Assembly: GCA_946699065.1 (NCBI GenBank)
Contig: CAMPDV010000256.1
Location: 62,001 to 126,000 of the forward strand
DNA length: 64,000 bases
Reading direction: 5' to 3'
From: Loxodes magnus
Taxonomy: Eukaryota; Ciliophora; Karyorelictea; Loxodida; Loxodidae
The notes below the pieces were generated by a model. That model made no database searches and was not told where the DNA came from. It was given only the letters and a program-made list of their open reading frames with translations. The translations under genes were made by a program, and so were the position numbers. Of the stretch, positions 1 through 64,000 are shown in pieces. The stretch's first letter is position 1, and every line of letters begins with the position of its first letter.

Positions 1-2
1 CA

Positions 3-143
3 ACAGATGAGATAACTCCAACCTCAGAAGAGAAGCCCAGAAAGCAGATGAAATTTGCTCTGCACCAGGAGGTCTCAAAGTTCAATCCTTCTGGCCAGAT
101 GAGCATGGAACAGCTTCTAAGGTCACTTTTCTTGAGCTACTGA
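3..143 (+). CDS. 3' end of an unrecognised ORF, partial
   Basis: An open frame of 46 codons enters from the left edge and ends at TGA (141-143). It is hydrophilic at first (TDEITPTSEEKPRKQ) and ends LLRSLFLSY. It uses CTG, GAG, CAG and CTC codons and is far less AT-rich than its surroundings. The only similar composition in the window is in the zinc-knuckle ORF near 53.1-53.8 kb and in the R1 repeats, so it may be the tail of a mobile-element ORF. I do not recognise a family, and the TGA could be Trp in this code, in which case the end is further on. Confidence 0.4.
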   Translation, partial: TDEITPTSEEKPRKQMKFALHQEVSKFNPSGQMSMEQLLRSLFLSY

Positions 144-1127
144 ATACTCGTAAAATTTTCATTTAAATATTTTTGGTTATAGGTTAAGAGCTTAAATAAA
201 TCATAATTTTTTAAGTCTTTAAATTCTTCAATTAACTCTTTCAAGACCTCACATACTGGAATAGGTTTAAAAGTATCAAGGTCTCCGCAAGAAAATGTTT
301 TAGAGCTTTAAATTTTATAATACCTTTACAGCAAATCATATTAGAAGTTATAGGAAAATGTTCTAAGCTTATAAATCGATAAAATTTCTCTTACCATATG
401 TTTGTTAAGATTAGAGTAAGTGTAAATTGGAAATTATGAGGTGTTATTGTCAATTTCATCTAAAAATAAGCATTCTGTAGGCATTAAGTTCATTCTTCTT
501 ATTGAATCTTAATAAAATTTTTGTCTAATTTTATTTTAAACTAATCGTAGGAATTATTTGCTTTCTTTAACATCCACATAATCAATTTAAAAATGCTAGG
601 ATAGTTTCTATAATTTCTTAAAATAATTAAGATTACTGTTTTATTTTGAGTTTGTTAAGTATAAAAAAAATGGATTTAATAATCTTATATTAAATTAAAT
701 ACTGATCTTTTAAATATTTATCTATTCTTATTTTAAACATTTAAACTAATTTCCTTTTAGTTTTTTCAGTTTTCTTTATTATAAAAGATCAATAAAAATA
801 AATTATTCCTAGAATTGTATATACTGTTTTACCCCAGAGCTTTATTACGAATAGATAGAAAAGCTTTAAAATAAATATTAATCTTATTATATGATTCTAT
901 TATAAGTATATTATTTCTTTAAAAATATTCTATTTACATTATTTAATTTAACTTTTTAGTCAATAATACTCCAACAAATATTTGCTTTTTTTAATTAAAA
1001 TATCAATTTGATCCTTAAATATAGATTAATATATTCTCCTCTCAAAGAATTTACTTAGAAACATAAAGAAAAGGCGGAGAATTAAAAGGAGAAAGATTAA
1101 AAAAAAGTTAAAGTTCATCGCAAGAAG
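144..1127. other. AT-rich intergenic stretch
   Basis: Very AT-rich sequence with many homopolymer runs. I see no frame with convincing codon structure, no RNA gene and no repeat shared with the rest of the window. Confidence 0.4.
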
Positions 1128-1435
1128 TTAATTAATTAATTTCAACTAAAAAAGTTTTTGGACCGGAAACTCCTTTCCGATTGCACGACCCGACGCTCTC
1201 TTTTTATGGAATAACGGGGATATCCTGTTATGCTCCAGGCACAGCAGCAAGGAAAATCCATCGCTATGAGCAGCCAGGCTTCAAGCCCATACCAAGAGCG
1301 GATAATCTAGAAGACAGCGTATCCTTGAGAAAATGACTCTGACCAAAGACTTTCTCAGCGACAAGACATGAACTTTTTCCTAGCCAGAAAGTTTAGTCAA
1401 GAAGGTCAATCTCAGCTCCCACCATCTTTTCAATT
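1128..1435 (+). repeat. R1 repeat, copy 1 (SINE-like)
   Basis: A GC-rich block of about 310 bp set in AT-rich DNA and preceded by a TTAATTAATTAAT tract. The same block recurs at 29920-30232 (minus), 30551-30863 (plus) and 32347-32666 (plus). Shared landmarks are a start near GGACCGGAAACTCC, the core GAGCAGCCAGGCTTCAAGCC, and an end near CAGCTCCCACCATC. The core contains GGCTTCAAGCCC, which resembles a Pol III B box. TGGAATAACGGGG lies about 70 bp upstream and resembles an A box. This is compatible with a tRNA-like SINE; the promoter reading is inference. Confidence 0.7.
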
Positions 1436-2880
1436 ATATTATATAATTAAACAATTCTCTATAATTTTCTTTCTTATTTTGAAGATTTTAGTGTGGTAGT
1501 TATGCTAAATTTAAAAATCTTGAAGAAAGTTTGTTAAACTTTTTTTGTAGTCATAAATGAAATAACTGTTTTAACTGAAGTAAAAATAAGCAAATTATGC
1601 TAAAAAATTACGAATGAAAAATGGAAAATAATAAAACTAAAATGTTTATAATTGAAAGGAGCAAAAATTATAACTTTTTTATAATTTAAATGTTTTTTGT
1701 TTTTAGTCATTAAAAAATCTGAAATCCAGCATTCTAGCTTAATATTTATAGAATAAAGTGTCTATTAAAGCTAATAATAGATAAAAAATTTATATAAACT
1801 TTAATTTTGCTTAAGAACCCAATTTCGGAATTAAGAAAGCCTTAAATACAACATATAATAACCTCACTAGAATCTATACTTGAGAATTGATCTTTTCTAC
1901 GCCTAAAATGTAGATAATGCCAAGTCATCATCGAATCTGCAATCCATTGTAAATATTGCGAAATATTAGACTCCAAACCTCCTTATCTAAATCTCATATT
2001 TCCAAAATAGTTAAGAAAGCACACTACCTCTTACACCAATTAAAGGGTACAATAACCAAAATAATTACTTGAATTTAACTGCTTGTACATTCCCCTTTTT
2101 TTAAATATTTAATTATAGCATTTTTGATATTATACTAAATTATTCTATTAAAGTTAACTTTTTGAGATTAAATTATTATTAAAAAAATACAAATCTAACG
2201 TGTAAACCTAAATATCTTAAATAAGTCCTTATATTTATATGTAAACCAGAGAAAGCCTTAGAATTTATTTTTGCAAATAAATAAATTATTTTTTATATAA
2301 GTGATTAAGAAATTACCTCCTTAATAAATAAAATTTTATACAATATTCTATTTATTTTATTAATACTGCATATAAATTTTTTACTTACTTTGGTTTTTCT
2401 TATGATTTGGATATTTATGATTAATTAAACAAAATTAAAAAATTTAAGTTGCTAAATTTCTGTTAAAATGTTAACAACATTTTTTTTAATTAGACATATA
2501 TTATTATGCTAATATAATTAGTATACTTAATATTTTTAAATCATAAAATAATAATAATTTCATAAATATTATGTAAAAGAGTATTGAAATTTCAAAATTT
2601 TAATTTAAGATTAAATATGAAATTTTTATAATGATCTAACATGTTTCACTCACTTATTTCTATTATTAAAATTAACTTAAGATGACGATAATAATTTCAA
2701 CTTAATTTTTTATAATATCTACTAGATTTTTTAATTTCTTTAATATTAATATAAATTAATAAATTTAATTATTTACATTTTTTTTTAAGCTTTAGTCTTT
2801 TGTATTTTTACTTCTTTTTAAACTTATAATTTATTTTTTTTAAGAATATTTTAAATTAAATTAAATTAAATTAATTTAAA
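1436..2880. other. AT-rich stretch without recognisable gene
   Basis: Low-complexity AT-rich DNA, including a run of short TTAAA repeats near 2855-2885. No coding, RNA or repeat signal that I can support. Confidence 0.4.
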
Positions 2881-3128
2881 TTAAGTTAGATTCTCCTTTC
2901 TGCTTTAATGGACCTACAGAATGGTTAAATTTCTTGTTTCTCTCTACGATACTACCTAAATAATACTTACCTTTCCTCAAGAAAGGCTAGAAAGGATGAG
3001 ATCAGAATGGAATGATTTTGCCCTCAAAGCTGAAAGCTTCCAAACAGTGTTGGTGTTCAGTATTAATTGCGCACCTCCGCTTACTAGATTGTTAAAAACT
3101 TCCACAGTCAATTTCCATCTGGTCTCCA
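2881..3128 (-). other. GC island with an open frame on the minus strand
   Basis: A GC-richer block of about 250 bp. The minus strand starts at an ATG at 3128-3126 (METRWKLTVEVFNN) and stays open to the edge of the island if TAA/TAG are Gln and the TGA after LSSLS is Trp. No known domain is visible. It could be a gene fragment or the remnant of a mobile element, since it ends where ordinary AT-rich sequence resumes on both sides. Confidence 0.3.
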
Positions 3129-3540
3129 TTTTTTATATAATTTTAGATAATTAATAAATTCTAATTTTATACTTATTTTATGTTAATTTTTTAACTTAAT
3201 TTTGATATATTTATAATTTATACCGCTTAAACAATTTTGAAAACTATTAAGTTTAACTAGTATACTAATAGTATTTTAATTTCTAATTTAATAAAAATTT
3301 ATTTCTAAAGTTCATATAATTTAACCATTTTGATTTCTGTTATTTTAACTTTTGCAAAAGTCTTGAATAAAATGAAATTTTAGTAAAAATAATAGATTGA
3401 ACGTGAGCTTAGTCATTAGAATAAAACTAACAGAAGTAAATTAAAAAAATGAAGGAAAATAATGATCCAACTAAAGCTGCATAAGCAATAGTTTAAACTA
3501 TAATATCATAATTATGAGTTTACTTTTTTTAATGAATATA

Positions 3541-3740
3541 TGGATGTCGGCCGTGGTCAGAAAAACTAGTATGTAATCTGGTGCAGTGTATTCTTCAGTG
3601 TATAATGTATTGCGAGTAATCACGCACTAGATATTACCTGGGGAAAGGTGGAAAAGCTCGGAAGAAACAAATCTAACTTACCCGGAAGTCCTCGCTAGCA
3701 GTATGTACATTTGACTAACGGACCTTCTAATGGCTTAATT
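3541..3740. other. GC island of unknown nature
   Basis: About 200 bp of markedly higher GC (TGGATGTCGGCCGTGGTCAG to roughly CTAACGGACCTTC). A plus-strand frame is open through it in ciliate code (MSAVVRKTSMQSG) and continues into AT-rich sequence, but without true stop codons openness is weak evidence. I find no second copy in the window. Confidence 0.25.
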
Positions 3741-5299
3741 ACTAATTCTTATTTTGATCTTGTTCAAGAAGACTTGAGCATTTGATTCAAGATTTGAGAA
3801 TAATCTTTATTAAACAGATTCTAATTTGGAGAAGTTGACATGACTCATTGGGCAGTAAAAGTGGCAACAAGAAGAATGAGAACACTTTCTTTTAATAATA
3901 ATATTGAAAGAACTGAGCGCCATCGAGGTATTACAAGTTCTATAATCATATTTATATATCTGATATTTTAAAACCATAAAGGCTACCGTAACAATTTTCT
4001 ACACAATATTCTTACAATTGACATCGAAAGTAGATCCGATTTTTCACATTTACTATCAGAGAAATTTCTTAAGCCATAGTTAGGAGTTAATCGGAACTTA
4101 AAATTTTTCAAAATTATAATCGTGCTAGCACTTTAACTTTATATTAATAGATTAATTTGAATCTTGTTCTACATTTTTTTCACTTTCTTAGTTTTCCAGT
4201 ACCATTACTCTAAATTTTCGAGTTTTAGTATTTTTTTTAAAAACCCAAGATTTTTGAGTATTTCACCCTTGGCACTTTTTCTTGTCTTTACTTTGTGGGT
4301 GAGTGTTTCAAGTTATCTGATGACACTTTATAACTCATTTCCTGATTCTATTCTCTATTAATATCTATTTTAAAATTTTTAGATGCTAATTATATCATTA
4401 TTAGTTTCCTCTTCTTCATTAAAAGAAATTATAGTGAAATTTTATCACATTTATTCAGAAGTTATTAAACTATTACATTTAAGAAGGAGTAAATATAAAA
4501 AGATCTAAAAATAATTTCTTAACATATTGGATTATTTTGATAATTTTTTTTAAGACTTTCATTTCTCATTAAATAGACTTCTGATAATTAAAAAATATGT
4601 TTTTTATGAACAGTCTAGATATTGCAAAAGAGAGTAAAAAAATGTTCTATCATTTCTTCACATAAATTATTTTATAAAAAATTAATGAAGTTTTAAATTT
4701 TAACTTGATGAATATAAAATAACTTTTTCCATTAATTTAATATATTTTATTTTTTATTTTAAAATAAGAGACTTATTATTCAATAGTATCTCTAACTTTT
4801 TATTTAAGATTCTAATTTTTAATGTTTTTTCATTCAATATTTCGATTTTTTTTTTTTTTAGATACAAATTTTATATTTTTAAACTTTTCTCTCAAAGATT
4901 ATACAATAAAAGTGCATTTTATTATTTAAAAAGGTTTAAAGGATGTTTAAAATTTCTTTCAAATTTCTTGATTTTATATTTTTTTATAATTAGCATCAAG
5001 CTTAAAAGTAGGATTATAAAGAAATTTTATGAAGACCGTGCTTTAGATTAAATTTATATCAAATTACTTTTTCTTCTTTCTTAATATCTTAAATTAATCT
5101 TTTCCTGCGTATATTTTTCTTTAAGTTGAATATATCTTTTATTAAACTAAAATTAATTTTTTCTATTATATTAAATATTTTCTTTTTTTATTCGTTTTAA
5201 AATAAAAAAATGGAAAAATTTTAAACCTGTTAAACGCTGGATGAAAAACGTAAAGATTTATAATTCTATATTATATTTCATTTAATAAAATAAAATAAA

Positions 5300-8200
5300 T
5301 ACATTTTAATAAAACCAATCTAAAAAAAAAAGTTTTAACATTTCTACAAAAAAGTTTAAAAAAATTAAAAATTAAAAAATAAATTAAAAATAAACTTTAA
5401 AAAGTAAATCGTAAGTAATAGTAAAGCCAAAATACATTATATAAGATAAAAATATTTTAAACGAAAATGTTAATGAAATAATAAAAAAAATAAAAAATAC
5501 AAAACATGGAATTTATAACCTTATATTGAAAAAATTGTATGTCTAAATTAAAAAATTAAAACAAAATTAATAGAAAGATTGAAATAAAACGAATAAAAAT
5601 AGCCAAAATCTTAAATTTTAAACAAGCAAATTTCAAAAATGGTAAAAAAAATTAAAAAGGAAACATAAAAACTTTATTAAAAAATGAAAAAAACTACTTA
5701 CAAAATAAAAATAAGAATTAAAAAAGAAAAATAAAGTCAAAAAAATGAAAAAAATGAAAAAAAAAAATCTAAAAATGAATCAATGAAAATCCCGAATTTA
5801 AAAGTAATTATTGAAGACTACAATATAAAGAAAAGTAAATAATAATAGTTTGAAGTAGACATAAGAATCAAATTAAGGAAAACTGAATGAAAACTTAAAA
5901 AAAGAACTTTCGAAAACTTTAGAAAAATTTAATAAAGAGTCTAAGAGAGAAATCGAAAGTAAAAAAATAAAAATTTTAAATTTCATATACTGTTCTCATT
6001 CAAAGTACAAGTAAATAAAGAATACTTTAATTTAAAATTATAACATGCAAAAAAAGAGATCTTACAAATAAAAGAAAAAATTATATTTAAGTAAAACAGA
6101 AAAAAAGAACTCAAAAAAAAGAGGTCAAAATACGAAAAACTAACTCTAAAAGGAAATCAGAAACATGAAGAAAAAAAGCAAAACTTAAAAATATCAAAAC
6201 ATTAAAAAAATTAAAAAGAAAATAATACCTTAAATATAAATGAGATTGTTAAAGAAAAAAAATTTTTTTTTTTATTATAAAAAAGAACATATATTAAAAT
6301 ATATTAAAAAAAAATTGCAGAAAAGAAGAATATGAGTCTGCGATATCTTTCGTTAAAAACGAAAACAAAACAGAAAAAAAAAGTTAGTTGTTTAAAAAGT
6401 CGATATCAAAAAAGTCTTAAAAAAAGCACTAAAAGAAAAAAAACAAAAAAGACAAAACTTATAAAATTATGTAAAAGCTGAAGAAGACAAAAAAACATTG
6501 ATAATTCAAAGATAAAAAATAAAAAAATAGGAAATAAAACGAATATAAGCCAGAAGAAATCTTATGAAATAAATAAGCCAAGATTAAAAAAAAAATAGAA
6601 AAAGGCTGCTTAAATAAAAAGACATAAAGCTTAGTTAGAGCAAGCTAAAATAAATGAAAAGCAACCCAAAGCTTAAAAAAAAGAAAACTTGCAATATTTT
6701 AAGGCCTGAAGTAAGCAAAGCTTATTGAGTACTAAGAATATTTTTATAAAAGAGCGGAAGATTTTTTTTGGTATTGTTATTCTGATTTTTTTAAATATAA
6801 ATTTAAAAGAAGAAGCAAAATCATCATGTTTTTCCCCTTTTTTTTTAATTTGATTTTTTATTTCTTAACTCTTTTAATTTTTTTTATGTTTATATCTTTA
6901 CAATAATCTTTTTTTTTGAATTTTTTCTTATTTTTCTGGCACTTCCTTTTTTTCAGTTTTGATTATTCTTAAAATATTTCGATATTTTTTACATATTTTA
7001 TACTTCGATTAAAAAACTAGGAGTTTTTAGTTTTAACATGTTTTCTTTCATTAATTTTTTTACAATTCTTATATTTGCATTTTATTTTATTTGAATTTTT
7101 TGATGACTCCTTTTTTTTTCTATTTTTAATTTTTAAAAACATTCAATTAAAATTTATTTAATATCTTTTAAAAATATTGTCTGTATTGAAGTGTTTAACT
7201 TTTTTTTTAAAATCTAAATTATAAAGAAGCATGTTTCAGATTATATTTCTTCTTTGAGGTATTTTTAACTTATGATATTACACTACAGTCTTCTTAAAAT
7301 ACAACCTTTTTATTTAGATTTAAATTTAAATCTTTTTCTTCATCAATATTTCCTTTACAAAACAGCACAAAATGACTTTTACCCTCCAGCCATCAAAACT
7401 TTGCTTAGTAAGCTGAATTTACTTTTTTATATTGAATATCTTTTTCTACAGTTTGATCTAAATTTCTTTGTTTTTTTCCTTTATTATAAAGATCATTTTA
7501 AACACCTAACTCTTAAGTTTTATTTGCTATACTTATTAGTTTAATTTTGTAAGCTTTTTAGTTGCGCATTTTCTCTTCACTTAATCTTAACTTTTCTTTT
7601 TTTATCACTCTATTCTTTGGTTATTTCAGGTAGGGCATACATTTTTTGATATCTATTAGGTTAGTTGTTCCAATTTGTCACAAGTTTTTTTCTGCAATTT
7701 CTTTAGAATTTCTTATCAGAATCAAATTTCTTTTGTCCATTTTCGAACCTCTTAATTCCCATTTTTTTACTGTAAGAACTTCTTTATCATTTTTTCTGTT
7801 TTTCTTTCTTTTATTAACGGACTTTATTGAGACTCTTTTCGATGAAATTTAAGATTCATGTTTAGATAGTTTCCTTTATGGAAATTTATATTTCTTCTTG
7901 ATTCTTATTTTTGGTTTGAAGACAAAGACCTTTATAATAATAAGCATCTGCGTATTTATTATCAAGTTAAATGATTGATTGAAAAATTACATTTCTTCAC
8001 GATAATTTCCTAATTTTTAGAGGGAAAAACCTTTATTTTTAAGTTGATTGGATCGGCATTGCTTAGTTTTATAGCTTAGTTAAAACTTTCATTGGTTTCA
8101 TTTGTTTTTCCTAATTTTTTCAGATCAACTACTTTATTATATGAGCACTTACATTATTAGATCCTGCTTGAGATCTATATTGTAGCTCTAGGGGGCTTCG
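5300..8200. other. Long A-rich to T-rich skewed region
   Basis: From about 5300 to 6770 the plus strand is extremely A-rich (poly-A runs every few bases). At about 6775 it switches abruptly to T-rich and stays so to about 8200. Each half looks like decayed Lys-rich coding sequence in convergent orientation, but I cannot hold a single frame for either half. It may be two old inserts meeting tail to tail or a degenerate inverted pair. Confidence 0.3.
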
Positions 8201-9029
8201 TTGCATTTTTCTAACTTTTAAAGTACAATTCCTTATTAAAATGAAAATTTGCTTTTTTAGGGTCTATTATAATAGCTATATCAAAATATTCGATAGCTTC
8301 AATACTCTTTCCTTCTTTTCCTAATTAAATTCCTTATTAATTATATTATTACGCTTGAGATATTTTTTACAATGTCAAAAGCAAGTATTGACACTTGAAT
8401 AGATAAAGTCAATAATGTAATTTTTAATTAAGTAATAAATATTTTATTATATTTGATCTTTCTCAATTTAAATACATTTACTAGAATATTATTTATCTAA
8501 CTCTTTTAGTCTTATATAGATTTAAATTATTTACTTATGATAATTATATTATTAAGATTTGTATAGTAGTTGTAATAGTTTACTTACAATAATACATATC
8601 TATTATATTTCAATTAATTATTGCTAATTATGTTTATCACTTATAGTTTTTATTATATAGCTACTTTTAATTTAATATCAATCTTATTTCTTTTATTCTA
8701 TTTTTATTCTGTTTCCAAACTTAGAAAATGCTAGTTATCCTATTGATTTCTATTTGTTGGTTTATTTCTTTATAACAATAAATATTTGTAAATTTATGCT
8801 ACTAGTTAGAAAAGAATATCTAAGTAGCTTTCGCTCTAAAGGTAGAAATTAAAATTATAGTGCTGCTAAGATGTTAATCAATAGCCATTCCTATTTGTAC
8901 TCTACATACCATGATATAGCTATTAGAACAAATAAGACTTAACTACTAATTCATTATTATTCTAACTTCTATCCTAGTTAGTAATCTACTAATTAAATCA
9001 ATATTCATATCCAAAAAACTATATCAAGA

Positions 9030-9840
9030 TTATGAGAATGCTAGTAAGTAGATAGAACATCTAGAATTTCTGAAAATAGGTTGAGAAAGAAGTAAATAAG
9101 TTAGGATTATTTAAAAGCTTAAAATCATAGAAGATGCTAAAGATAACAATATATAAACATTTTAAGGTAATGCTAATATATTAGTGTCTAGCTAGTCAAC
9201 TATAAACTTTTTCCTAATAGGTTGCTAATTACAGATAGAAAGGAATAGATCTTTAACATATGCATTTAATTTAAATATGAGTCTAGATATTGAAGTTATG
9301 ATATAAAGAAAGATATATTTAAGCATTAAATGACAAGTACTTGCTTAAGAGAGAAAATAAATTAGTCTAAACTTGTAGCTTAGTAGGAATATTTAAAGAT
9401 TAAAATTGTTCTAAATTTAGTGGAGAAATTAATATATGTTTGGTTTTAAGAACAAGTAGAAAATGTAAAGCTACTCAATAATATACTTTATAAAGCCACA
9501 TTCATATCGTTAGGAGATTTGAACTTTATAGGTATCTTAGTTAAGTAATTTTTAAATTGAAGAAAAATTAAGAGAAAAAATCAAGATTTTTATAATTAAT
9601 GTATCAAAAAGTCCATATTGAATTTTAGTAATCGAAGAAATTAAGTCAACAATATGAAGAGTCTGAAATGCTTAGTCAGCAGACATAATAAACTTACTAA
9701 AAAAAGAAATAAACTTAAACGGATTTTCTTGCAAACCTAAAAGTGCTCTTCTATTAAATTAAAGAGAGGATAGTAGAAACCCTAATATCATTAACTTTTT
9801 AAGTAAAATGATAAAAATGATTGAATGAGTCTCTGAATTT
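9030..9840 (+). pseudogene. Gene X, left-arm copy, frameshifted and truncated
   Basis: Homologue of the right-arm gene X (49600-51473, minus). The shared core is IERNRSL, FNLNMSLDIEVMIQRKIYLSI. Directly after that core the left copy has one extra base (ATTAAATGAC against ATAAATGAC in the right copy), which breaks the frame. Several further differences follow. Homology stops near 9840, where the left arm passes straight into sequence matching right-arm position about 48670, so roughly 2 kb present on the right is missing here. I read this as the dead copy of a gene still open in the other arm. Confidence 0.55.
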
Positions 9841-10899
9841 CCTTTTTAGAATGTAGATTTAAAGGAAAATAACTAGATTAAGAAGGAACGATAATTTCTT
9901 CTTAGTTTTGCATAGTAGTTAATGTGTCGTCAGACTGATTTGTAATTTCTTTTTAATCTTCGAGTTTTCTTTTTTACTATTTTTAAGAAATAATTGTTTT
10001 GTCTCTCTATCTACTCTACTCTTTATCTACCCATCATCATTGATATAGTCATTACTCATATATTGGTCTTTAGTTTACTGATGTATTTAAGATTCATTAA
10101 CATCACGTTATGTATTATTTATTTATGCTATAAAGTTGCTTTAATAAAGTAAGTCGGGCTATCTTCAGCCATAAGATAGATCTAGAAGTTACTTTTAGGA
10201 TAGTTAAGTCACTTCCTTTTCTCATTTTAACCTTCCTTCATATAATTACCATCTTAAGGAGGATGAACTGCTTATGATATTTAGGATATAGTTTTATTCA
10301 TTTGCAGTCTAAGCATCTTTTTGAGCATTATATCGCAATAAAAAGACTATAAAGAATCAAATAGAGATAATAGAAAAACTAGCTGATATAAAGACAAGAT
10401 AGTCAAAAATAGTTTCTTCAGTGTTAAAAAACGTGAAAATGCATGAAATGGAATTTAAGAATAAAATAAAGAAGTTAAAATAATAGCCTACTAGATTTTC
10501 TTAAACTATATTAGGATCTTTAACAAACTACTTCTTTACAGGCATTCCTAAACCTACTAAAGCGTAAATCCAAAATCTTAGCCATAATTTTTCTATTAAG
10601 TAGCAATTACAAGGTTTACCAGAAAGCATCACGAAGCAATAGTAAAATCTATATGCAAAACGAAAATTTTTTAGAGTTTGGGATTGAATCTTTAATCAAG
10701 GAACTATCATGAAAACATTAATTGTTCATTAAGATAGTTTTGGTCGCTTTAAAGAACTAAAATATAAAGCTCTATCTAAATTTTCTTTTTTCTTTGACAT
10801 TACATGTAGAATTATAAATATATAAATTGAAAAATATTAAACATAAGATTACTAATGATTAAGCAGGAACTGGATGCTTATAACTTGACTAATTTCCAT

Positions 10900-12366
10900 T
10901 ATCCTCTCTTTTTTCATTTAAATTCAGTCCTAAGTTTGATTCTTCATAATTTTACATTTCTTCATTTCTCTCTTCCTAAATTTGATTCTCTTAATCTTGC
11001 TTATCTTCATTTTTTCCTCATTTTCTTGTTCTTCTACCTCTTATATAACTTAAGCGAGCATAATAAGTCCTGACTAACTACAATTTACACCTATAATAGT
11101 TAGCTAGTTGGATTTTTTCTATTGAGTATGATGTTCCATTATCTCATTTGTATTCGTTGATATCTCACATTTGGCACACTACATTTGAAGGTGTTTAAGT
11201 TTGGTTATAGCTTAGAACATATTCAACTTCGATTTTCAATTTCTTCAGTTTACCCTTCTTATATAGAATCTATCTCTTCAGATATTTAATAAACAGAAAG
11301 ATTTAAATAATGGATATAACTAAAATCATCCATTTCACATGAAATGTTTCTTCAAATAGAAAGATTACAAAAAAACATCCTTTAATATCATTGAGTAGCT
11401 TATAATTAGGAAGAAAAATTCCCTTTACTATCATTATTTCTCCTTTAGAGTTTCAACGGTTCAGATCATGAAAAAGAAAAGATTCGAGTCTCATAACTCT
11501 ATTTCTTTAGTAGGGATTTCTTTCTCCTTTCATAGAATAGAAGAATTATTTAAAGATTTATCAAATTTAGATTTTAGAAGTTTTATATGCAAAAGTACTA
11601 TTATTTATATAGTTAAAGGTACTTCATCTAGTTATTAGACTAGCTTATACTTCTTGTTCAATGTTAAGCTTTTTATATTAGAACTGTTTAATTATCTACG
11701 TAAGCAAAGACGTCTAATTTTAGGATATTTGGTACTTTATTTGCTAGTTAAGACATTGGTAGATACTATCTATATAACTCTGCAGGTTTTCAGATGTTAC
11801 GTTTAGTCTAACTCCTTAGTAACTTGCAACTGCTATTGCCAACTATTCTTGCTTCTCTATTTTTTAGGATAGATATCATAAGAACTATTTCATATCTAGA
11901 GGAGAAAAATTAAGAGTACTTAAATAACTAAAAGCTTTTAGTGCTAATATTCTTAATCTAATTTAAAGGAAATTCTTGATAGAATGATCCCGTACAAAAG
12001 AACCGGTATCTTAAGGGATAATCTTCATCTAAATCAGTAGCATAATCACACTTTAGAGTAAATAAGATATCTCATACTTTTCCTTTTTGAGAGCTCATTA
12101 AAAAATTTTCAGCTTGAGAAGCTCTGTATAGATTATTTTTGGCTAGTACACTTGATCACTCTTTATACTTCAAAAGTTAATATATGATAATTTCCTTACT
12201 CTAGTTCTTATGCCTTAATTTATATAAACAATTTAGTGACAAAGAAGGTAGCAGATTAGCAAAATCTACCAGAACTATGGTATCAAGAAGCTGTCTTATA
12301 TATCTACACTTGAATTAGAAGCAACTCTATACATTATAAAAATTAGCTGGATTTATTTTGCTATAT
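10900..12366 (-). pseudogene. REJ/GPS receptor relic, left arm
   Basis: The minus strand around 11.95-12.25 kb encodes AENFLMSSQKGK, an in-frame TGA (12072-12074), then DILFTLKC and EDYPLRYRFF. This matches the right-arm relic (46206-46380) and the REJ repeat of the large gene at 58-64 kb, which has a TGA at the equivalent place. After CTSQK the frame shifts relative to the right copy. The gene is interrupted on its 5' side by about 2.9 kb of extra sequence (12366-15283). REJ domains belong to the stalk of polycystin-1-like membrane proteins. Probably non-functional. Confidence 0.55.
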
Positions 12367-15283
12367 CCATTATTCTGTATCATTATAGTCACTGGAGATA
12401 CCTTATTATTGGTTATATTTAAGTACACTTTATCAGAGGTTTATTTTCGGTTGTTGAAATAGACACATACATCAAGTTCTAAGAATGCACATACTGGAAA
12501 TTACTATCCTTATAACTTAATGGAAAATGTAAAGAAATGACGCTTTTCTTCTACTTCTTTTTTGATTGCCTTATTATATGAAGTCTATTCTTAGTCTATA
12601 ACTTAACAATTTCATTCAAATCTTAATTCTTCACTCGGACTATCAATCACTATTTTATACAATTTGGAATTATCTTACTTAAGTCATCTCTATATACTCA
12701 TCACTAGAGATATAAACCTTCATCGACTTAACTAAATTAGCAAGCATAAGAATATTTAAAATCTTCATTTTACCAGAATTTTAAAATAAGAAAATTACAA
12801 ATAGGCCTTCATTATGCTATCTAAGTATCTTAATTTGAATCTATAAATCTAAAACTATTTGACTTGATGTCTTTTTGATGAGTTAGAGATTCTATTAGTT
12901 AGTAATATTTTGCTTTTCTAAAGCTTTTAGGTAGATCATTAAGAGAAAAGTTATTATTATTAAAGCCTATTAATCTTGCCTCTGAGATATATTTTTGCAA
13001 AGCCTTTGGAGTTTGATATCATTTAAAATATGAGATCAGTAAAAGCATGTAAAGTTATCTTTACTAAGTATTAAAATATCTATGTGATAAAAGCTTATTT
13101 CCAATGTAGCTTTAAACTCACTAAGGTTACTAAAGAAAAAAATCCAAAAAACTTATTTATCCAATTTAAAATAACTAAAGCAAATACCTTTTGTCATAAA
13201 AAAGAGTGCAAACTAGGATTTAAATATAAAAGCTTTCTATTCAAATTTAAATTTCATTACTACAACTTATAACAATAGATAGGACAAAAAACATTCAACA
13301 TAATTTAATTAAATAACAATACTCTTAATATAACGAAAATCCCTAATAAATAGGAATTAATTAACTAACTAAGCATTTCATTCACTATTTAAGCGAAAAA
13401 GAATATACTTAATTATACCATTTTTAGATTTATTTTAGTTGAAAAATTACTAAAATAAATTTATTAAGCTAGATAAACTTTTGTCTTAGCTTCTTGCTAA
13501 AAATATAATAAAATAAGCAGTTTAATAATTATTTAATTTCTTCTCTTTGAAAAGTGAATTAATGGAAAATAATTAGAATCTCATATATTTTTCATTTTAT
13601 CAATACAAATTATCCTTGCTATACTGGCTCTATTTAAGTTAGAAACACCTACTCTAATTTTAAATTAATACTAAGAAGATTGAATTTAAAGTCTCTCTTT
13701 AGTGTTAAAATGAAAATAATAATCTTAATAACTTTTTTACTATCTGATTAAAGAGTTTGAAATATGCTTATAATATTAAATAGAGATATAAATAAAGAAA
13801 GTGCATCCATTTATACTTTTAGTTATAGTTATATAATCTCTAACTTATTTAATAACTAAAGCTATTAATTCACTTATCCCTTCATAGTTAACTATAATCC
13901 TTTTATTTATAGATACTGACTAATTTTCTTTTTATGTTTTAGAGTATAAAATGCAGGAATAATATAGCTTCTTATTTATTAAATTAGAAAATAAAGGATT
14001 ATTTATACAGGCTACAATTTAGTATTAATAGATGTAAATTGTCTGTCTAACTTGTTAGCTTAAGAGTAAGTTAAAGCTTAACCCTTTAATACACTTCTCT
14101 ATTTTTAGTCTAACTTAAGCAAGTCTAAAAATGCTTTAATGCTATTTATTTGTAAATAATGAAGCTAGTTAATTATAGGTTAAAAGTAAGGAAATACTGA
14201 GTAAATAAAGTTCAAATGATATTAAAAAGGAATAAAGTTAAATTGTTAGCTAGAAGATATAAGTAATTTTAAATGTGATAAGTTGAGATAATTAGAACTA
14301 TAGGATTGTAAGAGATATGAATAAGTATGAGTTGATTAGAGAAATATTAGGGGTGGGATAAGAATATTAGGATATAATATACCCATTACAAGTAATACTC
14401 ATTAAATTAACTTCATAAGCAATTTATGATAAATAGGCTACTATTAAGAAATCCCTTATTAATTATAAAATAGTAAAGAAAGATAATTAGAACTCTCATA
14501 TTATTATCTTAAAATTTGTCTAGGAAAATAAGAAACTATGTTCATTAATATTCTTAAAGAAAGACCCAATTCATTAAGGAATGGTAAAAGCTATTAGAAG
14601 AAGCTTCAAAGTAAAAACCAAATAAAAAGATTATCAATTAGATAAAGCATTTGCTTTTATAATTTTTCAACGTAACTAGTTGAATATTTCTAAAGCTTAG
14701 TAAAAAGATAAATAAGGAAAAAGAATGTAAGAAGGGACATCATATATAAAATAATTGTTTTGTGAATTATGCAATTAAGGTTTAAAACCAATTCATATAA
14801 TTTTCTAGATTTTAACTAATTTAATATCTCTAATATTTAAGATACAAGTAAATAAGATTATCTACCTATCTCAAAGGTGAATAAAATTAAAAAATTTTGC
14901 TAAAGTAGAGATATAAAAATCCTTATGATTTGATAATTTTAATTAAATAGTTTGCTATTGTGTAAAATATATTAATTAATTGAAGAACTCTACATTATAA
15001 TTTAATGTGATTAAGTATAAGAGATATCTTTAATCTCTTAATTCCAAAGAAATTCCCAGTATAATTTTAAGAGATATTAAAAATAGGTAGAATAAGAGTC
15101 GGTATATCTTTTATAGACTGAAGATCTAAAACTTAATGAAAGTTGATGAATTTATTTAAGATTGTAATGTTTGATGTAATTATCTTAAGCAAAAACAAAT
15201 AAAAAATTAAGTATTCATATAATAAAATCCAACAGCTATATGGTTATTTTCATTAGAAAATCATTTCCTTATAAATCTTATTT
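12366..15283. other. About 2.9 kb segment absent from the right arm
   Basis: Left- and right-arm sequence match on both sides of this stretch: the TTTACAGACCAT side is at about 15290 here and 45980 on the right, and the GTTGCTTCTAATTC side is at about 12320 here and 46020 on the right. On the right the two flanks adjoin. So this is either an insertion on the left or a deletion on the right. I did not find clear terminal repeats. A minus-strand coding-like frame lies at 12480-13060. Confidence 0.5.
12480..13060 (-). CDS. Unknown ORF inside the left-arm-only segment
   Basis: One minus-strand frame reads as protein-like over about 190 codons if TGA is Trp: TPKALQKYISEARLIGF, NDLPKSFRKAKYYQLIE, then FRFIDSNQDTQIAQWRPICN and QVDEGLYLQWWVYRDDL. 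Charged and aromatic residues are distributed as in a globular protein. No family is recognised. Its position in a segment unique to one arm makes a mobile-element gene plausible, but I see no catalytic motif. Confidence 0.35.
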
Positions 15284-16212
15284 AGAATGGTCTGTAAAAT
15301 ATTTATTTATTTATGCTTCATAGAGATTAAATATTTACATACCAGTCACTCATATAACCCTTTTATTTTAAATAAATAAATAATTAAAAAACATAAAATG
15401 GATTCTACCCTTACTTCTGTTTAAATTATCTACTTTTTATTAAATATTCCTCTCATTAATGTGACTATCTAGTTAGATAACACATGTTGATATCGGTTGT
15501 TAGTTTATGCAGTCATTATTATTAGAAAGCATCATACATTCTAAGTATGATTTTATCTTAAGATATAAGATTTGGCATTTACTATTCATAAAAGTCTTTC
15601 TTCTAGCTGTAATCATGAGCTAACTTTTATGTATTAGCTTCTAAATAAATCAAATTCTCTCTTCAATCTATTAACTTTAAATTATCTTAACTTTTCATAA
15701 GGTCTCTCATCTATGAAGTATAGGCTTCGACATTATATATAATTCTTCTAAATAGCAAAATAAACTAAAAAAGGCTAGCTTAGAAGAAAGGCCTTAATAA
15801 AATAAAATAATTAAGGAAGCAAAATAATCCTTTAGAAAGCTACTAATTATACTAAAAGTATATCCTTCCTACTATAAGTAAAAGTTTTATAAATAGATAA
15901 CTTTTAATATTATACAAAAGCTATGATAGTAGCAATAATGATTGCACTAAAGTTCTAAATGATAGACTAAATAAGTATAGATAGATAGAAAGTGTTTATA
16001 TTAGATGGATTCAAATGAATAAAATAATAGCTAAATGTTTACCTAAGTTAATATATGAATTCTTAACTTAGAAAAGCTTCTGAATAATAGCTTTAGACTA
16101 GTTAATAACTATCTAATTATTAATAACTTATTTATTTTCTTAAGGTTTTGTTTAGAATTAAACAAAAATAGATTTAAACTATTTGCTTTAATTCACTTCC
16201 ATTATAATAAAT

Positions 16213-19200
16213 ATGGCTGAATCTAACAGGTGCAGCTCATGCTTAATCCATTTCGACTCTTAAATACGAATTCCCGTAACCCTTCCTGATGGACATCAAG
16301 TATGCCAAATTTGTATTCTTGAAGAATACTCAAAAGAGGGTTCTAATCAGTGCCCAAAAAGAAACTGTAGAAAAGTTTCATTCGATGATCCAAAAAATGT
16401 AATAAACTAAAACAACTAATCAAGTGAAAGTAAATAAGAATTCAAATAACTTCGACTTGAAGAAACTAAAATTGAGATATCTTATTAGCAAAAACCAAAA
16501 CTAATAAAAGTCAAGATTTTAAGTGAAAATGAAGAAGAAATAAATTTAAATGTAGAGGAAGGATAAACAATTAAATAACTGAAATAAAAAGTAGAAAGAT
16601 TAGAAGGAATTGACACTGATTTTTATGAACTTTATAGAGGATAAAAGGAATTAGATAGTTAGCATAGAATAAATAAAATGGAGAATAAAGATGAAATTTA
16701 GCTAGTCTTAAAGTTGAAAGAATGTAATTAATATAAATTTAAGGATGTGAGATAATAAGATAAAATTTAGGAAGTAAATATTAAAAATAGGAAGTAATTA
16801 ATCAAAATTAGTTTCTGAGATAATGACAAAATAATATGGTGAAAGTAAGAAAATTTAAAGAAGGCTAAAATGACTTCGACAAAAGTTTGAAATAATGTAC
16901 AGGAGGTAAATTTTAAAAAAGTGTGTAATATATTTATCAAAAGTTAGTAATACATTAAAAACTAGAAAGTAATAAATAAAATTTAAGAATGTAATAAAAT
17001 AAATAAGATTGTAACAATATAAGAAAGGGAGTAAAAACTAAATTTAGAATGTAAAAAATAAAGAAGATTGTAAAAAAATTATGTTAAGGTGGTAATTTAA
17101 CAAACCAAGAAAGTAAATTATTTAATATATAGCAAGTAAAAAAAACAAATAAAGGAAGTAAAAATTAAAATAAGATGGTATTTCTATTAAAAATAGAATG
17201 TAAGATATTTTAAATATTTATAGATGGTGAGATATTTTAAATATTTATAGATTGTAAGATATTTTAAATATTTATAGAATGTAAGATATTTTAAATATTT
17301 TAAATATTTAATAGATGGTAAGATATTTTAAATATTTATAGGGAGTAAGATGTTTTAAATATTTATAGAGAGTAAGATATTTTAAATATTTATAGGGGGT
17401 TAGATATTTTAAATATTTATAGATTTTAAGAAATTTTAAATATTTATAGGGAGTAAGATATTTTAAATATTTATAGATGGTAAGATATTTTAAATATTTA
17501 TAGGGAGCAAGATATTTTAAATATTTATAGTGTGTAAGATATTTTAAATATTTATAGATGGTAAGATATTTTAAATATTTATAGATTGTAAGATATTTTA
17601 AATATTTATAGATTGTAAGATATTTTAAATATTTATAGGGAGTAAGATATTTTAAATATTTATAGGGAGTAAGATATTTTAAACATTTATAGGGGGTTAG
17701 ATATTTTAAATATTTATAGGGAGTAAGATATTTTAAATATTTATAGTGTGTAAGATATTTTAAATATTTATAGCGAGTAAGATTTTTTAAATATTTATAG
17801 AATGTAAGATATTTTAAATATTTATAGATGGTAAGATATTTTAAATATTTATAGATGGTAAGATATTTTAAATATTTAAAGTGGGTAAGATATTTTAAAT
17901 GTTTATAGAGTGTAAGATATTTTAAATATTTATAGGGAGTAAGATATTTTAAATATTTATAGGGGGTTAGATATTTTAAATATTTATAGAATGTAAGATA
18001 TTTTAAATATTTATAGGAGGTAAGATATTTTAAATATTTATAGATTTTAAGATATTTTAAATATTTATAGAATGTAAGATACTTAAATATTTATAGGGGG
18101 TTTGATATTTTAAATATTTATAGATGGTGAGATATTTTAAATATTTATAGAGAGTAAGATATTTTAAATATTTATAGGAGGTAAGATATTTTAAATATTT
18201 ATAGATTTTAAGATATTTTAAATATTTATAGGGAGTAAGATATTTTAAATATTTATAGATGGTGAGATATTTTAAATATTTATAGAGAGTAAGATATTTT
18301 AAATATTTATAGGAGGTAAGATATTTTAAATATTTATAGATTTTAAGATATTTTAAATATTTATAGAATGTAAGATACTTAAATATTTATAGGTGGTTTG
18401 ATATTTTAAATATTTATAGATGGTGAGATATTTTAAATATTTATAGAGAGTAAGATATTTTAAATATTTATAGGGGGTTAGATATTTTAAATATTTATAG
18501 ATTTTAAGATATTTTAAATATTTATAGGGAGTAAGATATTTTAAATATTTATAGATGGTAAGATATTTTAAATATTTATAGGGAGCAAGATATTTTAAAT
18601 ATTTATAGGGAGTAAGATATTTTAAATATTTATAGGGGGTTAGATATTTTAAATATTTATAGGGAGTAAGATATTTTAAATGTTAATAGAATGTAAGATA
18701 TTTTAAGTATTTATAGATGGTAAGATATTTTAAATATTTATAGATGGTAAGATATTTTAAATATTTATAGGGAGTAAGATATTTTAAATGTTTATAGAAT
18801 GTAAGATATTTTAAATATTTATAGGGTGTAAGATTTTTTAAATATTTATAGAGAGTAAGATATTTTAAATATTTATAGGGTGTAAGATATTTTAAATATT
18901 TATAGGGTGTAAGATTTTTTAAATATTTATAGGGAGTAAGATATTTTAAATGTTTATAGAATGTAAGATATTTTAAATGTTTATAGATTGTAAGATATTT
19001 TAAATATTTATAGATGGTAAGATATTTATAATATTTATAGGGAGTAAGATATTTTAAATATTTATAGTGAGTGAGATATTTTTCAAATGTTTATAGGGAG
19101 TAAGATATTTTAAATATTTATAGAATGTATGATATTTTTTATATTTATAGGGTGTAAGATTTTTTAATTTTTTATAGTGGGTAAGATATTTTAAATATTT

Positions 19201-19824
19201 ATAGATGGTAAGATATTTTAAATATTTATAGTGAGTGAGATATTTATAATATTTATATTATTTATAGGGAGTAAGATATTTTAAATGTTTATAGAATGCA
19301 AGATATTTCAAATATTTATAGAATGTATGATATTTTTTATTCAAAGTTTGTATTTAAAAACTATTATAGTTAGTATTTTTTTATTATTATAAGAGGGTAT
19401 TAAATTACCTCAGGCGGTAATAATCTACTATAGGTATCTTTTTAATTTTTGATTGTAATAAATAATTATAAGATGGTTTTGCTTTTATTGAAGCTAGTAT
19501 TTTCTTATATGAGCTTGTATTGTTTTACCTAAGTTAGTAAGAAAATTATATAGAATGTAATATTATTTTTTTTTTATAGGGGGTAATGATTGATTTGAAA
19601 AGAAAGTAATTCCTAATATAATGTATTAAAGAATGTTTAAGTTATTGTTAATTTTAGATTATTTATACTAGGTAATTTTTTCTATTTTAGGATGTAAAGA
19701 ATTTAATGATAAGTAAATTTTTTATTATAGAGTGTAATTTTTGATATAAGCGGAGATTGATATAACATTTGACCACTTTAAATATTTATCTTAAATTAAA
19801 GTTTTATTATTTATTAATTTTTGA
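16213..19824 (+). CDS. RING and ubiquitin-like protein with about 100 micro-exons, left copy
   Basis: Starts MAESNRCSSCLIHF. A RING finger (residues about 7-55) has CX2C, H, CQIC and CPKRNC ligands, but the third zinc Cys is Asp (LPDGH; the right copy has LPCGH). A ubiquitin-like domain follows at about residues 95-165 (IKVKILSE, VEEGQTIKQLKQKVERLEG, ELYRGQKELD). Introns start at 16724. After two ordinary exons (16812-16844 and 16861-16905) the gene becomes introns of 16-24 nt separated by exons of 3 nt, all in phase 1. The tandem array is 17200-19324, followed by 14 or more distinct introns. The last exon (19751 on) reads SEIDITFDHFKYLSQI. The stop is TGA at 19822, or TAA at 19792 if TAA can terminate, since homology with the right copy ends there. 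Likely an E3-type or ubiquitin-linked protein; the role is inferred from domains only. Confidence 0.75.
16724..17199 (+). other. Run of unique micro-introns with one-codon exons (proximal)
   Basis: Nineteen non-identical introns of 16-24 nt, for example GTAATTAATATAAATTTAAG (16724-16743), GTAAATATTAAAAATAG and GTAACAATATAAGAAAG. From 16922 on every exon is one triplet: TGT TTA AAA AAT ATT GGA AAT ATT GTG AAA CAA GAA ATG AAT. With phase-1 joining these give V-F-K-K-Y-W-K-Y-C-E-T-R-N-E-Y. The matching stretch of the right copy (about 42690-42960) gives V-L-K-K-F-W-K-Y-L-E-T-R-E-E-Y. The introns themselves differ in sequence and by 1-2 nt in length between copies, so only the exon triplets keep register. 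Confidence 0.8.
17200..19324 (+). repeat. Tandem array of a 24-nt intron plus a variable codon, left
   Basis: About 79 units of typically 27 bp. Each is a near-identical 24-mer beginning GTAAGATATTTT and ending AATATTTATAG, followed by a variable triplet (ATG, GGA, ATT, AAT, GGG, TGT, AGA, GAG, CGA and others). Variation concentrates in the triplet. Variant units include a 33-nt intron near 17280, GTTAG, GTGAG and GCAAG 5' ends, and several TTAAG units that have lost GT. Read as introns this encodes a chain of single codons in the middle of the RING protein; read as a satellite it has no explanation for the fixed GT...AG edges. Confidence 0.8.
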
Positions 19825-21381
19825 CTTAATTACTTTAGTTATTTTAAAGTTACTAATCATATTAGCATTATATTTTAAGATCTTTCACACTTTTTTCACT
19901 TTATTAACGAAAAATTGATTCCTATTAAGGAGATGTGTGAATTAATAATTTAGGTAATATTTTGATAATAGCTTTAGTTTTTTTTCCTGATGTATTAGAT
20001 TTCTTGATAATGGTTCTTTGATTTTTAAAATATGTCTAGAATTTTTGATTTTTATTCTTTCTATTTATCTTTAAAATAGCTTCAGTAATTTTTGAATAGG
20101 AAGATAATATGTAATGATCTGATCTCCTCTCTATAAAATATGTGCTTAATGAATTATGAAATACTTATCTTAAATAATAGTAAATAAATATGTTGTTAGT
20201 TAGTTTGATTCAGCCATTCTTGTAAATGTAATAAAGTGTTAAAGTGTTACTGCGACATAATTGCTCCTATTTTTTAAATTTTTAATAGATAATTACTTAA
20301 TTTATAAGCTATAAAATGTAATAATATGATTAAAGCAGATGTAAGAATTTAGCTTATTTAACTTTATTCTTCTTATTATAAACTACTACTTCATTATTAT
20401 TCCTTTTCATTACTAATATTATATCACACTATTCATTCTATACTTTATAACCCTATTTTATATTCTAATTAATATATTAACTACTTATTTTTATAGCACC
20501 TATTTATTAATATCCTCTATCTATATCTTCTATTTTATTTAATCTACTAATATTATTAGTAAGATTTCTCTAGTTTAATACTATTAAGATGTAGTGTACT
20601 CTTAAACTACTTTATTTACATATCTTATGATTAACTTCTAATTTATGTCTTAATCAGAGTTATTTATTTCTATTATCATTTCAAATCTTAAGTACACTCA
20701 AAAATTATTTCTGTCTTATTATATACAAAATTTTAATTATTACTCTGTAAACATCAAATAAAATCAGTTACCAATAAATGTCGCCAACAAGTGTAATTGA
20801 TAAGGACAACTCTAAAGAGGTATTTTGATTTAAAAAATGAAACATAGCATAATATAAAAGTAAATATTATAAAAAATATAAACAAGTAACAGTCTGTTCT
20901 AGCTAAGCCTTTATAAATATAATAACAAAAGATCTGTTTAATTAAATTAAAAACATTATAATTTTTTAATATATGCTAAGAACATTTAATTATCACTCAC
21001 GAAAATTGTATAATATAATCCATCGTAGAGTAAATTTGAGTAAGGTTTAAATTATGAAATGAAAAGTAAAATAGAATATGAAAAATAGAAATATTAAAGA
21101 CTTAATTAAAGAAAGTAAACAAATATTTCTATTAGTCTAATTTCCATTACGAAGCTTTATACATAGAAAAATATAACAAAAAAGAGGTAAAATATATAAG
21201 AAACAAATTAAACTGAGCTTTAAGATAACTAACTAATTTTTCTATAAAATATTTATTATAGATGCATCAGATTTATCCAATAATGTATGCTGATGGTTAC
21301 AAAAGAAGTTAAATGATATATTTATACTAAAGAACAAAATAGTAAAAATAGAAATTCAAATATTTTAGAAGAACTAGATTT
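19825..21381. other. AT-rich stretch inside the left arm boundary
   Basis: Begins just after the inner limit of the inverted duplication (homology between arms ends at about 19797 and 39511). Low-complexity AT-rich DNA, with no gene or repeat that I can support. Confidence 0.35.
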
Positions 21382-22737
21382 ATGAATTTACCTATAAAGG
21401 ATATAAAATTGCAAGACGTTTCTCTATGCAAATATTTAAAAATATTAAATTTTCACTGGATAAAATTGGAAGACTAAAACTTAACCTTTCTGGAAAATTA
21501 AAAAAGTTTAGAAAGTATTAACATAGATTACTCAAATAATATAGCAGGGTCGTTTTTATTAGATTATTATCTAAACTTGAATTTAAAAGAATTATGTACC
21601 TATAGTAGGAATCTGAACTATAATATTCTTAAGCAATATATATAATTAAGAGGAATGCAAATCGAAAACCTAAACATAAATTGAAATTAATAAAGCTATT
21701 AACTTATCCATTTATATCCTAATTTGAATTAAATACAATTACTTAAGCTTTTAAATTTATCTGATTCACTCTTAGATAAAATAAATACCAGCAAATTAAA
21801 AAAAGATCTACTTTGAAGAAATTTTATTATCCTTTTAAGCTTTTTATAGCTTTTTCTCTTAATAATTTCCAAGTCTTTAATTTGCTAGACTAGTTAATTG
21901 TAAGAATTTTAATTAAATAAATTTAGAAAAGTTGCTATAAAACTCACTTAAGTTGGAAGCAATAAATTAAGAAAATTTGGATTAAATAAAGAAAGAAGAT
22001 TATAAATTAATAGGAATTTATTGCTATAACTTAAAAAAATAATATTACAATCAAATAATTAGGATTTGAATGAAGAATTATAAATAATATTCTAAAAATA
22101 CAGAAAATGCACTTAAATATAACCTAAAATAAAATAAATTAAAAAAGAAACTTTGGTGGATATTAGAGAAAGCTGCCAATTTTTATAAAGCTTTCATTTA
22201 TCTGATTGCCTTGTTAATAGTTAAAATTTAATACAAGAAATTACTCAAATATTGTAATTTAATAGACTAAGTCTTGATAACTGTAATTTATTAAATACTG
22301 ATATGATTGAGATAATAAAAGTATAGTAAAGATTAGAATTTTTAAGCTTATAAAGAAATTAAAAAATTACATAATAAGCTTTTCCCCTTTAAGACGAATG
22401 TAATAAAGACTTTCCAATTTATAAGATCTTAAGAAATTTAGAGCTATAAGGTTGCAAATAAATAAATGAATAATCAATTAAAAGCTTGAAGCGAAAATAT
22501 AACAAAATTAAATTAAATTAAATTATGATGATAGCTATAAACATCAAGAACGAGATGAAATAGATTTTGAGTTATGATACCTTTTAGAATGCTAACTTAA
22601 ATAAACTACTTTTTATTTTATTTTTGCAAATTTATAAATTCACCTTTCTTAAAATTAATTTTCCTTTATTTTCTTAACTTCTAATTCATATTAGAATTGT
22701 AAATTTAAGCATAAGTATAAAATATTTAAAAAGTTGA
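21382..22737 (+). CDS. Leucine-rich-repeat protein
   Basis: A single frame of 451 codons from ATG (MNLPIKDIKLQDVSLCKYL) to TGA (22735-22737). TAA and TAG occur throughout as Gln and two internal TGA codons (21682, 21814) are read as Trp. LRR units recur: LENQKSLESINIDYSNN, YPNLNQIQLLKLLNLSD, LQFNRLSLDNCNLLNTDM and ILRNLELQGCKQINEQSIK. The last is typical of the cysteine-containing LRR subtype seen in F-box/AMN1-like proteins. No F-box or signal peptide is seen. It probably forms a protein-binding solenoid; the partner is unknown. The end could extend if the last TGA is Trp. Confidence 0.65.
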
Positions 22738-22930
22738 TAAATAAAAATGTTTTGAAAATGTATAAAGTAAGATAATTTAAATTTGAGAAGCATAAAAATT
22801 AATTTCTTTAACTTATAATAATTAAATAATACTTTTGCTTATTATTGCTCTATTAATTAAGATAGAAATAATAATAGGATAAGTTAAGTGCTGAAAGACG
22901 AATATTATTTAATTTAATTTAAAATTTAAA

Positions 22931-23115
22931 GGATAAATTAAGCTTAGCAATTATAGAGAATTTTCATCTCTTCATGCTGGACACCAGATTGCTTTGGTAT
23001 TAAAAATAAAGCTTATAAATCTCTACTCCTCTCTCCTCCTTTTACTCTTGTCATTCCCAATTCTAACTTTATTTCTAATCAAATTATCTCTTGTAGATGT
23101 ATCCTAATTCATTTA
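22931..23115 (+). repeat. R2 repeat, copy 1
   Basis: About 185 bp matching 32831-33015 in the same orientation. Shared landmarks are CTCTTCATG, TTGGACACCAGAT or CTGGACACCAGAT, AAAATAAAG, CTCTCTCCTCC, TTTCTAATCA and CCTAATTCATTT. The two copies differ at many positions, so the repeat is old. It has no open frame of note and no terminal repeats that I can see. Confidence 0.65.
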
Positions 23116-23396
23116 AGCTCTATTAATTAAGATTTTATTACATTTTGTAATTATATTTGTAATGCTAATAGATTTAGACTCATATGACACTATTAAATAT
23201 TACTTAATAAGAATATTTAATATATTTTCATTAGCCATTTGTTGTGAATAGAACCTTACAGTATCTGTTTAAAATTTTTCCTTTTTAAAGAATAGTTATA
23301 TAATAATAATTAATAAACATGATTTCACATATATTTGATTCATCAGAATTAAAAGTTTATTACTAAATAAAACAATTATCTCCAAATTTGCTTGGA

Positions 23397-24014
23397 TCAT
23401 GTCTATTATAAGTCATGATAATTTTGATTTGTTCTTTCTAATAGTTTCCTATAGGTAGAGTCCCGATTATTTCTTATTGAATTCATAAACTGCATATTAA
23501 ATAATGGAAATTCTTTGTTTAGTTTGAGTATTTTTTTCCTTCGAATTTTTTCTTCTTTATTGCAATAAAATCTGAATATATTTACCTATTAATTTTCTAT
23601 GATTCTTTTCCTTTAGTCTAAATCGGAAACAAGTTCGCATTTTATGACTGACCATTTGAATATCAACATCTAATTATTTTCCGATTGGTAATATAATTTA
23701 TCATAGGTTGTTATTCCACATCCATCTGACCGTTCATCGATATCTTTTAGAGGAATATGCTTTCCATCAGCTCTGACAATTGCTTTGAATTTAGTTTTTA
23801 ATTAATATATTCTGATATTTGCTGCAAACTTATTTTCAGTTTTTGTATATTTGTTCTAATCATCATTTATTCATCTTTTTTCGAGCTTATACTTGTCTTA
23901 AAAGTTTAAAATTTCTATTGCATAATTTTGAGATCTTAAAGTATTATTTACTGATTGTAATTTGGCTGAAATGAATCCCTTTAAGAAGAGACGCTTTTTA
24001 AAGAAATGTTCCAT
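23397..24014 (-). CDS. Unknown 205-aa protein
   Basis: A complete frame from ATG (24014) to TGA (23399-23397), with TAA/TAG as Gln and one internal TGA as Trp (LEKRWINDD). Begins MEHFFKKRLFLKGFISAK. The middle is VRADGKHIPLKDIDERSDG followed by CGITTYDKLYYQSENNQ and FKWSVIKCELVSDL, then a basic tail (KEEKIRRKKILKLNKE). No transmembrane segment or recognised domain. It lies between the R2 repeat and the tRNA pair, alone on the minus strand. Confidence 0.55.
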
Positions 24015-24422
24015 TTTATGCTAATAAGCTTATAAAATAGATCTTAAATATAAAAATATTTTAATTAATATAATTATTACAAACCAGAAAACTTTAAAGC
24101 GTTATTTAATAATCAAATACATATACTTTTATGTTTGTTCAAACTTTATTCAAATTATTAAATCCTTTTAATAAAAACTAAGAGGTTGTTATTCCTAAAT
24201 AATTTAAGATAAAATAGACTTTTCTTTTTTCAAATAATTATTCAAAAATAAAACAAAAGCACTTAAATAAGTAATCTATCAGTCTCAAATTACATTAGGT
24301 ATATTTTGTTCTAATTGTTTAAATCTTTTAAGATTTAGTTTAATCTAAATAATTAAAATTAGATAAAGTAGTTTTCTTTATTATTAGCATGTTTAAATTA
24401 TTTTCAATTCTAATAAATTAAG

Positions 24423-24494
24423 TCCGCATTAGTCTAGTGGTTAGGATATTCGGCTCTCACCCGAAAGACCCGGGTTCAAGCCCCGGATGCGGAA
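24423..24494 (+). tRNA. tRNA-Glu (anticodon CTC)
   Basis: A full cloverleaf: acceptor TCCGCAT pairs with ATGCGGA, the D-arm has AGTCTAGTGGTTAGGAT, the anticodon loop is CTCTCAC with anticodon CTC, and the T-arm has GGGTTCAAGCCCC (B box). It decodes GAG. No intron. It faces the tRNA-Lys gene 38 bp downstream. Confidence 0.95.
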
Positions 24495-24532
24495 CTATTT
24501 TGTTATTCCTTCCAATTATATAAAATTAAAAA

Positions 24533-24605
24533 CGCCCAACGTGGGGCTCGAACCCACGACCATCAGATTAAGAGTCTGACGCTCTACCGACTGAGCTAGC
24601 CGGGC
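24533..24605 (-). tRNA. tRNA-Lys (anticodon CTT)
   Basis: On the minus strand, acceptor GCCCGGC pairs with GTTGGGC. The D-arm has TAGCTCAGTCGGTAGAGC, the anticodon loop is ACTCTTAAT with anticodon CTT, and the T-arm is GTGGGTTCGAGCCCCAC. It decodes AAG. It converges on the tRNA-Glu gene. Confidence 0.95.
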
Positions 24606-25009
24606 TTTACTTTATAAAAGTGAAATAACTTAAATATTAATTAAATCTATCTAAAATTAGAAATTATTATTTAACTAAGCTGTTTATTTAATCTCCTAGG
24701 CTTTGCTTTACACACTAACAAAATTATAACTAATATTATACCTTTAAAATAATTTTATTTAAACCTTAATTATTAAAGCTTAATTTTATAATTAAGTTAA
24801 ATAACTTTTTGATTTCAAATCTTATAAAATTTGCTAATTTAAAATTAATTAATTTCAGTTTTATCATTTTCTTTTATACTTTAAAGCTATCTTTTGTTCA
24901 GTATGACAAGGTGCTTGGAAAATAAAATAATTATAAATCCGTTTAGTAATTATTTCTGTAACTTTGTAAATATACCTAGTTTTTTCATCTTTTAGCTATG
25001 GAGTGAGGA

Positions 25010-25885
25010 TGGAAATAAAATTAAATATTTGAAAACAGAAGAAAAAATATAAACTTAAATTTATTTTATCTTTAATCAGTCTAAAAAAGCATTAAAAAAA
25101 TTGTAAAATACTATGAAATAAACAATGAAGAAATAAAAGATCTTAACATAAACAATTATACTAAAGAAATCTAAAAAAAATACAAAAAAATTTTTCAAGG
25201 AAACGATATAGAGAATATAAGATATGAAAACAGCCGAAATAATTTATAGACAATATAAAAATGAGACTAAATTTTGAAAAATTACTTATATAACAACAAA
25301 CAAAGAATTAATAAAAGAATAAAAATTAATTTATAGACTAAGAACGCAATTAATATTTTTTAGAGCTGATCTATCAGAAAGACATATTGATTAAGAGTAA
25401 ATACTATGCATTTGTTAGCAATAAGAAAAATTTGAACACGTCTTTGATTGATAGTATTACAGATAAATTATATAAGAAAACAGTCTTCAGATACAAGAAA
25501 CATTATAAAATTTACACATAAACATAAATCTGAAAGAAGGAAATAATAAATATACAATAAACAATGAAACTAATAAAAAATAGAAAAAATTTAAAAGAAA
25601 TGCTAGAATATAATCAAATATTAATAAATTAAGAAACAAAAAAGAATAAATAAATCCTAGAAGATATTTATCTTAAGATTAAAAAAACATGTATAGCATA
25701 AAACAAAAACTTTAACAAATAATTTGATTTTAAGAATGATTGAGGGAAAAATAAATCCATTAGTAATATTTGAATAAAGAAGACTTAAAACAATTATTTT
25801 TAGAATGAACAAAGATACAAGAAAAAGAGAAACTAAACTAAAAAAAATCAAATCAAAACAATAATGAAGACCTAAGAGTTTCAGA
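25010..25885 (+). mobile_element. LINE fragment, C-terminal end of ORF2
   Basis: Open in code 27: NKELIKEQKLIYRLRTQ, LIFFRADLSERHIDQEQ, then ILCICQQEKFEHVFDW. The run R-L-R-T-x-(L/I), followed by CxC, H and a terminal aromatic/Cys position, is the signature of the region after the reverse transcriptase in non-LTR retrotransposons. A Lys/Gln-rich tail follows. The reverse-transcriptase core is not present upstream, where tRNA genes lie at 24.4-24.6 kb, so this is a 5'-truncated insertion. At least one frame change near 25210 suggests decay. Confidence 0.6.
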
Positions 25886-25899
25886 ATGAGAGTGAAATC

Positions 25900-27202
25900 A
25901 TAAAAATTATTTTATTAAGCTGAAAGGCGAACATTGTTTAATTTAAAAGCCTTGATGAATTTTAAATTAAAAGCTTTTGATTTTTTTAAATAGAAAGATA
26001 GTAAAAATAAATTGCTTGACTCTTTTAAAATCAGCTGACAAAATAAAGGAATCATATGGTTATATAATTAAATATTTTTTATTTATAAAATAATAATTTA
26101 AATTTAGTTTACTAACTAAACAGTACTGTTATTTAAGTAATAGCTCTAATAAATTTTAAATTTATACAAAAGAAAATTGTATATAAGTTAATGAAGTGAA
26201 GTTTATAACTGAGCAATTTATTAAATAATTGAAACAAAACATGCAACTCCTGCTTTTTATCAAAGCAAGATATTAATTAATTTTTACTAATAGAATTTAA
26301 TAAAAAATATTAAATTACAAAGTTAAAATCTTCTAAATTTAGATAGCTAGGTTGTTTCTAATTTTTTGTTGATTGAAGATATTTATAACACTTCACCAAA
26401 TAAAACCTAGATAATGAAAAAGACTGAATATGTTGATATAAAGCTTAAATTATTATTTAGCGCTAAGGTTTTATTACAAGTGAACATAATAAGAAAACTA
26501 AGATCATTAAGAAATTCCTTGTTTTTCTTATAATCTTTTAAGTTAAGATAAAATAAGCTATAAGTATCTGATATTTTTAGTTATAATAAGCTTTCTTTGC
26601 ATGAATAAATTATTAAAATCATAAAAACTTAAAACTTTTCCTTTTTTGTTTATTTTTAATTAACTAAGTCTTTTTAAATTACAAGCTCATATCATATAAT
26701 ATAAGTCATAATAAATAATTTAATGATAGTAAGAACTATCTACTTGTAATTTAGAAGGAAAATTAAAAATTAAATAAAATAAAAAATAATTATTAAATTA
26801 GCTTTTTATAAGATTCTTTCTTATGCTTATTTATTTAAGCATTAATTAATGCAGCTCTTTATTTTTAATCTTTTCAAAATTGGTAGCTCAGGATTCAACT
26901 AAGAAATTTAAGATTTCTATTTTTAATAATTTTAATTTACTTCAATAGAGATATTTCTTTTCTTATATTAGCCTCTCGAAACTTTTATTAAACTTAAAAG
27001 TAAAAAAAAAATTGATAAATATCATCTTCGTTATCATTTAGTTGGATCGATAAATTAGTAATATTTTATTTTTAAGCTATTAATTAAGAATTTTATTAAT
27101 TTGTTCTTTATCTTCTAATTCTTTAGTTAATTTTAATTTCTGTCAAATAGCTAGGAATTAAATTAATAGCGCAACTTTAAATTTGATATTGTTTATTTAT
27201 TT
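25900..27202. other. AT-rich stretch before the kelch gene
   Basis: No clear coding frame. TTTATTTATTTTATAG at 27192-27207 would suit a 3' splice site for the following gene, so an unidentified first exon could lie in this stretch. Confidence 0.3.
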
Positions 27203-27262
27203 TATAGAAAGGATTTTCATACCAAGTCAGAATTTATTATCAAGTTGTTGTGTCTTAGAAAA

Positions 27263-28189
27263 ATGTGCAAAATATCATAGAAGGCTAAATAGCTTGGAGT
27301 GCTATTTAGCAAAGTACATTTGATGATTAACAAATACGAAATTTTTCAAAACTTTTGCCATTAATAGTTTAAAATGTACTCTACTTTTCTGTATTCTTCC
27401 AATACATATCTTGCTTCAATTTTAGAAGTGGCTTATTAACGAATTCTACAGTAAAAGAAATTTCCGAAATTTATAGGGATAATTATTAATTATTAAGTTG
27501 AATAGATAAAAGATAACTTAGTAATCATTTCTGGAGAAAGTGAATCTTCAAAAAGATTCACTATTCTTCAAATAGAAAATGACTAATATAAAACTTAAGA
27601 GTTGGAAACATTTTTTAGCAGAAGTCATCATGGAACTATATTTGATGATAAAGCTTCAATTTATTTAATAGGAGGAGAAACTACCAAATCGTATGAAGTT
27701 TTTAATATGAAAGCATTCAAGTTTACTCCTTATTTCGAAGACTTTTCAATAACACTGAGAACGTTTGGACTTTGCTTAGTAAAAGAGGATTTCAATGCTT
27801 TTGGCAGGTTTGACTTTGATAAAAATTAAGCTTAAAATTCTATTTATTCTTATTCAAATATTGAATATAAGTGAATATATTTATAAGTTTAATTTAAGAA
27901 TAAAAGTTCATAAAGTGTTGCGTATTCAAAGAAAGAATAAAGTTGCTATATCTGATGTAGTGGTGGGGATTTAAGAAGAACTTATGCTTATGACTTCAAA
28001 TAAATAATAGATGATGGAGAAGAAATGGATGAAATTTCTGATATATATTCCAAGCCTATTGTATAATGAGATTAAATATTTTTCTTTAGAAACTCAGGAG
28101 AACTAAGGTTATATGAAATTAAAAGAGGAAAATGGAATTCAGCTAACATTTGTGGAAAAACACTAGAATATGATAAAACATTAAAATGA
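27263..28189 (+). CDS. Kelch-repeat-like protein
   Basis: 308 codons from ATG (MCKISQKAKQLGVLFSK) to TGA (28187-28189). Three internal TGA codons (27872, 27953, 28067) are read as Trp. Kelch-type blades are visible: HHGTIFDDKASIYLIGGE ending YEVFNMKAFKF, CYIWCSGGDLRRTYAYDF, and VQWDQIFFFRNSGELRLYE ending KRGKWNSANI. Two of the TGA-encoded Trp sit where kelch blades favour aromatics. The open frame extends upstream to a possible 3' splice site near 27207, so the start may be an exon boundary. Kelch propellers bind proteins; the partner is not inferable. Confidence 0.6.
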
Positions 28190-29919
28190 AAATAAACCAA
28201 TGTATTAACTTAAGATATATCTAAATAGTTGGGAATCTTGATTTACTGAACCATATTTTAATTTTTTTATTGAATTAAATCAGATTTAAGTTTTTTAATA
28301 AATTGATTAAGACCCTCTTTAATTACAATGATTTAGATTATAAGAATAAATATATAAAGCATAGTGTAAACTCAATAAAAAACAAAGCTATCATTGTATA
28401 TTTTAATGCTTATTTAAAATAATTTTAACATAAAAATAAGAAAAAAAACTAATTACCCATAAATGTTTATTCTTAGTAAAGAGATAAATAAATAATGCTT
28501 AAAAAGTTAAACAATTATAGAAAATAACTACTATTACAGTTTACAAATTTAATTATTAATACTTTTAAGAATCTATTATTAACTAAAGTTAATAGAGATT
28601 TAGCATGTATTGCTTGTATAGGTGAAAATATAAGCTTTTATGGAGAATTTAATTAATAAAACTTATTATTATTTGAAAATTATTTTTATTTCATATTCAA
28701 TTAAGTTAGTTTTTCTAGAAATGTCTTAAGCTATTAACTATTTTAATATATTAAGAATAAAAATTTCTATTTTAAATTAAAAATAAAATACAAACAACTT
28801 AACTTCGAAAATATTTTGTTTTTATAACCTTTTTTAAAGCTTTCTCCTAAGAATTAAACCTTATTTTCAAATATTATTTTTAATCTTTCTATAAGAGAAA
28901 TTTTGTGTTGCAAAATGTTTTTTTTTAATTTTGATGAAGATCAAGTAAAATAATAGATTTAATAAAATATTTATAATCTCTCATAAATTTATGGGTTGCT
29001 TTAAAAGAGTTTATGAGAATTTCAAAATACTTAAATATATAATAGAAATATTAAAATAAAACAATTATGAAAATAAAGGATTAAAATAACAATAATAATA
29101 TGATAAAAAAGTTTCAATACTTTGAGTATTGGGGCATAATTGCACTACTTATAGTTTATTTCATGTGAATTATGTTAAGTATAAGAGTTTATGTAAGTTT
29201 ATTATCAACCTCTAGTTAATTCTTCCATCTCCTGTTCTTTTGTTTCTTCTATATTGATTCTAAATTGTGTTCTCGCATTTTCATCTCTTTTCTTATTTTC
29301 ATCTTTCTTCTTATTTGTTTTCACAACCATTTTAAATAAAAAAATACTAATTCTATGAGATAAGGAGGTAAAATGCTTATATGAGTATTAGAAACTCTTT
29401 AATATTTCTTTTTATATTACTCCTAAAAATTAATTTATTAATCATCTCTCTATTATTTTTAAGGCTAAAATGCACTTTAACCTTTCATATTATAATAGTT
29501 AAATTTTAAGTTCTTTATATGCATAATTTATCATAATCAACTCATTAGCATATCATTTCTAAAACTTACTTTAAACATCAGATTGATTTAATCATAATAA
29601 TAAAGCTATAGTCAGAAATTGATAAAATGATATAAGATTATACTAATTAATAAGAAGCTTATATTATTTTAGTCTCTAAGGAATATATTACTTATTGGTT
29701 TAATCTATTTAAAATCATTTAATTATATTATAATCTTTTCAGCCTTCATTAATTTTATTAAGTATGTTCTTAATTAGCATCATATCTATTGCTATTAAAA
29801 TAAACTTTAATTTATCTATTTATAGAAGGAATTTTATTCAATTATTAGAGAAAGCAATACTAGTTTCTTATTTAACCTATTTAGCTTTACACCTTTAATT
29901 ATAGTCTAAATAATAATTA
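28190..29919. other. AT-rich intergenic stretch
   Basis: Low-complexity AT-rich sequence with a short run of unrelated T-rich segments around 29.2-29.35 kb. I see nothing that I can name. Confidence 0.35.
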
Positions 29920-30232
29920 AAAGATGCTGGGAACTGAGAATGACCTTCGTGACAACACTTTCTAGTTTTATGGCTAGGAATAAGTTCCTTTCCTGTCGCT
30001 GAGAAAGTCCCTAATCAGAGTCATTTTCTGAAGGGAATATTATCTTTGAGATTATCCGCTCTTAGTAGGGGCTTGAAGCCTGGTTATTCATAGCGATGGA
30101 GCTCCCTGCCAGCTGTGTTTGGAACACAACAGGATATCTCCATTATTCCTTAAAAAGAGAGCTTCGGGTCGACTAATTGGAAAGTAGATTCCGATCTCCA
30201 AACTCTTGTAGTTAAAATTAATTAATTAATAT
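29920..30232 (-). repeat. R1 repeat, copy 2 (inverted)
   Basis: Reverse-strand copy of the R1 element described at 1128-1435, including the B-box-like core (GGGGCTTGAAGCC on the plus strand) and the AT tract ATTAATTAATTAAT at its 5' side (30216-30232). It lies about 320 bp from copy 3 and in opposite orientation. Confidence 0.75.
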
Positions 30233-30550
30233 TATTCTAAATATTTTTAATAAGGCTTATTTTAAATGCTCACAAATGAATAGCAAGATATATAGATATA
30301 ATACATTATAATTACCACTTTAGTATTTAAAAATTATTTAGAAGTAAAAAAGAGTAAAGACATTATAAGAATAAGTAAAAAACTAAATTAAAATTATCCT
30401 TTAAAATAATTAGATAAAGTAAATAAAGCCTTTCTTTCATAATGTTCCATTTATTAATTAAATAATAACTTACTAAATTTTAAATTTGCTAATTCCAAAT
30501 TTAAAAAAATTATACTTTCAAGTGTAATTTAAAATTATTAACTAATTATA

Positions 30551-30863
30551 AACTTAAAAAGTTTCTCTTTCGAGGGACTAGAAACTCCTTTCCAGATAGA
30601 CGATCCTGGACACTCTCTTGATGCACATAACACGGATATCCTGCTGCATATTTAAATACGCTTTTGTATGGAAGTTTCATAACTAAGAGTCACAGGCTTC
30701 AAGCCACTTGTAAGAGTAGATAGCCGATGGATTTTGCTTGCTTGCTGAGACTGATTCTAACTAAGGACCTACTCACAGAAAGGATATGAACTTAACTTTA
30801 TCCATAAAACTAGAAAGTTTTATCAGAGAAGCAACATCAGTTCTCATCCTCATCTTTTTAATT
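30551..30863 (+). repeat. R1 repeat, copy 3 (diverged)
   Basis: The most diverged R1 copy. It keeps GGGACTAGAAACTCCTTTCC, AACACGGATATCCTG and CACAGGCTTCAAGCC, but has a rearranged middle (TATTTAAATACGC). The TTAATTAATT tract seen at the other copies is missing. Confidence 0.65.
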
Positions 30864-31555
30864 CTTATTTCTAACTTTCTATCATTTTATTTAAGCTTTG
30901 TTAATAAAAAGTACTGAAATAAAAAAGGGATATCAGAGATGCCTGAAATACTCTTAATTAAGTTTATTGATAGATTTTCTATTTATTATCTTTCAAAATT
31001 TCATTATTTTTTATTTATTGTAAGATATTATTTCTCCTTACTTTACTTAAATTTTATATTTTCTCCTTCTTCATCTCTCTGGCTGTTTAGATTCTTAAAT
31101 AGTTACTTAAAATAATCTAAAAAGTGTAAATTTCTTAGACTATTTAGTAATTATTCTTTAGTGGAAAATTAATTAACAGTAGCTAAATTTAATCTACTCT
31201 GCTTTTACTTTATATATAATCACCTTTATCCTTTCTATTTCTCTTCTACTATCTTTTAATTTTGCTAGTTACATTTGAATTAGATATCTATAAGAGAATA
31301 TTTAACTGAATATTAACATTTATTTATTAGCTAGCATAATAAAATATTTGTATAACCAAAAATTAATAAAAGAAAGATTTATAGATGAAAAAGTTTAAAA
31401 ATTTCTAGTTAATAGAAAAATTACCTTCCTTTGTTGGAAACATCATGTAGACTTTAGCATTCTTATAATTTCAATAATTATAGTTAATATCTATATTTGT
31501 ATCTTAATAAAAGAAAATCGCTTTTAATTAGGAATTCTATTATCATATATATTTT

Positions 31556-31880
31556 AAATAGGGTGGAAAGGCCTTTCCTTCGGATGCTGCTTGGAGACCC
31601 AGCAAGATAACTAAAAAATGAGCGCGGATAGAGAATAAACCGGAGAAAGAGAAGCCAATAACAAGAAAAGGAAGATTCGACAAGCTGGAGAACTCTGAAT
31701 TCCAGGAGAAAACCTTCTTCATAATAGGTTGTGGAAAGATGTAGCCGTAATTGCATATTGCATCCTATGTTTTGGAAGGAAAAATTACATGGACGTATTG
31801 TAGGAAGAGAAAACAAAGATAGAGAAACCCATAAAATTTTATTTTTCGACATTAAATAAAATTAATTTATAGAGCTGCGC
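31556..31880. other. GC-rich block, possible coding or decayed element
   Basis: About 300 bp of higher GC. Plus-strand frames contain MSADREQTGEREANNKKRK and, in another frame, ENSEFQEKTFFIIGCGKM and ITWTYCRKRKQRQRN. No single frame holds. No second copy is seen in the window. It may be a decayed mobile-element ORF. Confidence 0.25.
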
Positions 31881-32346
31881 ACCAACGAGAGTGCTACACT
31901 CTCTATAATCCAATTTATTTATTATTATCAATTATGAAAAATATATCAGAGAGTTATTGAAGCTAAAAATCAAATTGTTCCTTTTAAAGGGATTTAAATG
32001 ATGGGTTAGTTGAAAATAAACAATCTAGTTTTAAGGAAATTAAATAGTTAATTTTTGAGACATTTACTAAATAAAAAATTAACTTAGCACAAAATTGAGA
32101 AAATAAAAATACTCATAAGGTGAAAATAATTTAATTTTTAGTTCTTAGATTTAACTTACTTAAAAAAGTATATTAATGGTAATTAAGAGTATACTTAAAC
32201 TTATGGAAAAATATAATTGCAAAAACTAAACAAAAATAAAATAACCTTCAAATTTTCTAATTAAAGTTGCTAAAGATGCTTTATTTCTACATCTTGAAAT
32301 AAGAGGAATATTATAGATGACCTTTTATAACATTAGTAAATTAAAT

Positions 32347-32666
32347 TTAATTAATTAATTAATTTCAACTAAAAAAGTTTTTGGACCGGAAACTCCTTTC
32401 TGATTGCACGACCCGACGCTCTCTTTTTATGGAATAACGGGGATATCCTGTTGTGCTCCAGGCACAGCTGCTAGGGAGTTCCATCGCTATGAGCAGCCAG
32501 GCTTCAAGCCCCTACCAAGAGCGGATAATCTCAAAGACAGTGTTCCCTTCAGAAAATGACTCTGACCAGGGACTTTCTCAGCGACAGGAAAGGAACTTGT
32601 TCCTAGCCATAAAACTAGAAAGTGTTGTCACGAAGGTCATTCTCAGCTCCACCCATTTTTTCAATT
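32347..32666 (+). repeat. R1 repeat, copy 4
   Basis: Nearly the same sequence as copy 1 over its whole length, including the TTAATTAATTAATTAATT tract, the A-box-like TGGAATAACGGGG (about 32430) and the B-box-like GGCTTCAAGCCCC (about 32500). The close match to copy 1 and the weaker match to copies 2 and 3 suggest different insertion ages. Confidence 0.75.
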
Positions 32667-32830
32667 ATTAAATTAAATTTAATAAAATTAAATTTATTTA
32701 GTTTATATTAATTATTAAATTGATTATTGTTTTCCAATTTATTTACTAAATATATAGATCTTTTAATTTATAAAATGAAATTTAAAATAGTTGCTGCAAA
32801 AAAGTATAGTAGATTTTATTAATAATAATG

Positions 32831-33015
32831 GGGTGAATTAAGTTTAACAATTATCGAGGATTTTCACCTCTTCATGTTGGACACCAGATCGTTCCGGTGT
32901 TGAAAATAAAGTTTTAAAAGTCTCTCTTACTCTCTCCTCCCATTGCTCATGTCATTTCCAATTCTATCTTCATTTCTAATCAGATTTTCTCTAGTAGATT
33001 AAACCTAATTCATTT
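32831..33015 (+). repeat. R2 repeat, copy 2
   Basis: Second copy of the 185-bp R2 repeat (see 22931-23115). It starts 165 bp after R1 copy 4 and is followed by further GC-rich sequence to about 33270 that is not in copy 1 (CTGCTTCCTTGGC, AGGTTAAGGTTAAG). R2 may therefore be part of a longer element. Confidence 0.65.
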
Positions 33016-33827
33016 AGGTAAATTTCTCTCTGATTTGTCTCTATTTCATTTGTTTTTTCTTCATCTGCTTCCTTGGCTTTTCCTCCAATGTAGGACTTAT
33101 TACGTGAGTCGCTTCCTAGGATTTCTTCTGCCCGTCACATCCTGCTTGAATTCCAGATTGTAAGATTAAGAAGAAGGTTAAGGTTAAGAAAAAGACGACT
33201 AATCAAGATTGGATTCAGGTTTCCTCTCCAACTTTTTGGAGGTGGTGTAGAAACCTCTTTTGAATCCTTCTATTTTTTATATTAGATATATTAAAATAGA
33301 TTATGAATAAGATATTTAAAGCATCTTTAACTTAGTGACAAGTACAAGCAAAACTAAATTATTTAGATAAAAGATTTATTTAATTTTACTATTTTAATAA
33401 ACGCACTTCAAATATCACCTTGTAAATGATATCATACCAAAATTGCTTTATTTTTCGAGTTGCACAAATATCTACTTAAGTTTTCTTATCAATTTAAGTG
33501 AGTATGCAGTTTACAAGAAATAGCAATTTAAGTAGAATATAAATTAATGAAGTTTAATAATTTTAAGACTTAGAAACAAATTATTTATATAAACTAAAGA
33601 GAGTAGAATGCTAAGGTAATTTCAATCAAGAGCCAAAATTAAACTGTGAAATATAAATCACTGGAATCTATATGAATAAAATATTAACATACTGTTAAAG
33701 GCTATAGATAATCGGGGAACCTAGTTAAGGAAACTAATTATTTAAAACGTAAAATTTTAATGGAATACTAAAAGATCTGAACTATTAGAGATTAAATATT
33801 TTGCATAGTTAAAAATTTTGATTTTAA

Positions 33828-34421
33828 ATGGGTAATTAACTTAAGAAAATAAATTTTAGCTTCGAACTTGTAAAATTAGCAAGGGATTAAAAAAATTTAG
33901 AAAGAACCAAAAAACATCTGCTTTTATTAGATAAAAGATACATCACATTAATGGAATAGTTTTGATTACTTCAAAAACAGAAGAATATGACATTTAGTAA
34001 GATATCAGAATTAATTAAGAATTCTGAAATCTACTTTACCAAGGATATATTGTTAACTGGTATAACTGTAAAAAATTTAATAAATTTAACTCGAAATGCA
34101 ACACTAAAATAAACTAAGTTACCTTTTAAAGCATTTTAGAGCATTAAAAAATTACTTTACATAATTACTTACATTTGATTGACTGAATTTATACTAAATA
34201 CACACGGTATTTAAAAAAGAATCAGATTGATTATCTGTTTACTGAGGAGATTTAGTAAACCTTAAAAGATTTTTTAAATATTAGAATTATAAATTAATTA
34301 TTTTTTAATTTTACTATCTTTGATTTATATAAATAATCATACTTATACAAAAAGAAAGTTCTTAAACTCATTAATTAGAAATAAGGCTATTTACTTTAAA
34401 TAACTAATGACCAATGAATGA
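33828..34421 (+). CDS. Unknown 197-aa protein
   Basis: A complete frame from ATG (MGNQLKKINFSFELVKLA) to TGA (34419-34421), with Gln as TAA/TAG and two TGA read as Trp (MEQFWLLQ, ITYIWLTEF). Mostly helical and hydrophilic in the first half (RDQKNLERTKKHLLLLDK), with FTKDILLTGITVKNLINL in the middle and a more hydrophobic second half. No known motif. Confidence 0.45.
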
Positions 34422-34989
34422 TAATTTAATTTAAATATGATCTATATTGCTATTAACATATTCATTTATAGTTTTTAAGTTAAATTATTTTAACTAAAAG
34501 ATCATCTTCGCGAGATAAAATAACTTTTTATTATTGATTTATTTATAATTCACTACCTAAATTATATATATTCATTTACTTATCCCAATATCTAAACTAT
34601 GCTAGATTTAGCTAATATTTTTATATAAGTTGTTTTAATTAAAAAATAAATTATGAAAATATATTAAAATATTCATATAGCGCCTTCCTAAGACATATAT
34701 TTCATTATATGATCCTTTAATTTTTAAAAATCAGTATATTTTTTTACACTAAAAACATAACTAATAATTACTAAAATTTAGGAATAAGATTATTTAGATT
34801 AAATAAAAAATAAATCTTAGTTAATTTAGATTGCTTTTCTTTATCAATATTTATATATTCTTAGTTTTAAAGGAGTATAAATAAATATTTCTTATCTAAA
34901 AATATGAAATTTATTATAACTATCTATGCTTAAAACATTTCCATGCTAAATTTTTGTTTCTTTATATATGGGCTGCTGATAGATTATAT

Positions 34990-35884
34990 GATATATCTCC
35001 TGCATTTTTATTTAAAATAAAGGAACTTAGCATAGTAATTATTACTATTAATTTAATTAAAAATAAAAAGGATAAAATTAAGTTTATAGTCTTAGAAAAG
35101 AGCTCCAGGGTTCACTTGTTTTTGTTCCTGCTCTTTCTTGAACTAAAGGACTGCGTAGGACTACATTAGTCCGCCATCCTTGTCTCTCCCTCATCCACTA
35201 ATTATCGTTATAGTTTCTTCTTCCATTTTTATAAAACTCGTTGTTTCTTGAGTTGTAGAATTTCTTTCTGTATACTTATCCTGTTCTTGTTGGTCATATT
35301 CTGAAAAGTTAGTCTAATATTTATTACTTGTTAATTTTTTCAATTTCTTGTTTCTTCCAGCAATGATTTTTCTAGCATAAATAGCACCGAATCTTTTTGC
35401 GATAATAATTGATCTTATTTATTTCTTATTATTAGAATTCCGATTCGATTTCCATTGGGATATTTGATTATTAATCTTATAATTTTTAAATTATTACTTG
35501 TTATTATTCTTGTTTTTCTTAAAGTTGCTTTATTTGATATTCAATTTAAGAAAAATGAAATTGGAACATTTGAGGGACTTCGTTAAATTATTTATCAATT
35601 TATTCCAATTTAATTACTATTTACGATTAGATTTTATTTAATGATTCATCTATGGATGGGAATTATAGGTTTAATTATTCCATTAATTTTTCTAAATTTT
35701 CTATTTTTTATCTTTGCTTTTTCAAGTCATATTGGATATTTGATATCCTTTGCTGAACTGATTATGCAAAGGATTCCTTAGATTATTAATCTTTATCTTA
35801 TTAAGGCTATTCTTCAATTAAATTAGATTATTCTTATTTTTTCAAGTATTCGTTAATAGAGGTCTATTATTTCTTAGGTGCCAT
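34990..35884 (-). CDS. Gag-like coiled-coil zinc-knuckle ORF
   Basis: From ATG at 35884 (MAPKKQQTSINEYLKKQEQ) the frame gives a long Gln-rich coiled coil (RISNIQYDLKKQRQKIENLE and so on), then NIPMEIESEF, then a zinc knuckle CYLCQKNHCW (about 35361-35388). The motif order coiled coil, PM(E/D)IE, knuckle recurs in the ORFs at 53.1-53.8 and 54.68-55.2 kb, so this is a family of non-LTR ORF1-type proteins that would bind nucleic acid. The same frame continues upstream into the endonuclease ORF without a stop. The knuckle has CX2CX3H spacing rather than CX2CX4H. Confidence 0.55.
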
Positions 35885-36720
35885 TTTATTTTATAATAAA
35901 GTCGTATTATTCTTCTAGATTTTGTTCATCTATTAATTAATTAAAAAATTCATCTGTCCCTCTATATTCTTCTTTATAGGAATACTTTCAAATATCTTAT
36001 TTAAATTTTTTCAATTTATAACTTATTTTAACTTATGTGAACTTGTCATTTTTTTAGATTATTGGTTATCTAATTTAAGTTTATGTTATGAGTAGAAAAT
36101 GATCTGTTGTTAGCCCACTTCTTCTTAAACGTTAAATCTGAAGTTTTCTTATTGACTGTTTTTTTAATTAGTGAATATATAATAAATTATTTATCTTTGC
36201 TTTGTTTATTTAATTATATGAGTATTTTATCTTTCTTAGTTTATATCTATTAAATCAAAAGTTCGCACAAATTGCTATAGAAGTTCATCTACGTATTTTA
36301 TGTTTTATTATTTATTTAAATGAGCATTAAAATCTCCACATATGATTATTTTGTGATTTTTAAATTAGTCTAATAACTATCCTAGTTCTTAATAACAATT
36401 ATATATTAGTTCCACTGAGTGATTACTAGTTGGCATATAGATATTTATAACTATTAATTCATTTAATTTGAAGGCTTGTATCCTGTTATAATTATGCTAT
36501 ATTTGTATTTCTTCAACTTGATCTTCAATTTTAAAAAAAGTAAATAGTCCTTCTGTTTTTCCAGTTCCTTACAGGAAATATTATTTGAAGTTTTTGTTTA
36601 ATATTCCATATTCTTTAGTAGTTTAAGTTTCTTGGAGCATTAGAATTTCAGGTTATTTTCTTATATAAGATTATTTATTTCTAATTTTTTTTAAAAGTAT
36701 CCTCCATGTATATTTATGGA
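35885..36720 (-). mobile_element. LINE AP-endonuclease domain
   Basis: The minus-strand frame carries the apurinic endonuclease fold of non-LTR retrotransposons: RIGSINIHGGYF at the start, LMLQETQTTKEYG, LIVINIYMPTSNHSVEL and IIICGDFNAHLNK (about 36315-36350). The E of LQE, the N of MPTSN and the D and N of GDFN are the usual metal or phosphate ligands. No reverse-transcriptase domain follows; the frame runs instead into the Gag-like ORF. A 22-bp tandem duplication at 36714-36760 shifts the frame just upstream, so the element is dead as it stands. Confidence 0.75.
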
Positions 36721-36760
36721 TCCGATTCTGTATATTTATGGATCCGATTCTGTATATTTT
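36714..36760. repeat. 22-bp tandem duplication
   Basis: TATTTATGGATCCGATTCTG and its flanks are present twice in direct tandem. The duplication is not a multiple of three and disrupts the start of the endonuclease domain of the LINE. Confidence 0.85.
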
Positions 36761-39498
36761 TTCGTATTCTTCTATATATTATGAGTTAATTCCATTTCCT
36801 TCTCAATTTTCCAGTTGTTGTAAAAATAGGTAAAAATCTTTTAGTTAGTTAAACTCCTGATATATTTAGCTGTATTATTTATCTTTAATTAAATTACATT
36901 TATTAAAATTTTATAGTTTTTTCTAATTCTCATAGTTTTATTATACATATTACTAGTGGTGATGTGATTAATTTGGTTGATTTCAGAGATTATTTTGTGG
37001 TTATCTTGCTCCACCTTTTAAACCTCTTGGTTTAATTCAGATTTAGTTTTTCTTTGGATATGATTTTACTTTTAATAGATTTTCTTCTTGTTTAAAACTT
37101 TTTTAATTCATTTATATTATTCTAATATTCTAGGTATTCTTTTTAGTATTTTTTAGTCTATGTTTAAGTCGATAAATTTTTTATATTTTTGTTTGTTAGA
37201 TTAAATCAGCGCTTTTAACTATTTATTAATAATTAGTTTTTATCATCATTATTAATCTAAATTTTCTTTTTATGTGTTTTTCTATGCTTTGTTTTATAAA
37301 CGCGTTAGATTTATTTAAATAGTATGGCTAGAATTTTATTTAGTTTTAGTTCATGTTTTTTATTATTTTAAATCTTAAGTTAAAGTACTTTTAATAACTT
37401 TTTAGTCTTCTTTTTTACATTTATATCAGAATTATTCACATTTTGTTTCTAAATTTTCCAACTTTTCTGTTGCTTCTCTTTTCTTTTAATTATTTTCTTA
37501 TGAAGATATTTAAAATGTTTTGTATTTGAGAAGAAATACATTGTCCTTAATATTATATTTATCAATTTAAGTAATTATATTTGTTTTTATTCTTAGTAAT
37601 TTTGTTTCTCTTCTAATGATTTGCTCAAATTTCTCTGTAGTTAAATAATTTAGATTTACTTATCTTCTATTATTTAATTTTTTTTTATTTCTAGATTCCT
37701 ATTTGCGTATTCTTTAATTATAAATTTGATGTCTACCTCTTTTTCTTCCAATTATTTTAAATATTGTTATTCGATTTCAGTAGTCTAATCTTATAATAAT
37801 TGGTCTCTTTCCTTGCTTATTATTATTTTTTAATTTTAAATATTGTATTAATTTTGTTATTTTTCTAACTCATGTTTTAGATTTTTTTTAATTTCATTTG
37901 GTAATCTAAAATTCAAATTGTTCTTTTTCTATCTCTGAATTTATATAAAGATTTTAAATTTCTTACTCTAATAAATCGTTATAATCTATTTATTATGTTC
38001 ATTTTTCTTACAACACTATATTATTATCTTTAAATCTTTCTTTAATTTCATAGAGTTCTTATATTTATTTTTCTTGATTATTTATTTCTTTTATAATTTT
38101 ATTATTTCTTCTAATTTTTTTTATGAGCATTTTGTTTTTAGATTTTTAATGGGAAATTATTTATTTTTAAGAAGAATTATTAAATATTCTTTATGCGCAT
38201 TAACTTTTCGATATTATTTGATGCATTTTTTATTTTAATTAATGAAATTAAGTATTTTTAGTTCATTACTATTCATCTTGATTCTTCTTCATTGTTTGTC
38301 TTATCCTAAAATTAATCAGCTCTTTCCATTTTTTGCATTTCTTAGTTTTCTTACTATTTCTTAAGGTTATTTTATTCAAATAATTTTCTCTAGGAATTTA
38401 AAGGTGAACTTTTTTGATATTTTGTTTCTTCTTCGTTCTTTTCTTGCTATATTTCAATATTATTAAAGGTTTCTGCTTGTTATCTTATATTTTTTTTTTA
38501 GTTCCTGCAGCATTTTGTGCTCTGGGATTTCTTCTTATATAGCTAAATTATTGTTTAGGAATTTGTTAAACTATTACTAGTTACTTTGCTACTATTAATT
38601 TTTTAATTCTTAAAGTTTCGTTGCTGACTGTAAAAAAATTATTTTATCTAGTTCTTATTGTTAAATTTTTATTTGCGCTTAAAACTCTAAGTGCTCTTAA
38701 ATTTCATCTCTTTTTGTCCTTTTGATTTTTTGATTTATTTATTCGATTTTTTAATTTTATATTCTTCTTCAGAAGTCAAATTTGTGTCCCACTTAGCCAC
38801 AGAATATGCATATTAATTAAGTTTTGTGTCTCATAGTTATATTTTAATCTTAATATTTTATTTCATTTGGTAATTTTAAAATTTCTTGTTATGTGATTTC
38901 ACATATTATTTCTATTATTGGATAGGACTTGTTTTCTATTTGTTTGAAGTTAATTTCTTTTATATTTTCGCTTATAAAAGTTAAAAAGAGATTTAGAATA
39001 TCATCTAATTTCATTGCATTTGTGCTTGTTATTCTTATTTTATAGTGATTTCTGTTATATTAGTTATCGAATAATTTTTCTTCAATTTTTAGTTATGCCA
39101 ATTATTTTGGCATATTGTTATCGGCTAGGTTAATGTGAAAAAATTGTTTATTGCTGTATTTCTTCATTGGTTCTTTACTTTTGAAGAAAAATACGTAATT
39201 CCCTTTAAAATTAAACTTCGAATTGCATAGAACCTCCATTCTTTTGATATTTCCAAAGATTTTATTGAAAATTTCGCTTTCGATTAGTTTTTTAATTTTA
39301 TATTAGTTTCCCCAGGTAATTTTCGAATTAAGTCAAAAGTTGATTTGTGTAAATAATTGATTAATAGTTAGTGGTTTATTCGTCTAGAAATGTGATTAGT
39401 TAGGAGAGAGTTATCCCTTCTTTCAGTTGAGAACCAACTTTAATGGTTTAGCCAGGTAGGTTGTTGTCAACTGATTTCTAGGAAATGTAATAATCCAT
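36760..39498 (-). mobile_element. LINE ORF1 region, degenerate
   Basis: A Gln/Lys-rich frame starting at ATG 39498 (MDYYISQKSVDNN) changes frame, and the second frame gives IKRMEVLCNSKFNF, then LICIFCGQVGHKFDF. This is a CX2CX4H knuckle whose fourth Cys position is a TGA. A coiled coil follows (RDEIQEHLEFQAQIKIQQQ). The region abuts the last exon of the right RING gene, whose homology to the left copy ends at about 39511. It probably belongs with the endonuclease domain downstream as one element of about 3-4.5 kb. Confidence 0.5.
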
Positions 39499-39516
39499 TG
39501 TTTTTAATATATTAAT

Positions 39517-42500
39517 TTAAGATAAATATTTAAAATTGTTGAATGTTGATTCAATCTCCGCTTATATAAAAATTTACACTCTACAATAAAAAGCTTACTT
39601 ATCATTAAATTATTTACATCCTAAAATAGAAAAATAACTACCTAGTATAAATAATCTAATATTAATCCTTACTATAACATTCTTTAATCAATTATATTAG
39701 ACATTACTTTCTTTTCAAATCAATCATTACCCCCTATAATTATTACTAATATTACATTCTATATCATTTTATTACTCACTAAACTTAAATATTACAAGCT
39801 CATATAAATAAATACTAACTTCAATCAAATCAAACCATCTAATTATTATTTCTTACAGTCTAAAATTAAAAAATACCTGAAGTAAATTCTTACCGCCTGA
39901 AGTAATTTGATACCCTCTAATAATAAAAAAAGATACTATCTATAATAATTTATAAATACAAGCTATAAATAAAAAATATCTTACGATCTATAAAGATTTC
40001 AAATATCTTACCCGCTATAAATATTTAAGTTTTCTTACAATCTTTAAATAATTTAACTATCTTACAATCTATAAATATTTAAACTATCTTACAATCTATA
40101 AATATTTAAATCATCTTACCCACTATAATATTTAAACTATCTTACAATCTATAAATATTTAAATCATCTTACCCACTATAATATTTAAACTATTTTACAA
40201 TCTATAAATATTTAAATCATCTTACCCACTATAATATTTAAACTATCTTACAATCTATAAATATTTAAATCATCTTACCCACTATAATATTTAAACTATT
40301 TTACAATCTATAAATATTTAAATCATCTTACCCACTATAATATTTAAACTATTTTACAATCTATAAATATTTAAATCATCTTACCCACTATAATATTTAA
40401 ACTATCTTACAATCTATAAATATTTAAATCATCTTACCCACTATAATATTTAAACTATTTTACAATCTATAAATATTTAAATCATCTTACCCACTATAAT
40501 ATTTAAACTATCTTACAATCTATAAATATTTAAATCATCTTACCCACTATAATATTTAAACTATTTTACAATCTATAAATATTTAAATCATCTTACCCAC
40601 TATAATATTTAAACTATCTTACAATCTATAAATATTTAAATCATCTTACCCACTATAATATTTAAACTATTTTACAATCTATAAATATTTAAATCATCTT
40701 ACCCACTATAATATTTAAACTATCTTACAATCTATAAATATTTAAATCATCTTACCCACTATAATATTTAAACTATCTTACAATCTATAAATATTTAAAT
40801 CATCTTACCCACTATAATATTTAAACTATTTTACAATCTATAAATATTTAAATCATCTTACCCACTATAATATTTAAACTATTTTACAATCTATAAATAT
40901 TTAAATCATCTTACCCACTATAATATTTAAACTATCTTACAATCTATAAATATTTAAACTATCTTACCCTCTATAAATACTTAAAATGTCTTACTCTCTA
41001 TAAATATTTGAACTATCTTACCCACTATAATATTTAAATTATCTTACCCACTATAATATTTAAATTATCTTACTCACTATAAAGTATTTAAAATATCTTA
41101 CTATCTATAAAGTATTTAAAATGTTTTACATCCTATAAATATTTAAATTATCTTACATCCTATAAATATTTAAAATATCTTACCATCTATAAAGTATTTA
41201 AAATATCTTACCCGCTATAAATATTTAAATTATCTTACCCACTATAAAAATTTAAATGTCTTACACTCTATAAAGTATTTAAAATATCTTACATACTATA
41301 AATATTTAAAATATCTTACCCACTATAAAGATTTAAATGTCTTACCCTCTATAAAGTATTTAAAATAACTTACATCCTATAAATATTTGAAATATCTTAC
41401 TCTCTTTAGATATTTAAAATATCTTACCCTCTATAAGTATTTAAAATATTTTACCATCTTTAAATATTCAAAATATCTTACCCTCTATAAAGATTTAAGA
41501 TGTCTTTACCCTCTATAAATATTTGAACTATCTTACCCTCTATAAAGATTTCAAATATCTTACCCACTATAAAGTATTTAAAGTATCGTACTATCTATAA
41601 AGTATTTAAAATATCTTACATCCTATAAATATTTAAAATATCTTACCCCCTATAAAGATTTAAATATCTTACTCCCTTTAAATATTTAAATATCTTACCC
41701 ACTATAAAGTATTTAAAGTATCGTACTATCTATAAAGTATTTAAAATATCTTACATCCTATAAATATTTAAAATATCTTACCCCCTATAAAGATTTAAAT
41801 ATCTTACTCCCTTTAAATATTTAAATATCTTACCCACTATAAAGTATTTAAAGTATCGTACTATCTATAAAGTATTTAAAATATCTTACATCCTATAAAT
41901 ATTTAAAATATCTTACCCCCTATAAAGATTTAAATATCTTACTCCCTTTAAATATTTAAATATCTTACCCACTATAAAGTATTTAAAGTATCGTACTATC
42001 TATAAAGTATTTAAAATATCTTACATCCTATAAATATTTAAAATATCTTACCCCCTATAAAGATTTAAATATCTTACTCCCTTTAAATATTTAAATATCT
42101 TACCCACTATAAAGTATTTAAAATAACTCACATCCTATAAATATTTGAAATATCTTACCCGCTATAAAGATTTAAATATCTTACTCCCTTTAGATATTTA
42201 AAATGTCTTACAATCTATAAATGGATAAATATCTTACCCTCTATTAATGTTTTATATATCTTACATTCTATAAATATTTAAAATGTCTTACCATCTATAA
42301 AGATTTAAAATGTCTTACCCTCTATAAAGATTTAAAACGCCTTACTCCCTTTAAATATTTAAAATAACTTACATTCTATAAACATTTAAAATATCTGCCA
42401 TCTATGAATATTTAGGATATCTTACCCTCTATAAGTATTTAAAATATCTTACCATCTATAAATCTTTAAAATATCTTACATCCTTTAAAGTATTTAAACT

Positions 42501-44585
42501 ATCTTACTCTCTATAAAGATTTAAAACATCATACCATCTATAGTGTTTAAAATATCTTACATCCTATAAATATTTCAAATATCTTACTCTCTATAAATAT
42601 CTAAAATATCTTACATTCTTTAAATATTTCAAGTATCTTACCATCTTTAAATATTCAAAATATCTTACATTCTATTTTAAGAAATACCCTCTTTTTTAGT
42701 TTTTACCTCCTTTATTTATTATTTTTACTTGCTATACATTAGTGATTTACTTTCTGGATATTTGTTATATTACCCACTTATATTATTACTTTACAATCTT
42801 TTTTATTTTTTACATTCTATACTTAACTTTTACTTCCTTTCTTATTATTCTTACAAACTTATTTATTTTATTACATTCTTAAATTTTATTTTATTACTTT
42901 CTAGCTTTTAAGACATTACTCACTTTTATTAAATATATTACATACTTTTTTAAATTTTACCTCCTATACATTTATTCTTAACTTTGCTTGAAGTCATTTA
43001 AATCTTTTTTTACATTTTCTTACTTTCTCCTATTCCCAATATTTTTCTTTCTAATTGTTATTAGTATTTTACGTTCTACTATTATATTATTTACCATATT
43101 ATTTTCTCATTATCTCATAAACTAATTTTTATTAATTACTTTCTATCTTTATTATTTACCTTCTAAAAAAAAAAAAAAAAAAAGATGGAGCAGAACATTA
43201 GATTAAATAAAAATCAAATAAGAAATGCTCGGAAAAAGGCTGCTTAAGTTCTTCGATAAAAAGCAAAACAATAAGAAGAATCAAGTTCCGACTCATAAGG
43301 TAAAATAATGATCGGAACTTTGCAAGCTGAGGAATTTAAATCAGATATTTCAGAGGAACTACGACAAAAGATCGAACAAATGTAAAAAATTATATCCCGA
43401 TACGAAGAAACAATATATAATTAAGACTTATTAATACGGGAACTTACAACAAACATTGACGTGCAAAATAATGAAATGGAAATCCTTAAGAATCAGCTAA
43501 TAGAAAACAAGGTAATAACGGAAGAACAACTTTGAATGTAATCGCAATAAAAATCTTAACGTACATCAAAGATGGAAATTGAAAAAACTTTCACTCCATT
43601 ATAAAGTGTTTAAGAACAGAAAGAAATTAGATATGATAATAACTTAATTAAAAGACTAGAAAATATTGAAAATAAGCTATTTAAAAAACATATTAGTCAA
43701 AAGAAGATTAAAAAATAATGTTGATATTGCCAATCCAATTACCACTTATTAAGAAGATGCTGAGAATGAAAAAAATTAAATGAAAAGGTATAATAAAGAA
43801 CATGAAGAGCATTGAATTTTCTATGGATAACTCCAACAGGAATATACAAATAAAAACTGCCTATGCGCTCTTTTGAAAGCAATCAGTGGTAACCATCCAC
43901 ATAAAAAAAATGGTCGCGGTATCCATCCGAGTCAAAAAAATGGCGGCAGGAACTGGTTGAAAGTCCAGAATATGCCAAAACATTTTTTTAACATTTAGTT
44001 TACTATTATTATTATTATTATTTACCTTCTATATTTAATCTTAATTTTTACCTCCTAAAGTTTATATTATTTACAATCCTATAACTCTAAATCTAGCTAA
44101 ATTTCTTCTTCATTCTCCATTTTATTTATTCTATGTTAACTGTCTAATTTAGATCATTGCTTTTAAAGTTCATAAAAATCAGAGTCAATTCTTTCTAATT
44201 TTTCTACTTTTTATTTCAGTTATTCAATTGTTTCTCCTTCCTCCACTGTTAAGCTTATTTCTTCTTTATTTTTAGTTAAAATTAAAACTTTTATTAGTTT
44301 CGGTTTTTGCTAATAAGATAGCTCAATTTTAGTTTCTTCAAGATGAAGTTATTTGTTTTCTTATTTACTTTCACTTTTTTAGTTTTTTTACCTTATTAAA
44401 CTTTTTGGATCATCAAAACAAATTTTTTTGCACTCTTTTTTTGGGCACTGATTAGAACCCTTTTTTTAGTATTCTTCAAGAACACAAATTTGGCATACTT
44501 GATGTCCACAAGGAAGGGTTAGGGGAATTCGTATTGATGAGTCGAAATGAAGGAGACAGAAGCTGCACCTGTTAGGTTGAGCCAT
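39517..44585 (-). CDS. RING and ubiquitin-like protein with micro-exons, right copy
   Basis: Starts MAQPNRCSFCLLHF at 44585. The RING is canonical C3HC4: CSFC, LPCGH, CQIC, CPKKEC. The ubiquitin-like region follows (IKVLILTKNKEEI, VEEGETIEQLKQK). Intron 1 is 44074-44055. The next exons are triplets GAG and AAG, and intron 3 carries an 851-bp insertion (43166-44016). Micro-exons resume through 42670, then the tandem arrays, then unique introns and the final exon (39560 down), SEIESTFNNFKYLSQI. Residue changes against the left copy are conservative in both the RING/UBL part and the micro-exon part. Homology ends at a TAA (39519-39517), which may be the stop if TAA can terminate at gene ends. 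This copy looks the better candidate for a functional RING. Confidence 0.7.
39558..40000 (-). other. Run of unique micro-introns before the final exon (right)
   Basis: Minus-strand introns include GTAATGATTGATTTGAAAAG (identical in the left copy) and GTAAATTTTTATATAAG. They are separated by triplets CTT, ATA, AGG, GCG, ACT, ATG, TTA, CTT, TGA, AAT, GGG, AAA, AAT. With phase-1 joining they give ...K-G-D-Y-V-T-L-K-W-E-K-Y; the left copy gives K-G-?-Y-A-T-F-K-W-E-K-Y. Then come two longer exons (14 and 22 nt, together 36) encoding YLYQDVNNLMI, matching YLYQDVKNLMI on the left. Confidence 0.8.
40001..42680 (-). repeat. Tandem micro-intron array with higher-order repeats, right
   Basis: About 100 units. 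From roughly 40020 to 40960 it is a 53-bp dimer repeated about 17 times: a 23-nt intron plus TGG, then a 24-nt intron plus ATT. From 41561 to about 42100 there are four copies of a 135-bp pentamer whose introns are 25, 23, 23, 24 and 25 nt, with triplets ATA, TGG, GGA, GGG, GAT. Genomic periods of 26-28 break any genomic reading frame, yet the intervals between AG and the next GT stay three bases. Other parts are less regular. Confidence 0.8.
43166..44016 (+). mobile_element. 851-bp retroelement-like insertion in intron 3 of the right RING gene
   Basis: Flanked by identical 15-bp direct repeats, ATTATTTACCTTCTA at 43151-43165 and 44017-44031: a target-site duplication made from the 5' splice site of the host intron. 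It begins with an A-run, then one ORF, and ends in a short (ATT)n tract. Before the tail two imperfect copies of a unit of about 30 bp stand side by side (GGTAACCATCC and GGTATCCATCC, each followed by an A-run and ATGG). The left arm has no such insertion, so it arrived after the duplication. Confidence 0.75.
43185..43998 (+). CDS. Gag-like zinc-knuckle ORF of the insertion
   Basis: From ATG (MEQNIRLNKNQIRNARKKAA) a basic N-terminus leads into a coiled coil (LRQKIEQMQKIISRYEE, NEMEILKNQLIENKV) and then a perfect CX2CX4HX4C zinc knuckle CWYCQSNYHLLRRC at about 43719-43760. The W of that knuckle is TGA (43722-43724), in frame with the ATG, exactly where retroviral-type knuckles carry an aromatic. 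The end is not clear because TGA is ambiguous. Related by N-terminus and layout to the decayed ORF at 55414-56070. It probably serves as a nucleic-acid-binding ORF1 protein; no reverse transcriptase is present. Confidence 0.6.
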
Positions 44586-45939
44586 ATTGATTATAATGAA
44601 AGTGAATTAAAGTAAATAGTTTAAATCTATTTATGTTTAATATTCTAAAGAAAAGCTTAAGAAAATAATAAGCTATTATTATTCAGAAGCTTTCTAAATT
44701 AAGAATTAATATATTAACTTAATTAAACATTTAGCTATTATTTAGAAGTTGATACTTATTTAGAAGTAGAGACTTTTAGGAATAATAAATGCCACATCTT
44801 ATAATTTAATAGTTATACTTAGAATGTTTCATGCTTATCTAATAATCATTCTATAAACTGCCATGTCTAACTAGATAATCATATTAATGAGACAATAAGT
44901 ATTAAATAGTAGCTAAAGTACAATTAATTTAAGTACAAGTAATTGTAGAATCTATTTCATATTTTTTATTCTTAAAATATAAAGGGCATTATGTAATCAT
45001 TCTGGAAAGCAACCTTACAAAGTAATGTCTAAACTACACTTACTAGTTAGATGTTCTTAGCTAACTAAGTATTGTTCTTCTTCTTTTATTTCTTAACTTA
45101 GTATTTCTTTAGTTTTTCACTCCTTATTATTGATCTGGAACAGACCTTGTCTTTTTTACTCTTGCTACCTCAGCGTTTATATTTTATTTCGAAGCCTTTA
45201 TGGAAATGAAAGTCTACCTAATTAAGCATAAATATTATTGAAGGAAAGGAAGGTAAAAAATTGAATAATCTTTTTTATCTGTAAGTAATTTAGCTGAAGC
45301 TCCCGAAAGTAGGAATCTTTCCAAATATGTTTCGGAAGGGTTAGCTTCTTCCTACTACATGAGGAGAAGGAAGAAATTGTTCTTTTTTTGAATTTACGTT
45401 ACTATTATCTAGCACTTTATGGAAATTAAGCCATACTAGTCTTTATCCCTAATACTATTAGCGTTACCTTCTATGCATCTAACCAAATTTTCTATCGAGT
45501 AAGGAATTCTCTTGACTTTACCTCTTTAATAATTTCAGATCTGCATTAAGGATAAATTTCTTAATATCATCTGAATTAATCAATCTTTCATGATAAAAAG
45601 TAAGGTGAAATAATTTCCTATAGCTAAATTAATTTTCTTTCAGCGATTAAGGAACTTAATTTTCTTGGCTTATTATTACTAAGTATTCTATTAACTTTTC
45701 TTAGTCTCTTAAGTAAATCCACAATTAGAAAGGATTTTTTTATATCAGCGAAATTAGCCAAAGTGTCTTCTCACAATTCTAACAGTAAAATTCTTTAGTC
45801 TCTTATTTAAAGGTATTGGGTTAACTTTCCGTTTTGTACGAATTGACATTTTATTTCTTTAATAAGATAGAAATTTTTGGTAAAGTTTAAGGAATTGAAA
45901 AAAATAAAATAAATAGAGTATTCAAGGAATCTAGAGCTT

Positions 45940-47350
45940 CTTTAATCTTTATGAAGCATATGAAATAAATATTTTACAGACCATCATCCTGGTAATGTCT
46001 TTATAATGTATGAAGTTGCTTCTAATTCAAGTGTAGATATCTAATCAGTTTCTTGTTACTAAGGTTCAGGTAGCATTTGATAAACTGCTACCTTCTTTAC
46101 CACTACATTGTTTATAAAAATCAACGCTTAAGAACTGGAGTAAGGAAATTACTATGCATTCACTTTTAAGGAGTGACTAAGTATACAAGCTAAAAAGTAA
46201 TCTATGCTAACAGAACTCCTCAAGCTGAAAATTTTATAATGAGCTCTCAAAAAGGAAAAGCATGAAATACCTTATTTACTCTAAAGCGTGATGATTCTAC
46301 TGATTTAGTTGAAGATTATCCCTTAAGATACCAGTTCTTTAACGTAGGAGCATTCACTCAAGAATGCCCTTTAAATTAGATGAAGAAAAATTTGCATTAA
46401 AAGCTTTAAGTTACCTTAAGTAGATTATAGCAGTTCATTAGTAGTAGAAGTCACCATTTGAGACAAGCTTAACACATATACTAAAATTCTTTCTACTATC
46501 TAAGAAGAAAGGATATTATATTCCTTATCTTTGGAAATATAAATCCTTTAAACTAGATAATTCAACTCAGATATAGAAGCATAGAATTTTATCCATGACT
46601 TAGCTATTGAAATAAGTACCAGTATTTTTAATCTTTCTCCTCTAGATATGAAGCAGTTCTTATGATATATATCCTTAAAAATAGAGAATCAAGAATAGAT
46701 GGCAATAGCAGCTTCAATTTGGTATGAAGTAAGATTAAACGTAGCATCTAAAAGCCTGCAGAATTATATAAATAGCATCTACCAATGTCTTAACTAGTAA
46801 ACAAAGTACCAGCTTTAATAAAATTAGATGTCTTTACTTATGTAGATAATAAACAGTTCTAATATAAAAAAACTTAATATTGAACAAGAAGTATAAGCTA
46901 GTCTAATAACTAGATAAAGAACCTTTAACTATACAAATGATCATATTTTTACATATCAGACTTCTAAAATCTAAATTTGATAAATCTTGCAAGTAATTCT
47001 TCTATCTTATTCAAAGGTAACTGAAATTCCTACTAAAGAAATAGAGCTATTTTGACTAGAGGCTTTTCTTTTTATGATCTAGCAGTTGAAATTCTAAAGG
47101 AGAAGTGATGGTATTAATGGAAATTTCTCTGCCTAGGAACTAAGCTACTCTAATGATCTGAAAGAATGCTTTGTTGTAATCTTTCTATTTGAAGAAGCAA
47201 TCCATGTGGGATGGACGATTCGAGTTATATACATTATTTAAATCTTTCGGTTTACTAAATATTGAAAAGATGTAAGAAGGATTCTATATATGAAGGGAAA
47301 ACTGATGAAGTGAAAACCTAAGTTTAACATGCTCTAAATTATGGCCTATC
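45940..47350 (+). pseudogene. REJ/GPS receptor relic, right arm
   Basis: Reads KYTSQKVIYANRTPQAENF, MSSQKGKA, TGA (46263), NTLFTLKRDD and VEDYPLRYQFF, then IWYEVRLNVASKSLQNYIN. About 310 codons later comes QWSERMLCCNLSI with its Trp as TGA, a likely remnant of the GPS motif. The REJ lead-in has lost bases compared with the left copy (ACTTTTAAGGAG against ACTTTTGAAGTATAAAGAG). The N-terminal part and the TM region seen in the 58-64 kb gene cannot be followed. Best read as a decaying paralogue. Confidence 0.5.
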
Positions 47351-48743
47351 TTAGACACCTTCGAACGTTGTATACCAAATGTGATATCAACGAATAAAAA
47401 TGTGATAATGGAGCTTCATGCTCAATAGAAAAAACCAACTACTAACTATTATAGGTGTAAATTGTAGTTATTCAGGACTTATTATACTCGCTTCATTTGT
47501 ATAAGAGGTAGAAGAATAAAAAATGAAGAGCAAAATGAAGAAAAGCAAAATAATGAAGAATTAGACTTAGGACTTGACTTAAATGGAAAAAGAGAAGATA
47601 ATAAAAATTAGTAAAGCTATAAATATCCAGTTATTGCTACTCATTAGTAATCTTATGCTTTATATTTTTCAATTTATATATTTATAATTCTGCATGTAAT
47701 GTCAAAAGGCAAAAAGAAAATTTAGATAAAGCCTTATATTTAGTTCTCTAAATCTACATGAACTATCCTAATGAGAAATTAATGTTTTCATAACAGGTCT
47801 TTGATTAAAGATTCTCTCTAAAACTCAAAAATAAACTTCGTTATTATATAGATTTGACTATTGCTTCGTGATGCTTAAAGGTAAAACGTATAATTGCTAC
47901 TTAATTAAAAATCCAGGCTAAGATTTTGAAATTACGGTTTTAGTAGGTTTTGAAATGTCAGTATGGAAGTAGTTTGAATAAAGATACTAATCTAGTTTAA
48001 GAAATTTTAGAAACCCTTATTTTTAACTGTTTCATTTTATTCTCAAATTCCTTTTCATGCATTTTTACGTTTTTTTACACTGAAGAAACTACTCTTGACC
48101 ATCTTGTCTCTTTATTAGCTACCTTTTCTATTATCTATATTTGATTCATTCTAGTCTTTTAGTATGATATAATGCTCAAAAAAAATGCTTATATTACAAA
48201 TGAATAAAATTATTATCAAATATAGTAAGTAGTTCATCTTTCTTAAGATGGTAAGTAGATGAATGAAGTTAAAATGAGAAATAAAAAAAAGTGACTTAAC
48301 TAACCTAAAAGTCACTTCTAGATCTATGTTATGGTTTAAGATAACTCAACTTATTGAATAAAGACACTTGATAGCCTAAATAAATTAATACATAACAGGA
48401 TGCTAATGAATCTTTATACATGAGAAAACTAAAGACCAATATATGGATAAAGACTATACCAATATGATGGATAGATAAGGAATAAAGCAGATAGAGAGAT
48501 AAAATTGTTTTTTCTTAAAAATAGTAAAAAAGAAAACTCGAAGATTAGAAAGAAAATTTAAAATCAGTCTGAAGACACATTAACAACTAGGCAAAACTAA
48601 GAAGAAAATATCTTTACTTCTTACTCTAGTTATTTTCCTTAAAATATATACTCTAAAAAGGAAATTCAGAGCTTTCAAGTTGAAGAAAGGAAAATGATAA
48701 ACTTACTGCAATTTAGATCTTTGAATGTAGAAGATTATAGTGA

Positions 48744-49560
48744 ATGGAGCAACTTAAACTCATTGAAAAATAGCCATTAATGAAAATGAATCTTAAACAT
48801 GTTAGTCCAGGAAATAATAATCAAAAATCTTATTTTACTCTAATATAACGACTTGAAACTTATAGCACTGAATATGTCATTCTATTTGTGCCAGTAGAAG
48901 AACTCACAAAACAACACTTGGTGGTACTTGTAACTGGCTTCGTTAAATTTTATAAGTACAATCCTCTTATATTAAGCTGTGCTGCTTAAGGTAAATACAA
49001 CTACTTTTTGATTTTTACCTTTTTAATGCTTATTAGCGGCATTCTAACTGTTGCTTTAACTATCTTAACTAATTTTCTTTAGTCTTAGAGTTTTTTGGTA
49101 TTATCTTCTTATTTAATTTTACTAAGTAATAAACCAGGATTCATTCTGTCTTCTGCTGATCTTGCATACAAGCCTTTTGCTGGCTCTCTCTCTTTTTATT
49201 TAGTAATAATTTATCTGAAACATATTGTACAACTTGACTAATTACAGGATATATAGTGAGAATATGAGCGAGGGGAAATAAAAAAAATAGATTCAGCTAC
49301 TAAATTAGATCAAACGTTGGATTTATAACATTAGAAATCCTTTTATGCTTCTAGAATAGAACTTTAAATACTCAAATATAATGGAAGAATTAAAATGAAA
49401 ATTATAACCCTGAAAATATTTTTGGCTTTAGTCTCCTTGCCTCAGATTGGAAATAAAAAGAAGGAACAAGTTCTGATATTAGAAGACTGAAAAATGCACA
49501 GTATGTTGTAATTGTCTGCGCGGATCAAAATGGTGGAGAAAATATGAATAAACTGCACTG
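48744..49560 (+). CDS. Putative multispan membrane protein
   Basis: From ATG at 48744 (MEQLKLIEKQPLMKMNLK) through ETYSTEYVILFVPVEELTK and HLVVLVTGFVKFYK to hydrophobic helices YFLIFTFLMLISGILTVAL and FLVLSSYLILLSN, plus SLSFYLVIIYLKHIV. At least three membrane segments. The 3' part is ambiguous: another frame around 49400-49550 reads better (NPENIFGFSLLASDWK, NAQYVVIVCADQNGG), so a tiny intron or frameshift lies between. It is present only in the right arm; the equivalent stretch is deleted on the left. Confidence 0.4.
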
Positions 49561-49599
49561 TAGGTAGTAGAATTAGCTCTGATTATAGAATTTATGATA

Positions 49600-51473
49600 A
49601 AATAGATTTTTTAATTATAATTTATTTATTTTTTAACTAAAATTCTTAAGTTAAAAGACTAATAATAAGGTTCTTTACTTCTCTTTAAAAAATTAAAATT
49701 GTGCTTGTTGATATATTATGCTATTACTTATATTGAGCACTTATAATTTACTTATTTTATAGATTTAATTCGTAAAGAGAAAACTGGAGTTAGGTTATCA
49801 GTTACGAAGAATTTTGAGAGTAACAGGTTCAGATATACTGGCTTATATTCCTATAATTCTGATAGAACAACTAGTATCCTAAAATTCTATCAATATCTTT
49901 TATTTTAGCCTTTTAAATTAATTTTCTTTCTTTGAAATCTTCAAAGATAAATTTTTAAAACTGAGGACTTTCCTATTTTTTGCTAGAAATTAAGATTTTA
50001 TCTTTTTGGTTATACTGTAGTCTTTCGAAAGGATTACTTTACTGTTGCAAACTCTTAAATTTTTATAATTCTAATAAAAAGTTCAAGTCAACAATTTCGC
50101 TTTTTACCTTAGAATTATTAATAGATATTTCCCTTTTTTTTAATTCATAACTTGCTTCATATAGTCAAGCCTCAAATTAGAGATGATACTTTTTAATTGA
50201 TTAACTGTCGCTCTAATATGAAAAAAAATTTCTGTAATATAAGAGTAAAAAATTAGATCCTGATTTACTTTCTTTCCAATCTAAGCAAATGGAGCATTTC
50301 TTCAAAAATAATGTTCTCTAAATTTTTTCTGGATTTGCTATACATTTCTAGTTACTTATTCATTCAATAATTAATTATATAACGAAGCTCTTACTAATTA
50401 AGTTAGCAGTAACTAGATTCGCTTTAAAATCTATTGTGTCTTATTTTTCTTAATTTTTATATTGATACTTAGATTCATCATTTTCTAATCTTTATTTTTG
50501 TTGAAAAACTAATGAAATCTAATTTTTGTAAATAAGCTTCTATAAATATAGTTAGGAATTTTTCTTATGATCTGAAATGTTTCAGTCTAAATTATAACCT
50601 AAATTAAGTTTTTCTGTTTTCTGATACTCAAGTACCCAATAGAATCATTTAGGATAAATCTTATCTTCATTGATCATCAGTTTAATCATGCGATAAAGTT
50701 TTTAACTTTGTCTTTTGATGTCAATATTGCTTAACTGAGACTATTTACATTTCTACTTCCAAGTAAATGCAATCTATTTTTATCATTTTACTTAAAAATT
50801 AATAATATTAAGACTTCTTATTGTCCTCCTTTTAACTTATAAGTAGAGAATTTTTAGGTCTATAAGACAATCCGTTTAAGTTTGTTTCTTTTATTAATAT
50901 ATGAATTATAATTGCTACTAAGCATTTCAGTTTCTTCTTTTTCTTGACTTTAACTCTTCGATACCTGAAACCCAATATTGGACTTTTTTCACATTTGATT
51001 ATTAAAATCTCGATTTCCTCTCTAAATTTATCTTCGATTTAAAAATTACTTTACTAAGATACCTGCCAAGTAAAACCTCCTAACAATATGAAAGTGCCTT
51101 TATACAGTATATTATTGAATAACCTTACACTGTCTTTTGTTTCTAAACCCAAACATATAATAAGTTCTCCACTAAATTTTACACCTATTTTACTCTTTAA
51201 ACATTCCCGCTAAGCTACAAGTTCTTAAAAGTTTAGACTAATCTCTTTTCTCTCTTTAAACAAGCTCTTGTCATTTATGCTTAAATATATCTTTCTTTAA
51301 ATCATAACTTCAATATCAAGACTCATATTTAAATTAAATGCCTATCTTAAAGATCTATTTCTTTCTATTTCTAATTTAACAACCTGTTAGGAAAAAATTG
51401 ATAGTAGACTAGCTAGTGTATACTTATTATCTTAATTAAAAACTAAATATTATACTATTTAATAGTGATGCAT
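49600..51473 (-). CDS. Gene X, unknown protein, right copy
   Basis: Starts at ATG 51473 (MHHYQIVQYLVFNQDNKY). The first 250 codons carry no internal TGA and read LEIERNRSLRQAFNLNMSL, DIEVMIQRKIYLSINDKS and FSGELIICLGLETKDSV. At 50723-50721 there is a TGA, but the frame continues sensibly as Trp through ENIIFEEMLHLLRLERKQI and further to about 49.6 kb, so the product may be 250 or more than 550 residues. Basic and Gln-rich, with no recognised domain. The left-arm copy (9030-9840) is frameshifted. Confidence 0.5.
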
Positions 51474-53100
51474 GATCAATTATGATATATATTGATTTAA
51501 ATAAATGATGCTTTTATCAACTACTGTTAGATTCTTTTAAATATAACTATATATGCCTTTATTTAATAATCATGAGTCTTCAATTATTTTAAGAAGTTAT
51601 TAGTTTAAACTTCTTTCTCATTTACCAAGCTATAAAAAATTAAATTTTAAATGCATATGTTGATTGAAATTTTAAGTCTATAGTTACAGAATTAAGAATG
51701 ATTCATATCAAAAAGTCTTAGACTTACTTATGATATAAAGTTATTGCTTGTCATCAAGTTTGCTGTTTTAGTTTCTTAGTAATTTCTTTACTGTTTCATC
51801 TTATAAAACTATCAGCTTTTTAAATCATATTTTACTTTCTTTTATCAGGACATAATTCAAAATACACCCATGAAATATTGATTTCTCTTATACGAAATTA
51901 ATAAATTTAAAACTAAAATGTTTAGCTAATGCTTACAAGCATAATAGAAAAGCAACCTACTAGAAATGCTTAAATCTAGAGTATTTAGTAAGTTAAACAT
52001 TTTTAAAATAAGAGGTATTTTAACAATGCCTTCAAAATTCATTTCATATAGTTATCAAACTACTTTACAACTGTCTGCTTTTAGAATGATTACTATACGT
52101 TAGTTTTATAAGTTCCTTTTTTTTGCTTAAACGAAATTAATACTGTATGGGAGATTTTTTTGATTCGGTAAAATAGATTTAACTGGTTTTAATGATAATA
52201 TGGTATATAATGAAATAAATCTAAATTAAGGGAGTTAAATCATAAGGTTTTGAAGATATACTTAGCATTTTCTTATTTAACAGTTTTTAAAATCCAAGAT
52301 CTAGAAGAGTCAAAAGAAATAAGAATCAAATAAATCAACTTTATTGAGCTAAGAACATAATTTTCTTACGGTAATTGAGAAAAGCTTTGATACATTTCTT
52401 CTTAATGAAATGTAGTAACTTTGTTTAAGCAACATAAAAAACATAAAATTAAAATATTTGTGATTTAAGTATAAACTCCTAAAAAAAACTAGAAGGACAA
52501 TGAGTTATAGAACTAACAGATATAGAGAAATAAATGTTTATAAAATGAAAAAATTTACAAAGATAGACTATACCAAAGAGAATTTTTCATTCAACTCTAA
52601 TAATAAGCTAATTAAAAAAATTTTAATATAAAATAAACTTTGACTCTAGAAAAGCTCTTAGAGTAAAATAAGTTAAAGGAGGAAAAATTATTTAAAAAGC
52701 ATATGAAAAATTAGAGTTTCAAAGACTTTTTAAAAGTAAATAGATATAAGATTAATAAAATAAAATTTAAGGGTTTTTATTTAGATTTGTTAATCTTTAA
52801 GATATGAATTTATATAATAGGATTATTTTTATTATTAAGAGTAATCAATTAATTTTTCTTTATCATAGTTAAATAATATTTTTATTACTCTCATGCTAGG
52901 ACTGATAAGATTTGTACTTAATATACTTTTTAGATTTTTTAGAGTAGTTATAAGTCTAGGCAATTTTAACTATTGTTTAGAAAGGAATCATAATATCTGG
53001 AAGTATTAATATTACTCTTGATAAAATTAGGTATAAAAAATACTTTAGATATCAGAGTAGGTTTATATATATTACTAAATTAAAAAGTTTAAATTGGAGT

Positions 53101-53790
53101 TTAGTGAACTTGGAGGACTTTCAACCTCGTGTTCACAGGACATGTTTGATAACCTGACTGGAACCAGCTCCCTTCAGAACTCTTTCTTCAGTCACCTTGG
53201 ATTGTGTACCACTTCGATTTGTAGATTTGACCTCCTGATGGATAAAATTAGTTACAGAATTCTCGTTTAATCTTATCCTAATATTAGTACTATTATTTTT
53301 CTTATTATTTTCTATTCCAGTACTATTATTTAATTAATTTCAATTTCTAACATTGTCTATATTTATATCCAGTTTGTTTGCATACAAAGCATCTTGGTTT
53401 ATTCCTAATTCATTTCTTGTCTGGACTCCTCGGTAAATTAGTAGTTCCTTCTATGTCCATTGGATCTTGAATTGTCCTAATTTTGAATTCCTACTACTAT
53501 TGCTACTTGCTGTTCTCTTCAAGCACAGTTGTTCTCTACTGCGGCAATCCCATTTCCCTGAAGAAAGTGTTTTGCTCTCAATCGTAGACTTCCCAGAAGC
53601 TTTCTTTCCATTCCTTGAGCTCAGTAACTTGATCTTTTAGAGCTCTATTCTCTAATCGTAGCCTCTTTACTTCCTCCTTCAGATCAGAGAATGCGACTAA
53701 AATTTATGCCTATTCTTCCTGGAACTGTGGCATCGCAAACTCTCGCACGGCTGCTGCTTCTTACATCTCCAGCACCAGAGTAGGTATATT
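53101..53790 (-). CDS. Gag-like zinc-knuckle ORF, GC-rich
   Basis: The minus-strand frame reads EMQEAAAVREFAMPQFQ, then a leucine-zipper-like coiled coil (LKEEVKRLRLENRALKDQ), then TIQDPMDIEGTTNL and a knuckle CFVCKQTGYKYRQC near 53355-53395. The zinc-binding His of the CX2CX4HX4C pattern is Tyr here. Two TGA codons are read as Trp (VYDWEQ, KKWIRN). Codon use is much richer in G and C than its neighbours, as in the fragment at 3-143, suggesting a recent arrival or a different element family. Start and end are not resolved. Confidence 0.5.
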
Positions 53791-54676
53791 AGATTAAATG
53801 AAAAAAGCATTCTAAAGCTTATATATCTCTAACTATCTTTTATGGTTTAGCAATACTTTATCTTATAATTAAGTATTCTTAAGAAAATTTTATTTAAAGT
53901 TAGAATTAAAAAAAGTTTCAAGTTTCAAAAATTGGCCTTTACATCCTAAATTCTTGAAATTACATTGGCTTAGAAAAAAAGTTCAATATAAAACAGAAAT
54001 TGAACTTGCAAAATCTTAAAATTAGATCCTGAAAAAAAGGATAAGTGATACTAAGTATTAAATGGAATTGAAATCTAGAATGTGAATTGTTCAATTTAAA
54101 AGAGGTTATAAAAAATACTGATTCATTAATAAATGACTTAACAAGAAAAACTTCTAACTAAGTTGCGAATAAATGATATAACTAATCGCTTTTTTCTATT
54201 TATTAAGTTTTAGTATTTTAATTAAATCTAATTTATGAATATATTAACCAATGGTTTGCAAAAAATAGGATGTTTAAAGTAGATATGTATATAAAAATAT
54301 ATCACCAATAGTTATTTAGAAGGGGATTCAAGATTTTTAAAGACTAGAGTGAAGAAGAAATAGATCCTATTAAAAGCAACCAATAAATAGGTTATTGAGA
54401 TAATTAAATCTTTATCAAGAGTGAAAGAGAGTCGTGATTGAAAATGCAGAGACTTGTAAATTTAACATAGTTTGTATGGTTATTAGCCAATAACTATGTA
54501 ATTACGTCTCAATATTTCAAATATTGAAACTCTTATTGTTATTATTATAATCTAATATATGAATACTCTCTAACTCTTTATCTTTTAGTAGTGCTTAGAA
54601 ATATAAAATTACTTTTTACATTATTTAAAAATAACTTAAAGGATATTATAACTACTTCAAATTTATTTAATATAAA

Positions 54677-55270
54677 ATGGCTTCTAAGAAATAGCTCAAC
54701 TTTGAACAAAACATTTAAACTGGAAAATTCTCTAATAAATAAAAAAGCGAAATAATTAAAAAGAGGGAAAGTGAGAACTATGATTGATATGACGAATATT
54801 AACCACTTGGAAATCCATAAAATAACTTCCGACCAAACTCAAATAGAAATATTATCTAAGTCATTAAAAGAGTTTATGTTCAAAAATAGATACCTCGCTC
54901 CTCGCTGATAAAGTAGAAAAACTAATAACGTCTTTGCTTGAGAACAGTATTAATCGTTATAAGAAATAGAAAAAAACTGAAACAAAGAATTCTTTAAATT
55001 TAATAATAAATTCAGGTAATGCCATTTTCGTTTTAAACGAATCAATAAGATCCTATGGAAATAGAAAATGAAGTCTCTAATTAAAATAAATAGTAAATAT
55101 TAATTTAAAATAACTAGTAAATTTAAATTAAATAAGAGCTACAAGAATAATAGTCTAAAAGAAGAATAAAATGTTACGTGTGCAATAAATAACACCAATG
55201 AAAATATTGTTATTAACTAAACGAAATTTAATAATAATAATAATATACATAAATGTTAATAAAATTGTAT
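54677..55270 (+). CDS. Gag-like zinc-knuckle ORF, plus strand
   Basis: From ATG (MASKKQLNFEQNIQTGKFS) the frame gives a basic, Gln-rich protein with DPMEIENEV followed by Gln-rich spacers and the knuckle CYVCNKQHQWKYC, in which W is TGA at 55199-55201. It shares the PMEIE-knuckle layout and the CX2CX3HX4C spacing with the ORF at 34990-35884. A GC-richer patch follows (ACTTGAAACCTGGTGC to TTCCACGGTC), resembling the 3' end of the 43.2-kb element in its alternating A/T-runs and CCAC or CCATCC blocks. Confidence 0.5.
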
Positions 55271-55413
55271 GCCGATCACAGGACTTGAAACCTGGTGCAG
55301 CTACCACTATTTTTTTGTGTGGTTGGGTTCCACGGTCTTTTTTGTTGAGAAGACAATTCTCATGAACAGAATCTGTGCTAAAATTCTTAAATATTTTTCT
55401 TTTATAGATCTCT

Positions 55414-56070
55414 TCATTTGTTACATAAAGTCTTAAAAAATTCGTAATGTGTTTTATTCTTCAATTTTTTGTTTGTCTTAAAAATTTTAACATCTTCTTA
55501 GAATATGTTATTACGATCTACAGTATCAGCATTTTTTCTATCTATTTTATTTTGAGTTCTTATATTCAAAATTTTTTCAATGTTTTTAATTCTTGTTTTC
55601 ATTTAGGTTGTTTCTTTACTATTTTCTTATTCTGTTATTTTTTCTTAAGATTGAGAGATTATTAATTTATTTTGAGGATCTTCAATCTACATTGATACAA
55701 CTGATGATGGAGGCAGTTAAGATTAGGACCAAATTTATTATCTTGTGATTTATTTATTATTTATTAATATTGTCTTGAGTTAATCTATTTCAAGGTTGAG
55801 TTGTTCGTAGTTAGTAAGAATTTCTCGAATTTAATTTGTCAGATCTAAGATATTTTCTTCCTGTTTGACTATAACTTTATTTAGTTTTTCAACTTATTCC
55901 TTTTCCATTCAAGAAGTTTCTGGGACAACCATGCGCTTTCCCTAAGAAGGAGTTGAAGTGCTTTATTATTCTAAGGCTTACTTTTTTACTTTTAAATTAG
56001 ATTGGCTTTTCTTCTAGCCTTCTTATTTTCGGCCTTGCTAAGATGCTGTCCGATATTAAACTCTATTTTT
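55414..56070 (-). pseudogene. Decayed Gag-like coiled-coil ORF
   Basis: The frame from ATG 55908 (MEKEQVEKLNKVIVKQEEN) to TGA 55416-55414 is a 164-residue coiled coil. Upstream, in two other frames, are AENKKARRKANLIQKQKSK and STSTPSQGKRM, which match RNARKKAAQVLRQKAKQQ and SDSQGKIM of the 43.2-kb ORF in order. So at least one frameshift separates the basic N-terminus from the coiled coil. No zinc knuckle is seen. Same family as the insertion in the RING gene, but older. Confidence 0.5.
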
Positions 56071-56599
56071 TAAATTTATAAACGAAATTAAAAAAAAAGA
56101 ATAAATAAGTTATTTATTTAGGATATATCCAACATAAAGCGGAAAGATTTCTAGAAAAAATTCTTTAATTCAAATCTTAATCCTTGGAGAAATAATTAGG
56201 AACGCTACATGCAAGATAAAAATTATTCAGAATATGTAAGGATGGTGGACTAATGAAGTGCTATACCACCTAACTAAGCCTAGTAGGAATTCATGACAAA
56301 CTAATGAAGACAAGCTGATAGAATAAGTCAGATGGCTGACTACTAAGGCTTTAACAAAGCTTTTTAACTTTTAACTTTTACTTTTTTTATTAAATTTATT
56401 TTGATAATATATTTAGAACTAAGTAGAGGAGCTAAAAGCTTATCTTTAGTTAGCAAAATCTCTGATTTAAAAGTATAAAGATAAAGAAAATTTCAATTTG
56501 GTATTTAGAAAAAAATGAGAAATACAAAGAAAGTATAAATTAATTTTGCTTAATTTTTAAAGTAATTAAACTATTTTTCATATGTATTTTAATTAATTG

Positions 56600-57060
56600 T
56601 AAATTTTCCAATTCGTCAGAAAACAGCAGTTCATGCTTTCTGTTGTTAATAAAAAACTTGGATGTTCAATTGGGAACTCTGGTTTCTCCAGGTTTCCTTC
56701 CTTTTACTTGTAGTCTTGATCTTTTGCTTCCATTTTAATCTTGTATTCTGGACCTTTTAGGCTAAAATGCATTAATTTCATTCTGACTTCTTTCTTTTGC
56801 TTCTTCTATTACTCTTGGATCCAATATTTTCTTTATTTCTAATAGAATTTCCAACATTTCGGATAAAAATATCATACACTTCCAAAGCGGAAACATTTCT
56901 TTTTGAAATTTATTGATTTTCCTGGTCGAATTTTCTCTTCTTTGGTTTCGATCTCCATTTACACAACTCAAGTTTCGCTTTTTCTCTGTCCTTGAGAATT
57001 TTATTTCTTATTTTTAAACTAGTACTGTCTGTTATATAATTTGTCTGAGCTACTAATTTA
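56600..57060 (-). CDS. Unknown basic ORF
   Basis: Two overlapping minus-strand frames are both hydrophilic. One reads DRNQRRENSTRKINKFQKEM to KILDPRVIEEAKERSQNEI and then PGETRVPN and TGA. The other reads KAKLELCKWRSKPKKRKF and LEVYDIFIRNVGNSIRNK. I cannot decide between them. Moderately GC-rich. It could be a mobile-element remnant. Confidence 0.25.
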
Positions 57061-57239
57061 CTACATCAAAACATAATTTTATTTAATTATTTACCCAATT
57101 AGCAATTTTCTAAGAAGTAACTGATAATATAAATTCTCAAATCTGATTACAATGAATATCCAGCGATTTAAGCGAACAAACTAGATAGAAAAAGGATCTA
57201 TTGATTAACCTCATTCATGAATATCTAATATTTAAATTT

Positions 57240-57660
57240 CAATTCAGTCTAAATTTATCATACTTAGAAATAAGCTTTTTTGAAAAAGTAAATACAGATT
57301 TGTTTTAATTCAACCTCTATATACTTAATACATAATACACACCCTTGATATTTTATCTGAAATAGAAGTTCTTTACTTAAATCTTTCTATCTTTTTGTTT
57401 AAGAAAAATTAGAATTTATTTGTGTGCCTTTCAACAGTAAGGACTATTTTAGGTTCAATTGTACTATCCATTAATTTTATATAGTACCTTTTAGATTGAT
57501 AAATATGCTTATGCATAGTAAAGATAGTTAGACTGGATTTATCTTTGTTTAATTGATCTAAATCAGTTCTTTTAGAAGTTTGTATGATTCTCACTATGGA
57601 TACAAGAGGCTCCTCCCAGAACAGCTGTTTTAACTTCGATCCTTGAATTAATCATATACA
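57240..57660 (-). CDS. Unknown ORF, possibly 3' part of the receptor gene
   Basis: The frame runs KQLFWEEPLVSIVRIIQTSK, TDLDQLNKDKSSLTIF, MDSTIEPKIVLTVERHTNK and FFLNKKIERFKQ, with TAA as Gln after TNKF. It is in the same orientation as, and directly downstream of, the polycystin-1-like gene, so it may be its C-terminal exon or a separate small gene. No domain recognised. Confidence 0.35.
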
Positions 57661-58029
57661 GGGCTTAATATATTTAAATATCTTAAAATCTTTCTTACTA
57701 GAAAATACAAGAATTGCATACTTTCTCCAGTTCCTTAATGATAGCAGTAGAAAAGCATCTGCTTGATATTTGCAAACGAAAATACAAGATATTCTATTAG
57801 TAGATTATGCAAACTAAATTAAAAGATAAAGCTAATAAGATAAATACAGTATTATATAACTAAAAGTAAGTGCAAGATATATTATTTAACTGGTTAATGC
57901 TTAAATTTATTACCTAGAGCATTTCTCTAATAAGATAAAAAGGAAACTGATATAGCCATTATCCTGCTATAACTAAGTAAATTTCATATAGGGTTTTAAT
58001 TTAGTATAGTAGGCTTTATAAATATACTC

Positions 58030-61000
58030 TGACTATAATAAAAAACGCCTTATGATTATTAAGGCAAGTTTAATTTCAAAAGGATTCTACTATTATAGAT
58101 TTAACTGAGTCAGACACTTTTCTAATCTGCTTAATAAATTTTAAATTAAAGGAACAGGAAAAAAGGTGTATGAAAAAACTAAATATAACCATATTTATAT
58201 TCCCTTCCTGGTATATTATAAAATACTATCTTTTAGAAATAAGTATTAAGTTAAAACTTGCCTTCATATGAGATATACTCGCATAAGTATTTTTCCATAG
58301 CACTTACACTTGATCAATATCGATTTTTAATTTTTATTTATAATAACTTTGTGCGTTGAAAAAGAGAAATTACATTAAATTTTTTTTTATTTGTCTATAG
58401 ATTATTTTCGCTTTTAGAAGCTTGAAATAACTTCCTTTTTCTGATAGACTTATTCCAACTATATCTATCCTGAAGTAAATTCAGGAATATTCTCAAAAGC
58501 TATTCTTTGATATTACCTGTTTAATTCAAACCTTAAAATTTCCTTTCTTCGTATCGACTGTCATTTTTATATGCTACTTTAGAAAGTTTTTTTATCATAG
58601 CTTTCTCCATTTGATCCAGAATTATGTCTCAACTCTCCTTCTCCAGTAAATCATGTCCAACCATGTTATGAATTTGAAAAGCAATACTCAAAATTGCTAA
58701 AAGAACTTTAGCACTATCCAAGCTTAATTTCAAAATTAGCCTCTTAATGTATGTAAAATAAAAGCTGATATACCAATCCAGGTTTAAGTTTTGGCTTCAT
58801 CAAAGCAGACTTAAAAATCCCTGAGTAAGTATTCAAATTTTATTTTGTTCTTCTATTTAAAAATTTTTAGCCTTGAGATTCTCGCTTCAGGTAAACGTAC
58901 AAGGATAAAATGCTAAGTTAGGAAATGTTTCATATTTATCAAGCAAAAGTGGAACTTTCTTTGATAGATATTTCTAATTTGTTTCCTTTCTCTTAATTTA
59001 CCAGCTTTCTTAGATACAGAATTTTGGCTAATTAACTACTTTTTTAATAGAATATATCATTCTTCATTTTTGCTGGCTTTGGATTTTATTACTTAAATGG
59101 GCAGGTAACAGAACAATAGATCTGAGTAAAAGGAGCATTCAATTAAGTACGAATTAAAGGAAAATAAAGAAGAATGGAATCTATCTATGCGTTGGTATTT
59201 CTCCCTAGTAAAGATTGATAAACTAATTTCTTTATATAATGAGTCTGTGATTGGTCTTTCTATTAAGGGATAGATAGTTAGGAATCTGATTTTCTTTGTT
59301 TTAAACATGTATTAGAACTTAGTTATATATAAAGAATTGTCTGAAGCGTGCTAAAAAAGTTCGAAGTGTAATGTATTATTGAGATTGATAGAAGAATTGA
59401 TGGGTAAAGATAAAATAGGTATAACATTTTAGGGTTAAATGATTGAAAAAATTTGTAGTTGTAGCAGAGTGACTTTATTAATATAGATGCAAGGTCTATT
59501 TCTTAAAATTCGCCAAAAGATTTTGAAAATATATAAATTGAGAAAATTGCTTGTTAATATAGAAAAAGGAATAATTTGCTTGGGAAATTTTGAGACTAAA
59601 AGAATGATGAATTTCTGAAATTATGAAGAAAGAAGTTTTGATTATAAAAGTGTAGATTCTCTTATATCATTTTTCAAATTTTATGAACATTTTATTTCTT
59701 CCAAGCTTAAAAATTAGTTTTATCTTAGTTAAAGATAAACTTTATTTATCAGATTTTCCTTTTTTTTCGAAAGAAAAATTAGATTGGTCCTTAAATCTTT
59801 CACTGCTTGTATCGTATTATAAAAGGTATTTTCTCATATTCTTCTGGTAACTAAATTCGTTTGATTTTATAAAAACTAATTTCATTTAATCGTCTAAGAT
59901 ATCTGCTCTATTCAAATATTTCTCTTATAAGCTAGCCTAAAATATAATACTTATTCATCTATATTAGTTTAGTTAGTAAATCAGATAAATTAGATATTTC
60001 CATTGAATTATTTTTGATCATATAGCTCAAAAATTATCTGATGCATAACTTTTTAACTTCATTCTTCATTCTTCTTCTTCTTTCCTCAATCTAAAATCTC
60101 TTATTACTCACTTAGAAAGCTTCTAAGTTCTTTTGCTTATACTTCTTTAAATCACAATCACTGATTTAATTTTTATCAGCATGCATTAAAATAACTTTTA
60201 TCAAAAGTTGAGTTAAAATGTCCGAAAGATAATCTTTAAGGTTCGTTAAATAGATGAATACTAAAAAGTTAAAATGAAAATAGTTAGAAATTAGAAAATT
60301 AATTTATAAATATAAGTTGATAGCTCGCTCACTTTTTCCTCAAATGATCAGGAAGCGTTTAGATCTCACTTTCCCCTTTAATAAAAATGCTTTGTATCAT
60401 TAGACCTAATTAATCTCCTCTTCCAAGCTCTATAATTTTTCGCGTGCTTTTCTCTTTTTCTTTTCCCTGGGGCAAAATATTTTCTTAAGACTAAATTTTA
60501 ATATTTTAGTTATTCTAATTTTAAATAGGAGATATTATATTTTCATTTTAGATAAATTATGCTTAAACTTGAGTTTCCTAAACTATATGGCTTCTATCTT
60601 GGATTTTTTCTTCAACTTCTTACTAATTAAATACAGAAACCTATCTTCCAGATATTTACTAGTCTTAGTCTTACGATAATCTTCCAGTTATTTACTAGTC
60701 TTAGTTTTACGATGGTCTTCCAGTTATTTGAACATAACAGGATTTCCTTTTAAGGTATAAATGAAAAATTATCCCCGTAAGTATTATCTAAAGAATGTAA
60801 CTAATGACATAAACTAATATCCACCAATAATCATCACTCTGAATAAAATAAGCTGATATAAATGCTAATGATAGAAAGAAGATCAAAATAAAAACCATAA
60901 AAATTCAAACTTTTTTAATCTCTATTTTCTACAGAAAAAATATAAGAGTTATTCTAAAAGAGCTAACTACTACTATAACAAAAGCTATTGTACTTATTTT

Positions 61001-64000
61001 TGAAACAACAACTATATTTGAAAAAAATTCATTACCAACCAAGGAAAAAATGAAACTTAGAAAAGTATTCGAAAAGTCTAATAGAAATATGATCAGATTT
61101 CATTCGCTTGCTTTGTGTTCCTTCAAGTCTTCTAAAAGTTTTAACTATATAAAACAGCTTCTTTACATGCAATTAATATTTTATAAGTTTTTATCTTAGT
61201 AGCAAGTTCAATAATTTATTATAAGAAAGGGTAGGAATATCATTATGACCAAGGCTAAAACTATTAAGTTTCATCTTTTAAACTGATTAGTTTCCTTTTA
61301 TACATTATTTTTTAGTCTTATTACTCCTGACTTTTCGCAGCTACAAATAAGATATTATCTAGCTTTATCTTATTCCGAAATATTGCAATATTTTTCGCTT
61401 CACTAATTCTGGCTAAAATCTCACATTTAGCATTTTAAATTTTCTTCCTTGACATCTTAGTAAGGAACTTTGTACTAAGTTTCAGTTTCTATTTCTATAG
61501 GGATGATATTATCGGTTACTAAACCATATTAGTCTTCTTCACAGGTTTAATAAATAAAAAAAGCAATGTATTAGCTAGTCTAAGTATCTTTTGAATCTAA
61601 AGAATCAAAGTTAACTCTGGTAGTAATTGTACTAAGACAATGCTATGAAAAATTTCCTTTTATGATTATCGAAGAAATCTCCTAAGAATATTGCTGGGAT
61701 ATATGGTCTGAGTCATAAGTACCAATTTCTAGAAAAATCTTCGATTCATTATATTTGAACGGAGGTAAGTTTGGAGCGAGGTATTTTTAGGCATAAGATA
61801 AAGAAGCCTCTAATAAAATCTCCCAAACTATCGCTTGTTTTACTTCGTCTGTCATTTTTCTTAAGAAAGTAGACTCTAAACTTTCTAACTCTCTTCTCTC
61901 ACTTTTATTACTCATGCTATTCTTCGAGGCAGGTTAATGGAAAACATTTCTGTTAATCGCAGAGATAATAAAATTGATCTGATCTGAATTAAGACTGTAT
62001 GCTATTCTATTTTATAAGCATTACTGTATACTATCTATAAAGCTTTGAATATTATTATAACTGACTTAAGACTCCATCACTTCAAGAATTTTGAGTGCGA
62101 CTGTAAATTCTTCTCCTTAACTCACTAAAGAGGGAATGTATTTAATCATTGTATTTAGTTCTTCTGAAGATAGTTAGTTAGCTGTTTAAGATAACTCAGT
62201 TATATAGTCTAAAATTTAGTTTAGCTTATTGAGATTTGTAGTTAAGTTGCTTTAACTTATTTCATATATTTAATCAGTATTTGTCCAGTTTTTGTTATCT
62301 ACTTTAATATTTAGATTTGTTGTATTTTAAGCTCCGAATTCGTTAGAAACTTAAGCAATTACTTATAAAATTTAATTATCTCCTTCACCTTATGGAAGCT
62401 AGTGTGATTATACGCATTCTTGCTATTAAATTCCTAAGGGTAGCTTTACATTTTGCTTGATATAATAAAATTGGTATGAAAGAGGATAGTTTCCTTCTTC
62501 ATCATAGCTGTTTATAATCTTGAATTCAAATAAGGTTTATCATGCATTTCCTTATTTTGGATTGACTTCAAATATCCCTATAACTGGAGACTTATTAATG
62601 TAAATTACTTTCTGATTCTTATATTATGCTCCCTCTTGGTCCTTAATACTGAGAGAAAAAGTATAAGTATTTCCTTTCGTTAGTTTCGCCGCATCTATCT
62701 AAACATTCATCAAGCTTAAATCTGTAGAAGTTGCACTATCTCTTAATAATCCAGGGTATTGATTTCAAATTGCTTCTTTAACTTCTAAAGTTCTTTAAGC
62801 TACTGCTCCATATAGATTAAATCTGTCTTGCGAGTTTACTTTATTAAACTTAGAGCCACTTAAACTTATTTGCACGGAATCACCTTAGTTTACTGTAGAG
62901 TTTACGTATATAAAATCCTATGCTTATATGTTTAATACTGAAGCTATTACTATCAACTTATATTATACTCCAACTTAAAACATTTCGCTATTAATGCTTA
63001 CAGTTGACTCTTAGCTATTGTTACATTAAGCAGTTTACTAATTTATATTATGGGTATCATTTTAATCTTCCAGCTTGATTATGGCTTCACACTTCCATTA
63101 ATAGGTTATTTATTTGCTAAAAGTCCCTACAACTTTAGTTTCAATACTCCTCTGTTAGTGAGGTAATAGCTTTATTTATTTATCACCTGAAATAAACACT
63201 TTTATTTAAGGCTAAAAAATGCTTATGTTTAGTTATCGATTAAGCTTTTAATCCACAAATGCTTAAATCTAGTACCAATAAGGATAAAAAAGTACACCTG
63301 GTTTAACCAAGATTGTGAGCTTATTATTTGATAGTGAAACCGGATTCCCAAAAATAGATGACTCAATATAATATTTTTCTCTTTGATCGCTTGTACTAAG
63401 TAAGCTTCATATTACATTATGATTCTATTAAACTGAATTTTCTATCATCAACGTTATATTTTCTCAAACGTTTTCATGAAATAGCGTTTCATTCCCATTT
63501 TTAAAGTAAACATTCTACTCTTGTCATCCTCATATTTTCACCTCTTAGCTTCAATCACTTTTTGTACCTGCCCAAGATTTAGCAATTACACTATAAATGA
63601 CTAAATTTGTTTAGTTTAAATATTTGGAAGGAATTGATACGAAACTTTTTTCCTGGTTGTAATTTTTTGGGATCAGATTTTAATTATTCAATACAAGAAA
63701 TCAATTTTCGAATTCTTAGTTAAATGGTTCTAACTTTATATCCCAGATATACTAAATAGGACATTTATGTCTATTATCCACACTAACTGAGATTTTTAAT
63801 TCACTTAAGTAAAAATGTGGTTGATTTACTACTGAGACTTAAATTTAAATTTTAGGTTCATAATTTACTTCTAACCATGTCCAGAGACTACTAATCTAAG
63901 ACTGATAGTATATAGAACTATCTTTAAACTTAATCTTCATATTCTTCGAAAGTTAAGCTTCTTATCCTATTTATACTATTAAGATTTTGGTATTTTATGT
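58030..64000 (-). CDS. Polycystin-1-like REJ-GPS multispan membrane protein (5' partial)
   Basis: One frame is open from the window edge (64000) to at least 61421, 859 codons, with Gln as TAA/TAG. It holds PKD/REJ-type repeats (SVIAKSWAGTKSDWSQEVK; TYTFSLSIKDQEGAQYK; NYPLSYQFYYIKQNV) and then a GPS autoproteolysis motif LKCQMWDFSQNQWSEKYCN with ICSCEKSG. Both conserved Trp of the GPS are TGA (61423-61421, 61402-61400). Membrane helices follow (WNLIVLALVIMIFLPFLII; FVIVVVSSF; WILVYVISYILQIILT; IWLYLVFSYTFF). A 12-residue repeat QLED(H/Y)RKTKTSK lies near 60650-60735. A 17-nt intron GTAATATCAAAGAATAG is likely near 58520. REJ-GPS-multispan is the layout of polycystin-1-family receptors and channels at the plasma or ciliary membrane. 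The 3' end is not fixed. Confidence 0.7.
60645..60735 (-). repeat. 36-bp in-frame tandem repeat in the receptor gene
   Basis: Two full copies and a partial copy of a 36-bp unit (plus strand CTTCCAG(A/T)TATTTACTAG... ). It encodes the charged 12-mer QLED(H/Y)RKTKTSK between a membrane helix and a basic segment. Confidence 0.7.

Follow-up and report, generated by a model that had tools for sequence, protein, structure and literature searches.

Micro-introns separated by putative one-codon exons in a RING-UBL gene family of Loxodes magnus

In the ciliate Loxodes magnus, a gene that opens with an exon for a RING-like zinc finger and a ubiquitin-like domain (RING-UBL) very probably continues, judging from its sequence, as a coding array of individually spliced micro-introns with one codon per exon. 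We analyzed this array in a window of 64,000 nucleotides (assembly GCA_946699065.1, contig CAMPDV010000256.1, positions 62,001 to 126,000 of the forward strand), in which the gene, here W1, lies on the plus strand. Each GT...AG segment would be a spliceosomal intron of the usual very small L. magnus type, excised singly, and each triplet between two introns would be a one-codon exon. Such a gene was suggested in a preliminary description of the window and is supported by our analysis, fitting most of the sequence tests. W1 is composed as follows:

16213..16723, plus strand: W1 first exon, with the RING-like zinc finger and the ubiquitin-like domain; 511 nt, ending in phase 1
16724..16902, plus strand: W1 entry zone; micro-introns, 3-nt exons and two longer exons, whose size varies with the splice choice
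16903..17196, plus strand: W1 unrepeated 5' flank; 14 units in a row, with introns of 16-20 nt and 3-nt exons
17197..19346, plus strand: W1 repetitive block; ~79 copies of a 27-nt unit
19347..19750, plus strand: W1 unrepeated 3' flank; micro-introns mostly of 17-26 nt and 3-nt exons, with a few degenerate or fused units
19751..19824, plus strand: W1 last exon (SEIDITF...), up to its first in-frame TGA (19822-19824)

The Pfam matches of the W1 first exon to ubiquitin (1.7e-5) and zf-C3HC4 (0.0035) both fall just short of the cut-offs, and a protein search with the RING-UBL exon gave no homolog at E 0.001. Read in phase 1, the 5' flank (16903..17196) gives VFKKYWKYCETRNE. Each unit of the repetitive block consists of a 24-nt intron (consensus GTAAGATATTTTAAATATTTATAG) and a 3-nt exon; the introns are almost identical and the triplets highly variable, and the exact pattern of the block intron had no match in viral or prokaryote contigs. 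Whether 19822-19824 is the true stop is not certain, because TGA is also Trp-capable in this code, as it can be in karyorelicts (PMC11441545). The preliminary description had also placed a polycystin-like gene beside the array, yet no such Pfam match was found when the reading frames of the plus strand at 8001-13402 and 19901-24102 were scanned, the other parts of the window being covered only in part.

The unit structure of the array and its specificity for exactly 3 nt are established in the sequence. When GT(13-27 nt)AG units spaced exactly 3 nt apart were sought in the 5' flank (16903-17199), the longest run was 14, compared with a maximum of 3 in 500 dinucleotide shuffles, the null used for all W1 runs; the run was 9 in the 3' flank (shuffle maximum 3) and 23 in the block (shuffle maximum 4). 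Other exon lengths (0-12 except 3) gave at most 4 units, and 3-nt exons gave a run of 1 on the antisense strand and at most 3 in the remainder of the window. The 14 units of the unrepeated 5' flank bear out the earlier statement that the pattern is independent of the tandem repeat. The parse of 16724-19750 resulted in 110 units, in 105 of which the exon is 3 nt, a fraction that is biased upward since the array parser prefers 3 nt and requires GT/GC...AG; the run-length test, the AG-N(d)-GTA counts and the genome-wide pattern counts are free of this bias. The near-complete structure of GT...AG plus three bases is confirmed at its coordinates (105/110), with some imperfect units, and the described intron length of 16-26 nt holds for most introns, apart from a few of 33-34 nt and next to some exons of 14-27 nt. 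Among the 24-nt block introns, 5/72 begin with TT and 3/72 with GC.

Counts of AG-N(d)-GTA, which need no parser, peak at d=3; in L030, a TRIM-like gene, there are 159 at this spacing vs 2-10 at other d, and the control histogram, taken from 7 of 12 arbitrary stretches, is flat (95-128). Genome-wide, two consecutive 3-nt exons were found 2647 times vs 61 in the reversed control and the 4-nt exon pattern 266 times vs 31, and the 6-nt exon pattern was not above control (9 vs 42). One possible option, which we consider rather doubtful, is that AG-NNN-GT acts as one composite signal, in a distinct Loxodes gene organization and splicing mode where one or more spliceosomes would travel along the pre-mRNA and retain exactly one codon per step. 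Such a signal would account for exons of exactly 3 nt, to the exclusion of further frame-safe sizes like 6 nt, and for the arrays in several genes, often just past a ubiquitin-like domain.

The same window holds a full paralog, W2, on the minus strand (44585 to ~39480), which the preliminary description overlooked:

44075..44585, minus strand: W2 first exon, with the homologous RING/UBL; 511 nt
43165..44030, minus strand: insertion in the W2 entry zone; 866 bp, with a 16-nt direct repeat at its edges
42672..42963, minus strand: W2 unrepeated 5' flank; 14 units in a row, each homologous to its W1 counterpart
39963..42671, minus strand: W2 repetitive block; introns of 22-25 nt and exons of 3 nt, longest run 90 units
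39561..39962, minus strand: W2 unrepeated 3' flank; most units homologous to W1
39480..39560, minus strand: W2 last exon (SEIESTF...), with its far end placed approximately

The first exon of W2 includes a single in-frame TGA, which may be Trp or stop, the 16-nt direct repeat around the insertion is a target-site duplication, and the last exon continues into LINE-like sequence. In 15 consecutive 5' flank pairs of W1 and W2 the intron length is unequal in 7 (in 6 of them by a non-multiple of 3), and exons of the same length and intact GT/AG are found in all 15 (0 differences). Together with 11 pairs of the 3' flank, which were hand-picked with units of apparent splice-site loss or fusion left out, the 26 pairs differ at 57 of 376 interior positions and in intron length in 10/26, compared with 0/26 in exon length and 0/52 at GT/AG. 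The triplets (12/78) and the intron interiors (57/376) change equally fast between the two copies.

Conservation of the splice sites and of the ordered flank triplets is established across the family. We read ten further paralogs, and the flank skeleton was found in 11/12 copies including W1 and W2; L014 matched only with its flank re-registered and L011 is the unrecovered copy. In 8 registered copies with 15 flank units each, pairwise comparison shows 0/840 changes at GT and 0/840 at AG, with interior differences of 581/4731 (0.123); intron length varies in 9/15 units and exon length in 0/15. Since the parser requires GT and AG, their presence in 8/8 copies means that no unit was lost. The RING exon of two distant copies, L034 and L035, is 49% and 52% identical to that of W1. 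When these were set against 3 of the 8 close copies (W1, L012, and L015), the ordered flank triplets showed 78-89% identity (37-39% when order-shuffled), and the intron interiors were near background (0.75-0.78 vs 0.72-0.77 in shuffles, sd 0.03). For the RING-UBL exon dN/dS is ~0.46 over 9 of 10 copies, L011 being excluded with an exon unreadable in one frame. In a scan of loci L009-L028 (20 of 28 loci, L001-L008 being 3-kb pieces within L009), the block intron is accompanied by a RING-UBL exon and a micro-intron chain in 8/8 cases, and a chain of at least 4 units occurs in 0/12 arbitrary stretches, which were hand-picked and of which five (L024-L028) are entirely satellite. A parse of ten members gives 3-base exons in 899/963 cases, or 883/926 once units past the presumed 3' end are cut, and 25 introns of 51 nt. 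Copies may lengthen and shorten through tandem duplication of units of one intron and one triplet; an extra unit would add one intron and only one amino acid, and the frame would never be shifted.

That other genes carry arrays of this kind, mostly without tandem repeats, is also established in the sequence; they include TRIM-like, UBL and kinase genes. Exons of 3 nt make up 180/184 in L030, 129/143 in L029, 84/97 in L031, 26/27 in L032, 96/109 in L033, and 22/23 in L036. In L030, ubiquitin and B-box are above the Pfam cut-offs and RING is below; the spliced array peptides (L030 in phases 1 and 0, L029 in phase 1) matched no Pfam family. Adjacent introns of L029 and L030 are no more similar than any pair, and growth by duplication is therefore seen in the window family only. 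L031 includes a short stretch where identical units stand in tandem. In L033, 16 introns of 41-47 nt resemble two introns around a zero-length exon. The GC content is 0.28-0.34 in exons vs 0.13-0.18 in introns (L029, L030, L031, and L033). Split Cys codons number 38/179 in L030, compared with a mean of 22.3 and a maximum of 32 in 5000 order shuffles. Neighbouring triplets show dependence across the intron between them at lag +1, with z 6.3 in L030, 3.1 in L033, 1.9 in L029, and 1.6 in L031, and at the other lags tested z is -2.6 to 2.1, with 2.1 at lag -1 in L033. The linkage in L030 follows the order expected from splicing.

Another question is the reading phase. With phase-1 introns every array codon would be split over two exons, into the last base of one triplet and the first two bases of the next, and the conserved flank would then encode VLKKYWKYFETR, with variants. 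The earlier claim that all introns are in phase 1 agrees with exon lengths, namely the 511-nt first exon in W1 and W2 and also those of L029, L031, and L032. It meets an ambiguity in L030, where the first boundary may be phase 0 or 1: the parser picks a 15-nt intron, which gives phase 0, and phase 1 is obtained by forcing the 20-nt alternative. Nor does codon usage discriminate, its likelihood giving z 2.7 for phase 0 and 2.5 for phase 1 in L030, z 3.7 for phase 2, 2.8 for phase 0 and -1.2 for phase 1 in L029, and singling out no phase for L031 and L032. Of the three phases, phase 1 has the smallest pN/pS for the 15-unit flank from 11 copies (0.49 vs 0.58 and 0.77), but not significantly, values as low being reached in 65/300 column shuffles. 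A link between y and z within the triplets of L030 (z 5.5) is not expected under phase 1; for L029, a link joins y and x(+1) (z 3.9). Phase 1 for all array introns, and translation in it, is a tentative assignment with the exon lengths in its favour.

In length and ends the introns themselves fit those of the organism. L. magnus introns derived from HISAT2 mappings of RNA-seq reads have a mean of 19.3 bp, 93% are ≤25 bp and those below 16 are negligible (PMC11441545), the same size range as the array introns (15-27 nt in L030, and 16-25 nt in L029 save three longer). Their GT-AG ends are likewise shared by 15/15 flank units in 8 copies, the exceptions in the W1 block being 5 TT and 3 GC. Lengths divisible by 3 are relatively depleted genome-wide (PMC11441545); this depletion was not found in the array introns of L029, L030, L031, and L033, where the mod-3 classes are about equal. 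That study masked tandem repeats of 1 kb or more; its main text does not contain the word 'microexon', and the sections covered here make no mention of one-codon exons.

Two observations count against the removal of every intron singly: the triplets of the W1 block look unconstrained, and 5/72 of its introns lack GT. Both would suit an array that is mostly a skipped ladder, where long-range or recursive splicing removes all or large variable parts and uses the 3-nt exons as stepping stones. With triplets kept exact and in a single phase, any splice-site pairing would be frame-safe; because the exons are frame-neutral any donor could join any acceptor, and the lost block donors could be absorbed as 51-nt in-frame introns, like the 25 of the ten-member parse. 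The double-looking introns of L033 point the same way, and in a functional version combinatorial inclusion would diversify the protein tail. We regard this ladder as improbable, since the flank triplets have been conserved, in order, in comparison with two distant paralogs, linkage between adjacent triplets is found mostly at lag +1, as if the exons were joined in order, and frame safety alone would permit the 6-nt exons that are not in excess genome-wide. Under individual splicing, the repetitive middle block could still be skipped. It is very improbable that the arrays are unspliced or nonfunctional, either as a satellite with splice-like motifs past a shorter gene or as decaying pseudogenes. 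The tandem repeat of the window block and the insertion, in-frame TGA and run into a LINE in W2 would fit such an origin, but the flanks and the L029 and L030 arrays are not repeats, the RING-UBL exon has the dN/dS given above, and all 15 flank units are kept in 8 copies.

Paramecium-type internal eliminated sequences (IESs) carry TA at both ends. Excision of the segments from DNA at macronucleus formation, the alternative offered in the preliminary description, is reminiscent of IESs in its precise short segments and is extremely unlikely here, as the segments end in GT/AG (by eye, many in the parsed list end in CAG, AAG, and GAG), are present in an assembly inferred to be macronuclear (705.73 Mb vs 706 Mbp; micronuclear 848), and belong to an organism where no classical IESs were reported (PMC11441545).

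In recursive splicing, ratchet points place a donor directly after an acceptor and splicing is stepwise. They keep zero nucleotides and lie inside long introns, whereas the L. magnus array keeps three bases per step. Aphid bicycle and megacycle genes share many tiny internal exons, nearly all in one phase, and megacycle has >100 microexons and encodes ~2000 aa (PMC9168663); its exons must therefore each hold many codons, unlike the L. magnus array, with almost every exon exactly one codon and introns of 16-27 nt. Schistosoma micro-exon genes (MEGs) also have serial short exons, down to 3 bp, but their exons span 3-81 bp and are separated by long introns that reach 5 kbp, and a uniform 3-nt series with introns <30 nt is not described in the excerpts of PMC10526429. 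The array genes show one trait of these families, a long series of very short exons; a common phase is suggested by exon lengths, with L030 ambiguous, and their Pfam domains differ from those of the MEG and bicycle families. Single exons of 1 nt and 3 nt in plants and other eukaryotes show that inclusion of an exon of only 1-3 nt is within the reach of a spliceosome, and intron definition with stepwise removal is favoured for them (PMC4674806); those exons are isolated, whereas L. magnus would have up to 180 in one gene. The matches listed in the PMC literature (titles and abstract starts) included no description of a gene where 3-nt exons form a long series, and none of the PMC papers searched combined Loxodes with 'micro-exon'.

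A layout of one codon per exon would tax the splicing machinery far past anything we found described. If it is true, a protein segment that can approach 200 residues is coded one codon per exon, exon definition is ruled out for the array genes, and how small exons and introns can be, and in which order splicing proceeds, becomes directly testable in one locus. Such genes would be hardly visible to ordinary aligners, and part of the genome that is masked as low-complexity repeat would be coding. A satellite could then expand within a gene, with each copy costing a single amino acid.

The plus-strand array of the W1 gene (16724-19750) had been described in preliminary form as GT...AG units spaced by three bases, and nearly all of it consists of such segments. 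A second copy, W2, is found on the opposite strand. The features concerned are:

16213..16723, plus: first exon of W1
16724..19750, plus: W1 array, with a 5' flank (16903..17196), a repetitive block of 24-nt introns and 3-nt exons (17197..19346) and a 3' flank (19347..19750)
19751..19824, plus: last exon of W1
24423-24605, opposite strands: two tRNA genes, Glu(CTC) and Lys(CTT)
35294-39541, minus: LINE-like element downstream of the W2 last exon, with an endonuclease domain (Exo_endo_phos_2, E 1.5e-7) and, by eye, a zinc-knuckle-like motif
44585 to about 39480, minus: W2, with a homologous first exon and homologous flank units
43165-44030: insertion of 866 bp in W2 that has an oligo-T tract and a target-site duplication of 16 nt; its plus-strand frame holds several stops

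Runs of GT(13-27)AG plus three bases in W1 extend without a break over at most 14 units in the 5' flank, 9 in the 3' flank and 23 in the block, and the maxima in dinucleotide shuffles (500 each) are 3, 3 and 4, respectively, which bears out the described spacing. Runs with any other exon length from 0 to 12 do not exceed 4 units, and the rest of the window, on both strands, gives at most 3. The W1 array was parsed into 110 units, 105 of them with three-base exons, by a parser that favours this length. The W2 block is longer than that of W1, with 90 uninterrupted units. Both copies leave the first exon in phase 1 because it is 511 nt long in each.

RNA-seq introns of L. magnus have a mean of 19.3 bp and a mode of 17 bp, and 93% are at most 25 bp (PMC11441545); therefore a length of 16-25 nt is ordinary for an intron of this species and it is the exons that are abnormal. 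We analyzed a genome of 705,730,643 bases; the same source gives assemblies of 706 Mbp (macronuclear) and 848 Mbp (micronuclear).

Twenty stretches of this genome were fetched. All eight that were picked for the block intron carry an exon with a RING-like zinc finger and a ubiquitin-like domain (RING-UBL exon) together with a chain of micro-introns, and none of the 12 arbitrary ones carries such a chain. The parse of ten family members, once their 3' ends were trimmed, holds 926 exons, of which 883 have a length of 3 nt. Purifying selection acts on the RING-UBL exon (nine copies; mean dN 0.116, dS 0.250).

In 15 consecutive 5' flank pairs of W1 and W2 the intron length is unequal in seven (in six not by a multiple of 3) and the exon length in none. 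Adding 11 hand-picked 3' flank pairs, a choice that omitted units where one copy apparently lost a splice site, gives 26 pairs with no difference in 52 splice dinucleotides, unequal introns in 10 and unequal exons in none. Triplets differ at 12/78 sites and intron interiors at 57/376, so the triplets change about as fast as the interiors; while both of these change between the two copies, the splice sites and the length of the exons stay constant. Across 15 flank units in eight copies, GT and AG each show 0/840 pairwise differences, which, as the parser requires GT/GC...AG, means that no unit was lost. The interiors differ at 0.123 and triplet positions 1-3 at 0.121, 0.214 and 0.090; in phase 1, position 2 would be the third position of the codon. 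Intron length varies in 9/15 units and exon length in none.

Two distant copies (L034 and L035), with RING-UBL exons 49% and 52% identical to that of W1, were compared with W1 and its close paralogs L012 and L015. The 15 ordered flank triplets are 78-89% identical, and shuffling their order lowers this to 37-39%. Intron interiors reach 0.75-0.78, compared with 0.72-0.77 (sd 0.03) after partners are shuffled, an excess of at most about 1.7 sd, and intron lengths are unequal in 7-9 of the 15 units. The flank of another copy, L014, gave no match in its initial register and matched after re-registering. The phase-1 flank peptide reads roughly V[LF]KKYWKYxETRxE. UGA is the sole stop of L. magnus and can also encode Trp (PMC11441545), and by eye several substitutions are silent in phase 1 with this code (e.g., TGG/TGA Trp, TAT/TAC Tyr). 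The flank pN/pS is 0.58, 0.49 and 0.77 in phases 0, 1 and 2; since the phase-1 value was equalled or undercut in 65 of 300 column shuffles, it is only suggestive of phase 1.

Genome-wide, two consecutive 3-nt exons with introns of 17-20 nt, a setting that leaves out the 24-nt block, give 2647 matches against 61 for the reversed pattern; 4-nt exons give 266 against 31 and 6-nt exons 9 against 42. A 94-bp satellite with splice-like motifs on contigs C343 and C917 dominates the 4-nt control, and 89 of its 100 listed places are this satellite on C343. Another satellite, of period 123 and WD40-like in translation by eye, fills three 10-kb stretches (L024, L025 and L026).

The 3-nt matches led to further array genes. 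In L030 a ubiquitin-like domain (Pfam, 1.3e-8), a B-box (2.9e-7) and a weak RING precede an array of 184 introns with 180 three-base exons. A ubiquitin-like domain stands directly before the arrays of L031 (3.5e-6; 84/97 exons of 3 nt) and L032 (2.4e-9; 26/27), and a kinase domain (3e-33) before that of L033 (96/109). The arrays of L029 and L036, the latter with a UBL-like sequence by eye, have 129/143 and 22/23. Counts made without a parser of the spacing between an AG and the GTA that follows it have their peak at 3 in each of seven stretches (159 in L030 against 2-10 at other distances; 111 in L029, the next being 26), whereas control stretches are flat at 95-128. The GC content of triplets and introns is 0.34 and 0.14 in L030 and 0.28 and 0.13-0.18 in L029, L031 and L033; the published CDS value is 33.5% (PMC11441545). 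Sixteen introns of 41-47 nt in the L033 kinase gene resemble two introns joined by a zero-length exon (AG/GT).

If the triplets are joined in order with a phase-1 codon, the last base of each should depend on the first two of the next. In L030 such codons (lag +1) are more uneven in frequency than under a shuffle of triplets confined to blocks of 20 (z 6.3), against 0.6 at lag -1 and -2.6 to 1.8 at the other lags tested. The number of TGT/TGC codons is 38 at lag 1, compared with 19-23 at lags 2-8 (5000 order shuffles: mean 22.3, maximum 32). Lag +1 is also the top lag in L033 (z 3.1; lag -1, 2.1), L029 (1.9) and L031 (1.6). Against a clean phase 1, the within-triplet pair that this phase divides between codons is also linked in L030 (z 5.5), and the phase-2 concentration there reaches z 2.4. 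Codon usage does not separate the phases, and the first L030 boundary can be read in phase 0 through a 15-nt intron (the parser's choice) or in phase 1 through a 20-nt intron (our choice). Read in phase 1, the L030 array would add to a TRIM-like RING/B-box/UBL protein a tail rich in Cys, which takes 38 of the 179 codons; this tail has no Pfam match.

The probable mechanism is that the micro-introns are taken out singly by intron definition, one after another, as two such neighbours would hardly fit into a spliceosome at the same time. The window blocks consist of tandem intron-triplet units with higher-order repeats, which points to multiplication by unequal exchange or slippage. Exact consensus is found in 37 of the 72 24-nt introns of the W1 block (17197-19346), and these carry ten different triplets; simple unit duplication does not produce this, and homogenised introns or diversifying triplets are needed. 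Two other observations do not fit: TT replaces GT in 5/72 of the block introns, and the arrays of L029, L030, L031 and L033 show no depletion of 3n introns. The flanks and the arrays of other genes may be old and diverged; L031 has a short run of identical units, and in L029 and L030 neighbouring introns are no closer in sequence than any pair. Each added unit would give one more codon and keep the frame, yet this safety permits 3 and 6 nt alike and does not explain why the exons are 3 nt.

These sequence tests support in kind the reading as micro-introns and one-codon exons; the phase 1 first assigned to all introns is tentative. The predicted one-codon-exon architecture is shown to extend past the RING-UBL family within this genome.
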